From: Branchiostoma floridae
Taxonomy: Eukaryota > Chordata > Leptocardii > Amphioxiformes > Branchiostomatidae
Assembly (NCBI RefSeq): GCF_000003815.2
Contig: NC_049996.1
Location: 12,271,433-12,335,432 of the forward strand
DNA length: 64,000 bases
Direction of reading: 5' to 3'
Shown here: positions 1 through 64,000 of the stretch, piece after piece
Layout of the letters: each line of letters starts with the position of its first letter
How positions within the stretch are numbered: the stretch's first letter is position 1
Program-made: the position numbers and the translations under genes
Notes under the pieces: model-generated
Database searches by the model: none
Told to the model about the DNA's origin: nothing
What the model saw: only the letters and a program-made list of their open reading frames with translations

Positions 1-925
1 CTTCTAGAGCAAACTGCTACTTATCCAACGTGGCCCGTGAATTTTTAAGATGAATCTAGATAGCGTATACCCTAAGGTATTCAATACAAGTGTAAAATCT
101 TACGGGCCGGATTTAACTAATGAACAATAGTTGTAGGCGACGATCATAGGCTAGCCGCCGATTCGTTATTAGACAAAACATAGCATCCCATTCAGACGCC
201 CATTCGAAGAAAGCAAAAAAATTCCTCATTTCGTTGAAAATCTTGAAAAAACTATCAATAACTGCTGAATATTGTCTATTACTACCCAATATATGGTTAT
301 ATAAACATAAGTAATAACAGAAAGTATTATGTCAACGATTAAACACAAATATCAGGCCCCATTGACGACCAAGGCTTCAGCCTGGTCTGAAATCGGAATC
401 TGTCACTTATTTAAACGTGGCCCGTGAGTTTTTAAGGCAAATTTAGAAAGCGCATACCCTAAGGTATTCAATACAAGTGTTAAATCTTACGAGACGGATT
501 TAATTAATGAACTACTGCTGTAGGCGACGATCCAGCCGCCGATTCAAAATTAGAGAAAACATAGCATTCTATTCAGACTCCCATTCGAAGAAACCAAACA
601 ATTCCTGCTCATTTCCTTTAAAAGCTAGAACGGATATCAAGAACTGCTGTTTATTGTCTATTACTATACTACCCAATGTATGTATATAGAAATATAGATA
701 ATACCAGAAAGTATTATATTAACGATTAAAGGGCCAGATTTAATTAATGATCTACAAGGGAATTAACCAATAGGAAACACGCAAGCAAAGGGGCGCTAAA
801 ATCGGCTTTCATACGGCTTCTAGAGCAAACTGCTACTTATCTAAACGTGGCCCGTGAACTTTTAAGAAGAATTGAGATAGCGTATATCATAACGTATTCA
901 ATTCAAGTGTCAAATCTTACGGCTC
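1..925. repeat. Three tandem copies of a ~400-bp repeat
   Basis: Three copies of the same block are visible. Each has a motif reading ACGTGGCCCGTGA followed by a TTTTTAAG stretch and a TATTCAATACAAGTGT stretch, beginning near 28, 415 and 844. The first two copies are long (they share the GTAGGCGACGATC block and a run of AT-rich sequence); the third stops after about 80 bases. Divergence between copies is substantial. No convincing protein is encoded; the small ORFs here have no family features. Confidence 0.75.
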
Positions 926-1000
926 ACTCCATCACCATTCCAGGTCCGGACTGGTCACAGCTCACTCCATCACCATTCCAGGTTCGGACTGGTCACAGCT
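920..1000. repeat. 38-bp direct tandem duplication
   Basis: The unit beginning GCTCACTCCATCACCATTCC and continuing through GGACTGGTCACA occurs twice back to back, with a partial third start. The two full copies differ at about one base (GGTCCGG versus GGTTCGG), so the duplication is recent. Confidence 0.8.
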
Positions 1001-1214
1001 CACTCACACCCTCTAGATCTGGACAACACACCAAAATGATCATCAGTGGGTGGAAAACACTAAATAGTTAACAAATCTAAACCATGAGATACCATGAGAT
1101 ACAGACAGAAATTATGTTTCAAGTGTTTGTATGAGTGAATCTAGAAATCTACTATTATGAAATGTTTTCTATTCTTTTACACTCAAACTTCTCTGTTCTT
1201 TTTTAATATTGATT

Positions 1215-2090
1215 TTACTGCATCAGTCAGCAGTCACCTAACTGTACAGACATTACAAGTTACACATCTGGCACAAATAGCACAAACGAAATGGTAGCTA
1301 AAATGTAGAATTCAGATTTTTCTAACCTTATGTTTCTCATCGGTCTTCAAATCCCCTGGTCTAGTCCAATCCAGTCTTGTCAGGTTCAAACAGGAGTCCT
1401 CATTACTGCATCAGTCAGCAGACACCTAACTACATGTATACAGACATTACATGTTACACATTTGTCACAAATAGCACAATGGAAATGGTAGGTAAAATGC
1501 AGAAATTCCTTAAATTTTTCTAACCTGTGTATGCTGTTGTCTCACTCTTTGAATTCCCTGGTCTGGTCCAATCTAGTCTTGTCCAGTTAACACAGGAGTC
1601 TTCTCTACTGCATCTCAGCAGCCACCTAACTATAAAGACATTGTAAGTTACACATTTGTCAGTAGCACAAAAAAATGGTAGATAAAATGAGGAATTATGA
1701 TTTTTCTAACCTTAAAATATGTTACTCTTTGGTCTTCAAATCCCCTGGTCTGGTCCAATCCAGTCTTGTCAGGTTCAGACAGGAGTCCTCACTACTGCAT
1801 CAGTCAGCAGACACCTAACTATACAGACATTACAAGTTACACATTTGTCACAAATAGCACAAAAAAATGGTAGATAAAATGAAGAATTATGATTTTTCTA
1901 ACCTCTTTGGTCTTCAAATCCCCTGGTCTGGTCCAATCCAGTCTTGTCAGGTTCAGACAGGAGTCCTCACCACTGCATCAGTCAGCAGACACCTTAGTAA
2001 ACTATACAGACATTACAAGTTACTAACTTGTCTCAAAGTCGGCAAATATTTGGTAGGAAAAAGAAACATTTCAAATTTTCTCACCTGATG
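1215..2090. repeat. ~180-200 bp tandem satellite, about five copies
   Basis: The phrase CCCTGGTCTGGTCCAATC recurs near 1353, 1557, 1741 and 1919, and the phrase CTGCATCAGTCAGCAG near 1218, 1407, 1796 and 1975, giving spacings of roughly 178-205 bases. Each unit also carries ACAGACATTACAAGTTACAC and an AAATGGTAG(A/G)TAAAATG segment. The last two units are the most alike, which suggests expansion from the 3' side. No coding signal. Confidence 0.85.
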
Positions 2091-2299
2091 CCTTTGTCTG
2101 TTAAAATGTCATTACATGTCTAACTAACTTTGTAGAGATCGGATGATCAATATCTGCACAACTGTCCATCATCGATCAAGACACAGCTGCTGGTCTGACC
2201 ATGGTCTGATCTAGTCATTAGTCAGTAAAAGTCATCAGCAACCACCTAGCTATAGAATTAACAGAACCAGTCATATCTCAGTTATCACATCATCAACTG

Positions 2300-2590
2300 T
2301 ATGGTGATTTCTGTATCTGTATCTGTATCTATATAGCCGGTATAACCGCCGTTCGGCGTAACGCACCAGCTTCGCAGGCACGCGGGGCGGCAGCAGCTGG
2401 TTATATTACACCGAACAACCTGTCACACCTAACTTTAGCACATCTATCTGCAAGCGTTCTTTAAAGCTATCCAGAGAAGATGCCCCTACTGTGCTTGGTG
2501 ATAACAAATTCCAGTCTACGATTTTATTATATCCTACCACCTGCAGCTACATGTTCCGGGCTCCACACTTCGATTCAAATGATTTGAACT
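2300..2590 (-). mobile_element. 3' end of a non-LTR (LINE) retrotransposon, antisense
   Basis: Read on the minus strand this encodes a decayed reverse-transcriptase tail: residues read WNLLSPSTVGASSLDSFKER and then run to a stop. The W-N-x-L-(S/P)-x-x-x-V-x-A-x-S-L-x-x-F-K pattern is the usual end of CR1/L2-type ORF2 proteins. It is followed by a 3' UTR and a (GATACA)n-like tail, seen on the plus strand as repeated GTATCT at 2309-2332. The copy is 5'-truncated and has an internal stop. Related 3' ends occur near 31690-31820 (+) and 51370-51445 (-). Confidence 0.75.
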
Positions 2591-3557
2591 CACTTGCGTG
2601 CGGTCTGCCTGAGTAGTTTTGATTGAAGCAATTTCTGTCCAGCATAATCTGGATCATCTGTGTTATAGGACCCTGCATGGGGAAGTTTTTGATACCTTCT
2701 TCAGTTCACAGACGACAGTGGATGCTGTTATTAATTATAATTGTGTCTCAAAGATTACAGCATGGAACAATTTTATCATTGTCAACTTATTTTTCAGCCT
2801 TAGAATTGCTTTCATCTTTAAAGCAGCTAACTCCAAAGAACTAGACTTATTAGTTTGGATTTGCTGTTTTTTTATTCATAAATGCATAATATATGTATCC
2901 ATTGCACCACACAAGGTCTTTGCCCCATGTACACTGAATATTAGAGTTGTTTGAGGTCATTTGAGGTTACAGACACATCTTTGTCTACAATATCTCACTT
3001 GTCTAATTTTCACATCAAAGTATCGCAGGTTTGAAAGTCCAAAGGCACAATACATGACGTACACATGATGTACACATTATGTACCATTTATAACGGGTGA
3101 CCGGAAATCAAATATTGTTGCATGAACCATACAAATCATTGAGCCCACAGTAATATGTGAACTACCAGTAATACCCATTGAGACACTTGGAGGTGATGGT
3201 TTTCATCCAAAAGTTCATTCAACCATCCTGGAAGAATCACTTTGATTTTTTTAAAGAGAAGCCACAAAGACATATCCCAGTTTCCCACATTCACAGGAGT
3301 TGTAGAAAATTGGGGCTTTTTGTCTTCCTCTGCTTCTAAAAAAGAATTCAAACCCAACCCGTGCAGAAATAGTCAACACAAGATGTTGATCACTTTTCAT
3401 TGTCACATGTATGTTCCCTAATATAGTATGTTTCTACAATGTACTTGCAATTAGCCGCCGGGCATGAACTTGCAAATAAACTTTCGTTATTATTATTGTT
3501 GTTTCATCACAAAGGAAATTAGCAAAGAGATCTCTCACTAAAATTCATATTACACGT
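2591..3557. other. Intergenic, no gene recognised
   Basis: The two overlapping ORFs near 2619-2954 have no recognisable domain and no plausible splice partners. The part just after 2591 may be an older continuation of the antisense LINE. Nothing else stands out. Confidence 0.5.
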
Positions 3558-3703
3558 GTATACAGGCTTTTCAGCTTCGCCATGTTGGATTACAGTGTCC
3601 GTATAACACAAAAAATGGCATTGCTTAGTTCAATTACCCAGCAATATGGACACTGAGGGATTTAAATTATAATTACTATGACGCCAATGAAAAGCCTGTA
3701 TAT
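3558..3703. mobile_element. Small foldback (MITE-like) element
   Basis: The left end TATACAGGCTTTTCA is mirrored by TGAAAAGCCTGTATA at the right end, about 130 bases away. Inside, ACAGTGTCCGTAT and ATATGGACACTGA also pair, so much of the element can fold on itself. It has no coding capacity. Confidence 0.7.
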
Positions 3704-4912
3704 GAATTCATTATCTCCTCTTTCCACGCCGCCTGCCTTAATTTGTTTACCCGAGGTTTTGGCGGGAATATCCAAAGAATTTCACTCTGCACACTTGCGC
3801 ATTCCAACGGGTGTTTATCAACCACATGGAGACAAACAAAAGACAGCATCATTTTTGCAAATATGAACTCAAAATGTTCTATAATAGACAAATAACGAAA
3901 TGCTCTTACATTCAATACTCTACAAGCACCCCACACATGGAAATGTTTTTATAAACGGGACAAAATCGACTCTTTCAAAGAATGTTTGAATAACGAATGG
4001 CCGCTCGGAACTTACAGAACTACACAAAGTTTATTGAACATTATAACTAGACGTGTTCTTCATAGTTGTTTAGTAGCTGCTACGGAATTATAAGAGGGAA
4101 ATAAGTTTGTTGGTTTACCTGTAAGAACAAGCGATGTCGTCTCCAAACACCGCACACCTCTTCCAAACTGCCTCGCCATTTTCTTGCCCTCTTCAAATTC
4201 CTCAAGTCACTGGTCAGCAAACCCGCATTTTCTCCTCAAAACATCCAGAGAGCGGCTTGAATCCACCGTGAAAACTTCCCAACGTTCTGCTGCACACTTT
4301 GGGTAAATATTGTACCGACAAAAACTCATAGAAGTACCCGAAAGGTTGTAAAAAAAAATTGCCTAGGTATCGTATGGAAGCGCCATTTTGGACCAGTCGT
4401 CCAAACATGTTCTTTTACACAGGTGTTGAAAACGGCCTGTCTGATTGGTCTAAAGCTACTAATCTAATTAGAAACAACTTAAATCTCACACAAGACTTTT
4501 TTAAACAACCTAGAAATACAGCTACAGAGTGACTAAAACATTACTTTTGCCGACAATGTTTTCGCGGTAAAACCACACGCCTTAACAGAAATTTTTGCTC
4601 GATTTCTGGTATTACTGTACATCCATTCACTTTGCGGAAATTAATTTCATAGAAGCAATTCAATAGAACACAATGAAAGCGCATCTTCGATATGTCATGA
4701 GCTGGTTTTAGCATAGTCTGATTAAATCGCACTTATAGAAGCCCGTCCACCATCCGCCGCCCCCTGCGGGAGGGGCCAGATACAGCCCTTATAGCGGAGT
4801 TTGTGTTACACAGACTAGCGGTGGGGAGCAAACTGAAAATATGAAATCATCACAAACATGTCAAAATGTACTTGAATCTGTAAGTAACCGTATATGAATT
4901 CAACATCATACA
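3704..4912. other. Intergenic with decayed coding-like fragments
   Basis: Two stretches (about 3860-4080 and 4405-4530) translate on the plus strand into protein-like runs broken by stops, separated by unrelated sequence. They may be pieces of one old transposon protein interrupted by a later insertion. I cannot name a family. The intervening sequence shows no clear structure. Confidence 0.35.
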
Positions 4913-5280
4913 AACACAGGCAAACACACCTGTCCTTGATGCTGAACACCATTCACACACAGGTAAACATGCCTGTCCTTGGTGCTGAACACCATCCACA
5001 TACAGTCAAACATGCCTGTCCTTGGTGCTGAGCACCATCCACATACAGGTTAACATGCTTGTCCTTGGTGCTGAGCACCATCCACATACAGGTTAAGATG
5101 TCTGTCCTTGGTGCTGAACACCATCCACATACAGTCAAACATGCCTGTCCTTGGTGCTGAGCACCATCCACATACAGGTTAACATGCTTGTCCTTGGTGC
5201 TGAGCACCATCCACATACAGGTTAAGATGCCTGTCCTTGGTGCTGAACAACTCCAAATACAGGCAAACATGTCTGTCCAT
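4913..5280. repeat. 43-bp minisatellite with higher-order 129-bp period
   Basis: About eight and a half units of 43 bases share the core CTGTCCTTGGTGCTGA and CACCATCCACATACAG. Variants at the unit start fall in the order A-B-C-A-B-C between about 5003 and 5261 (CAGTCAAACATGCC, CAGGTTAACATGCTT, CAGGTTAAGATG), so a three-unit block was duplicated as a whole. Many units contain GGTGCTGAGCACC, a 6-bp stem around one base. A 105-aa ORF on the minus strand is only the translated repeat. Confidence 0.9.
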
Positions 5281-5334
5281 GGGCTTGTGTGATTAGCAGC
5301 GCTACTTTAGGGCACCATAAGTGCACAACCTCCT

Positions 5335-5430
5335 TACACAATCTCTCGCTGGCAGAGTTTATGGCAACCTACCCGGGGTGGTAACTGTCGGGCCGGCCGC
5401 TAGGAGCGCGAATTTAGTCAGGCTAACCGC
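5335..5430 (+). repeat. Dispersed repeat end, copy 1
   Basis: This segment, with CGCTAGGAGCGCGA near its centre and flanked by a CTCTCGCTGGC motif, recurs in reverse orientation at about 45410-45515 in this window. Both copies carry the same motifs in the same order and differ between them. It is likely part of a transposable-element end; no TIR partner was found nearby. Confidence 0.6.
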
Positions 5431-6707
5431 CATATATCGTCGTCTTCTTCGGAAATGGCGGGTCCATGGCGCAATGCACTATTGGTAACACCACAGCGGA
5501 TCACTGACTGTAGGATTTTGGCGCCAAAACTAGAAATTTTCTCCTTACCAAATTTAGGCGATGCAATAAGGTAGATGCAACATATCGTGTAAAGAAATTA
5601 CCAATACCTCAAGAAAACCGCTACACAAGTTTATACGCAAACGGCGTCATCACAATATACGTCAAGTGTCAACAAAGCCCGGTCAAAGGGGCATTAGTCT
5701 AAAGTTACCTTTGACACACACTCGGCCACTCTTTGTTACACATGTATTAAATCAATTTTTGGATCAGCGTTTCCTTTTCTGCCTTTTCTTTGTCTGACCA
5801 CAGAAGATATCAGGTTATCAATATCAGTGAATTCTGAATTAGGTCGGAAAATGTCAGACGACAGACAGAGAGCGGTCAGAGACCCTCCGACCCTCACCGT
5901 CAGCAAGAGCGCGCGTTATTGTTTTACCAAAGTACACAGTTTGTTGACTTGTACCTTCAGCCCTTCAGTGTTTGTTTTTTCATAGCGGGAAACAAACACG
6001 GTTACGTCATTATCAGACGACAGAAGCAGTCAGTCACCGGCCAATGCCCCTACCTTACCTATACGTGACCAAAAAACGCACATTATTGAATATTGTTCAC
6101 ACAAAGGACGAAGCTTACACAAACGTACGTTTCTTTGTCCTTGAATAAACTGTAACATTAGTTGAAATTCTCCAAGTCTCGGGCTGATAACAGAACATTT
6201 GTTTGGCGAATGTCTCAAACCTTGTAACCGGCCAACTTGTCACAATAAATTGTTTTCAACGACACCGGGTAAAGTTAATCTACGCCGAGGACGACCGAGA
6301 AGCCGTTCACTTGTAATTTGTTATAATCTTTTTTTACTTCATAGTCTCCATTTGAAAAAATCACAGTCGCCAGAATCTTCGACTGATATCGCCCAGTCCT
6401 CTTAAACTATCTGTGCAAATTGCTCTGGACACGGGAATATTTTTGTACGTGTGTATGTGACATAAGCAATTGGTGAAAGGTTGTTGGAAGTCGATATTGT
6501 CTCCCGTCCCAGTTTATGCACATATAGATGGCCTATTCAATCTTTTTAAAAAGTAACTGTTTCTAATCTTTTGATCTATCTTATTTCTTTACAACTAAAT
6601 CATTTTTATATCTTTGATACTGAGGTTTTTACTGAGGATGATGTGAAACACAAGTTTATTTTTACTTTAAAGGACGAAGGTAACTTAACTGGGTCAGTTT
6701 TCTCCCG
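5431..6707. other. Upstream region of the carotenoid oxygenase gene
   Basis: No convincing exon or repeat is seen in this stretch. The ORFs at 6030-6218 and 6199-6405 have no family features and poor splice context. It presumably holds the promoter and 5' UTR of the gene starting at 6708, but I see no clear core promoter motif. Confidence 0.4.
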
Positions 6708-9700
6708 ATGTCTGGAGCAGTCATGGCGTTAAACACGGTCGGTGCGTGTGTGGTTCTCTTCGCGACGCTTTCAGTGAGCGCAGCGAAGCCTGAAGGAGTA
6801 CTGACTCTCTTCCAGACCAACACAGAGGAGGTTCAACACGTCCCCATGAAGTATGACTCCAAAAACACCGTCCCGAAATGGCTGGAGGGGACACTGGTGA
6901 GGGACAGAATGTTACCTTGGGAAACAAGCTGTTTTGTTGAGTCACATCCATGCTGTATAAAGTCTAGAAAAGTCATTTAAGAACGTGCTATATATGTTTA
7001 TAACTGTTACGATGTGTTGCAAAATACATGTATCTGCGCAAACCACATGCCATTGAATTCCTATGTACGCAGTAGTTTAACCATAAACACAGAAAAGGTC
7101 AGAAACTTAGATTTGATCAATCATATTTCAGATATTGCTATTGCATTGTAGTGAACATCATTAAAATGTTAGAAATTGGCCTTAATGATTATATTTTGTA
7201 TGTGTTGTTATGATCGTACATTCATGGGTTGAGCACTAGGGCTGCTTATGTGGGTCGCGAAACATAGGGCGGAAATTTTCATTGATCGTATATCCGTTGT
7301 GGTAATTAAATAAATGACTGGTATGTTTTCTTAAAAAATGATACCTAAATTTTTATGATTAGGCTATGGTGAAATGAGTACCATGACTGATTTTGTGAGT
7401 GGATCTCCCAAAAAGTGTAGAAATTCCACCGCTAACCTTTAATACGCAATGCATTATCAGGTGAACTTTGGCACTTATGTTTTGTGACGCACTTACATAA
7501 CCAGCTCTGGCCTTTTAATGTAGGATCATAACAAATATGGTGTCATTCTTAAAGTTGATGATAACGCTTTCCAGTATATATGCATGATATTATATATAAG
7601 TTTATTTGCAAAATCATGCCCGAAGGCTAATTGCACAAGAACTAAGAGAGGTAGATAGTGTGATACATAAAGCTATTGTCTAATTAACTACTAGTAACGT
7701 TATATGATACAATGAATAATCATGATTGTCGGGTTTGACTTCTTCTTTGAAGGCAGTGGTTAATGAACTGTCCCACATTCTGTATGATGGTGGGATTTTG
7801 TGCTTTTAGTAGAAATATAGTCTTTTGGTGATATCTCAGGTGGTAAAAGCTTGGTGAAATTGTGGCAACTGTTTGAAATAATGTGTTTCTTTCGGTTTCA
7901 TAGTGGGTACATGTAATATATAAAGTAGTAGAGACATATGATTGATCAAATTTACCGAACATTATGTGCTGAGATGAGTAGAAATGGCGATCGAGTATTC
8001 CAGAAGAGAGTACTTGAATGACAATGTGTTGCAGTAATGTTCTTGTCCCAATTGTAACAGAAGAAAGTATGACCGGGCTGTTGATTTCCTTGTCCTGAAG
8101 GTTCGGAATGCCCCTGCGCTGTTCGAACTAGGCGGCCGCTCCGCTATCCACGTGTTTGACGGTTTTGCCAAGCTCCACAGCGTGGAGATCGGGCCGCACC
8201 TGGTCAACTTCTCCGCCGCCTTTCTGGACTCCAGCGCCTACACAAGGTTTGTTATGTAGCTTCTGTCACTTAGGACCTTCCTACAACTTACTCCCGACCT
8301 CTCCCCAACCAGGGTTGGTGCTGGGTCGGGAGTAGCCTGGAATCCATCCTGATCTAGCTACAGTTCGTTCAAATTTGATTATATATATGAGCAGATCTCG
8401 CCGAACAACTCTCAATCATAGGTAACCTTGCTCACAACTAACTCCCAACCATGATCTGGAGAAGGTCAGGAGGCCAAGGGTCGGACTGGGTTTACAGTCA
8501 CGAGGCCATAACGGAATCAGTTTTGAGTTTTCCGTGTTGCATTGTTTTATCCAACCCCTCAACGTTTGTCCCACATACAGGGTGGACCAAAAGTACAGAA
8601 TACGTATTGTAATAACTTTTGGCAACGCTCTCAGGGAGCGAGCCTTATTCATAGATCTACAGTGTTAGGATGTTCCCAATTCTTCTGGCTTAGAGGTACA
8701 CGTACGTCGCGTTGGACGGTGGAGACCCTATATGGATTTTTTATGCTTGCGCCTATGGGAAAATTCGATGGACCGCCGAAAAGCGGTCGTGGTGGTTGGT
8801 ACACAGATTTGACTGTATCGGCCATACATTCTGGGGACCTGATCAGTTAGAGAACTACTAGATAGTCAGGCTTCCTATTGACAAATCTCTTGTTGACAAA
8901 CAAATGCGTATTTTTCCAATTCCTTCTTTCCTAGATCTAAGAAAGCCAACCTTTACGCGCCCGCCATCACGTTCTTCGGCGTCGACCCCCCGTTCAGCGA
9001 GTTGGAGAGACTTGACGCCTTCAGGTATCCTTACGACAACACCGACGTCAACGTCTGGAAGTACGGGCACGGGGAGGACAGCGTCTACGCCGCCTTAACT
9101 GACGGCTGGGTGTACGCCAAGTTTGACTCGGACACGCTAGCGACTATAGGAGTGTCTATTCCTAGCGTTAGCGGGATAAAGATGGGTCATGTGGTTCAGT
9201 CCTGCGCCCACCCTATAGTCGAACCCGGTACAACTCACAACATTAACTACATACAGATCCCTGGTATGATACCAGGGCAGAAACAGGATCATTATGTGCT
9301 AAGGATTAAGGATCTAGACACGTACGAAGTCTTAGCTAGCTTTCAGACAGATAGAGCATCCTATATGCACAGCTTTGCCCTGACTGAGAACTACGCCATA
9401 TTTTTCGCCCAGCCTGCCTATTTCGACATGATAAAGATAGTGGAGACGGCTATGGTGTCAATAGACTGGGTCCCTGAAGACAAGACAACCATTATTCTGG
9501 CTAACATTAAAACAGGGGAGACACATGTACAGCGGTTGCAAACAGACGCCATTTTCTTCACGCATCACGTGAACGCGTACGAAACGGCAGACGGTACGAT
9601 TGTTGCCGATGTGGTTCAGTTTGAGGAAGGTTTTGCAATTTTTGCCGACTTTAAGCTCCCCCAGTTGCGTAACATAACCAGCCTTCATGGCAAATCAGCT

Positions 9701-10180
9701 AAGTCTAGGCTCTACCGTTACACCATTGACCTAGCCAATAAGACCGTACAGACCAAAACCTTCCGAAGCAAATCCCCTATGGAAGATTTTCTACACAAGA
9801 TTGAATTTCCAATTATCAACGAAAATTACCGAACCAAACATTACTGCTACGTGTACGGTGTCATTCTCGATTTTTCTCCCTCAAGCCCACTCAATGGTTC
9901 ATTCGCCTTGGTGAAAAAGGACCTGTGTACCCCTGGTAATGATCTGTATTGGTACCACCCGAACCATTACGTCAGCGAGCCGAGTTTTGTCGCCGATCCC
10001 GACGGGAAAGCCGAAGATGACGGCGTTCTTCTGTCGGCTGTTTTCGACGCCGAACTGGGCAAAAGCTATCTTCTCATTCTTGATTGTAAAACGATGAAGG
10101 CCATTAACACTGCCTACATGCCTACCTACATCCCGTTTGGTTTCCACGGGAGGTTCTTTGGTAAGGATTGGCCAGTGTAA
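6708..10180 (+). CDS. Carotenoid oxygenase (BCO/RPE65 family), 3 exons
   Basis: Exons 6708-6896, 8101-8246 and 8935-10180 join in frame to about 526 residues, close to the usual 530-550 of animal beta-carotene oxygenases and RPE65. The enzymes cleave or isomerise carotenoids or retinoids at a non-haem iron held by four histidines. All four are present in the expected contexts: AHPIVEP, YMHSFALTENY, FFTHHVNAYE and the terminal PFGFHG. The exon 1/2 joint gives TLVRNAPALFELG, the family's N-terminal LxRNxPxxFE motif. Exon 1 encodes a hydrophobic leader (ALNTVGACVVLFATLSVSAA), unusual because vertebrate members are cytosolic or membrane-associated. A second ATG at 6723 has better context (G at -3 and +4) and would start directly on the leader. 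Which carotenoid is used cannot be told. The stop codon coincides with the start of an inverted-repeat element. Confidence 0.93.
8262..8345 (-). mobile_element. MITE-like fragment in carotenoid oxygenase intron 2
   Basis: Read on the minus strand, this has GGCTACTCCC, a GGTTGGGGAG core and GTCGGGAGTAAG, the same order as in the elements near 43100-43200 and 44440-44540 (+). It sits between exons 2 and 3 and lacks coding capacity. A weaker related piece follows near 8430-8480. Confidence 0.55.
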
Positions 10181-10620
10181 GGGCGCGGTCACATAAGTCG
10201 TACGATCGTCGTACGGTCATTCACTTCGGGCATTTTGGAGGACAAAAATGTACGTCTCCTGCAAAGTTCAACTGTCTTGGTACACAAAATGTTGTTTTGG
10301 ATCCATGTCGGTGGTTGGTTGGTTCTGTGACGGCCTGCTTGAAAATCCTATTGCATCAAAATCGTGCGACGATCGCACGACCTAATATAAAACTTAAGTT
10401 CACTTTACGACGCGCTCTCATTTGTCGTAGGACGTTGTACGATTGTGATGTCGTAGAATCATCTATCAGGCTGTGCTAAAACTAACCACCGATTCGGATC
10501 TAGCTAGTCCGTAACAAGACAACTCAATTTTATATGACTCATACAGGACAATCACAAGAATATCAATGCCCTCAGTTTGCAACCGTACGACGATCGTGCG
10601 ACGAATATGACCGGGCCCTT
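10179..10620. mobile_element. Terminal-inverted-repeat element abutting the stop codon
   Basis: The left end reads AAGGGCGCGGTCACATAAG then TCGTACGATCGTCGTACGG; the right end is its complement with a few changes (AAGGGCCCGGTCATATTCG on the minus strand). The ~40-bp ends enclose about 360 bases with further CGTACGATC-type palindromes and no transposase. The left end overlaps the TAA stop of the preceding gene, so the element forms the start of its 3' UTR. Confidence 0.85.
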
Positions 10621-11730
10621 GGTTAAGTTGTAACAGAAGAAAAGAATATGGACAAAATATTCCCAAATCAAATGAACTCAGGGGACCGATAAGACATGGA
10701 CTATGTAGACAGGTGGTCACTATACTGGCAGGACTCTTAATGCTTATGTCAATGAGGAAATTGTCTTTAGAACAACCAAAAAGTGCATGTTCAGATTGTA
10801 AGGTGGTCGTTACATAGAGGTGGTCAATTGTACAGGCTACATGCCCAATAGAACGCATCTATTGTAGCAATCAGAAAACCGGTTACTTAAATATGCAAAT
10901 AGTGATTATGTCAAAGGCCAACCACTGAACTTGTTGTAGCTATTAAAAACACGACTGAAGTCCACGACCTTCGTAACTATACAAACAATCCACACGTGCG
11001 TTCTGATTATGTTACTCAAATGGCTCTGTAACCCTAGCTTGAGTACCATCCTCCGTGTGGTCATCTTGAAATCAACTCAATTGCTCATAAAAATCTGAAC
11101 AACAAATTGAGATATCTCAATCTCAAGAGGATATATTCTTGTACCTTTGTGCCAAATTTCAACTCAGTTATGAGCCTGTTATAAAAGCAGTGGCATTTTT
11201 GAACCGGCCTCGTAGATCAGAACACAGAACATGACCAATTGTGCGATCCACTGTCAACACTTTATATTTCCACCAAAAACGATTTGTGTGGAGAGCTTCA
11301 TTCTGTACTTGTTTTACTTGCTAATAGAAATACGAATACACCCTCGCATCATGTCTGTTATGTTTACAATATAATTGTAGCGATCAGAACAGAGGCGTTA
11401 GTTAAGCTGCAGAAGACTCGGCGCCATATCTTAGATAATGTCTATTTTTAGGCCCTGAAAGAAGTATTGTACGGACTCAATTATCATCATCATAAATCAT
11501 CAATTAATCTAACTAAAGAAATCTGATTAATTTACATGTGTACCGGGTAACATGTTTATAACAGTTGAAAACTATAGGTACTAGGGTACGATGTACCGGT
11601 TCAAAACCATTTTTCTTGTTGGACAGTTTCAGAAAAACTGGACCTGAAAAAATCAGCGGACCGGGTGTTGGACCGATTCGAAAATGAACAGATTATATCG
11701 GCAGGCGTACTTCACTGCTTGTTTTAGGGC
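10621..11730. other. Intergenic, no gene recognised
   Basis: No exon-like segment or named repeat was found. It may contain the true 3' end of the carotenoid oxygenase transcript, but I see no unambiguous polyadenylation site. Confidence 0.4.
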
Positions 11731-12627
11731 TTAGGCCATGTTGATTTGATTATATGGATGACATCCGCGCTCGCACCAATTTTCGGCCGTTTCCAAAAAA
11801 AAAAAAAAGTTTTCGACCACACAATAAATTGTACAAAGCAGCTGTAAAATAAGCACAAATATTCCGTAGATTGAAAAAAAAGTATCAGCAAACAGATAAC
11901 CAATGCCATAGCTATATAGAATGCCAAAATAAATCTTAAGTCAAAGAATAAGATTGTGAAAGGAAAGAAAGAAAAAAATCTATTGTTGGTAGGGGGAGGT
12001 ACCAGTACAGAAAATTCAGGTCCAGACGATCATTTCCAGGTCCGGACCTGAACCTGGACCTGATTGTCTGTGGAAACTTGAGAACTGGCAATACTCAAAA
12101 CAATGGTAATTGGTCAATTTTGCTACAAAGGAATCTGTTTGGTGGATTATTGGACTCCCACTGGCATTTTAAAATCCCATCTCCGTGTAATAAAGGCTAA
12201 CTGTCTCTGTACCTTTGACAGTAGAAACTTCAAGTTGGTACAATTGACTATAAACTCTACTTGACTTCGCTCTTGTTGTCTTTTTGGCCCGCGGTAAGAC
12301 CCCAAATGCCAGCCGAATGCCAGCAGACACAGTGTGTCCATTTTGAAGTTGGCTAAACCTGTTCCTCTGATTTTTTAAGGTCTGTTTTTTCGGATTCGTC
12401 CAAGAAAAAAAAAATGTTTTGCACCCGTATGATGTACTTGTCCCTACACCTAACTGTTTGTATACCATACTATGTGTGTTTAGTCCTATGTTCAACCTTC
12501 CTGGCCATTTCATACTGAAGGCAACATTTTTTGGGGGGGAGCCAAACTTTTCTTTTATTCGCTCGCTCGCATCAGTTTTGGAGTTCCCAGAGGATGTCAT
12601 CCATATAATCAAATCAACATGGCCTTA
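11731..12627. mobile_element. ~0.9-kb non-autonomous DNA transposon with 36-bp TIRs
   Basis: The left end (11731-11766) starts TTAGGCCATGTTGATTTG and the right end, read in reverse complement, starts TAAGGCCATGTTGATTTG. They match over about 36 bases ending in GGATGACATCC. The interior is A-rich and low complexity with no transposase. The small ORFs inside are fortuitous. Confidence 0.85.
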
Positions 12628-12897
12628 CAGTCCAAGAAAAAACACGAGCGAAGTAGAGGAGAGTTGATATTGGTACGTTTTATAATAGGTACGTTTTCTA
12701 ATCTCACACCTGCTTATCCACGTATTCACAATGGCACTCTGAAATACAGACAATTAAGTCTGGCCACTGTGTTTGTGTGAAGGATATTGGAAATCACAAA
12801 ATTCCCGCTGAAAATGAAGCTGTTTAATCTTTGCACTATGCATATTGTGTGTGTATGAGTCGGGTCCAGTTATTTTTTCATTTGTGTGTGGGATATA

Positions 12898-13189
12898 TGA
12901 GGCCACAGCAAGTAAATTTTATGTATGACATCCTTTGGAGGTTGCAATAATAATAATAAGTTAGGGCGAAAACTACTGTCACTTCTAAAACTACAGTGTC
13001 ATGGCTAGCTCCCTAGTGTCCCTTCTACAAGTACAACCATTAGGTTACAACACAAATTTGGCCGTTTTGGTACTATCTGATCATGTTGACCATCTCCGAC
13101 GAAGAAATAGTCTTGTTTTTTCTGAAATCAGGCGAAAATTAATGAGCGCGTTGGGATGTTATTCATAAAATTTACTTGATGTGGCCTAA
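12898..13189. mobile_element. ~0.29-kb MITE, GGCCACAGCAAGTAAATTTT family
   Basis: The left end begins GAGGCCACAGCAAGTAAATT and the right end, in reverse complement, begins AGGCCACATCAAGTAAATT; both run into a (G/A)A(T/C)AACATCC-like stretch. The TIRs are ~35 bp and diverged by several bases. The left-type end recurs alone at 61563-61602, and the ends resemble those of the neighbouring 11731-12627 element. Confidence 0.8.
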
Positions 13190-13559
13190 GCTAGCGCTGC
13201 CTGATTACACTAAAGGTTTTGGGGTATCGCAGCTAACCAGTAATGGTCATGATAGTAAAAAGTAACAACACAAAACTACACATAAAACCATTTAGATTTA
13301 AGAAAGGTTCACAATTACAATACGTACCGAACCGGTATTTTGTTTTTAATGTTGAGCCTGTGGGATCTGTCATGAATTATTACTGCAAAGTGCCGTCTAA
13401 TTTCACAAACCACTTTGTGTGCGGCTGCTAAGATTTGCTAAGATTGCCAATGATTTCTGCCACCACATTAGTGACATAGCACACCGTAGGGCTGACGTCT
13501 GTAGCGTTGCCATGGCTACAGACCGAGAGTGTTGAGAGGAGTGCGGCACGTCGGGAAGA

Positions 13560-13666
13560 ACAGACCAGAAACAGGAAAGTGCAGAGACGACAACTTTTGT
13601 TTTCATGTCCCGAGGAACGTAAGATGCAGCGATGAGAACAAACAACCGCCGCCGCCTGATCCACCG
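13560..13666 (+). other. Putative first 5' UTR exon of the LRR receptor gene
   Basis: This GC-richer segment ends in a good donor (CCACCG|GTAAGT) at 13666/13667, followed 194 bases later by another bounded exon. The left border is a guess because the transcription start cannot be seen. It has no long ORF, as expected of a leader exon. Assignment to the LRR gene rests on order, strand and splice phase freedom only. Confidence 0.4.
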
Positions 13667-13860
13667 GTAAGTCTTTCCATGACACGACGAGAATTTTAGT
13701 TTCACCTTAAGTAAACTACTTAAATAAAGTAAACTTTCTACTGTATAATTGGTAAAATTTGTCATTGCGAATACAAATCAAGTACATTACGATTCAATTG
13801 AAGGTCAATACGGATACAAAAAAAGTACAAACTAAAATTTTGTATCCATGTTATTTCCAG

Positions 13861-13956
13861 AGACTGTTGGCCGTTTTCGGGGCTGTTCCTGTTGAGACGC
13901 AGCACCCCTGCCGCACAAGGCCGTGGCCCGGACGGGAGGGGCGACCTCCGTAACCG
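13861..13956 (+). other. Putative second 5' UTR exon of the LRR receptor gene
   Basis: A 96-base GC-rich block is bounded by a strong acceptor (TTATTTCCAG) and a strong donor (AACCG|GTAAGAACC). It would splice to the acceptor at 17253/17254 just upstream of the receptor ATG, across a 3.3-kb intron. RNA data would settle it. Confidence 0.45.
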
Positions 13957-16900
13957 GTAAGAACCCTCCGATACTCTAATAGACCGTTGTTTGCCAGATT
14001 TTAGCGGGCCTACAGTATTATCCGCCTATCCACCTCTGTCCACCCTATAAGTTAGACCGTACGGTGTATATATATAGACAGAGATGGTAGGCGGCTCATA
14101 GGGCTGGACGGCAGGTCCGCTGAAGTCTGACAGCTACAGGCAAACTGTAAAAAGGAAAATGTTCGCTGCTAGTTTATTTCGCTGTATGGGAGAAATCTGT
14201 AATGCAGGTTTTTTTTCTACTGTAATTGTAAAGGCGAAATTTTCGCGTTGAAGGGGTCGCCGTGAAAACCTTAAATGTAATAGCAAAATGCTGTTAGCAG
14301 ACTTTATAGAAGCCAAATAACGTAAACAGACACCATCAAATCTTTCTTTATTTTCAAACACAATTATTTTGTTTTATGAAAAACGTGCCACAGCATTTCG
14401 TTGAAGACCTGAAAGAAATCAACGTGCCACAAGTGGGATTTCTCGCGGTTAAAAGCGGACAGGTTGAAATGAAATTTAAATATGTTTCGTCTTCGTCTTC
14501 TACCATATTCAACATACAGTATTTACAGTCCTTTCGCACTCAGGTAACTTCTTATATCGCCCCTTTTCTATTTAAAGGGGTGGGAACTAACTATAATTTT
14601 GCTAATTGCACATCGTAGATCAAATTCATCTAGTTCTTGGTATTTTTTCCATAGTATCTGCTACATTTTGTATCTTACATGCCTTGTAAAACATTAACTT
14701 TACCGGTATCAATACTCAAATTATGACAGGTTTGAATATACATGTCAGAAAGTCTAGACTTTAACCTTGTACTTACAGATTTAGTGTCGCCAAATGATTT
14801 ACATCAATATAATTTATAACGGAGTTAATGGAGACATGTTCCTAACAAATACGTACTACGTATGCTTGAAGAGTGAGACAGTCTTTTTTTTTCAGACCTA
14901 AAATCGCTGTTTTGCGTATTTCACAGAGCCTGTGCAAGATTTTCATACTGGTCAGCTAGTCTTTGTTTGTTTTGGGTTAAGAAGGCCGGTCTGATGAAAT
15001 TATCGTTCTTCATTAAGCTTGAATTTGAGTACCACGCTGTCTCGATTCTATACGAATGACGTCCGCGTGTGCATTATCTTTCGTAGGTTTTCGAAAACGA
15101 GAATCATGCGCCATAAGTTTGATACTTTCACAGAGCAAAGTTGAAAACGAAGCATTAAAAAAGGTTACCTCACTTAGGGGTAAGTTACGAACGACATTTT
15201 TTGTGTTGTTGTGTAAAAAAACAGATTTAATTGTCAAAGAATGCTGCGCAAGTTGACTTAGGCTCCACATGGGGGATAAAACGATAATTACAAAATGATA
15301 TTAGCTGGTTTTATGCAAGGTTACGGTTGCACTCTAACACTACTCTTCAAGCAGAGGTTGAGTCGCGTAGATATAGTAGTAGTCGGAAAAATTACACAGC
15401 CGCTCCTCTTAAGTCTGCTTGGAGAGTACTCTAACACGTCAATCAGTACGTTCTTTACTGAATCAATGTGCTTATGAGGTGTTACATATTAAAGCCTCTG
15501 TATGTGGGTTATCAGGACTCCACATTTATGATACCATTTTGTACACAATTTGTTTCATAATCAACGTTGACTTTTTTTTGCATCGTACGATTTGGTCATA
15601 CCATACGCTTTCCCATATATACCACACTACATGTATTTGGTTGTGTTTGAATGTGCGTTCTCACTAATGATCACTAATAGCTCAAGAGCCTATTGATGCA
15701 TTTTTTGTTGTTTTTGTTTTCCTTTCTCCTAATCCACCCCATAGTAGAATATAGTTCTTTTAATACTAACAGAGGTGCTGGAAGTACATTCATAATATAG
15801 ATTACCTTTACTGCTCCTGGAGATTTTACAATTGTCATTTTCCCGATTTTTCCAGACTACTTTGAACCCAGGTGTTCAGTGCTATTGACACCTGCCTTAC
15901 TTTGTCTTCATAAATTGGTCATTAGGCAGTTTTTACAATCGCCAAAGTAAACCGTTCCTGACGTTAGGGGTATCAATGAATGTCTTCTTTGATTAGCTTG
16001 GTGCAACAAGACTGATTTTGTGGGAGGAATGCACAATTTGTGCCAAAATTCCCTTTCCGACTTCTGTTCTGTCAGATCTTTTTGTTGGGAGGGGGCGGGG
16101 CTTACATGACATAGTCAGCCTTGTCTATGGGACCTTAGCATAGTATGAAAAATAAACTGTATGGAATATAATGAACCAGAAGTCAAGTTTCCTAACGTGT
16201 TAAGACAGCAAAGTATTGCCATCCTCACCAAAACCAGTTCTTCAGCAATGCCAATGTCAACTAGATATTACATTATGTAAAAGCCGGTCGGTAATATTAA
16301 TAATCTCTTGTATCGTGCAATGTTTCTGTAGACATTCCGCTGAACAAAAAAAGCCAACCTTTTGAATTTGAAAGATTGACTTAGCAGTTTTATCCACTTC
16401 CCGGAATTCTATCTACCTCCCCGAGGTGGATCGCGAGGGATTCGAATCGATGAAATCCAAGTGATTTGGGAGCGTTCATACTGCTAAGTTTTATTTGGAT
16501 CGGGTAGTTTTATTCGGATAACATGTTTTATTCGAATCGTTTTTCTGAGTGTGAATGGGGTCTTAGAGTCAATTCCACATTACCAAGGGGTGTTTCTTGC
16601 CTTTTGTTCTAACATTTTGGAATTCTTTGTAAAATATGAACGTGATACGTGACAAACTATTTAGAACTATCTATAACATCTGTTTGACGTTCTAGATATT
16701 TTTCTATTGTATTCATACGTGAGAAACATTTCAAACATCAAATACATTATAAAATTAAGTTTCTAACGGTTCAAACATAGATTCATTATTTGTTGTAACA
16801 TGTTTAAATATTGATATATTTTTAGCATGTATAATACTGTTCAACACAACCATCGCAGTTTCAAAATCTAGGCATTTGTCATTTTTGCCTATTTTTGCAC

Positions 16901-17253
16901 GCACTTGCATCTTGCATCTGTGGGGAGTCCTGGTGACATCATCTTAAGAATAAACACGGTGTGGGTAACAATCCAAGATGAGTTTTTCTAGTTCCATGTT
17001 GATCCCATAGTGCTCAGAGGCTGCGATCAATTGTAGATTTTGTTTCATTTGTGATGCTTATAAAAGTAATGTTAGACCTTTGAATAACATGAATAACACA
17101 GTTTACTGTCCATAAGCTTGGAAATTCTAATACAATAATACTTCATTACAAGTTCATGTAACAAAATGCAGATTTCCATCAAGTACATGATCTTTTTGTT
17201 GCATTTTATACAATTACAAGGTGAAAAATAATGAGTTTTATTTTATTTTTCAG
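13957..17253. other. Putative 5' UTR intron; no other gene seen
   Basis: The 3.3 kb between the leader exon and the acceptor (TTATTTTTCAG|GAGAGCC) has only short ORFs without family features. A stretch near 15040-15110 resembles the GACGTCCGCG-type ends of local transposons, but no partner was found. An intronic promoter is not excluded. Confidence 0.35.
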
Positions 17254-17361
17254 GAGAGCCAGCCGGCTGGTTGCCCGCCCTCCCCGACTATAGGGGATAA
17301 CAACCCTGCAGCAGACAGCGGCACAGGCCGTTTAGACAGAACTTAGCTGTTATATAGTTTC

Positions 17362-20300
17362 ATGTCTAGCATGTTAAATGTAGTACAGCAGGTGGTAGTT
17401 GTTTTCACTATCCTTGTGAGTTGTGTAAGTTTAGAACTGACATGTTTTCCTGGGTGCAAGAACACAGAATCCTGGTCATTCTGTTTTCCCATTAGTATAC
17501 AAGATTATGGGCCCCATTTTCAGAGAGGCACTTGTATACAATGCCCCACACAGCTACAGAAACAGCCAGTACTAAAGAATTCCTCCCAGCCAACCTCAAC
17601 ATGCCTCCCTAACAAGGACCGTGTAGCCATTCGGGGGTTCTCATTTGGGATACTGTCAGTTCAGAAACTACGACCACCAGTCCCACAGCTGTCGGAGATA
17701 AATGACCTTGCTCTTGTTCAATGTGGAATCACAAATTTGGAACAGGGTATTTTAGCTAAGTTTCCTGGATTACAGTCTTTATACATTAACTTCAACAACC
17801 TGACCCACATTAAGAAAAACTGGTTTGATGATGTTAGTCCAAAAACGCGATTCTATTCCATATCATTGTCACACAACCACATTAGTAATATAGATTCTAA
17901 ATGCTTCCAAAATCTCACTTTCCTGCGCACTTTACTACTGGACAGCAACTCTTTGCAAAGTATCCACCCATCTTGGTTTCATAATCTGAAATGGTTAGGT
18001 CATCTTTCTTTGAAATCAAATTCTATTGCAATCATCCCTCCACAGGCATTTAAGTCACTATCACGGCTGGGACGCCTGGACTTGAGCAGGAATGCGTTGA
18101 CATGTTTGTCAAGGGAAACTTTAGAGGGGCTGCACAGACTACGCAAACTGTCACTGGGTGGGAATAGGTTGTTTGCTCTCGCTGATTCTGTCCATTTGGT
18201 AATGAACTGGCGACTGGAATATCGTCATTTAAAGCATGACGGCCAACATGTTGCAGTAAGGGTTAACAAATCGCTTTTCTGTATCACTGAAATTCCCCAA
18301 CTGAGGCAATTTTATCATGTCCAGATGCAACATGACAACCGCACACAGGCAGCTCGGCCAAGTGTGGAACCACTCAGTCAATGCACTGCTATAGATTCGG
18401 GGCTTACAGGAACAGGCCAAAGGAAGTACAGCCTGCCACTGATCATCATATCAGTCAACAAAGAATCTGACAAAAATGCTAAAAACATCACCCACTTGTG
18501 CAAACATGCTTGGGAATATGTCTCCCTTGTAAAGGTAGCGTTGCGGGGAGACATTACTCTGCAGATTGTTCCCATGGGTATAGACAGGTCCTGCAATCCT
18601 CAAATTGTTGCAATAGTTCTATCAGATACTGATTCTGATAGACACAGTAATAATGTCAGTGCCTTTGGTCATGAAGAAATGATGAATGTAACATGTTTGG
18701 TCAACACTTGGGAGGAGACCTACCAACACGTCTTCACCACGCCCTTGTCCAGCACTCCTGATGGTACCGTGTGTGCAGAAAAGACCCAGGCCACAAGGGC
18801 CGTGTCCAGCACTCCCGATGACACCGTGTGTCCGAGAGAGGTTGTGATAATGACCACAAGAGAGCCTGAGATCAAGACAACAAAGTTGACCCTGAATCAG
18901 ACAAACCCCAGTACAAATGGAACTGTGAAGGAGAAATCCCCACGTGTAGCGATCATCACAATGGTAGTTGTAGTAGGGGTAGTACTGGTAGCGCTGTTTG
19001 TGATGTATGTTGTCAGAAGGCGTTCACGGGGCGACCAAGCCGCACAGGCTGCCGGCCACCTGGCAGGAGTCCATGGCACTGCACCCAGTAGGACTACACA
19101 TCAGTCTTCATCTTCAGGTGATGATCCACAGTACAGTGTAATTCCTGACGAGTACTACAACCAGCAAAACACTGGGACTACTAATGATTATAGTCAGATT
19201 CCTGACGAGTACTACAACTACTACAACACAAGACCAGGGGCACAGCATCCTTACTGGGAGATCCCTGACGAGTACTACAACTACTACAACACAAGACCAG
19301 GGGCACAACATCCTTACTGGGAGATACCAGATGAGTACTACAACTACTACAACACAAGACCAGGGGCACAGCATCCTTACTGGGAGATACCAGATGAGTA
19401 CCACAACCGCTACAGCACATACCCTCCAACACGTCGGGTGCCTCAAGACAACAAGGACTACTCTGTAAGACTTAACACCACTACAGCTGAGGTGGCCCTT
19501 CCTTCATCAACCAGGCTGGGTGGTAAACATCCATCCTACGATACAGCCCCTCAAGTCTGGAGAGACCCACAGAATTACCAGATACCCGCACGTGGACGTG
19601 ATACAAACATCAGAGCACAAGGAATGCCTGTAGCAGGCAATAGTATTGGCCCCCGGTATATGGGTTTGATTGACAACAGGAGACGCCTATCATACCCTCT
19701 GACACTTCGTGTGCCTCAAGACAACAAGGACTACTCTTCAAGAATTAACTCCACTGCAGCTGAGGTGGCCCTTCCTTCATCAACCAGGTTGGGCGGTAAA
19801 CATCCATCCTACGATACAGCCCCTCAAGTCTGGAGAGATCCACAGAATTACCAGATACCCGCACGTGGCCGTCAGACTAACATCAGAGCACACAGAATGC
19901 CTCTAAAAGGCAACAGTCTCCATCGATACATGGGTTTGTTTGGTAACTACAAATACAAGAAGAGACGCCTATCATACCCTCTGACACTTCGTGTGCCTGA
20001 AGAGCATGAGAACTACTCTGCAGGCTTTAATGCCACTAGCACTGCAGCTGAGGTGGTCCTTCCTTCATCAACCAGGCTGGGTGGTAAACATCCATCCTAC
20101 GATACAGCCCCTCAAGTCTGGAGAGACCCACAGAATTACCAGATACCCGCACGTTGCCGTCAGACTAACATCAGAGCACAAGGAATGCCAGTATCAGGCA
20201 GTAGTAGTGACCCCCGGTATATGGGCTTGATTGGTAACTATAGCAAAACAATGAGAGCTGCAAAGTTTAGAATGCAGGCAATGCCTCTCTACAACCCCCT

Positions 20301-20394
20301 TGCCCATCACAGTAGACACCAGCGTAGCACAAAGTACCAGGCTTCAATCAAAGCTGAACCCACAGAGAACAAAAATCACCCTAACTTGTCATGA
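17362..20394 (+). CDS. LRR type I membrane receptor with tyrosine-repeat tail
   Basis: A single-exon CDS of 1010 residues. It has a signal peptide (about 1-24), a cysteine-bearing N-terminal segment, about seven leucine-rich repeats (roughly 112-275; for example LRTLLLDSNSLQSIHPSWF), a cysteine-containing spacer, a Thr/Ser-rich stalk, and one membrane helix (about 528-551, AIITMVVVVGVVLVALFVMY) followed by RRR. The ~460-residue tail carries five IPDE(Y)(Y/H)N blocks starting at about 594, 613, 634, 655 and 676, preceded by YSVI, YSQI or YWEI. It then carries three ~95-residue repeats each with SYDTAP, NYQIPAR and RYMGL. YxN and YxxI/YxxP suit Grb2-type and other SH2 adaptors, so a phosphotyrosine-signalling receptor is inferred. 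LRR proteins bind varied ligands; the ligand here is unknown. The 63-base repeats are almost identical in DNA, hence recently amplified. I do not recognise an orthologue. Confidence 0.92.
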   Translation: MSSMLNVVQQVVVVFTILVSCVSLELTCFPGCKNTESWSFCFPISIQDYGPHFQRGTCIQCPTQLQKQPVLKNSSQPTSTCLPNKDRVAIRGFSFGILSVQKLRPPVPQLSEINDLALVQCGITNLEQGILAKFPGLQSLYINFNNLTHIKKNWFDDVSPKTRFYSISLSHNHISNIDSKCFQNLTFLRTLLLDSNSLQSIHPSWFHNLKWLGHLSLKSNSIAIIPPQAFKSLSRLGRLDLSRNALTCLSRETLEGLHRLRKLSLGGNRLFALADSVHLVMNWRLEYRHLKHDGQHVAVRVNKSLFCITEIPQLRQFYHVQMQHDNRTQAARPSVEPLSQCTAIDSGLTGTGQRKYSLPLIIISVNKESDKNAKNITHLCKHAWEYVSLVKVALRGDITLQIVPMGIDRSCNPQIVAIVLSDTDSDRHSNNVSAFGHEEMMNVTCLVNTWEETYQHVFTTPLSSTPDGTVCAEKTQATRAVSSTPDDTVCPREVVIMTTREPEIKTTKLTLNQTNPSTNGTVKEKSPRVAIITMVVVVGVVLVALFVMYVVRRRSRGDQAAQAAGHLAGVHGTAPSRTTHQSSSSGDDPQYSVIPDEYYNQQNTGTTNDYSQIPDEYYNYYNTRPGAQHPYWEIPDEYYNYYNTRPGAQHPYWEIPDEYYNYYNTRPGAQHPYWEIPDEYHNRYSTYPPTRRVPQDNKDYSVRLNTTTAEVALPSSTRLGGKHPSYDTAPQVWRDPQNYQIPARGRDTNIRAQGMPVAGNSIGPRYMGLIDNRRRLSYPLTLRVPQDNKDYSSRINSTAAEVALPSSTRLGGKHPSYDTAPQVWRDPQNYQIPARGRQTNIRAHRMPLKGNSLHRYMGLFGNYKYKKRRLSYPLTLRVPEEHENYSAGFNATSTAAEVVLPSSTRLGGKHPSYDTAPQVWRDPQNYQIPARCRQTNIRAQGMPVSGSSSDPRYMGLIGNYSKTMRAAKFRMQAMPLYNPLAHHSRHQRSTKYQASIKAEPTENKNHPNLS
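19135..19420 (+). repeat. 63-bp coding tandem repeats (YxxI-PDE-YxN)
   Basis: Units starting at 19198, 19261 and 19324, plus partial ones at 19141 and 19387, encode IPDEYYNYYNTRPGAQHPYW-type blocks of 21 residues. The DNA is nearly identical between units. All four wobble differences checked are silent or confined to the first and last unit, where the tyrosine triplet motif YxN is kept. Confidence 0.9.
19489..20235 (+). repeat. Three ~280-bp coding repeats in the receptor tail
   Basis: Blocks starting near 19489, 19765 and 20056 each encode LPSSTRLGGKHPSYDTAPQV, then WRDPQNYQIPAR, then a GMPV/PRYMGL stretch. Identity in DNA is very high in the first half of each unit and lower in the linker. 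Each contributes three conserved tyrosines. Confidence 0.88.
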
Positions 20395-22189
20395 TAAACA
20401 GACTATCATCATTTCTCAAGGTCACAAGAGTGATGACAAAGTTCACAGGTCCAAAACTCTAAGTTTGAATGTATCAGAGTCAAACAAGGCAAGTCATCAT
20501 AGCCAGAACGTATAGGTATGATCACAGGTCATACCTTCCAGATAAACCCTGGTTTAACCTTCTCCCTACTGCCTAACCCCATAAACAATACAAATTTGTA
20601 CCAAACGGCTACCTTAGCAGGCTAAAGGTTACCTTCCCATATACTACCGCATGTTGAGGAAACAAATGGAAATGTTTAAATTCTGGCACTTCTGTTGTGC
20701 GACTACTACCAAGGATTTTTGGTCACAGAGAGCGAGTTTTAACCCTAAAGGTTCAAGTGATTCTCATTCAAATTTACCCTGTCTTTTACTGAATTTACTC
20801 TGTCTTATCTGTACAATCAACAATGCCTCTCAGACAAAAAGTTTGGCTTGCAACTGCTGCGTTCAAAATGGTAATAAATTTGCTGAGAAATGAAAATGAC
20901 ATTGTTTATCCTGCACCCAGGAAATATGGATGGATGTAGAATTGGTCTCTAACAATGATTGTGAAAACAAAATAGACATTGTTAATCTTGTACCTAGGAA
21001 ATATGGAAGGATGTGGATTGGTCTCTTGCTGAAGACATTTTTGTCTAATGACGTTAAGCGTAGGAGAGAGTGCAATTTTAATAATTGCTGGAAGAGCATC
21101 CAAGAATTGTAGTTTCATAAAGTAAAAATGTGTGGCTTAAATGAATGTCAACAATGATATGTACTGTGTTGAACTTCACTGCATTCTTTATGCAATTGCA
21201 CTTCAAAAATGGCCTGTGATACATATAGAAATATATAATTATACAGGGAGAGAAATTATATTTTGCCTGGTCAAAATCATCCTCACAAAATGAAAATTAC
21301 AAAATGTTCTCAACCCTAGGGCGTTGCTACTTAAATTATTCCCATATCTTCTGGACAACCAATGTATAATATGCAAAAAAAAATCCCACTCTTTTTTAGT
21401 ATGACAAGGCTGAAAATGTTTTGGGCTGGCCTTAGATCATCACAAAATAAGAATGACAAAATATCTCTGTTCCTGGGGTGTTGCCAAAAAATGAAATCAG
21501 GAATACCTTCTATACAAGGGTCTGATTCATTTACAATTAAATGTATTATTTGACCGACATTTCACACTCTTAAGAGTGAAAACCTTCGCTCATCTATTAT
21601 CATTGATAGTGTTCCTCCTGACTATACCAATTCCGATTGGCAAAATACGAAAAATTAACCAAAAACAGAGAATGATCAAGCCTTCAAGGCTTGGATTCTC
21701 AAGGCCATTCAACTGTGTACTACTGTGATTCTAAGGTGACGTGTGGCTAATAAAGTGCAAATATAGAAATCATGCTGATGTTCTCATTGTTTTTCCACAG
21801 TAGCTGTAGATGCAGGTGCAAAGTAAAGTGTTCAGCACTCATTTAGATAATAAGAGCGGAGTTTAAATCAGTTGAATAAATAGAAAAATGTTATATTATT
21901 TCAATAGGATGAAAAACAGACTCTGAGTCTGCACTATCAGGCAAGGAACAGAGACCATAGACTAGGCACACACTCAGGCTTTCAGACCTATTCTTCTGTT
22001 CAGGCACTTGCTTCTTCACACAGAGACAAACACCATACCCAACAAGCCTGATAACAAGGCTAAATGTTTCATGCCAATTACAGTTAGGCACAAACATGTT
22101 TGAAACTGTTTTTCTACATGTGTACGGATGTGATTGGACTGTTTTTAATTGTTGTGGGACTGTAATGATCCACAAAGACTAGTTATGAC
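20395..22189. other. 3' UTR of the LRR gene and intergenic DNA
   Basis: AATAAA hexamers lie at 21749-21754 and near 21875, suitable 3' ends for a long UTR. A duplicated piece with (C/G)TAGGAAATATGGA(T/A)GGATGT near 20920-21015 is a short direct repeat. No other gene was recognised. Confidence 0.45.
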
Positions 22190-22323
22190 TAGCCTCCATA
22201 GCAGGCTTTCTGGGGCCTTTTTTGGCTCATAATACACTTTTGCTGGCCATTTCTATTTGTACTCGGTCGCTGATTGCTGGCCTTTTCTGATTGCCGGCCT
22301 CCGAAAGCCTGCACAGAAACGCT
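22190..22323. mobile_element. Foldback MITE, AGCCTCC...CAGGCTTTC type
   Basis: The left end AGCCTCCATAGCAGGCTTTC is mirrored by GAAAGCCTGCACAGAAACGCT at the right, and the interior has paired GGCC/TGGCC segments. The ends resemble those of the element in the multicopper oxidase intron at 56541-56727, so both likely belong to one family. Confidence 0.6.
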
Positions 22324-23129
22324 GCTACAAAGTGATATTAAAAATATCTGGATATTTTGCTTAGCGACACAACGGATATAGGTTACCTCGCGGATAAAGG
22401 TGAACTAACGCTATATGTGGTATGGATTTCTATTGACATAATATACTGCTATGTGATTACATTATCATAAGACATGCATAGATAAATACTGGAAAAGAAT
22501 CAATGATGAGAGACACTCACAAACAGCATTAAACTTAAAATCTTTACCATAACATTTGGTGCCCATCCTATTCTAGATCCAGTTCGCTTCTCCAATCAGT
22601 TCCCTTGCCAAATAGTCTGGTACCTGTTAGTAGAGAAACGACTGCCAGTTAAATATCTGCAAGAGCTCTGGTTGGCTTCGTATTACATGGTCATTGTACT
22701 GCTATGGTAATAGGGTTTGAACAACCATTCGATTCTGTGCAATTGACAGTGTGCAGTAATCCATTGTGCAATTAACTGGCTTCTACTGCATTTTTTGTTT
22801 TACATGGGAAAAAAATATCGAAGTATTTAACTTTATTGTATATCTGTTTACCACCCACAGTACTAGTGAAGACAATAAATATAACAGAATTTGATAGTCA
22901 TATTTATTTATTTTTTGAGGGTTTTGGAACCCACAGAAAGTATAAAGTAAAATTCATCAGAATATGAAACAAGGAGTTCCTTGTAGTATTTTTTTTAGTT
23001 CACACAAAACAATTACATTCAGCATCATATGATTATCATGCAATGTCTGTGTTCAATGGGGATTGTCCATTAACTTAGTTGACACAAACACCCCATCATA
23101 TATATAATACTATATATTGAGACCTCCCT
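22324..23129. other. Intergenic, no gene recognised
   Basis: AT-rich sequence without exon-like segments or clear repeats. The 3' UTR of UBE2F (minus strand) may enter from the right. Confidence 0.4.
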
Positions 23130-23229
23130 NNNNNNNNNNNNNNNNNNNNNNNNNNNNNNNNNNNNNNNNNNNNNNNNNNNNNNNNNNNNNNNNNNNNNNN
23201 NNNNNNNNNNNNNNNNNNNNNNNNNNNNN
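23130..23229. other. Assembly gap of 100 N
   Basis: Exactly 100 undetermined bases, the conventional size for a gap of unknown length. True distance across it is not known. Confidence 0.99.
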
Positions 23230-23605
23230 ATTGAGATTCTCCTATACATATGGAGGGTATGGCGAAACAGGTGTCAAAGACGCCTTTTTCAAAGCCACCA
23301 TACCGTTGGCTTTGTTGTTCGGAGTTTCCATCTCCTAGGAGGACTTCCGACCAAGGATGCAAGGGGTTCCTCCTACCCCTGACTCGTGTGTCATGGCGGG
23401 TGCGTCATGCCCGAACATGCCCCTATGGCCTGTCACCACAACAAAGGCCTGTCACTGCCACTAGCCGCAGCTATGTACTCATTTACACCTGAGTTAGGTG
23501 AGGAAAGTCGTGTAAAGTGCCTTTCCCAAGGGCACAAGATCGGTGACACGGCAAGCGGATTTGAACCCGGGACCTCTCGGGCCTGAGACCAACGCGCTCG
23601 ATTGG
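23230..23605 (-). mobile_element. tRNA-derived SINE-like repeat, minus strand
   Basis: On the minus strand this reads GGTCCCGGGTTCAAATCCGC, a good RNA polymerase III B box, then GTGTCACCGATCTTGTGCCC and TTGGGAAAGGCACTTTACAC, a 3' body widespread in metazoan SINEs. The A-box side is weak in this copy but clear in the copy at 32741-32874 (TGGCGTAACGGTTAGG). The left part (23230-23290) contains GGAGGGTATGGCG, which recurs near 42978. The element sits next to the assembly gap, consistent with a repeat-caused break. Confidence 0.65.
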
Positions 23606-23849
23606 CGTCTATGGCGTAGGGGACTTCAAATTTGATATATTACCCACAATGCACCATGCTGCGCATGCGCACTTCAAACCATGAACTAGCTTTTTGTGCT
23701 TATCATATTAGCAGTTATATTGCTAATGACAGTACGATAAATAGGACATATTGCAACTGTAAGCATACAATACATGATCTAGACTGAGCCTCATTTAAAA
23801 ATTGCTCTATTATTTTGTATTTCATACAAATGACAGTTAGACCGTTCCA

Positions 23850-26800
23850 TCATCTCTTAGCGTAGCGCTCTATGTAACTCGTAACCTTCTCTTGAAAAGA
23901 TTCCTGAAGAAAAGGGGAAAAAAGGGAATTTTTTCATGAATGTCAGCAGCTACCTGCAACATTGTGCAAAATACTAGAAATAAAAATTCATCTGGTGTAT
24001 CATTTGCAGGCAGTAGGTACCCAATTTTGAGTAATGAGACTGATTTACATGCTCGAGGCACCTCCTTGAACACTATTGTACATGTACGTTACTTCCAAAA
24101 GACGAATGCAATCCCTGACAACATGTCCTAGCTAAGTCAACCCTGGGATCAAACTCAGGTCCACAGATCCATGGAATTGGAACTGCTCAGCTATGGAGAC
24201 ATGCTTAAATGTACATATAAAAACATTGATGGCCTAAACTTTCAAACATCTCAAGCTGATTTAAATCTTTTGAATGAAGGTTTATCTGCACAAGGATATG
24301 GGACAGGTTTGAACACAGATCATTCATTCATTCATGCATGAATCCATTGATCCTGCATTCATTCATTCAGTAGATATCAAACAAAAGAAAAACTACAATT
24401 GCAGTGTACATTGGAAAGCAGTTTAGAGAAAAGAATGATTAGGTGTAGTAAAGAATAGAATGAATGTGTCAACTTTAAAACTGAACCGTATATAAAGATG
24501 TGGGATATACAAATCATACTCATTATACATTTTTGTATCATAGAAACTATAATAGTGACTAGTGGACCAGATTAACTAATCAGGATGCTATACCTCCTGT
24601 CGTTTAAATGTATGAAATTAAAGACCAGGCTTACCTTGTCCCTAAGCCAATGTTCTGCAGCTTCTAGATTCAGTGGGTCATCAAAGTCACAAAGTTCCTG
24701 AGGAAAAAAGTTCATTTGTGAGGAGTGTGTTCTCTGTGTTAAAGACATCTAAAGGCATCCAGTCAGAGAGACAAAACCTATACCAAATATGCTAGTTCAC
24801 TCTTTGCAGACAAAATTTAAGGCAAGTGAGACTTCAGGAAAACATGTCAAGAAAAGAATTGTTAACAAGTTGGGGCCTTCACTTTTAACCAGCACATGCC
24901 CAGTTCAAACCTTGAAACAGCTAGTTACAAAAAGATATCAAAGCAAGTTGTGGCCAGCTTGCATGTGAGAACAAGATGATTACCAACACTTAGATAGAGG
25001 ATGTCTAAAACTAGACCAAGCAGTGATGGGAGCCAATTTGTGGCCATCTTGCAAGTAAGAAAGTGCTACAAAGACCAATACTTACATAAAATAGTGCATT
25101 TAAACCCCACACGACATCCTGTAATGTAAACAACAAATGACTCAAAATTTGTTTCATACAATGATACATGTACAAAGTTGAAAATCATCTCTCCATAGAA
25201 ACAAACTACATGTACTGTAAGTTGATAAACCTCTAATCATAGCAACTCTGAACTTTACTTCCTGTTAATCTGGCAACTCTGACATTCACTAATTCACTCA
25301 CTCTCACTCTGCAGAGAATGTGACACATGGAATATACATGATGTGGACAAGAAAACAGACACAAAAAGACACACTGAAAGTGAGACCTCTGTTCACAGAG
25401 GTAACAACAGCATTTCAAGACACAAGACACATGTTTACTTCAAGACACAATCTCCTATCAAAACTGTAACGTATTTGATCCTGAAAGGCTATCTTAGAGA
25501 AAAAATTTAGGGATGTTTCATTAAATGCTGAACAAAACATATAAGTTACCTTAAGAGTCCGTGTGGGAGACCACCCAGTTGCATCTAATGATGTTTCCCT
25601 AAGCAAACTGGAAAAAAAATGTTTGCGCAGTTAGGTGGATCCTATAAAATACAAATGATTTAATAGCTTTGTGTGTACTTTTGGTTCACAGTCTTAACTC
25701 AGGTGAAAATGAGTACCTAGCTTTGTTACGGACATCTTTTCAGATTGAACGCAAAGCAAGATGGAAGTCCTGTGTTTGAGGACAGCCATAGGTTGAGCAG
25801 CATGTTCAAGAATTCACCACAGTGATCAAAAAGGCTAGGGATCCAACCCTGTGCAAGTGGATCAAACCTTACAGTCTGGTCTTACACAGCTTGTACAAAA
25901 CGGGTGTATTACACTGGGTTTACTGATTATGGAAAACAAACAAAAAAGATACATAAGGCAAGAGTTTTCCTTACCTAAGACAAATATCGCCATTCTCAGC
26001 TATGTTTGGATGCCATATCCTGGTGTTACACTGCACTCGTGGGGGCTGTGGATGAAAAAATAAATATCATAGAACATTATACATCAACTTCAACATGCTG
26101 CATTATTATCTCTACCTATCCAAAACGAGCTACATGAGGTCTGCTGACTTGGAGGAAATATATAAATTATTATAATCTACTCACCAGGATATTGTAATCT
26201 TCCGGAACATCTACATCAAAGTCAAAGGTCCCTCCATGCCAAAAACCTTCATCTGAAACAGACATCAAATTGTTGGACATACAGCTATTAATATTTGACT
26301 AATATTTCTAATTAACAATAATTAAGGGTTCAAAGAAAGTTTTTGCAGCATTTCCTTTTTCTGGTCAAAACAATGCACAAAAGCAAATACTATCGGTGCT
26401 GTGAAAAACACAACAAATATTCAAAGATTTACAGAATACTAAAGGACAGTGGCAATTTGAATATTTCTTGTCCAACAGATACTGCAATACATGTACAAAC
26501 TTGTACTTACCAGGTGCAATAGTTATGTTGAACTGATGGAGTTTGTCGGGGTCATCAAAGGTCACTTTACAAGTTGCTGTGAAGGTTGAAAATAAAGCTC
26601 CAAAGTTATTAACAACAGGCCCATATGCAAATATTGAAGTAGATAATCTACTTGTATGGAAACCAGAAATATGAAAATATGTATGATATGATGTGATATT
26701 CTATCTGTTAAACTCCTTTATCATTATTGTTAGTGCTATTGTTATCATTGCTACCATCACCATTATCAGATTGTTGTATGTTAGATTTGTTTCTTTGTAT

Positions 26801-27366
26801 GTAACTATTCATACTTGGATGCTACTTTACATTATAGGTCCCTGATTAGAGATAAAAAATGAATATATAAATCCATAAATAAACATCTGTAGTTTCTGAC
26901 TTACGTGGCAAGTTCGACTCCATTTCTTGAACCTCTGTGAAATAAAATAACATACATAATAATGTACATAATCCCTTGATGGAAATCCTATTTTCTTTGC
27001 CAGCAAAATTACATTGTACCATTGGTTGTACTTCTATTTGAAATGGACAGTCACAATTGATATGTAACTGAGGAATTTTTGCGGTGATTTTATTTTCGCG
27101 GTTTTTGAGCTGCCAATTCACAGTGAACTTAAAACCACTGCAAACATTTTTCCATGGCAGAGACTACAGTGAATGGTGCTAATGCGAACAGTCCTTTTTC
27201 CCACTACCTAGAAATTTTTCCCGAGAACTTAAATGCTTTTACAGTATAAGACCATACCTTTGACCAGTAGTTTATCCCGAATGGAGGCCCTCTTGTCAGG
27301 ACTGTGAGCAATCTCCACAGGTTTGCCTTCTTTCGCCTGCTTCAACTTCTTGGACAGAGTAATCAT
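23850..27366 (-). CDS. UBE2F: NEDD8-conjugating enzyme UBE2F
   Basis: Nine coding exons on the minus strand (27366-27258, 26934-26905, 26576-26511, 26252-26185, 26045-25975, 25607-25550, 25118-25086, 24697-24635, 23903-23850) join in frame to 183 residues; human UBE2F has 185. All junctions have GT-AG sites. The E2 fold is plain: [21 protein letters not shown], then the HPN motif in [15 protein letters not shown] with the catalytic cysteine in GDICL, then [14 protein letters not shown] and [11 protein letters not shown]. The N-terminal [10 protein letters not shown] and IRDKLLVKE are the parts that dock the NEDD8 E1 and are specific to UBE2F versus UBE2M. The enzyme passes NEDD8 to cullins, chiefly CUL5 with RBX2/RNF7 in other animals. 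It is divergent to VPS25. Confidence 0.96.
24130..24200 (-). mobile_element. tRNA-like SINE head in the last UBE2F intron
   Basis: On the minus strand it reads CATAGCTGAGCAGTT, like an A box, and 30 bases later GACCTGAGTTTGATCCCAGG, like a B box. Together these resemble a decayed tRNA-derived SINE head. No intact tRNA cloverleaf can be drawn, so it is not called as a tRNA gene. Confidence 0.4.
24310..24370. repeat. ATTC/GAAT simple repeat
   Basis: Interrupted runs of ATTC (CATTCATTCATTCATGC and later CATTCATTCATTCAG) form a low-complexity microsatellite in the last UBE2F intron. Confidence 0.7.
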
Positions 27367-27639
27367 TTTTCACTCCTGTACAACAGACAGGACAACAAAA
27401 GATATATGTTAACTTGTGATTTTGCATAATGTGTCATTTCCAAGCAGATGTTGGGGTGGGAGTTTATAGTTTAACATACAATTACAATTCTGTAAACATT
27501 GTATACACGTAAATTTGTTTAAAAGCTTGGGAGTTGGGAGCCATTAGAAACATACAATATTTCGCATCAATATCTGCTTGGAGACTAATGTCCATGAATA
27601 TGTGAGTTTGGGTGGACAAAGATATCATTACATTTTTTC

Positions 27640-27695
27640 ATTTTAGATCATATCATATCATATTTAATATATCATATCATATCACATCTACCTGA
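27640..27695. repeat. ATCAT simple repeat
   Basis: Repeated TATCATATCATATTTAATA and ATATCATATCATATCACA form an AT-rich pentamer microsatellite upstream of the UBE2F start codon, within its putative 5' intron. Confidence 0.7.
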
Positions 27696-28062
27696 ATTTA
27701 CCTGAACCGCAGGTTTGGTTTTTGGATTTGCTCTTCCTGCAAAAAAACTTGAACACTTTTTCTTGCCTTCATGTTAGTAGTCAGCCTGTAATGCTGTAGT
27801 TCTTGACAATACACTTTAATAGGGTGCCCAAAACCGACATCGTCGAAATCTATTTTTGAAATACAGTGTACAATCTTGACACCACGCGGGTTTTTTTCAC
27901 AAAAACGAAAGCCTAACAAACTACGTTAGTAAATGGCATGTTTTACCAATACATACAATTTCTAATATGACATGCCCCCCACCCACTCAAAACAAAAAGT
28001 GCAAGAACTCTGGACTACAGTAATTTCATACATTTAGATACATCAATTCTACAAATACTTAC

Positions 28063-28200
28063 TTGTTTCTTGGCGTACGTGACAACAACTTCCTCACAAG
28101 TGTATAGATGTGTTTGGAAAGTCGAAAAGAAGACGATATTTCTCTTATTTTCCCATATTTTCCTTTTCAACCTGCTTTTCACAGGCTCACGTCCAAACGA
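28063..28200 (-). other. UBE2F: Putative 5' UTR exon of UBE2F
   Basis: An acceptor (CTGTTGTACAG on the minus strand) lies a few bases upstream of the UBE2F ATG, so at least one non-coding exon must exist further right. A good donor on the minus strand (AAACAA|GTAAGT) ends at 28063. The exon would start near 28200, close to the VPS25 promoter. An alternative leader with donor at about 27712 (CAG|GTAAAT) is possible. The right border is a guess. Confidence 0.4.
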
Positions 28201-28433
28201 ATCTGGGTTGAGGTCAGAGGTCAATGATGAGGAACAACCACGTGATATAAAATTTGTCAAGCGATTTTACGCAAAAGGCACAATTAGATTAACATTTTCA
28301 AACAAAAAATGTTAAGATGTGTACATGGTTTTGAGTGATGTTGTAGTTATGAAGGTTTTGACGCAATCTTGCTGAAAATCAAGAGTGAAAGTAGAAGTCT
28401 CGTGTTTTCTCGCGCGAACTGAAAGAATCTGAG
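28200..28433. promoter_or_regulatory. Shared (bidirectional) promoter region of UBE2F and VPS25
   Basis: Only about 230 bases separate the putative UBE2F leader exon from the VPS25 ATG, and the genes point away from each other. No TATA box is placed convincingly. The VPS25 side has CTCGCGCGAACTG and a GAGATGGCGG start context. Head-to-head housekeeping genes commonly share one promoter; here this is inferred from spacing. Confidence 0.45.
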
Positions 28434-31217
28434 ATGGCGGAGTTTCAGTGGCCGTGGCAGTACAACTTTCCTCCGTTTTTCACGTAAGACGGCATTTCAG
28501 AATGATTTTACGCAAAAATAACCATACCGTAGCTAAAACATATGCAGTTACAGTGGATTTTGTTAGTTTTAAGTACTGTCTATTTATGATAAACGAGATA
28601 AGGTGGTCGAAAGTTGACAAGACTGGGGAGGGGGGCGGTAGAAAACTTGTTTCGTGACAGTGTGGAAATGTTGGGTGTGTCATGATGATTTTGAGGCTCA
28701 TATACATGGTTTAAGGGCCAGAAAAAACAGAAGCCTCATCTTTCAATGAGAAAAGTATAGATAGAAGACATTTGATGCATTCGTTTTGTAGCCAAATGGA
28801 CTTAAATTATGACATGAATTGATCAATTGATGTTTTTATTTGTTAAGGGCTCCCTTATTTATTAAGCCCTTAATTGGAAATAAGCCCTTAATTGGAAATA
28901 ATCAGATATAACTGAAGGGACTACCCTAAATATTCATCAATAGAAAAACAAATTAATACTAGTAACATTTGAATAAGCACTCACTCTGAGGTATGGATCT
29001 CCTCAAACAAAGTAACATGTTTCCTCCAACTTTTCGTCTCATTCAGGAGGATGTACCTTAATGAAACTAGGTACTATTTCACTTTAGTTGAGTGAGGAAA
29101 TAGGTGCAAAGTGCCTTCGTCCAGAATACAACATTGGGGCCTGCTACTTAGTGCTAGGTATTCAAAGGGTTGTACTTGTAGCCAGCCCGAAATCATTTTC
29201 CGTCTCCTTGAATGGCTTTGGTGCAGCATTCCTAGGGGGTCTGGGGGCATGCTCCCAAATAAAATTTTGAAACCTAGACCCTCAGAAACACTATTTCCTG
29301 CATTTTGAGGGTTAAATTTTGCTCACAGAGGACGGAATGGGCAAATTTTTTTCCGTCCCCAGCTACAACCCTGATTCAAACACAGAACCTTTATATTCTA
29401 AGTCAACAACCCTAACGATGTTAGACCACTTTATTTGTGTAGCATACAGCCCAACAAGGACACCCAGGCTAAACAGCTGGAGGCGTGGTGTTTGCTGGTA
29501 CTATCTTACTGCAGACACAGGAGGCAGTACAGCCTAGACGTCACAGATGCACAGGACAGTCCACTCTTCCATAACAAAAAGATAGACAGTATCCTTCATG
29601 GAGCTTATAATTACACACTCAACATATGTTTAATCTCAGTGTATCTCTATATCCTCTGAATTGTACAACTACTGGTAGGTCCCATGTCCAGCTATTGTTG
29701 GCCAGCTAATGAAAAGTCATGCAGCATCTTTGATATTTTGCACTGTCACAGTTAACAAGAAAAATGGACTGTCTGAATGGTTGGCAGTGTTATATACTGT
29801 ATAATATACATCATCATTGTTACTATTGATAACAAATTAGAGTTTGTACAGTATAACTTAGAATATATCAGTACCTTTTTAGTGTACTACCTTAACTATC
29901 TACCAGGAAAATTGCCTTTAGATGCAGTCTACACTGTACTAGAAGAACTCAGGAAAAAAGGTAAGCATTGGAATGTCTTATACGTTTGTAAAGAATGCTA
30001 TTACTTAGGCATCTACTTTTGTTAGTGTTTTACACTGAAGAGTGGTTATTCAGATACAAATGTCTACAAATCTCACTGTCTGTTGCCCTAACAGCAAGCA
30101 TTTGAACTTTCTTTGAAAATTCATTTACCTTGATTGCACTGTTGCCTAGGTAATATAGAATGGACTGACCCAAAGAAAAGAAACAGATGTCTCATCATGT
30201 GGAGAACACCTGAGGAGTGGGGGAAGATCATCTACCAATGGGTGAGTAGCACGAGTTAATCAATCACAATGCGGTACAAGAGCTGTTGGTCAATGTAGCA
30301 TTGCCTGATCAAAACAAAGGTTGTTAGGTTAGCTGAAAAGTCCTTTTCAGAATAAACTTCTGAATATTCTTTTTTTGAATTGATTTGAATGATATAATTC
30401 TGTATATTGAAAACTTTATGTTGATATCGGATTGTTTTTGTCTAAGTCCTTGTACTGTAACTGAGTGTAAGAAAGATGCCCATACTTTTAAGGCTGAAGG
30501 TATTCTTCAATGTTGTTGTAGTTGTTGTTAATTTTTTTTCTGTCCTCCCAACATTAGGTGACATCCAATGGTATGAACAACACTGTATGTACAACATATG
30601 AACTGGTGAATGGGGACGACACAACAAGTCAAGGTAAAGTTGAAATTTGTTGATCTATAGTTGGTCTAACTCTAAGGCTTCAAGTATTCCTTTGAATCAG
30701 TTTGATAGAAAATTGATTTGTTTGTTGGTTTGTTTGGGACAAGATAACTAGTAGTTGTATAAGGTATATAGTGAAAGAAAATGCTAAAGAAATAGATACC
30801 ACTTGTCAATTTAATATTTGTCCAAAAAAGGTTTGTCATCAGAAGCTAGTTCATGGTTTAAAATGCTCTTGCACGAGGTCAAAGGTGAAGACCCTAACTT
30901 GTAAACAGTTGATACCATGGCCATCATATTTTTGTTTATGCCTTGGGGGCCCTCAACTTTGACATATTGTGCATGAGCTTATTGATTCAGGATCCCATTG
31001 TATTGTTACGGGAAGATTTTATATTGTGTAGTTCAATAATCAAGATGTGCTAGCTATTAGAATACATGTTCTGTACATTTGTATGTGACCAACATTTTGT
31101 TTTACTCTTTCAGAATTCCATGGAATGGAATCCTGGCTGCTGACAAGGGCTCTACAAACATTACAACTAGAAAGAAAGGCAGAACTTATGGGCAGCGAGG
31201 GGGTGAAGTTCTTCTAA
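28434..31217 (+). CDS. VPS25: ESCRT-II subunit VPS25
   Basis: Six exons (28434-28483, 29443-29588, 29907-29960, 30150-30241, 30558-30633, 31114-31217) join in frame to 173 residues; the human protein has 176. VPS25 is present in two copies in the ESCRT-II complex, each binding VPS22 or VPS36 through an N-terminal PPxF-type motif and recruiting ESCRT-III (CHMP6) for sorting of ubiquitinated membrane cargo into multivesicular bodies. The N terminus reads FQWPWQYNFPPFFT, containing that PPFF motif. Then come KQLEAWCLLVLSYCRHRRQY, KLPLDAVYTVLEELRKKG, CLIMWRTPEEWGKIIYQW and the end EGVKFF, all as in vertebrate VPS25. Both winged-helix domains are complete. Exon 2 uses the TGTGTAG acceptor; the next AG downstream would break the frame. 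Confidence 0.96.
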
Positions 31218-31299
31218 ATCATCAGGCCTCCCATATAGTTGTGATGTATAGGATTTATTGTGTAAAGATGATTTCAGGCAGCCTGAAAATTTGGTGAAA

Positions 31300-31305
31300 A
31301 ATAAA
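31300..31305 (+). terminator. Polyadenylation signal of VPS25
   Basis: AATAAA lies 83 bases after the VPS25 stop in AT-rich sequence, giving a short 3' UTR. It is the nearest canonical hexamer. Confidence 0.65.
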
Positions 31306-31689
31306 AAGTTTTCTTCATTCTTTAATATCATGTAACACAATCTTGTGGTTTCAATATATTTGTAGAATATGGAAAGTATGAAAGCTTTAGACTAAGGTAC
31401 AAATGTGGGGTACAATATAAATACTGGTACTATTACAATCTTTTGTTAGGTTTTATATGTGTACAGGGCTATCAGTTGTTGCTAGCTGCTATATTTGTAT
31501 GTGTGTGTGTTTCATTAGATAAATGTCCGTAAGTTGGAAGCTGTGATGATATGTGTGTGTACAGTGAGCTTAATTTTCATTGTCATCTTAATTACAGCCA
31601 CATGGAAGTAAGGGCTGCGTTATGTTCTCAGGCCTTCCAAGATGTGATTTTATGACTGTCGCTAGGCTTGAACAGATTGATTTAAGCAA

Positions 31690-31820
31690 TGCTTACATCT
31701 AGATATGTAAAGGATAGGTGTGACAGGTCGTTCAGTGTAACATAGCCAGCTACTGTCACGCTGCGTACATGCAAAGCTGGTGTGTTATGCAGAAGGTCAG
31801 TTATATAGAATCTGAAACAG
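31690..31820 (+). mobile_element. LINE 3' end fragment, plus strand
   Basis: GGTGTGACAGGTCGTTCAGT and, 50 bases on, AAAGCTGGTGTGTTATGC match in order the 3' UTR of the antisense LINE end at 2300-2590, with about 70-80 percent identity by eye. It is an old, 5'-truncated copy. Confidence 0.6.
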
Positions 31821-32740
31821 AACTACTAAACTGAGCAATCCATAAAACAGTAGACTGTTTAAAACTATGGTGTGTAATACATAGAAATACCAGTGAACTG
31901 TATGTTTAAACTACAGTTGTATATACCAGTGGACTGTAAGATTAAAACTACAGTTATGTAGACACTGAGGTAATAGAGATATATACATCAATGTAATACA
32001 CTTCTACACTGTACTGTTTGCTGTTATACACAGTATTTACAAAATGTACCAACTTGTGGGATATGTTATATATGCTACCAAGTGTTCCTTGTCTCTTAGC
32101 ACAGCACTCACTCATTATCAAATGTAAATTAAACATATTTTAACAAATGTGATATAAGTCTACTCTGTTACAATTTAATTCAAGCAAAATGAGATATTAC
32201 ATAGTATATGTGTGTGTTTCATTAAATGACTAGAACACAAGATCATTGTTAAGCCATACACATATCAGAATAAAACAAAAAGATATCAGATTTCCGATGA
32301 GCAGTCAGGATCAGTCTCGATGAATCTCGAATTGGTCAAGTTGAATAATCAATTTCCTGTCCCTTTCTCCTGGACTGTTAGTTTCTGTGAGTGGGTGGAC
32401 AAATGACCGTGTCTCTATATCTGTATATTTGTGGTCAACCGAAGAACAGTACATTTGTAATTATAAGCTTCTTTCCTAGAAATCTTTAGGAAACATTATG
32501 AAACAAACTTCCTGATGATTTCTTCCCTGATGAGCATACCACCTGAAAGTTTCCAAGACTAAGGTGTACCGATATCCGTCATTATACATGTATTCCAGCT
32601 GGTGTGACCAAAAATGGCTTAAGGGCTAAGTTTTGTACTCAATAGATAACGCACAACAAGAATCCAAGGTCACTTCACAGGATATATAGTATCTCCATTT
32701 AACGTCCTAGCCAAGGGACGTCTCTAGCCTAAGCAAGTTT
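31821..32740. other. Intergenic, no gene recognised
   Basis: AT-rich DNA with a short direct repeat (CCAGTG(A/G)ACTGTA(T/A)G) near 31890-31945. Nothing else supported. Confidence 0.4.
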
Positions 32741-32874
32741 CTTATTTCCACCTGAGTGAAGTGACGAAAATCGTGTAACAGTTCTTCCAAAAGGACACAG
32801 CATCGGTGGCAAGTCGGGGGATTCTAACCAAGAACCTCTGGGTGAAACATCCTAACCGTTACGCCAACGCGAAG
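32741..32874 (-). mobile_element. tRNA-derived SINE, minus strand
   Basis: The minus strand starts CGCGTTGGCGTAACGGTTAG (A-box-like), has AGGTTCTTGGTTAGAATCC (decayed B box) and continues TTGCCACCGATGCTGTGTCC and CACTCAGGTGGAAATAAG. It is the same family as 23230-23605 and a fragment at 29085-29130. Confidence 0.65.
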
Positions 32875-34872
32875 AATTTTGTGTCAATCTGAAGTGAATT
32901 TGTTAAAGTACCTAATAGATAGATACAGGCATTCAGGATTGAATTTCATGGGCAACTGGCGGGCGTTATGATGTTATCAATTATTGAATCTCTGTATGAC
33001 CGAGGATGGCTAGCCTATGCTTTATATTTGGCTATATTTTAACATCGTTGTAGCCGACCAAGAGAGCGGATATCGATCTAGTTGTAAAGGACTTGGGTCG
33101 TCTCTGGTTACTGAGCCAGTGGTTTCTTACCTCTCAGTTTCAATGCGAAACAAGCGAAGACAAAAGCTACATCCACGATACAGTGCCTGAAACTCTTTTG
33201 CGATGCAAATGATAAAAAAATTGTTGCTTGTGGTATACCGGTAATAACAGAACAAATTCAAGGTATCTTAAGCTGGGACTTGTATCGACCATAAAATATA
33301 AAGAATAATACGCAATTCTTTAGATCGATGTAATCAACAATGTCACGAATATATCTACAAATGTCATGAGTAGAAACATTTAAAATGTTTGTTTTCTTCT
33401 TATTGGGTGTTAAACGTTATATCTAGTGTCTTTTAGCACCATAGAATATAATGAAAGTGTCTTTTTGATACAGTAAAGAATTTAAAGTACACTCAAAGTT
33501 GACCCTGAAAAGAAATCTCGCAAATCACTCGAAAATGGTTTTATCGATATCTTGGCTATTGTAAGACAGAATCCGGTTTTGTAGTGAAATTGATGGACAG
33601 TACCCTGTCGCGCTACCAGGCCGTTTTGTCACATTTTAAACCACACTTTAACCACAACATTCTTTGACTATGACAAGACAATATAAGTTACCGTCCGTGT
33701 GACATTGACTGTATGCTACAAATAAAAGACACAAGAAAGGGCCCGTGGCCAAAAAAAGCCCCTCTACTTCACCTGCGCAGTCAATTACCACTTTAGCGAA
33801 ACCTCCATATGGATCAGCTGACATTTTCAGGACAATGGCCCACACCGATCGTGTTCTGAAGCTTATTTTGTCACCAGGATCACCTTTGACACTTCCATTG
33901 TTAACCAAAGATCACCGATAGGACAAACTGTAATCATTTACGCCACAGTAGTGCAGTGAAGAGACGAACTTATAAATAGAACTTGTTGAGCAAGTCCATG
34001 AGCGTCCTTGATGAGTTACGGCAATGGTGAAGTTGTTCGGTCTATAACTATGACTGGTTAGCGAAGGAAATGGTTTGTTTTCACCAACAATAAAAAAGAA
34101 AAATACGATACGTATCAAGTTAAGAAGTAAACATAACGTAAGAAATGTACAAGATATCGGGTTAAGGATTGCTTCATTGGGTACGGAAACTCCGAAGGCG
34201 ACCATACAAAACGCCCCAGGGAAACCGGGACATCGGGGGTGGGGGGATTTTGACGCATCCTTGTATTAATTTTGCCGTATGTAATATTATTGATATATGA
34301 TGTCATAGCACATTTGTATTGTCATTTGTATTTACGCGAACTTCACAATTAGCATCCTGTCATATATGATAAATGTAAAAAAAACGCCTTACGAGACAGG
34401 AAAAGGAAAAAAACACACTTTAAATCCGTAGAATTTCAGGAAACGAAAAAAACGTTGTACAATTTCACGATTTGAAAACACGCCAGATCCACATATTTTG
34501 TACATGTCTCGATGTCTCGTCAACAGTAATAGTTCATACAGATGTCAGGTTCGGACGTTTTTTTCCCTGTAATTGACATACATTTAAAAGTTACATGCCT
34601 GAGGTGGTTTCTGTATGTACAGTACGCCGTATTCCATATGAAAACGTGTCATACAGGAAACAACGAAGAACACCGGACGTTTACCGATGACAAATACCGT
34701 GCAACTACGTAACATCCAGGTGTTGCTTCGTTACGAGAATGGTATTTTAATCCGGAGTTTACTACAAAATCGAAACTGCTCCGAATTGTTTAAAAAGGAC
34801 ACGCTTCAGCGAGTAACTCACTTCAACTTGGATCTGTGGTACGGTCATCATCAGAAGGAAGAAAAGGACATC
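32875..34872. other. Intergenic, upstream region of the cytokine-like gene
   Basis: No exon was accepted. A minus-strand ORF at 33648-33908 has a fairly protein-like run (DKISFRTRSVWAIVLKMSAD) that may be a repeat-derived relic. Near 34432 the sequence TTTCAGGAAACGAAAAAAAC resembles a STAT-like TTCnnGAA followed by an interferon-element-like GAAA run; this is weak and could be chance. Confidence 0.35.
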
Positions 34873-37647
34873 ATGCAACTACCTGTGACAAGTATGTAAC
34901 ATTTGTATATTGTGACAGACTTGATGGCTGTTCTTAGCTTTGAAGTCTTTTTCCTTTAATTGTAAATGTTTTGTAAGAAGTTAATTCACCGATGTCTAAG
35001 ACGCCATGTGCGTCGATATATAGTTTGAAGTTTTTCCTGTATCCCTCATCGTACATTAGTACTATTCTGACTCTTCATATAACTCAGTTATTAAAGGCAA
35101 TGTTCTCAACTCGTTACCCATAATTCTTTTTCTGCAGGTGTCATTGTTGTCGCCATGAGCATCATGGTTACCATGACGACCGTGTCAGGCAGGTGTGTCC
35201 CTGTGGATGACGACATGGCGGAGGTCGGGGGTTTCCCCGTCCAAACGCCCTGCGAACTCTTCACGAAAATGCGCAATCATGTTATCCGGCTGGGCAATGC
35301 CGCCAACGCGACATTCCATGCCTTTGTAAGTGTCCATTTTTTTTGCCGAAGCCTATAGGGCGGAGACTAATAGGGATAACGTCTTCAGTAATAAACAGTA
35401 TTTGGTAGTGAAAAAATGTACTTTTAAACAAATGAAAAAAGTGTATTTCGAAAATGAACTTTTAAAGGTGCTTCCAAATCTGTACTCGCAAAAGTGCACT
35501 TCCAAATGTTCCAGAGTAAATCTCTTTCCAAAACTTCTTTCCACTTTCTTTCCAGAGAATTTTTCATTATTCAAATGTTATTGCAACGTTTTACCACGGG
35601 GGTCGATCGTTTTTATTATCATCCTGAGCTAACATAAACCAGATGGGCCAGGAACCCCATATGTGGTGGGACCTTGTCCTCACAGAAATGTTAACACATC
35701 CCTAGCGTTATCTCGATGCATTCATAACGAGAGTGGAATCAGTAGATATACAGATATAGCACGACATAGGGCCAAAATGAAATGTTGTGTGACGTCATGT
35801 TATCAGGTGGACCAATACCCGTCGGCCTCCTCCGGATGTTTCGGTCACGACTTCACCCTGGTCGGCCTAAGGAGCGGACTGCGCATGCCCTACTTGGACT
35901 GGACGAACTTAGGGGTATGACATCAACTTTTCATTTTTTGTAGCAAACTTTCTTGATGCGTTTATACCTTAAGAAAGTTTCTATACTCTCCGAAATTTGA
36001 CTGAAACAAATGTAATATAGTACATATATACATTGAATTAGTACATGTATACATTAAAGTCATCGTCGGAAAAATGAACAACAGATTTTGAAGATGCTAA
36101 CGTATTTTCTACTACAGAGTCTACATGTGTATGTAACAGTTACCAAAGACACGTGTAATTTCGTGTCAGATACACGAAATGCAGAACTATACTCATCCGC
36201 AACTGCCCATGCAGAACAATTGACACATTAATTTGGTACTTTTTCATAACGCAAACATGATAATGATATTCCTTCACGAAGGTAGAAGATCTAGTTGTAT
36301 GCAGTTGCGGGTCACTGGAATCCATGCCCCCAGGGTACTGCCCTGGGACACTCAACATCTCGGTAACGGCACTCGGTAAAAATGTCTTTGGTGATGGTGG
36401 AGGAACCAATACATCCCGGCCATGCAGATGTGTTGTTCTTTTTTTGGCAACGCCCTAAAAAAAATATAAGGGCGGAAGCATTTTTCCACATCTGCTTGGT
36501 GGCTCTGTTTCCTAACTGGTTGACAAATGACAACTTGCACGGGAGAAGCATGTTAGGTCATGGGAAATGCATAGATATTCAAGGATGAAGGTTTAGGTTT
36601 TACCATACCATAGAAAAGTTTTACTGCACCTAGGGTAACCTTGTCTTGTTCCTCGGTCCTGTATACGTATCAGTCTAAGGTTAACTCGGTTAAATTGGTG
36701 TACTATTAGAAAAGCTGTAAGGGCTAAGGTGTATAATTAGAAAAGCTATGCAAGGGACTTACAGTTGCATGTTTTTATCTCTCTGTACAGGAGGAAGCTA
36801 AGATTGGTCGGATCTTTGCGGATCTGCTGACTTTCAAAGTATATCTCAGGGAGGTGCGCCACGACGAGCACCACCATGCGCGCCACCATGCGGAACAAGA
36901 TGGTACTGAACTGATGAACTCCACCCACACCACCCTCGCTCGTTTGGAGCACCTGCTGACCAAGATCAGGGTTACTGCACAGGTCAGGACTTAGTTCTCG
37001 TAATAGAAGGGTTCTCTTAAACAGAAACAAAATTCTTCAGCAGACTGAGATGGACTGATAAATCATATGTGCAACCATTTCTGGAAAATGCAGAATGTTT
37101 TCCCCAAAGCCTTTCGTCAGGCTATTCGTACGCAATACTTTGCTATTAGGCTAAACCTTAAGTATTGTGTGCGAGTAGGAAATTTGGACCTATTCATTAA
37201 CAATCCTATTATACAACTGGACTCGCCTTCCTAATGGTTGTGTGCGAGAAAAAAGGTTTTGCCATCGCAAATCTGTAAAAATTGCTCGTATTAACATAAA
37301 CAGCTGAGCTAAACTCTGACTGGCTACTGGCTACTAACAGAATACGAAAGAAAGATAAACACCAGCAAAAACAATGTTTTCCCTACCGAGGGAAACATAA
37401 TTCATTCATATGACTTCAACAAGCATAGTTTAAAAGTCCGTTTTCTTTCCTTGTTGGCTTCTAGCCTCAACACAGGTGCTACACTCTCCCTGACTTCGAC
37501 GGAAGTGACGTCATGACTGCTGCCGAGAAAGACCCAACCGGCGACCTCCGCGTGTCACGTGACTACCAGGTGCTGAACAACTTCCGTTGGTTCCTCCGAT
37601 GGCTCCTGAGCGATGTGACCAATTTCCGGTACATCCACTGTAACTAG
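34873..37647 (+). CDS. Putative IL-6-superfamily (class I helical) cytokine
   Basis: Five exons (34873-34891, 35138-35325, 35807-35914, 36791-36982, 37465-37647) join in frame to 229 residues, all with GT-AG sites. The signal peptide spans the first intron: MQLPVT in exon 1, then a hydrophobic run (VIVVAMSIMVTMTTVSG) with cleavage expected before Arg25-Cys26. Exon 2 also encodes an amphipathic stretch (FTKMRNHVIRLGNAANATFH, helix A), exon 3 a loop, exon 4 two helical stretches (IGRIFADLLTFKVYLREVRH and THTTLARLEHLLTKIR, helices B and C), and exon 5 a terminal amphipathic helix D (RDYQVLNNFRWFLRWLLSDV then TNFRYI). Helix D resembles those of CNTF, CLCF1 and cardiotrophin. Intron phases are 1,0,0,0 and exon 1 holds 19 coding bases, as in vertebrate IL6 and LIF. 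Five cysteines and two N-glycosylation sequons are present. Receptor is unknown; a gp130-like one is predicted. Sequence identity is low, so homology rests on architecture. Confidence 0.75.
36415..36500. mobile_element. Small foldback element in cytokine-like intron 3
   Basis: GGCCATGCAGATGTG at the left pairs with CACATCTGCTTGGTGGC at the right, and ACGCCCTAAAAAAAATATAA with GGGCG forms the loop. It is a short foldback insert without coding capacity. Confidence 0.45.
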
Positions 37648-38586
37648 GAATGACGTCATGATATGTTCTGACGTCACGGGATTCATATGATCCGGAGTGT
37701 GTCATTTTTTTTAGCAAAGAACAAGGATTTAAAAGCTTTGTCGAATCCAGCGCAAATAGATTAGCTTCATGAATGTAGTTTGAAACAGGTTACAGTCAAG
37801 ATAATGTGATGTTATATAAGTTCATAATGTTTGCTAGTAAATAGTTAAAGTCTGTTCATAGCTCAGTTGTAGGGATATTGTTTGAAATAAGCGTAAGTCT
37901 GGTTATTTTGATATTTACATTGGATATTGAACAGCCATGGTTTTCTAGGTATTATCAAATAATTGTGTTATATTGAGTTCTTTTTTTTTTCAAAACCCGT
38001 ATCTTTATGATTCTTTATGTTTCTTTTTACTAATTTTTGTTTTTCGTTCTTCAAGTTTCTCTCTGTATCGAAAATAGATTTTGTTCAGTAGAGTTAACAT
38101 TGCGTACCACTTATCATCTTTTTATTAGATGATCATTAATCTCGAATCCAGTCAGGGTTCCAAAAACTGTACGTTCCGTCTAAGGAGCACATGTAACGGT
38201 ATTTTAAAGATGCTGTGAAGTTACCAGTATAGTGTTACTGCAGCATAGAACATTATAGGTTTACGGTGTAAAACATGCATAGACAATGGGTGACGTTTTT
38301 TTAGTCATAGACACATGTTGGTGTGTTTGTCATATCATTGCTTTAATAAACGCGATTGAACTACGACCTAGTATTAGCCTATTATATGCATAGTACACAC
38401 AATTTTCGTCAATGAAGGTTAGACATCCAGGTAATAAGATGTGCAACAACAAACCCAAGCCACTGGATGAAAATAGAAAAGTTTTAGATTGTATTCAGTG
38501 TTGTGGGTGTTGTAAGTTCTATTGTAAAAGGAATGATACACTTTTCTACATCTAACGTCGAACGTATCTGTTGTATGCTGAATAAA
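37648..38586 (+). other. 3' UTR of the cytokine-like gene with two poly(A) signals
   Basis: AATAAA occurs at 38345-38350 and 38581-38586, so the 3' UTR is roughly 0.7-0.95 kb. ATTTA pentamers occur (for example near 37725 and 37916) but do not form a dense AU-rich cluster, so a cytokine-type instability element is only a possibility. Confidence 0.5.
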
Positions 38587-39284
38587 CCTGCCTGCCTATG
38601 GGCCTAAGTGATTAGGCCAGGGACAAATATAATTGTGCTTGCACTGCACTCGTTCGGTAACTTTATGATAACACGAAAGCAGTTATTATATGCCACACGA
38701 CATTTTGACAGAGCATATAAAGAGAACTGCCGTGTCATTCTGGCTGCCGGGGCCATGTGATGTTTACATGTACCCCCGTGTAAACTATACATGTCCTGAC
38801 GTAACCCACACAAACTTGCCTGCAGGGCGTGCCCATTATGAACGGCTCCCTGACATGAATGGCAGATACTAGTAATCAAATATTCTCCAGGGATAGCCTC
38901 ACCATGGGGACGAGAACGCAGGTGTTTCATCCACACGCAACATTTAAAATAACCGCAAACAAGTGATAATTTTGTTACAACGTTGCAGTTTAAAACGTTC
39001 AACATTCTTAGATACCATTTTCACTTGTAGTATTTGTGACTCGCAATGATACTGATCTAAATAACAGAGATTCGTTTGTTTGGACTTTGGTGTGTTTTAG
39101 CGTGTAGATGCGGTTTGGACCAAAGGGCTATCTGGTCGACTGTCTGACGGTGGTAGTCACGACGCGATAAGTATATATTCGGTTGCAGGAAAATGTGCAA
39201 TCTTTGTAGGTGACAACATGTTTTTGCTAGATCATAGTGTGTTTTCTTCATGAAGAATAAGTCTATGGTAAACGTACGAGCAAC
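38587..39284. other. Intergenic; upstream of the KY-like gene
   Basis: No exon or repeat recognised. The 133-aa minus-strand ORF at 38604-39005 lacks family features. The interval presumably includes the promoter of the next gene. Confidence 0.4.
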
Positions 39285-42200
39285 ATGGGGTCGTCTTGTT
39301 CTTCATTGTCGTCAGCAACGGTTGTCACAACAGCGAAAAATGTAAACGGGGTACCCACAAGGAAACAACCACCTGTCACAAAAGAAACCGATCGGCGGAT
39401 GCAAAATGGTAGACAACAGCGAACGACAACAGCAAAGACAAAGGACACAGGCAAGGATTTTGTTTCCAATACAAATATTCCCACCTCACAAGGGTCTAAC
39501 CTGTTGTGTAAACATTCAGAGCTGATACAAGATGCCAATGCTGACGTCTCGGTGCAATATGACAAGAAGTCGCTAGACGGGGTACCATTGACAAATGAAG
39601 GGTCGACTCGCATTTCGAATGCAAGTTGTAATAGCCAAGACGCAATAGAAAGTCTATGCAAACCGGAAGGTTCTGAGAGACCTTCAACACCAGGGAAAAC
39701 TGCGACACGTGCGACTGAGACACAAGCACAAAGCAAGAAACAAAAGCCGTCAGAACAAAGTGAAGTTATACAGAACGACGAACAAAAAAATAGCAAGAAT
39801 GAAGCAAAAAAAGAGAGCACCACAAAGCTGTCAGACGCTGCAACCAGAGAATTGTTTCACAAAAGTGACGACAATTCTAAAGGTGGTAATGTTGTGGACA
39901 CTGATGAGACAATACGGCAAATCGCTACACACGAACCAGTTTCATGTGAAAAAGCAGACAACGACAAAACGAATTCAAAAGATGAGAATGGCTCGACAAC
40001 AAATGACGGTAAAGGGACTGGAGGTCAAGATGATACAGAAAGGATTCCCGTCCCTTCTCCAATAATGCCAGAAATCAAAAGACGTCTGAAGAAAGTGGAG
40101 CTCATCCCAGACGTGTCTGTTTTCAAGGAGCTAGACGACTATGCCAAACAGGTACATCATTATAATTTTTTTTATTAGCGAGTGAAGTGATCATAAATCG
40201 CCTTTAGTACTTAATTGATAAGTAATCCTGGCTTCATTGGTAACTCGAAGTAGATTTATCATGTTTGCAATATGATACAATATCGTTTATGAATATTGCA
40301 ATATCGTTTTTGTTTGCTGTTGCCTTGTATATCTTTGGGTGACCGTTATTGGGTATTTGACTACGCGTAGCCTCGACAGCGACCCATATAATATACGTTA
40401 GGGAGGCTTTGCTAAACCGGTCTGAGGTTTCCACTTTTGTGATCGGGGCCTCTAACCTGAGCTGTCAGCCAATCAGAGAATTGACTTTGTAAACGCTTTC
40501 TTTAGGAAAATCTGATTCTCTGATTGGCTCGGGCTACTGGTTAAAGGCCATGCCCGTAAAAGTGTAAACCTCAGCCCTGTTTAGCAAGAGCTTCCCTAAG
40601 TTAAAGTGAAGAAGAATGATAATGAGTTTACGAGATATTTTCATTTTCTAGACCCCGGAAAACGCGGAAACCTCAATGCGTTCGCTGGTGAACTATTTGA
40701 CTCTTCCGACCAAAACGTCACTGGAGAGAATACGTGTCCTCTTCATGTGGGTGGCTACACACGTTAGGTATGACGTCAGTGCCTACGTCAAGGGTGCGCC
40801 ATACGGAGATACGTCACCAGAAGCCGTGTTCAGGACCAGGTTGGCTATTTGTCAAGGCTATGCTGACCTTTTTGCAGAATTGTGCAGGTAAGTCTGCCTT
40901 TAAGAACAGCATAGTCCTCGTTTGAAAAAATTGAAAGTTTTAACTATACCTTCATAACGCTACAGTTCCCAAACAGATGTGCTTGCAAGATAATACTACA
41001 AAGCCACCATATTTGTACAAAAATCAAAATACAGTCATGAAACAATTTTTCTCTATTCCCTAGCTTGGTGAACATCCCATGCAAGACCATCTCCGGCAAA
41101 GCCAAAGGAATCGACTACGTGGTCGGCACCAAATTCAAGGAGCCCAGTAACCATGCATGGAACGCCGTACAAATAGACGGTTTCTGGTACCTCATAGACT
41201 GTACATGGGCCGCCGGTCACTCAGACATAAGTTCAAGAACCTTTGTCTTTAGCTATACGGAACACTACTTCTTAACAGAGCCAGAGTTTCTCGTGTCAGA
41301 CCACCTCCCCATAGATGACAGTTGGCAGCTGTTAGACGATCCTGTCTCGGTGCAAACGTTTGAATCATGGGTACTCTTGAAAGCTCGTTTCTTTGACCTT
41401 GGTCAGCGCATGTCTGACCTTAACCACACTAAATCTCGCGTGCCAACCAAATCCGGTTCCACAACTATCAAGATAAGTCTCCGCGAACCCATGTCGTTTG
41501 TTGTGCATCTGAAATCGTCCGATGGTAAAAAGAAGTTGAGCGAAACAAAAGACTGTGTGCTGCATGAAATCGTCAACATGGAGGCACGTTTTTACGTTGT
41601 TCCTCCTACAGAGGGCAACTTCCTGTTAACCATCTTTGCCAAGAAAGGAACGTCATCGGGAAGCCATGATTTGTTACTAGAGTATGTTATACAGTGCAAA
41701 ATCCCCAAAGCAGCAAGTGTTCCCTTCCCATCAGCCAACGGGGGGACCTTACGGGGGCCAGGCCACTTCCTTCTTGATGGCGTCATTTCCGGTACCAGCC
41801 ACCTGGAAGCTATAATTGACGTTCCTGATGGTGACGTCAAAATTCAGTTCGAGTTTGAGAGAAAGTTGCGTTTTATGTGTCATTTTGGGGAAGACTCTCG
41901 GTGGAATGAGTACGTACTCACGGAAGCCGAAGACAACTGCGCGACTTTTTACGTCAGGTGCCCTGAAGCGGGCTTCCATCGTTTGACAATATGGACCAAA
42001 GAAGATACCGGGTCCGGAGATGGGTCTTACCATAGGCATTGCACTTACATCATTAGCTGCAAAAAGAAGAAGCCAAAATGCGCGCCTTTTCCAAAGACTT
42101 TCAGAACCTGGACGTCTGGCTGTAAGGTGTTCCGGCCGAAAAACGGACATCTGGCTTCAAATCGGGCCGTCCAGTTTCGCGTCAGGTGGCCAGAGGTTGT

Positions 42201-42372
42201 TGACGTGGCCGCGGTGGCTGATGGTAAATGGTACCACTTCGTACATGGTAGTGATGACTGCTGGGAAGGTAATGCAACCACTGGTTCTCAAGGTACATCG
42301 CTTCAAGTGGCCGGCAAAAGAGATCCAAATGTAAACTCCTATGAGTGGTTACTTCAGTATTCGGTTGTTTAG
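39285..42372 (+). CDS. Transglutaminase-like KY/hillarin-type protein
   Basis: Exons 39285-40151, 40652-40887 and 41064-42372 join in frame to 803 residues. The N terminus MGSSCSS fits N-myristoylation at Gly2 with Ser6 and possible palmitoylation at Cys5, so membrane attachment is inferred. Residues to about 289 are low complexity, Lys/Thr/Gln/Asp-rich and probably disordered. A transglutaminase-like fold follows, with the triad Cys356 (RLAICQGYADLF), His398 (PSNHAWNAVQ) and Asp413 (YLIDCTWAAG). Two to three ~110-residue beta-rich repeats with FYV(V/R)(P/C)P-(T/E)-(E/A)G and LTI(F/W) motifs complete the protein, as in kyphoscoliosis peptidase (KY), hillarin and cytokinesis-related TGc proteins. 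In KY proteins the triad may act as a protease or scaffold at the cytoskeleton; enzyme activity here is not shown. Exon 1 is uncommon in being long and unrelated to the family core. Confidence 0.9.
40397..40601. mobile_element. 205-bp foldback MITE in KY-like intron 1
   Basis: The left half starts TTAGGGAGGCTTTGCTAAAC and the right half, read in reverse complement, starts TTAGGGAAGCTCTTGCTAAAC. Pairing continues for about 85 bases (CTGAGGTTT, CACTTTT, CCAATCAGAGAAT) around a short loop. It is a near-complete hairpin and lacks coding sequence. Confidence 0.88.
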
Positions 42373-42639
42373 CTTCAGTTGATTATGTAAGTTATGTACT
42401 CCTTATGATCTATATTCTGTATATCACTTTCTCATCTGCATAGTGACGGCGATGACAAGATCATGTCATCTCATTTTCCAACGATTTAAGATAAAATTGT
42501 ACTTCAAGATTATTTTCTCCTGGTGTTTTTTTTAAAACAATTTTTTATAAAGTTTTTGTTATCAGCAGCATAGTAAGACGGAACATAGCTGTCCATCAAA
42601 GTTAGCAGTTCGGCAAGGGTAACAACACATTTGAGCTCT

Positions 42640-45300
42640 ATAAATGCGAGGCATGTCAGATAAGCCTCAGTCACAATATGATAGCTGGCATTGTTATAAA
42701 AAAAATCGAAAAATCTCACGATTGTCTCGAAAGATCTCATGATTGTCTCGAAAGATCTCATGACTGTCCAAAAAAATCTGGAGATTTACCACAAAATCTC
42801 GAGATTTTTTTTCATTTTCAATGAGGCGTGAAGACCCCCGATGGGCATCATCATGATTCACTGTTTCTCTCAAAAATATTAGATATGAACCTTTAAGCTG
42901 TAGACGGTCAAAGGCATTATTTACTTATTTATTAGGATTCTCCATATACGATGACAATGGAGGGTATGGCGGTCACGAGGCACAAATGCCGCCGCTGCGC
43001 CACGCGACTTCACGCATTGGTCCAAAGTGCTCTGCTCAGTCCAGCAATAATCTGCTAGCTGTTTTAGATGATTTAAGAGTTCACCATAGCTAGAATTAGG
43101 ATGAATTTTAAGGCTACTCCCAACCCAGCGCCGACCTTGTTTGGGGAGTGGTCGGGAGCAAAGTCGTGGGAAAGTCCTGAATGTGTGACAGGGGCTTTAT
43201 AGTCGCGGTACAATAACACTAAGTTGTGTACAAAGTTTGCTTTAACCTGAGTATTGGCACCAAAAGCAGAGGATAGACTACGTAGACAGGTATGATATAG
43301 ACAGCCATTAAAGAGAAGATTTCAACAACTAGTTTTCTTAGGTAAATAGCTTTGCTCTTTTCCTCTGCGTATGTTGGTTAGCTGAGAAAACTATGTTGAA
43401 TTGATTCAGCAACCTGATGAAATTATTTACGGTGCTATGAAAACCAGTCTTTGTCTAAAAGCAACGTAACGCGTCATAGCGTGGGATTTGCAGTCTTACA
43501 AGTTACACCATTCAGTAGAAGAACGCACGTCGTCCAGTGCGCTGACGGTGGTCAAAGATTGGCTTTGCTTAGAACTTCCATCCGTTCTACAAATTTGAGG
43601 TAGGCAACCCCCTTATGTCTTTACATGGATATCAATTGTAGTCTGGTATCCAATCGTGTTAAAGCTCGCGTATGTTAGCTCCCCAGTCTCTGTGAAATAT
43701 TTGCAGAGTGAACAGAAAAGACTTGGGAGCTATAATACGGTTACCAGGCTATCGGTACATCAACTAGACCCTAGTGCCCGTCCGGTGGGTACATACTCTC
43801 ATCAGGCCAGGTCTATCTTAACAAAATCTGTTATTATTACCAGACATGATTGTGTAATGTCTCAAAAGGGTAGATGGAGTATCCAAGTCTTTGCAACCCC
43901 AATACTTTGATTGTGTCGTACAGAGTATGACTGAAGGTGAAATAGAACAGGTTATGTGGTTTGAAAAGTCGTTGATATTGTCGACATTTAAGTGAACTTG
44001 CTCTCTGACCCTTCTGTCCCACGGATTGAGGAACCTCGTGCGTTTAAATCTTCCCTCATACGTAGCTGTAGCATTGGCTTGTGGTATATATATATATGTC
44101 TAGAAAAGACTAATCCCGGCTGTCCATGAAAATGAGCAGTGACTAGTTAGTCTGGTAATGATACAATGTACAGTACTATATATTGACCTGTATAAAGGCG
44201 AGGCATGTCGACTAAGCCCTTGTCACACTAAGCCGACCATGATGACTTCCCGGCCTTCTCCAGACATTTTGAAGTGAGTCTTGAGTCAAGTCATTTTTTG
44301 TTACAAGTTGGTCGGCGTAGATAGCTAAAGGTAGTCTGTGTCATCCTACTATACATTTTGAAAAACTACACGGGAAAGTCATACCCTACTATAAAGTGCT
44401 TGAAGGAGTTTAATTGCGCTAAAATATAGTGGATTGCAGACTATTTCCAACCATGCTCCAACCTCGGTTGGGGAGTAGTCGGGAGAAAAGTCGTGGGAAG
44501 GTCCTGTATGTGTGACAGAGGATTTATATCGGGGTCCAGTATAGCGAAGGTCTGTACATTGTTTAGTTTAACCTGAGTTAGGCATCTAATCGTTTGCGTC
44601 TCTCATTACTAGTCATATGTAAACATTAGACATGTTGGAAGCAGCTAAATGAACATTTCAATATACGTAGCTTACTTGGCCATACAACATTTTTCTCTGC
44701 TTATGTTGTTTAACTAAGTAAACTCTGTTGAATTCATTTAGAAACCCAAAGAAACTATTTGCGGGGCTAAGGAAACAATGATTACTGTTTTACAAGCAGC
44801 TGAATTTATTTTGGAAAATGTATCCAGTTGTTTATGTAAGGGAACTGTTATCTTTCGTGTCTTTTAATCTGGAGATCTAATCTTCATCGACGTAAGAAAA
44901 CAATTCTTTAGTTTAAAGGCCACCTAACATGTCATAGCTTGTGAATTGCAGTACGTCTCACAAGTTACACGCTTCAGGTGCGCTGAAAAGCAGTACGGAA
45001 GTCATCCAGTGAACTGTGGTGAATGATTTGCTTTGTAAGGAACTTTCAAATTTGAGGTGCGCAACCGCCTATTTTCTTTGCATGGGCATCAACCAGACCG
45101 TAGTGACTTTCTGGTGTCTACGTTCTTTTATCAGGCCTTGTTTCCATGTATCTTTACAAACCCTCTTGTGACCAGAACTGACTGTAGTTTGGCTCAAAAC
45201 GGTAGATGGAGTATCTGAGCCTTTGCAGCTAACAGCACTGTGATTGTGTGGTACATTGTCTGACTGAAGGTGAAATAGTCTAAGAACAGGTTATCTGTAT
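42640..45300. repeat. ~1.33-kb diverged tandem duplication
   Basis: Landmarks recur about 1,320-1,335 bases apart: GCGAGGCATGTC (near 42646 and 44201), GTGTGACAG(G/A)GG (43188, 44512), AAATTTGAGGT (43591, 45048), GTAGATGGAGTATC (43870, 45204) and GACTGAAGGTGAAATAG (43929, 45262). Indels vary the spacing at the left end. The first copy has an insertion carrying GGAGGGTATGGCG near 42960. The block lies between the KY-like and first MCO genes and encodes nothing recognisable. Confidence 0.75.
44205..44540. mobile_element. MITE-like element with CCCTTGTCACAC ends
   Basis: The left end GCCCTTGTCACACTAAG pairs with GTGTGACAGAGG at the right. The interior has CCAACCTCGGTTGGGGAGTA, the core shared with the fragment at 8262-8345. 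The counterpart in the first duplicate runs from about 42655 (CCTCAGTCACA) to 43200. Confidence 0.6.
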
Positions 45301-45409
45301 CCATGTGGATTGAACTCCTTGGATCCGTGAGTCTGGTTTTAATTCCAGGAATGGTGTAAGGGGCTGCATTCGTCATTTCGGATGGTGACGTCAAGCCTGT
45401 GGCCCGGTG

Positions 45410-45515
45410 TTTTGGTAGCCCGACTAAAATCGCGCTCCTAGCGGCCAGTCCTACAATTGACGCCGGCCTAGGAGGGGTCATTAACCCCAGCCAGCGAGAG
45501 ATTACGTTAACACAG
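45410..45515 (-). repeat. Dispersed repeat end, copy 2 (reverse)
   Basis: GCGCTCCTAGCGGCC and, further on, GCCAGCGAGAGAT are the reverse complement of motifs at 5335-5430, in the matching order. It lies about 130 bases before the acceptor of MCO gene A exon 1. Confidence 0.6.
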
Positions 45516-45644
45516 GCTAGGTGCTTGGGGAGTTTCAGATAGAGTCTCAGAAGCTAAACAAAATTTTTGCATACTTCTTGCACGCAAAATCATGATTGAA
45601 AAGTTATTTCAGTTCTTTCTTTCAGGTGGAGTACCAACGGAACC

Positions 45645-48600
45645 ATGAATCTGCTCCATGTCTTTTCTCTTGTTTGCCTCTGCGTTACTATGGCAACTAC
45701 GCAGAGGTGTACTGATGACGTATGTGAGTTCACCCTGGTGGTTCGTTACGCAAGGACCATGACGTATACCGATAGGGACGGCAAAGTGCACGGGGTAAGG
45801 CCGCCATTTTGATTTTCATTGCCTCTTGTATTGGATGTTATGATTTTCATAAGTCTATCAGACTGTTTTAATTAAAGTGTGTTATGTTTGATACAACCAA
45901 ATTTCCGCAAACTCTAACCAGTTTGTTTTAACCTCAAGGCTTTTACAGTATTAGCAACTAATAGTTTCATATTTTTCAACATTGCAGGTCAAGATTCTAC
46001 CAAACGGGAGCCTGCAGAGGATGGACGGGTCCATAGTTTCTGTAGAGGAGGCCATCACGGCTGATGGAGTGCAGCGAAACGTAATTCTCGTGAACGACCA
46101 GTTCCCCGGTCCTACATTGGAGGTCATGGAAGGAGCGCAGGTAAACAACGATATAAATGATAAGGTTGATGATTCCTAACTTTTGCCTTCAATTTAACTC
46201 TAATAACTGTCTGAAACCCAATGCATTAATTGACCATTGTGCTAATTTTGAACATATCCACGTGCACATGATTTGAACATGCTGTATTTTGATGTGTAAT
46301 ACCCACGGTAACCCACCTCTATTCCCGATTAGATGGTTGTAACCGTCGTCAACAAGCTGCTCAAAGAAGCCACCTCACTCCACTTCCACGGCATGTACAT
46401 GCGCGGTGTGCCACATATGGACGGGGTGCCTTACGTCACACAATGCCCCATCCTACCCATGCAAAGCTTCACCTACAGGTTTAAGGTAAGTCTCCATAAA
46501 AACACCAGTATTATATCAACAGAATTTCATGCTAGAAGATGAGTATAACTCATAGGAAACACATACATGACACTTGTAAATGTGGTATAGAGTTATTTAC
46601 GCTTGATACAGCTATATTTCTTTTTGTATATCACAATAGGCGGAGCCTGCTGGGACCCACTGGTACCACAGTCATCTTGGCTCACAAAAGGACGACGGTC
46701 TGTATGGGGCGTTCATAGTGCACAAGAACAGGTAGGTACCATTCAACAGTTCTATGTGATAAACCAGGAGGTACTGAGATTGAATTTAGGCCAGATCTGC
46801 AGTTTTTCCCATGAGTCAGGCTGAAACATTCTCCTACGCAGAGGGACCACAATCGTGTCGAAACTCCTTGTGGTCACCACTGCTGTCTGGAGCACTCAGA
46901 TCAGTTACTGACCGCCCTGCCTATAAATATCAATGAGCTTACCCTTATATGGGCTTTCAGCCGTTGGGGACCGGGCGTAGGAGGTTGGAGCTATGTAAGA
47001 CGTAACATGATTGGCTGATAGCTTCCCGGCGACCTTTGCTAGATCCCTTTCGAAAACAGAAAGGCCAAGAAAGGCCCATTCTCTGATTGGCTGACAGCTG
47101 GTTTGAGGCGACGTTCACAGTAACCGCTGGTGGGCCTTCAGACAGCAGGGCCCCAACAGGTAGTCAGCTGTTGGGGACCGGGCGTAGGAGGATGGGCTGA
47201 AACTGCTGAACTTCATGCTGCCAATGTGTGTTCTACAGCATGCCGACGACCCCATCCCTACCTATGTTCCTGCAAGATTGGTGGCACGATGACTTCGATG
47301 ATATGGACGTGTTCGCCAAGGGTCCTGGGCGCTTCATTGTAAGTGTGCTGTTGAAAAAAACAAACACATTGAATAAGAATGATGTAGAAAGCAATCAGCT
47401 ATGACAAGTAGGATTCTTACAACCATCTCTCTTTTTACAAATGGGTGATTTTCACACGTCATACAAAAAGACGTAAGGAATGCAAGTGTTCAACAACTAC
47501 CATATTTTCTTGCTCTCAAAAATGGAACGTTCGGTCGCAGGTCCGGCAATATTTGACCTTTATCGTTGATGATGACTAGACATTCAATCTTATAATCTTA
47601 TTGTTTAAATCCTAGGTTCACCCAAAAGATCGTGGATACAGCTTTGACGGTGAAGACCTGTCGAATTACAACTTCGAATCGGCCCTCATCAACGGCCGTG
47701 GTCGGTACAACAACAACTCCGCGCCGCTAACAAGGTTTGAAATATCATCGGGAGAAACCTTACGGTTCCGCCTCATCCACGTAGGCGCAGAGTACACCTT
47801 CCGCGTGTCCATCGACGCGCACAGCATGACGGTCGTGGCAAATGACGGACATGATGTCGAGCCGGTCCAGGTTCAGTCCATCCTCGTCTTTCCAGGAGAG
47901 TCTTACGACTTTGAAGTAGTCGGCGATCCGTCTAATAGTGGTACCTACTGGATCCGTGCCCAGACGCTGTTGGCGGGAAAAGGGCCCGATGTCGAGCCAG
48001 AGGACCGACTACAAGAAGTGAGAGCCATCCTGGCACATGCCAACAGCCCTACCGATGAAGACCCGAACTCAGCGATGCAAACCTGCACCGAAAACAGCCC
48101 GTGTCGAGTTCTGAACTGCCCTTTCCCGGCGTTCCCTGCAGGCAGCAATACGGAATGTGTCTACGTCTCAGACCTGAACAGCACCGAAGAGTACACAATA
48201 CCGGACGAGTCAGAAACTGAAGAGTACTTCTTCACCTTCGTTGGTGGCTCCACAGTAAACGGTCGTAGGTTTGCCACCCCGAAAAAGCCACTGATCTTCA
48301 AAGCACCCTATGACATTACCCCCTGCGAAGCCACCTGTGAGATGGACATGTGTACGTGTACCTACATGGTGGAGATTCCACCCGGGAAGACCATCAGGTT
48401 TGTGTTGATAAACGGGCATCACCCCTTCCATCTCCATGGTTACGACTTCAGGGTTCTGGCCATGGGATTTCCAGACTACAACAAAACAACGGGTGAGTTT
48501 TCTCTCCACTTACTCCAAGAGGACTATTTACATTGTTTACACTAGGCTCGGTAATGAAATGATGTCCGCGTCCAAGTAATAAAATTGATCAGGAACACGA

Positions 48601-50175
48601 ACTTTATTAAGACAAACTCGAAGGAAGAAACATTGTAGAAGATATCACAACATTGAATGTATATCAATGAATTTAGAAGAGACATTGCAATATTGAACCA
48701 TGCGGAAGGAAAAATTGTAGCAAAATTTCTCGTCTGATAAATATGGTATTTCTTCTGGCATTTATATCATATTCATAGAAAGAAAGCTTCCGGGGTTTGA
48801 ATGGTAAAACGTCTAGAGCGTTTTTCTTGTTGTTGATTGGCCTCCTTGTTGCACTGTGATTTAGGGCGCTTGCTCGCTCCGAACACTGACATTGACTGTG
48901 GGAACGACAGGAGATGCAGGATGGCTTCCTGGAACGTAAAGAGGCCGAACATGAACTACAACAAACCTCCCATCAGGGACACAGTCGTCGTCCCCGCTCT
49001 TGGATACACTGTGATAGAGTTCAGGTTCGTGGGTACTCTTTATCTACTTCTGACAAGAAGCCATGAGTTCTTTGACATGACAAGAAACCATCTTTTATGG
49101 AATAGAAGGCAAGACTGCATGCTCTCCCTACATTCAATTAGAATAGTGTTCTATTAGAATCAGAGTTTCTGATATGGAACACAGAAGTTGAACCTTTTAC
49201 AGTTGACAAAAGCTAACAATGATATATGGCACTCACTTTCTAAGCAAAATATGTTAAATGTCTACACAGACCTTACACCAGGTCTTAGATACTGCCGCAG
49301 TTTTGCACAAGTCTTCTTTTAGGATGGTAGATTCATATCCCATAAAAGTATCCACAAGCACATTGATGATATCGACTGCCACAGGAGCAACAATCCTGGC
49401 TTCTGGGCCTTCCACTGTCATCAAACAACTCACCGAACCGGAGGGATGTCCATGATCATCGCGGAGGCCCTGGACAAGCTGCCCGCCCTGCCGTACGGCT
49501 TCCCGACCTGTGGAGACTTTACTGGGACCGAGAAACCACCAGGGGGAGGCAGCGGTGAAACAACAACAGATGCCTCAACGGCGAAGTCCGTGGTACGTAG
49601 TCAGGATTCAAGGGTGATGCTTTCGGTTTTGCATTGTTTTTAAATGATGATGAGTCTCTAAACCGTACATCTCTTTACAAAAGTTCTGCCACCACCTGCT
49701 TCAAGTAGGCCTACATTTTACATCAAACACTGTAACCTCACTGATCTAAAATTCCAGTTCTTTAATTTGTCCCTTGTTATGAAGTATTATTTGCTATTTT
49801 TGTCTTTGCCAGACAGTTGATCTACACATTGATGATCTTTGTATCTATTCTTTAGATCTCTTCTTCAGATGTATTCTGTGCTTTTTGTGTCCTTACCAGG
49901 CAGTTGATCCACACATTGATGATATTTGTATCTATTCTTAAGATCTTTTCTTCAGATTTATTCTGTGCTTTTTGTGTCCTTACCAGACTCTGGTCGAGTT
50001 GGAGCATCCCGAGCTGATCATCATCATCGTCGTCTCGGCAGCCCTGTCTGCTACCATCGCCGTTATGGCAGTCAGCTTCTACAATGCACGTGTAAACAAG
50101 AGCAAGAAGATGATGATAGAAACGCCGCCGGCTGTTCCGCAAGATCTGGAAGACACAGTAACAATGGGAGACTAG
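45645..50175 (+). CDS. Membrane-anchored multicopper oxidase, gene A of cluster
   Basis: Nine coding exons (45645-45794, 45988-46140, 46333-46485, 46640-46731, 47239-47338, 47616-48492, 48865-49024, 49385-49592, 49987-50175) join in frame to 693 residues. Multicopper oxidases oxidise phenols, amines or metal ions and reduce oxygen to water. All ligand motifs are intact: LHFHG (His118, His120), HWYHSHLG (His159, 162, 164), HPFHLHG (His485, 488, 490) and FHCHQTTHRTGGM (His572, Cys573, His574, His578, Met583). The three cupredoxin domains thus form a laccase-type enzyme. A signal peptide (MNLLHVFSLVCLCVTMATTQ) and a C-terminal helix (LIIIIVVSAALSATIAVMAV) predict a cell-surface type I protein. 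The exon 7 donor is AG|GTTCGT, giving the family sequence FRSNNPGFW. A donor four bases later would break it. The start lies in an exon with acceptor at 45625, so a non-coding first exon lies upstream. Confidence 0.92.
46955..47200 (+). repeat. Direct repeat in MCO-A intron 4
   Basis: TTGGGGACCGGGCGTAGGAG occurs near 46964 and again near 47171. Between them AGGCC and GATTGGCTGA(T/C)AGC motifs also repeat or invert. This is an intronic duplication about 207 bases apart, not present in the corresponding introns of genes B and C. Confidence 0.7.
49797..49986 (+). repeat. Tandem duplication carrying the last MCO-A splice acceptor
   Basis: A unit of about 85 bases with CAGTTGAT(C)(C/T)ACACATTGATGAT and TTCTTCAGAT(G/T)TATTCTGTGC occurs twice, followed by a third start. 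Each copy begins at a (T/C)TTTGTGTCCTTACCAG-type acceptor, so three potential acceptors exist: after 49810, 49897 and 49986. The last keeps the membrane anchor in frame. Confidence 0.85.
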
Positions 50176-50275
50176 TGGGCCTTGCCATTGCAGGTAGATG
50201 CTGTTGAACACGCTGTTTGAACAAATGTGACATTGCGCAAGGAGGAGGCACAGAAGGTCCTAACACACAATCTAC

Positions 50276-50281
50276 AATAAA
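50276..50281 (+). terminator. Polyadenylation signal of MCO gene A
   Basis: AATAAA occurs about 100 bases after the stop codon at 50175, giving a short 3' UTR. Confidence 0.6.
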
Positions 50282-53200
50282 GTGTCACCGTATTTTCAAT
50301 TAATGAGTTGTAAAAATCATAAAATTTAAGAATTGTTATGTTTGATTTTTTCCTGTTATACGACCTTTCCCAGTTATAATACAGTTTTATGACTGTAGCA
50401 TTTTAAAGTAATATAGTATTGTTATAACATTTTAGATCTAGATTTAATACGGTGTTGCGTTGATGTGAGTCATTGCTGTACAATTTAAGTCAACATATCA
50501 AAGATAAGTTAAACATTAGTGTACTATGATATTGGCGATCATCCATCATAGAATAGTTCTTAGCAAATTAAGATTAGTAAGATCTTCCCCATGTGGGCCT
50601 TAAGGCCTGTTAGCTTGATAAGAATACCGTTTGGCTATTAGTTGTTTTACATGCTCAAAAGTATCTTATGATAACGTTACTATGAACTAACATTAAATTG
50701 AAAACATGAATCATCATCATCATCGGTCGACGTACTTACCCATGAATACAGCTAGCGGATTTATGAGTTGAGATATTTAGAAGAACTATAATTGTATTTT
50801 AGTGTATCATTGACAGAATTATGAAAAGACTGGCAATTTCTTTTGCGTTGGGACGTGTTCTAAACACATCTGAAAAGATAGACGAATTATTAAGAGAGCA
50901 AACTCATTGTGTAGAGATTGCTAAGATAAAAAATGGAATATCGTTAAATTTTCATGTATCATGAGAAATGGAATATTGTTAATTTTGCATGTGTTTTGAG
51001 AATTCCGACACAATATATGTGTTTGTGTTGTTGTTGTTGCTATTGTGCTCGAATATTCTCATAATAAATGCAAATTTAACAATATTCTTATTCAAGGACA
51101 AAAGCGATGTACCAAGAAAGTGCAAAACGGACGGCACACACATACATGTAACTTTTCTTACGCCTAATTTCCAAATAAAGCCACAGCAAGAAATTTTTTG
51201 GTTGATATCATCGCGCTTATTTATCTTTAATAAACACTGGATAGGCTATTTAATCGTCTCTGCCCCTCATTACTTCGCTGTATTCAGATTTGATCATGAT
51301 ATCTTGCAGACAGCTAAAAAGAGAATAAGTATTTCGTTAAACAAGCACCTAACGTGCAGTTACTTGCGAGGTAGCTGTATCTGTATCTATATAGCCGGTA
51401 TAACCACCGTTCGGCGTAACACACCAGCTTCACCAGGTATTTGCGGGCTAGCGCGTTACACGAATCAGTTCAATTCTACAGCAATGTACTGGGGATATTG
51501 TGCGGTGAACCGAGTACAGGTGCCCGGGGATGATAGGCGTATGGAAACATGATACAAGTGTGACGTCATCTCCAAGGTGTACGCTACCTCGGCGTGCCCA
51601 TGCCTTTGTACTCCCGTATGTGTCTAAGGTCGCCCGGGGGAACTTGGCCATTGTGCTTCGTCCTCACCAGAACAGAGAGGTTTTCACTAAATACCAGTAA
51701 CTGTACCGTTTCCAGACAGGTGGTTGCTGAGAGGCTTAGACCACAGGTATGCGCAATGCTTCTCTTTCTCCCTAAAGTACCCTTGCTTTTGTGTAACTAT
51801 AGAGTCAAGTGTGAGGATACAACTTGTGGTGAAGTCCATTTAAAGTCACAGTCTCGTTGAGCGAGCTAGTTTCCTACTCTGTGACAACGTCTTTCCAGGT
51901 ACCAAACAGTTGAATTATGGGCCCTTACGTTCAAAATGTAACGGCTGTGACATGATAGTCCGCACCTGTGATCACTCGAAGCTCGGTGTATGTCCAACTT
52001 GATATTGACACATAACGTAGCACATATTTAAGTCATAAATAAAGGGGGGGGGTCTTGTGCTTTTTTCGCTACGTGTTTTTGCATCCTAAACGAAAAGTAA
52101 AACGCAAAAGCCGCTAAGTTATTTACCGCAAAAACCTAAGAAAACAATTCCAAATTCAATGTGTTGCACTTTGATACTAATCATGTATGATAGAATTATT
52201 GAAGTGTTAGCAGCTTGTCAAGTTTGGTGACACCCCCCCCCCCACCATCGCTACATTGCAATTGCCTTTAAAGCTTACAGTTACTGATTAAATCGCTGTC
52301 TGTATGCAAACGTGCTTGGCATAACATGGGATATAGCAGAGCATGACAGCAATTTGACGTAAAGCATAGTCATAACCCCCACATAAATGCACTACTTGTA
52401 AATAAAATAAAGTTTCGCAGCCAACGCCCTTCTTATTCCCTGACTTATTACACCGCGTGTTACTTGATATGAGAGCCCCATTCAAGCTAGGTTGCTACAA
52501 TACACCACGTTGTGATATTCAAGACTAGTGCAGCAACGTCATACTAAAAAGCGCCATAGCAGGGCCAAGCCCTTTCCAGGCTTGTCGATGGGGGATTTAT
52601 TCTTTGTATGTCAACAACGAGAACAAAGAGTCGACCGCATACAGGTGTTAACATGACGATATTCCAACAATCAGAAAAACTTCGTGTAAAGAGAGTCTGT
52701 CAAAGTAGCTTCAAAAACCTACGTAGTGATATCCAACGGTGTGCAAGTAGACAGGATGGAAACATAAAACCTCCTACGCTTGAAGGAGTGGACTCAAAGT
52801 CCAATACCCGTCCTTGAGATTCTTGCTTTGTGTACATATCAACAACGAGAACAACAAAAGAACTCTAAACACCCGAGGTATAGACGCCAATGTTTGGCTG
52901 TTCTAAATGAGCCGTATACACGAGAGGATGCGAAACGGCATGCAAAACAGGCATTAATCAAGTTTGACAGCCAACGCATACGTAGGGCACCATGTACTAG
53001 GGTGGTATGCACTAGACAGATACCACTGGAAAGCTATATAAGTGCTAGCTTCACGAACTTGTGTCATTAAGCCACTGAAGAAGTTGTATGCAACGAAACC
53101 GTTTTGGCAGGCTGAATAAAGGTTCGGAAACTTGAACTATGGGGCTCCAGATGTCTTACTGAGGGATGACTGCGGTGCGATAGATGTCGGTTAACTGAGG

Positions 53201-53318
53201 AATTAGTCCACTCTACTATATACTAAAATTTGACTTACTAGAATTTTAGACCGATTCGCTCAATATTTTCAAACTGTCTGAACCAAAATACAAAGTTGAA
53301 AATCTCGTATTTTTTCAG
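50282..53318. other. Intergenic between MCO genes A and B
   Basis: Holds a LINE 3' fragment (51370-51445), a C-tract near 52233, and blocks shared in order with the region upstream of gene C (for example near 51541-51700 and 52600-52650). A TATATAAG at about 53034 is a possible TATA box for gene B. The 187-aa ORF at 50989-51552 looks fortuitous. Confidence 0.45.
51370..51445 (-). mobile_element. LINE 3' tail fragment, minus strand
   Basis: GTATCTGTATCTATATAGCC and GTTCGGCGTAACACACCAGC match the end of the antisense LINE at 2309-2375 with few changes. Only the last ~75 bases survive. Confidence 0.7.
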
Positions 53319-53337
53319 GCAGAATCCTAAAGGAATC

Positions 53338-56300
53338 ATGAATCTGCTCCATGCCTTCGTTCTTGCTTGCCTCTGCGTTACTATGGCAACGACGCAGAGG
53401 TGCACTGATGACGTATGTGAGTTCACCCTGGTGGTTCGTTACGCACGGACAATGACGCACACCGGTAATGCTGACGGCAGTGTCCACGGGGTAAGGCCGC
53501 CATCTTGAAATTTACCTCTGGTAGATACATGTATGTTATGATTTTCTTGAGCCTAGAGTTTGAGTCGACCAAGGCAGCTAGTGTCAAGTGTGTTTTAACA
53601 CTGTTAGGATAAACTCTAACCAGCTTGTTCTTCTATCTAAAAAATGCAATAAACTGGTCATGTACATGTGTAAGCACAGGGAGACGCATTGTGGGTAAAA
53701 TGTCAAAGTTGATGGCCCCTGAGATATAAACAAAATACGTCTGGATATGTTTGAAAGACATAACGTACCTGTTTGCAAGATATGGGCCATCACTTTTGAC
53801 CGTTACCCACAATGCACCTTACCGCGCAAGCGCAGTTTGAACCGTGAACTGACCAATAGCTAAGTATTCACAAATGGTCCAGATCGACAATCTGACAAAC
53901 GGAAGCCTGCAGAACGTTTACTCGTTTTCTCAAGCCAGAAGCCTGTATGTCGATATATATATAGTATAATGTTGTTGCAGCCTCCAACCAGATTGTTTTT
54001 TATTCTTAAAGAAGTCTAGTAGGATTCTAAAATTCTCACTGTATTTTCTTTTACATCATAGAAACCAATAATTCGTTTTTGTTACCACTCCAGATTGAGA
54101 TTCTGGCAAACGGAAGTCTGCAAGACAAATACTCGCTTTCTCAGGGAGACATGGACGGACCCATAGTTCCTGTGAATGAGACCATCACAGCTGATGGAGT
54201 GCAGCGAAACGTAATCCTCGTGAACGACCAGTTCCCCGGTCCTACATTGGAGGTCATGGAAGGAGCGCAGGTAAATGCTGACTGTGATGATGATACCTAT
54301 TTAAGTCTCTTTACTGCTGATTAAGCTTCGCCTACACAGAAAAGTTCATTGTGTGTAATATGTCAAAGACAAAGTTGAGCATACACAGCGAAAGTTCATT
54401 GTAGGTAATATGTCTTAAGTTGAATTTAAAGTTGAGACATAAACAAGACATGTCTGGACAGTGTACTAGTATCAAGCATGGTCAAGACAAGACCTGTTTA
54501 TATGATAGGGACACCATCTTTGACATATTACCCAATAATGCATATCCCTGGGTATCCGCAGTTCAATCCGTGGAAAAGTTTTTCACAAAATTTTACTAAC
54601 ACGTTATCACCAATGTTTATATGGACCACTGAGCTGACTTTCTCCTGATGTACACAATAATCGCAAACTTGCACATGGATAAATATTGATGCTTGACGAC
54701 CATGTTCCATTGACTCCCTATTAGGTGGTTGTAACCGTCGTCAACGAGCTGCTCAGAGAAGCCACCTCACTCCACTTCCACGGCATGTACATGCGCGGTG
54801 TGCCATATATGGACGGGGTGCCTTACGTCACACAGTGTCCCATCCTACCCATGCACAGCTTCACCTACAGGTTTAAGGTAAGTCTCGATATAAACACCAG
54901 TACTACATGAAGAGAGGACGCGTATATATCGTAAAGGACACTAGACTTGTAGAAGTCGTACAGAGTTGTTTACACTTGTTGCCGCAGTCTAAGATGCTAA
55001 GTGTGATTTTCTGATTCTATACTACAGGCGGAGCCCGCTGGTACCCACTGGTACCACAGTCATCTTGGCTCACAGAAGGAAGATGGTCTGTATGGGGCAT
55101 TCATAGTGCATAAGAACAGGTAGGTATATAGCGTTCTATACGGCACACCGGAAGGATAGTTTGATACATTCTTTGCCCAGTCATTTCTCATTGAGACAGC
55201 CTGAAACTGCCGACATTCTTGTTAACCTTTGGTTTTACATTACAGCATACCGACGACTCCGTCCCTACCGATGTTCCTGCAAGATTGGTGGCATGATGAC
55301 TTCAATACTATTGACGTGGACAGCGCTTATATGGAGCACAGGGGTCCTGGGCGCTTCTTTGTAAGTTTGTTGTTAATAAACAGTAGAAGAAGCGAAAGTG
55401 ACTGAGATAAAACCGATGCGGTGCAATATGATGTATATTACGATGTCCTATCACCAAGTCTTATCTTACAATCATACTTTTCAGATGAGGTAAACTTTCG
55501 CAGAACTTGTTGTAATGATTTCGTGTTTGCTTTCTTGCTCTATGGATAGAAAATTGCAATGACTGCTCGTCTGACTGGATGTACTTTGTTGTTGGTGATC
55601 ATTGGACATTCGTTCTTATCATATCCTAGGGCCCCTGGCAGGAGCGTGGCTTCAGTTTTGAAGGTACCGAACTGACGGCTCTCAACTTCAAATCGGCCCT
55701 CATCAACGGCCGTGGTCGGTACAACAATAACTCCGCGCCGCTAACAAGGTTTGAAATATCATCGGGAGAAACCTTACGGTTCCGCCTCATCAACGCAGGC
55801 GCAGAGTACACCTTCCGCGTGTCCATCGACGCGCACAGCATGACGGTCGTGGCAAATGACGGACATGACGTCGAGCCGGTCCATGTTCAGTCCATCCTCG
55901 TCTTTCCAGGAGAGTCTTACGACTTTGAAGTAGTCGGCGATCCGTCTAATAGTGGTACCTACTGGATCCGTGCCCAGACGCTGTGGGCGGGAAAAGGGCC
56001 CGATGTCGAGCCAGAGGACCGACTGCAAGAAGTGAGAGCCATCCTGGCATATGACAACGCTCCTACCGATGAAGACCCGAACTCAGCCATGCAAACCTGC
56101 ACCGAAAACAGCCCGTGTCGAGTTCTGAACTGCCCTTTCCCGGCGTTCCCTGCAGGCAGCAATACGGAATGTATCTACGTCTCAGACCTGAACAGCACCG
56201 AAGAGTATTCAATGTCGGACGAGTCAGAAACTGAAGAGTACTTCTTCAACTTCGGATACCAAATAGGCTCCTCAGTAAACGGTCGAAAGTTTGACACTCC

Positions 56301-58119
56301 GAAAAAGCCACTGATTTTCAAGGCACCCTATGACATTACCCCCTGCGAAGCCACCTGTGAGACGGACGGGTGTAAGTGTACCTACATGGTGGAGATTCCA
56401 CTCGGCAAGACCATCAGGTTTGTGTTGATGGACCTCGGAGTAGAAAGTGAGGGACATCATCTTATCCATCTCCATGGTTACGACTTCAGGGTTCTGGCCA
56501 TGGGATTTCCGGTCCACAACGAGACAACGGGTGAGTTTTTTAGCCTCCCTGGCAGACTTTCGGAGCAGCAGTGCTTTTGGGCGAGCGCAGCGCTGATTCG
56601 GGGTTTTCTATGCCAGGGAAGGGAGTTTTTCAGGAATTTTACCGCCCTCGGCATAGAGAACCTTACTCTGAATCAGGGCTCCCCAAAAATAAACACCGCC
56701 GCCTCGAAAGTCTGCGAAGGAGGCTCCGAGTTTATTTGCACAAAGATTTGCCGACAGTCGTAACAAAAGAATAATTTCTTGGTTAGGATGACATGTTTTA
56801 GTCGCAAAAGATAACATCATTCTATTAACCATTGCTGATGCCCTATGACATGTAGGTCGTTGGATCTCTCAGAACGCTGACATTGACTGCGGGAACGACA
56901 ACAAATGCAACATGGCTTCCTGGAACGTGACAAGGCCGAACTTGAACTACAACAAACCTCCCATCAGGGACACAGTCGTCATCCCCGCTCGTGGATACAC
57001 CGTTATAGAGTTCAGGTTCGTGGGTACTCTTCATCTATTTGCGTCTCGAAGAAGTTTGCCTTTTTGGTGAGGCCTAAGAGGCGGGTGTATGTCCTCCTCC
57101 TGGTCTTTAGATCAGAAGGAAGGTACTAGTTTTCTAACACTAACCTTTCAAAGTGTGACTGCAGAAAATCAAACTTTTTACAGGTGGCAACAACATCTTG
57201 CAGCGTCCAAGTGGTACTTATCATTAGATGTTAAGTCGCACAGTCTTCTAAGTCATTGTTTTTTAAATGTTACGTTCATATCTTACGAAAACTTAATTAT
57301 CAATGATGTCGACTGCCATAGGAGCAACAACCCTGGCTTCTGGTATTTCCACTGTCACCAAACAACTCACATGAACGAGGGGATGTCCATGATCATCGCG
57401 GAGGCCCTGGACAAGCTGCCCGCCCTGCCGTACGGCTTCCCGACCTGTGGAGACTTCACTGGGACCGAGAAACCACCGGGGAGGGGAAGAACAGTCGCAG
57501 CAATGGAACAGTCCGTGGTAAGTAGCCAGTAGTGATGCTTTCATTACCTCGTCATGGGCGGATTTCAATGATAATGCTGCCAGTTTTGATATCTCGTCTT
57601 CTAGACATGCCATGCGCATTCTCTAGGTTTCAGCCCCATAGTAGCGTTGGATATACAGAGAATTTTGTTTGAGCCGTCAAAGGAGAACAATTAAAGAAGG
57701 GTTGACGGATCGTGATGACTTTTGTTATGTATTGAAATACTTTCTGAAGCCCTTTTTTAAATGGTCTGTCGCCACCTACATCCCACAAGAATTTTCATTT
57801 TACACAAAAAATGTTAACCTCACTGATCTATAATGTTCATATTGGTGATTGTGTCTGGCTTTAGCTGTACTCTTTGTTTGCTCTTTGCACATGTAATCAG
57901 ACTAAGGTGGAGTTGGACCACACTCAGCTGGTCATCATCATCGTCATCTCGGCGGCCATGTCTGCTACCATCGCCCTGGCAGCAGTCGGCATCTACAATG
58001 CACGTGTAAGCAAGAGCAAAGAGAAGATGTTAGAAACGCCGCCGGCCGCTCCACGAGGTCTGGAAGACACAGTTCCGAGACAAGATGGTGCCACGCCATT
58101 GCAAGAAGACGCTGTTTGA
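53338..58119 (+). CDS. Membrane-anchored multicopper oxidase, gene B of cluster
   Basis: Nine coding exons (53338-53490, 54094-54270, 54725-54877, 55028-55119, 55246-55360, 55630-56530, 56856-57015, 57322-57517, 57901-58119) join in frame to 721 residues with the same phases as gene A. Copper motifs are intact: LHFHG, HWYHSHLG, HHLIHLHG and FHCHQTTHMNEGM. The leader is MNLLHAFVLACLCVTMATTQ and the anchor VIIIVISAAMSATIALAAVG, followed by a short basic cytoplasmic tail longer than that of A. Relative to A it has eight extra residues in exon 2 (DKYSLSQGD region), five in exon 5 and eight in exon 6. Much of exon 6 is nearly identical in DNA to genes A and C, but the first ~20 codons of that exon are strongly diverged. 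It likely arose by local duplication. Substrate is unknown. Confidence 0.92.
53681..53825. mobile_element. Foldback MITE, GCATTGTGGGTAA type, in MCO-B intron 1
   Basis: GCATTGTGGGTAAAATGTCA at the left pairs with TGACCGTTACCCACAATGC at the right, 110 bases apart, with an interior containing ATGGCCC and GGGCCAT. A solo end with ATTACCCACAATGCACCATG lies at about 23640. Confidence 0.75.
53884..53940 (+). pseudogene. Relic copy of MCO exon 2 start
   Basis: This intron 1 stretch reads IDNLTNGSLQNVYSFSQ and resembles exon 2 of the cluster (IEILTNGSLQDKYSLSQ in gene C), but runs into other sequence soon after and has no usable acceptor before it. It is a decayed duplicate of the first ~18 codons of exon 2, about 200 bases ahead of the functional exon at 54094. 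Confidence 0.7.
54340..54560. mobile_element. Second GTGGGTAA-type MITE, MCO-B intron 2
   Basis: CATTGTGTGTAATATGTCAA and, in opposite sense, TTGACATATTACCCAATAAT bound about 190 bases. An internal duplicate (CATTGTAGGTAATATGTC) shows a nested or tandem start. Same family as 53681-53825. Confidence 0.6.
56541..56727. mobile_element. Foldback MITE in MCO-B intron 6
   Basis: AGCCTCCCTGGCAGACTTTC at the left pairs with GAAAGTCTGCGAAGGAGGCT at the right. A second pair inside (GATTCGGGGTTTTCTATGCC and GGCATAGAGAACC) makes a nested hairpin. Introns 6 of gene A and the visible C sequence lack it. Confidence 0.85.
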
Positions 58120-61100
58120 GCAAATATACCATCTTTTGCGAAAGGGGGAGGGGGGAACAAAAGATCTTTCAAAGGGTCCGTTATTTTCATTTTAACATTG
58201 AAAATGACAGGTTGTACATTAGTATTTATAACATTTTACTAAGTTGTAACATTCTATTCAAGATTCACTTATGGCATTGTTTTGATTTGTTTCATTGAGG
58301 TATTACCGAGTGATACTGTGTATTACCGGGAGCATAAAATCAAGAAGAATGTTGTGCGTTTTTCTTTCCAGAATTGTGATATTTTCAAACATCTTTGTTG
58401 TTAACGTTACTATGACCTAACATAACACTACAAGTGGCTGTAATTTCAGCACAAACGCGGGTCGTCACATATAGATATTTAACGGCCCGCTTCATTGCCA
58501 AGTATTGACAGACGACGAAATTTATATGAATATATATATAGAATATAGTTCAGATACTTAGAAGTATAGTTGTATTTTCATAGTTTATCATTTGTAACCC
58601 ATTTATGATTGTGTTCATTCATCATTTGAATACTAGTAGCGATTAGAATTGGTATTGCAGTGCTCTATTACGGAATGTATATTTTATTATTTACTATCAT
58701 GTTCTTTGTATTAAATGTATTTATATACAGCATCATTTACTATCGTCTTAATTAAGCTTGTGATATCTCTTGTCCAGCGGCTTTCTTAAGTTATCGTTCT
58801 TTTTTCACAATTTTTATACAGTAAACAGATCGGAAATTTCTTTTGCCCTTGGAGGTGTTTGGAAAGAAAATAATCATTTTGTTAAAGATTTGGAAGGATA
58901 GGCGACCGATTGAGAGAGCATAATGGTTGTATAGAGTTTGGAAGAGGAAAATAAATATTGTTAAATTTGTATGTATTTGGAGATATCGAGCCAAAGAACA
59001 ACAACAGAGACGTATATACATGTAAACAGGGCTAAAACGTACCCCCAAAGGCACAAAGCAGATGATAAGTAAACAGATACATGTCACTGTGCTTCTCCCA
59101 AAGTAAACTCTATTTAGAATTTCCCATTCTCTTACTTCAGGATAACTGAGCCTTACGTTTGAACCTTACCTTACTTAACTTTACGTTCGAAGTCCAGTGT
59201 ATATCAAAGGGCCTATTTTCAGTGACCAATTGTAGATCATCAGCCATTCTTGGTTTCCATGTCACAGGCGAAAGTCAACGCCTTCCAGAGACAAGTGGTG
59301 AAGCGATCATACGTCGTGTGTGACCAGGCCCTAGGGCCTCAAGTACTGACCACCGACAAACCACTGGACACCAGGTGAACAAATTCTACCTGCGCGGCGG
59401 TAGGGATCAAACAATGGCCGGCGTACACAATCAGATTTCTCTGACAGTGAAAAAAATCGTAACGTTTTCTAACTGCCCCTTTTCTGAAAGTCACAACCTC
59501 AATGTTTCAGAGCATGAGTAGATGGGAGGGTATGGCCCCTTTAAGGGTAGGTTGTATTACAATGTTACCCCCCAGGACGTTCTTACGTTTCCAGCAGCGT
59601 GAAGCGATAGGCGTATTGGATACAGGATACAGATGTGACGTCATCAACGAGGTGTACGCTCCCACCGGCTTGCCCAAACCTTTGTGTATCGGTATGTATC
59701 TTGGGGAAATCTAGGTCATTGTGCTTCGTCGACGCCAGAGCCTTAACTGAAAGAGATTTGCACTTGGTAACATTACCGTTTCAAAACCAAGTGGAGGCTG
59801 GGAGTATTACTATACAGGTAGGCATAATGTTTCTCTTCCCTTTCTTCTCACGGTAAACTTGCTTTTGTGTAACTGTGGAATCGAGTGGTCAGGTCGTGGT
59901 CACATTGCAAGCGACCGCAAGTTGTGGTCAAGCCGGCATCACACTACAAAGCTAGCGTCACAATTCAAGCGAACGCCGGCCATATTCAAATCGGCCGGAG
60001 CTCGCGGAATTTCAAAATCGCCAGAACTTAAACCGTATGTTTTGCTGAATATCTGCCCCGTCACAAATTGGAAGGGTCTCGGTGTGTCATTCCAGAAAGA
60101 TTAAGTTATTGTGCTATTTGCCCTTTTGGTGCACAGATGATATCACAAGGAAGTTTGAATCCCAACGGGACGAGCTGCTAGAAATCTTTAGCCAGTACTT
60201 TGACCGAAAATGCCCATTTGGAGCTCACCGACACGTCGTCCGAGCTCATATCAGTTCATGTAATGATTCCAAACTGTATCACTTGAACTGGCGTATGTTA
60301 AGTTAGAAACGTAGCAGAAGAAATTAGTCACGAAGATTGCTGTTTGTTTGAGCCGTTGTTAATTCATGAGAAGCTCAAATCGGTCGCTTTTCATTACAAA
60401 TACAGTTTACACCATTCAAAGTACTATTAAGTCTATACACATACTTTTACACGTAAAACAAATAAGAGTGAGAGCTGTAACATGATATAAGTCCGTTCGT
60501 TTAGGTCGTTTCTGTTACTTTAAGAGTCTCTTAAAGGAAGCCAGAGTTGGGGCGGTGCGTATGTCTGGTCGTAGACTGTTCCTGATATTGAGTCCCGGTA
60601 GGCTATGGTTCTCGCTGGGGGTTTGGGACAACCAGTTACTTACTGTCACTTCTCCGTAACACGTATGCGATTTTCTGCTATGTTGAATTTCATGAGGAAA
60701 GTAAAAGCTTTTTTTACTATCTCCCACAAAAAGGGACATCATTCAACAATTCAATACTAACGAGGCATGATTCTGAAGAATGATGAAAGTGTTTGCAGGT
60801 CTGGTGGACCCCCCCCCCCCCGCCGTCGCTCATCCGTAATGGCCTTATAAATGTTATTGATCTAAGCACTGCATGTGTACAAACGTGCTTGACGCTACGT
60901 GGAATTACTAAGTATAGCACGGCACGGCAGTCATATCAACTCAAAGCAGAACCATGGATAAACAGAACCTCCCACCAGAAGGTATTGCTAAGCTAAATAA
61001 CCGTGTCGCAGCCAATACAACGCCCATTTTATTCAGTCACTTGTTTACCCTTGTGTTACCTGATATAAGGGCACCATACAGGGTTGCTACAATAAGCTAC

Positions 61101-61705
61101 ATAGTGATATCCTAGTGAAGCAGTGTTTAAGGATGGTGATTGGAAACATTAAACTAAAAATAACGTAATACAAACGGGGAAAGATCTCCTTTCTGCGCTT
61201 ACACACTTTAAGGGACTGGAATCAGCGCTAGAGAAACAAGACCCATTGGAATTGGAATAGGAGATTCTTACTTTGTTGATATGTCAACAATAACAACAAA
61301 GGATGGACCGCATACAGGTGTTTACACACTAATATTTTGCTGTTCTAAATGACCCGTAAGCACGAGAATGCGTGTCCACTCACAGGACGTCTACGATTCT
61401 GTAGGACAGCAAGCGTGCAATATAGGCATTAATCAACGTTAACAGTCAAACAAACAACGGCAGGTGGTGCTGAAATATAGCAAGGCATGTATACAATGTC
61501 CTTGGATAAACTGCAGATGATTTAGTCAAAAGTCATTGTATAAAAAAATCCACTTATTTCCATAAGGCCACAGCAAGTACTAGTAAGTTTTATGGATGGC
61601 ATCTTCTGCTGACTCCAAGTCTAATGAGAGAAGGCGAAAAAATGCTTACAAACTTTTTTCAGTTACTGTAGTACATGTGATGTAGTGATTTTTACTTTCT
61701 TATAG
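58120..61705. other. Intergenic between MCO genes B and C
   Basis: Blocks match the A-B intergenic region in the same order: a TGTGACGTCATC...GAGGTGTACGCT segment at about 59635 (versus 51560), a C-tract at about 60812 (versus 52233), GGTTGCTACAATA at about 61082 (versus 52491) and CCGCATACAGGTGTT at about 61308 (versus 52629). The duplicated unit is thus the gene plus about 2-3 kb of upstream DNA. No exon was accepted here. Confidence 0.6.
61563..61602 (+). mobile_element. Solo MITE end upstream of MCO gene C
   Basis: TAAGGCCACAGCAAGTA followed by a seven-base insertion and AGTTTTATGGATGGCATC matches the end of the element at 12898-13189. No opposite end was seen within several hundred bases. 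Confidence 0.6.
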
Positions 61706-61724
61706 ACACAAACCCAGAGGAATC

Positions 61725-64000
61725 ATGCATCTGCTCAATGCCTTCATTCTTCCTTGCCTCTGCGTTACTATGGCAACTACGCAGAGGTGTACTGATGACG
61801 TGTGCGAGTTCACCCTGGTGGTTCGTTATGCACGGACAATGACGCACACCGAAAGAGACGGCGAAGTCCATGGGGTAAGGCCGCCATTTTGAATTTTGTT
61901 TAACTCAGCAGGTATGTCATGTTTCCTTATATAGAGTATAATGTTGTTGCTACCTCTAAGCAGCTTTGTTTGTATTGTGAAAATTCTCGTTATTTTTTGT
62001 AAATTCTCATTGCATTTTCTTTTACATTTGAAACCAATAATTCGTTTCTGTTACCACTCCAGATTGAGATTCTGACAAATGGAAGTCTGCAAGACAAATA
62101 CTCGCTTTCTCAGGGCGACATGGATGGACCCATAGTTCCTGTGGAAGAGACCATCACAGCTGATGGAGTGCAGCGAAACGTAATCGTCGTGAACGACCAG
62201 TTCCCCGGTCCCACACTGGAGGTCATAGAAGGAGCGCAGGTAAATGCTGACTGGATTGATGATACTTATAAGTCGGTTCACAGCTAAAACTAAAACTTTC
62301 AAAATTGACGGGGCTCCGAGACATCAAAATTTTTCCTTCATTTCAATATCATTCGTCTTTATTGACCGAAACTTCTGATGATAACCCCATAAATCACAAA
62401 CTAGTATGGAGAAATTTTAATATGTTATAGCCATCACCATTCATTATCGATTAGGTGGTCGTAACCGTCGTCAACAACCTGCTCAGAGAAGCCACTTCAC
62501 TCCACTTCCATGGCATGTACATGCGCGGTGTGCCATATATGGACGGGGTGCCTTACGTCACACAGTGTCCCATCCTACCCATGCACAGCTTCACCTACAG
62601 GTTTATGGTGAGTCTCCAATGAAACACATGTGCTAGCCGCGTCGGGGACAGCGACAGGAAGTTAGGTCAGAGGTCCCAGAATAGGGTATCTCATTTCCTG
62701 TCTCCAATTTTCAATATGCATGTCTGTTGCCTTATGAGAACCAATTAACAATGCATAATACAGTTTTAAACATTTCATTTCGTGACATTAAAAATATCAT
62801 TCGTCACTTGTAAACGTCGTACTGAAAGTCATGTTTAGTGCAGCTGTGTCTCATATATGCATTCATATTACAATAGGCGGAGCCTGCTGGGACTCACTGG
62901 TACCACAGTCATCTTGGCTCACAGAAGGAAGAGGGTCTGTATGGGGCATTCATAGTGCACAAGAACAGGTGGGTACTATCACAGCGTTCTATATGATAAA
63001 TCAAGACAGATTTAACACGGTGATCTGAAGTTGCTCCTTGAGTTAACTTGAAGCTGCCGATTTACATGCATCCTTTGCTTGTTCTACAGCATGCCGACGA
63101 CTCCGTCCCTACCGATGTTCCTGCAAGATTGGTGGCACGATGACTTCAATAACATTGACGTGGACAGTGCTTTTATGGAGCACAGGGGTCCCGGACGCTT
63201 CTTTGTAAGTTTGTTGTTGAAAAAACACTGCAGAACAATGCCTATTTACTGGATCATGGACTAATCATTTATCTGACGTGTCTTTTTTTTTTCGAATGAG
63301 GGACTGCGTGATAAAGGGACATAAACATTGTAAGTTTTAGACAATAATATTTAATATTTAAAGATTTAATCTTATCATATCCTAGGTCCCTTGGCAAAAT
63401 CGCGGCTTCAGTTTTGACGGTAACAAACTTTCGTCTGTCAGATTCATATCGGCCCTCATCAACGGCCGTGGTCGGTACAACAACAACTCCGCGCCGCTAA
63501 CAAGGTTTGAAATATCACCGGGAGAAACCTTACGGTTCCGCCTCATCAACGCAGGCGCAGAGTACACCTTCCGCGTGTCCATCGACGCGCACAGCATGAC
63601 GGTCGTGGCAAATGACGGACATGATGTCGAACCGGTCCAGGTTCAGTCCATCCTCGTCTTTCCAGGAGAGTCTTACGACTTTGAAGTAGTCGGTGATCCG
63701 TCTAATAGTGGTACCTACTGGATCCGTGCCCAGACGCTGTGGGCGGGAAAAGGGCCCGATGTCGAACCAGAGGACCGACTACAAGAAGTGAGAGCCATCC
63801 TGGCATATGACAACGACCCTACCGATGAAGACCCGAACTCAGACATGCAAAACTGTACCGAAAACAGCCCGTGTCGAGTTCTGAACTGCCCTTTCCCGGC
63901 GTTCCCTGCAGGCAGCAATACGGAATGTGTCTACGTCTCAGACCTGAACAGCACCGAAGAGTATTCAATGCCGGACGAGTCAGAAACTGAGGAGTACTTC
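61725..64000 (+). CDS. Multicopper oxidase, gene C of cluster (3' end beyond window)
   Basis: Six exons visible: 61725-61874, 62063-62239, 62455-62607, 62877-62968, 63090-63204 and 63386 onward, cut by the window end inside exon 6. Phases and exon sizes equal those of gene B. The leader is MHLLNAFILPCLCVTMATTQ. LHFHG and HWYHSHLG are intact; the two C-terminal copper motifs lie outside the window. Exon 3 ends in Met instead of the Lys of A and B. Exon 6 begins with its own variant (WQNRGFSFDGNKLSSVRF) and then becomes nearly identical to A and B. It should be a functional third paralogue if the rest is intact. Confidence 0.9.

What the first reader, a model, noticed from the sequence alone, without database searches (positions are those of the whole stretch)
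34873..37647. An IL-6-type helical cytokine gene in a non-vertebrate chordate
The five exons encode a secreted 229-residue protein predicted to have four amphipathic helices. Seen in sequence: exon 1 contributes exactly 19 coding bases and splits the signal peptide at phase 1; the other introns are all phase 0; exon sizes are 19/188/108/192/183. From memory, human IL6 coding exons are about 19/191/114/147/168 with the same phases, and LIF exon 1 is also 19. Helix D (YQVLNNFRWFLRWLLSDV) has the aromatic/leucine pattern of CNTF, CLCF1 and cardiotrophin. As far as I know, IL-6/G-CSF-family ligands are not well documented outside vertebrates, so this may be an ancestral-type member.
Basis: partly seen in the sequence, partly recalled or inferred. 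Interest (0 to 1): 0.92.

Follow-up and report, generated by a model that had tools for sequence, protein, structure and literature searches.

The report
CNTF/CLCF1-like cytokine gene in amphioxus
This amphioxus gene encodes a small, probably secreted protein that looks like an invertebrate relative of the vertebrate CNTF/IL-6 type signalling proteins, which surveys had reported only from vertebrates, and it belongs to a family that very probably includes the published amphioxus growth-hormone-like protein.

Summary
The five-exon gene model holds: 34873-37647, exons 19/188/108/192/183, phases 1,0,0,0, 229 residues. It is one of six related genes found in this 513-Mb genome (one here, four on contig C4, one on C15) with matching exon layout. 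C4d is very probably the orthologue of the published amphioxus GH-like hormone GHl (length; primer sites). No member scanned passes a Pfam cut-off; the window protein has no Pfam hit. As a profile, the six resemble human CNTF/CLCF1/CTF1 from A-B loop to helix D (hhalign score 64.1, probability 96.3; best of 200 column shuffles 22.6), far more than GH+PRL (23.2) or the other sets tried. In a PDB-wide profile search CLCF1 and CNTF rank first (E 0.03-0.08, weak singly), then unrelated hits and GH. Verdict: a long-chain class I cytokine of CNTF/CLCF1 (IL-6) type. It also suggests GHl is nearer to CNTF/CLCF1 than to growth hormone.

The parts
34873..34891 (+). coding exon 1: start codon, 19 bases, first residues of the hydrophobic leader; phase 1
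35138..35325 (+). coding exon 2: rest of leader, then helix A (TPCELFTKMRNHVIRLGNAANATFHAF); ends phase 0
   Evidence: helix A placed by profile alignment to CNTF and GH
35807..35914 (+). coding exon 3: A-B loop ending ...RMPYLDWTNLG; phase 0
   Evidence: aligned to the CNTF A-B loop
36791..36982 (+). coding exon 4: helices B and C; phase 0
   Evidence: AlphaFold2 hairpin
37465..37647 (+). coding exon 5: C-D loop with DPTG, helix D (RDYQVLNNFRWFLRWLLSDVTNFRYIHC), stop codon
   Evidence: one helix predicted; aligned to CNTF/CLCF1/CTF1 helix D

Best explanation
The gene encodes a secreted long-chain class I (four-helix) cytokine of an amphioxus family whose nearest vertebrate relatives are CNTF, CLCF1 and cardiotrophin-1, the gp130/LIFR branch of the IL-6 family. 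It most likely leaves the cell through its signal peptide, binds a class I receptor with its helix A/C and A/D faces, dimerises gp130-like chains and fires JAK/STAT. Shown: gene model, family, profile similarity, shared exon layout. Predicted in isolated exons: a B/C helical hairpin and helix D. Inferred: whole fold, secretion, receptor, signalling.
For: Paralogues: blastp from the window protein E 4e-40 (C4a), 3e-19 (C4c), 7e-17 (C4b), 4e-16 (C4d); a sixth gene on C15. Six-member profile against human CNTF+CLCF1+CTF1: probability 96.3, E 1.7e-9, score 64.1, columns 34-182 on 40-191; best of 200 column shuffles 22.6. GH+PRL 23.2, EPO+THPO 17.9, LIF+OSM 14.5, IL6+CSF3 19.4, IL6+CSF3+IL11+IL12A 33.1, leptin 15.2. 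The best pair of non-overlapping vertebrate sets scored 32.5 (CNTF set with LIF set). Window protein plus C4a alone: 32.2 with the CNTF set, best of 80 shuffles 20.2. PDB-wide profile search, 177,635 sequences: CLCF1 0.032, CNTF 0.052 and 0.080 rank first of nine hits. Pfam PRF is the best Pfam family for 2 of 6 members (0.011 and 0.053).
Against: No curated cut-off is reached (PRF 15.7 bits against 22); a reversed decoy reached 0.021 for DUF3920 and a hand-made family consensus matched not PRF but an unrelated family at 0.04. The window protein alone does not beat shuffles for the CNTF set (16.3; best of 80 shuffles 20.7; P 0.06) and only mildly for the wider IL-6 set (20.4 against 19.5; P 0.003). 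CTF1 alone scores at noise (13.7). One of 1200 single-sequence shuffles, of IL-6, reached 26.7, above the five-member score for CNTF alone, 26.1. PDB E-values are not significant singly. The FxxK motif is missing. My receptor searches found no gp130-like receptor. Whole fold not predicted.
Confidence: 0.82

Rival explanations
1. The family is growth-hormone-like: the window gene is a divergent paralogue of an ancestral GH/PRL-type hormone, acting through a GHR-like homodimer, as published for GHl.
For: GHl was reported as GH-like with growth and osmoregulatory activity and a GHR-like binding protein (PMC9010856, PMC5376476, passages). GH appears in the six-member PDB search (E 0.32, 0.50, 0.90); GH+PRL 23.2 exceeds the best of 200 shuffles, 22.0; helix A aligns in register with GH residues 1-35. 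C4b-d have a Cys in the A-B loop and one in helix D, as I recall for GH.
Against: GH+PRL scores 23.2 against 64.1 for the CNTF set; Pfam's GH/PRL family is not listed for five members at E up to 10, where HMMER's filters drop most matches above about 0.1, nor for C15a at E up to 0.5; the window protein has a loop Cys but none in the middle of helix D.
Confidence: 0.12
2. The family is an undifferentiated long-chain class I cytokine lineage, equally related to the vertebrate families; the CNTF/CLCF1 preference reflects slow evolution of CLCF1 and CNTF. This overlaps with the best explanation (same kind of molecule, other descent), so the two odds are not exclusive.
For: Both CNTF/CLCF1 and GH stand above noise; exon layout is generic for class I cytokines (recalled).
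Against: The CNTF-set score is about twice the best between non-overlapping vertebrate sets tested, but profile depth differs, so this cannot be excluded.
Confidence: 0.35
3. Helical but unrelated secreted protein, or a gene model artefact.
For: No Pfam hit for the window protein; hydrophobic moments of B, C and D of the window protein not above shuffles.
Against: Conserved exon junctions in paralogues, register-true profile alignment over most of the domain and shuffle controls.
Confidence: 0.05

Closest known systems
Amphioxus GH-like hormone GHl (Branchiostoma japonicum, 208 residues)
   Same: Same family: the probable GHl orthologue C4d (209 residues) and the window protein match with blastp E 4e-16 and share exon junctions. 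Published GHl real-time primers fit C4d in order in exons 4 and 5 with 6 of 25 and 5 of 23 mismatches.
   Different: 25-28% identical; another chromosome; other cysteines (TPC before helix A and a C-terminal HC; no Cys within helix D). The primers do not fit the window gene (P19: 8 or more mismatches anywhere in the window; the best P20 site, 6 mismatches, lies at 9450 outside the gene).
Human CLCF1, CNTF and CTF1 (Pfam PRF and CNTF families)
   Same: Register-true profile alignment from the A-B loop to helix D. C4b, read against CNTF: W-x-x-L-x-[DE]-x-E-R-[LM]-Q at the start of helix B, and in helix D V-L-[RQ]-[DE]-[FL] and R-x(3)-D; the window protein keeps WTNLGEE and VLNNF of these.
   Different: 16-18% identity; FxxK absent; below Pfam cut-off; CNTF has no signal peptide (recalled); CTF1 alone not matched.
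Interleukin-6 and G-CSF
   Same: Helix B of the window protein aligns without gaps with IL-6 (DLLTFKVYL / GLLEFEVYL), a weak match (score 21.9, probability 4); by recalled exon sizes the IL-6 intron before helix B is about one codon away and of the same phase.
   Different: IL6+CSF3 set at noise level for the six-member profile (19.4); the IL-6 A-B loop cysteines are not shared.
Growth hormone / prolactin
   Same: Long-chain class I cytokines; weak helix A match.
   Different: Score 23.2 against 64.1 for the CNTF set.

Membership tests
CNTF/CLCF1/CTF1 (IL-6/gp130-type) cytokines | sequence-profile similarity above chance over most of the domain | tested here: met
   met by the family of six (64.1; best of 200 shuffles 22.6) and by the window protein with C4a (32.2; best of 80 shuffles 20.2); not met by the window protein alone (16.3; best of 80 shuffles 20.7)
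CNTF/CLCF1/CTF1 (IL-6/gp130-type) cytokines | curated Pfam cut-off reached | tested here: not met
   best PRF 15.7 bits against 22, in paralogue C4b; no hit for the window protein
CNTF/CLCF1/CTF1 (IL-6/gp130-type) cytokines | up-up-down-down four-helix bundle | tested here: inconclusive
CNTF/CLCF1/CTF1 (IL-6/gp130-type) cytokines | site III FxxK motif before helix D (LIFR contact; motif recalled) | tested here: not met
   Lys stands in the K column in 0 of 6 members: window V (with a gap in the F column), C4a L..R, C4b F..S, C4c Y..S, C4d S..A, C15a Y..H
CNTF/CLCF1/CTF1 (IL-6/gp130-type) cytokines | signals through gp130/LIFR-type receptors | not testable with these tools
   receptor searches uninformative: PF09240 silent also in controls; a gp130 query gave 27 matches, of which 8 loci were fetched; those read were generic fibronectin III repeats and 8 of 8 hold no WSxWS on either strand
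IL-6/G-CSF | IL-6/G-CSF cysteine signature (recalled from PROSITE) | tested here: not met
   only the L-x(2)-F-x(3)-L part is present; no C-x(9)-C before it (sequence)
Long-chain class I helical cytokines | intron phases 1-0-0-0 with introns between helices | tested here: met
   window gene and C4b, C4c; C4a the same with one extra phase-0 exon; C4d and C15a agree where exons were found; the family pattern itself is recalled
Long-chain class I helical cytokines | signal peptide and secretion | tested here: inconclusive
   hydrophobic N-terminus by Kyte-Doolittle only
Growth hormone/prolactin | Pfam GH/PRL family match | tested here: not met
   not listed for five members at E up to 10, nor for C15a at E up to 0.5; HMMER's filters drop most matches above about 0.1
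Amphioxus GHl family | homology to the GHl gene | tested here: met
   blastp E 4e-16 to C4d; that C4d is GHl rests on primer sites and length, not on the GHl sequence itself

The most novel reading that the evidence does not exclude
gp130-type cytokines existed before vertebrates: amphioxus has a six-gene CNTF/CLCF1-like family on three chromosomes, of which the window gene is one, and the celebrated amphioxus GH-like hormone GHl is a member of this family rather than a growth hormone orthologue.
Probability: 0.55. Interest if true: 0.82.

Novelty: new member of a known kind. Interest (0 to 1): 0.72.

Why it matters
Two published surveys found IL-6 family ligands only in vertebrates (PMC8226699, PMC13203501; passages), although a sea squirt has a gp130-like receptor (PMC1963337, passages). 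A CNTF/CLCF1-like ligand family in amphioxus would offer a candidate for the missing ligand side, make the origin of gp130 cytokines testable in a living animal, and ask for a second look at the claim that growth hormone itself existed in the first chordates.

Tried and rejected
Single-sequence searches led nowhere: Pfam none, PDB only MDM4 at E about 3; a two-member profile found nothing in PDB; NCBIfam gave one irrelevant hit. Identity of the window gene with GHl was tested and rejected by primer sites; the primers were not found in the genome with up to 3 mismatches and later fitted C4d with 6 and 5. Receptor searches gave nothing usable (the scan covered one strand only and was redone on both). 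A weak hit on C5 was a repeat and was dropped; weak hits at C15:13101485 (E 3.25) and other marginal places were not followed. Exon 1 length was rejected as a mark of IL-6, since it varies within the family. A tree was not built: too divergent for six amphioxus and single human rows. Left out before counting: the extra 63-base exon of C4a in all profiles but the first alignment A1; leaders in A3, A4 and all hhalign runs; the partial copy C15b throughout.

Full report
What was checked. The five exons, their sizes, phases and the 229-residue reading frame are as reported. All four introns are GT-AG. The window lies at C18:12271433-12335432 of a 513-Mb genome in 431 contigs; together with the GHl match below this is an amphioxus, and by assembly size, from memory, Branchiostoma floridae. 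No call gives the genome's name.

The gene has relatives. A protein search of the same genome gave, besides itself, three pieces in order on C4 (best E 7.9e-9). I modelled that gene (C4a) with the same phases, plus one extra 63-base phase-0 exon. Searching with C4a gave weak exon-4-like hits elsewhere on C4 (E 0.10, 0.88, 1.4), which on reading proved to be three more genes, C4b, C4c and C4d. Searching with C4d gave pieces on C15 (E 0.04 and 0.05), which proved to be a sixth gene, C15a, with a partial tandem copy; searching with C15a returned the C4 genes again (E 0.006-0.26). Junctions fall at matching places and phases: 1,0,0,0 in the window gene, C4b and C4c; 1,0,0,(extra 0),0 in C4a; 0,0,0 for the three introns modelled in C4d; C15a exon 2 also begins in phase 1 and its three later introns are phase 0. 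First exons of C4a-c were chosen by start codon, donor and phase, not by RNA; those of C4d and C15a were not settled. From the coordinates C4b and C4a lie about 11 kb apart, and C4c and C4d are head to head about 6 kb apart. blastp from the window protein: C4a 4e-40, C4c 3e-19, C4b 7e-17, C4d 4e-16. Searches of this genome score only the best candidates, so six is a lower bound.

C4d is very probably GHl. GHl is published as a 208-residue type-I helical cytokine (PMC9010856, passages), studied in B. japonicum (PMC5376476, passages). C4d has 209 residues. The published GHl real-time primers (Table 1 of PMC5376476) fit C4d in order, in exon 4 (6 of 25 mismatches, with the peptide LFLDEVL kept) and exon 5 (5 of 23), while C4b and C4c gave 8-10 at best and the window gene no fit. 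The review adds that several further type-I cytokine-like genes exist in the amphioxus genome, without naming them in the passages seen, so the window gene may be one of these.

Which vertebrate family. Single sequences find nothing. Pfam: PRF, the family of plethodontid receptivity factor and, as I recall, CTF1/CLCF1, is the best hit for C4b (0.011) and C4c (0.053), in the C-terminal region and below the cut-off; the other four members scanned gave no PRF hit, one of five reversed decoys gave an unrelated hit at 0.021, and a hand-made consensus an unrelated hit at 0.04, so this alone is weak. PDB-wide profile searches are more telling because they were not aimed. Five members: CLCF1 0.33, CNTF 0.33 and 0.49 among six hits, behind an unrelated one at 0.12; leaders removed: CNTF 0.19 and 0.28, CLCF1 0.19 among six, behind the same one at 0.084. 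Six members, nine hits: CLCF1 0.032, CNTF 0.052 and 0.080, YNG1 0.082, GH 0.32, 0.50 and 0.90, RGS5 0.60, TTC5 1.4. Human CLCF1 as a single query does not find CNTF at E 10, so such values are not unusual between distant members of this family.

Profile-profile comparison with controls. Six-member profile against human sets: CNTF+CLCF1+CTF1 64.1 (probability 96.3, E 1.7e-9), IL6+CSF3+IL11+IL12A 33.1, GH+PRL 23.2, IL6+CSF3 19.4, EPO+THPO 17.9, leptin 15.2, LIF+OSM 14.5; column shuffles, 200 each, reached at most 22.6, 21.3 and 22.0 for the CNTF, wide IL-6 and GH sets. Single targets, 18 in all: CLCF1 47.8, CNTF 36.1 over 161 columns, IL-11 24.4, GH 22.3, the other 14 at 20.7 or less, CTF1 with 13.7 among them. 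With five members: CLCF1 41.8, against at most 25.2 in 400 shuffles and 22.2 in 300 others; CNTF 26.1 against at most 23.3 in its own 300, though one IL-6 shuffle of the 1200 made reached 26.7. Leaving out any one of the five keeps CLCF1 first, at 34.8 to 44.7, of the three targets run. Reversed query and reversed targets stayed at 18.4 or less. Known vertebrate pairs as single sequences: CNTF-CLCF1 28.2, LIF-OSM 26.8, IL6-CSF3 19.1, GH-PRL 76.0; among non-overlapping vertebrate sets the closest pair was CNTF set with LIF set, 32.5. The window protein alone is not enough (wide IL-6 set 20.4, P 0.003; CNTF set 16.3, P 0.06), but with C4a it is (CNTF set 32.2, best of 80 shuffles 20.2).

Fold. 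Exon 4 alone folds as a two-helix hairpin, as expected for helices B and C, and exon 5 alone as one helix at the place of helix D (single sequences). Hydrophobic moments support an amphipathic helix A, and C only as a family mean.

Mechanism, by steps. Gene model and family: shown. Class I cytokine of CNTF/CLCF1 type: strong inference from profiles. Secretion: inferred from a hydrophobic leader. Disulphide between Cys45 before helix A and Cys228 after helix D, the pair kept in C4a: inferred, reminiscent of EPO (recalled). Receptor: unknown; a sea squirt has a gp130-like class I receptor (PMC1963337, passages) and amphioxus a GHR-like binding protein with an extra Ig domain (PMC9010856). None of the six members has the FxxK lysine that, as I recall, contacts LIFR; C4a has Arg and C15a His there. 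A gp130-like homodimer or an alpha-receptor complex is therefore my guess rather than a LIFR complex. My own receptor searches were uninformative.

Novelty. In the listings of seven literature searches I saw no paper reporting a CNTF/CLCF1/IL-6-type ligand in amphioxus; two surveys state there is none in invertebrates (PMC13203501; PMC8226699; passages). The library holds open-licence papers only, and the paper that cloned GHl was not seen.

Noticed in passing
L031 (C15:10350500-10360400), reverse strand about 3937-4446 and 6209-6697: Exons 4 and 5 of the C15 cytokine gene, the sequence before them and at least part of exon 3 (C15:10354665) occur twice in tandem, exon 2 once: a partial duplicate or alternative C-terminal cassettes.
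   Followed up: partly
17347-20394: One open frame of 1015 residues: leucine-rich repeats (Pfam LRR_8 4e-29), an apparent membrane helix and a tail with several copies of an IPDEYYN-like tyrosine motif (seen), suggestive of a phosphotyrosine-signalling LRR receptor.
   Followed up: no
47616-48545 and 55630-56763: Two neighbouring multicopper oxidase frames of very similar sequence (Pfam Cu-oxidase 4e-26 and 2e-26).
   Followed up: no
8897-10180: RPE65/carotenoid oxygenase frame (Pfam 8e-73).
   Followed up: no
about 24600-27400 (-) and 28434-31218 (+): Head-to-head genes that look by eye like UBE2F and VPS25. In human VPS25 lies, as I recall, some 3 Mb from CSF3 on chromosome 17; not tested as synteny.
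   Followed up: no
41041-42372: KY-like Ig domains downstream of the cytokine gene (Pfam 1e-45).
   Followed up: no
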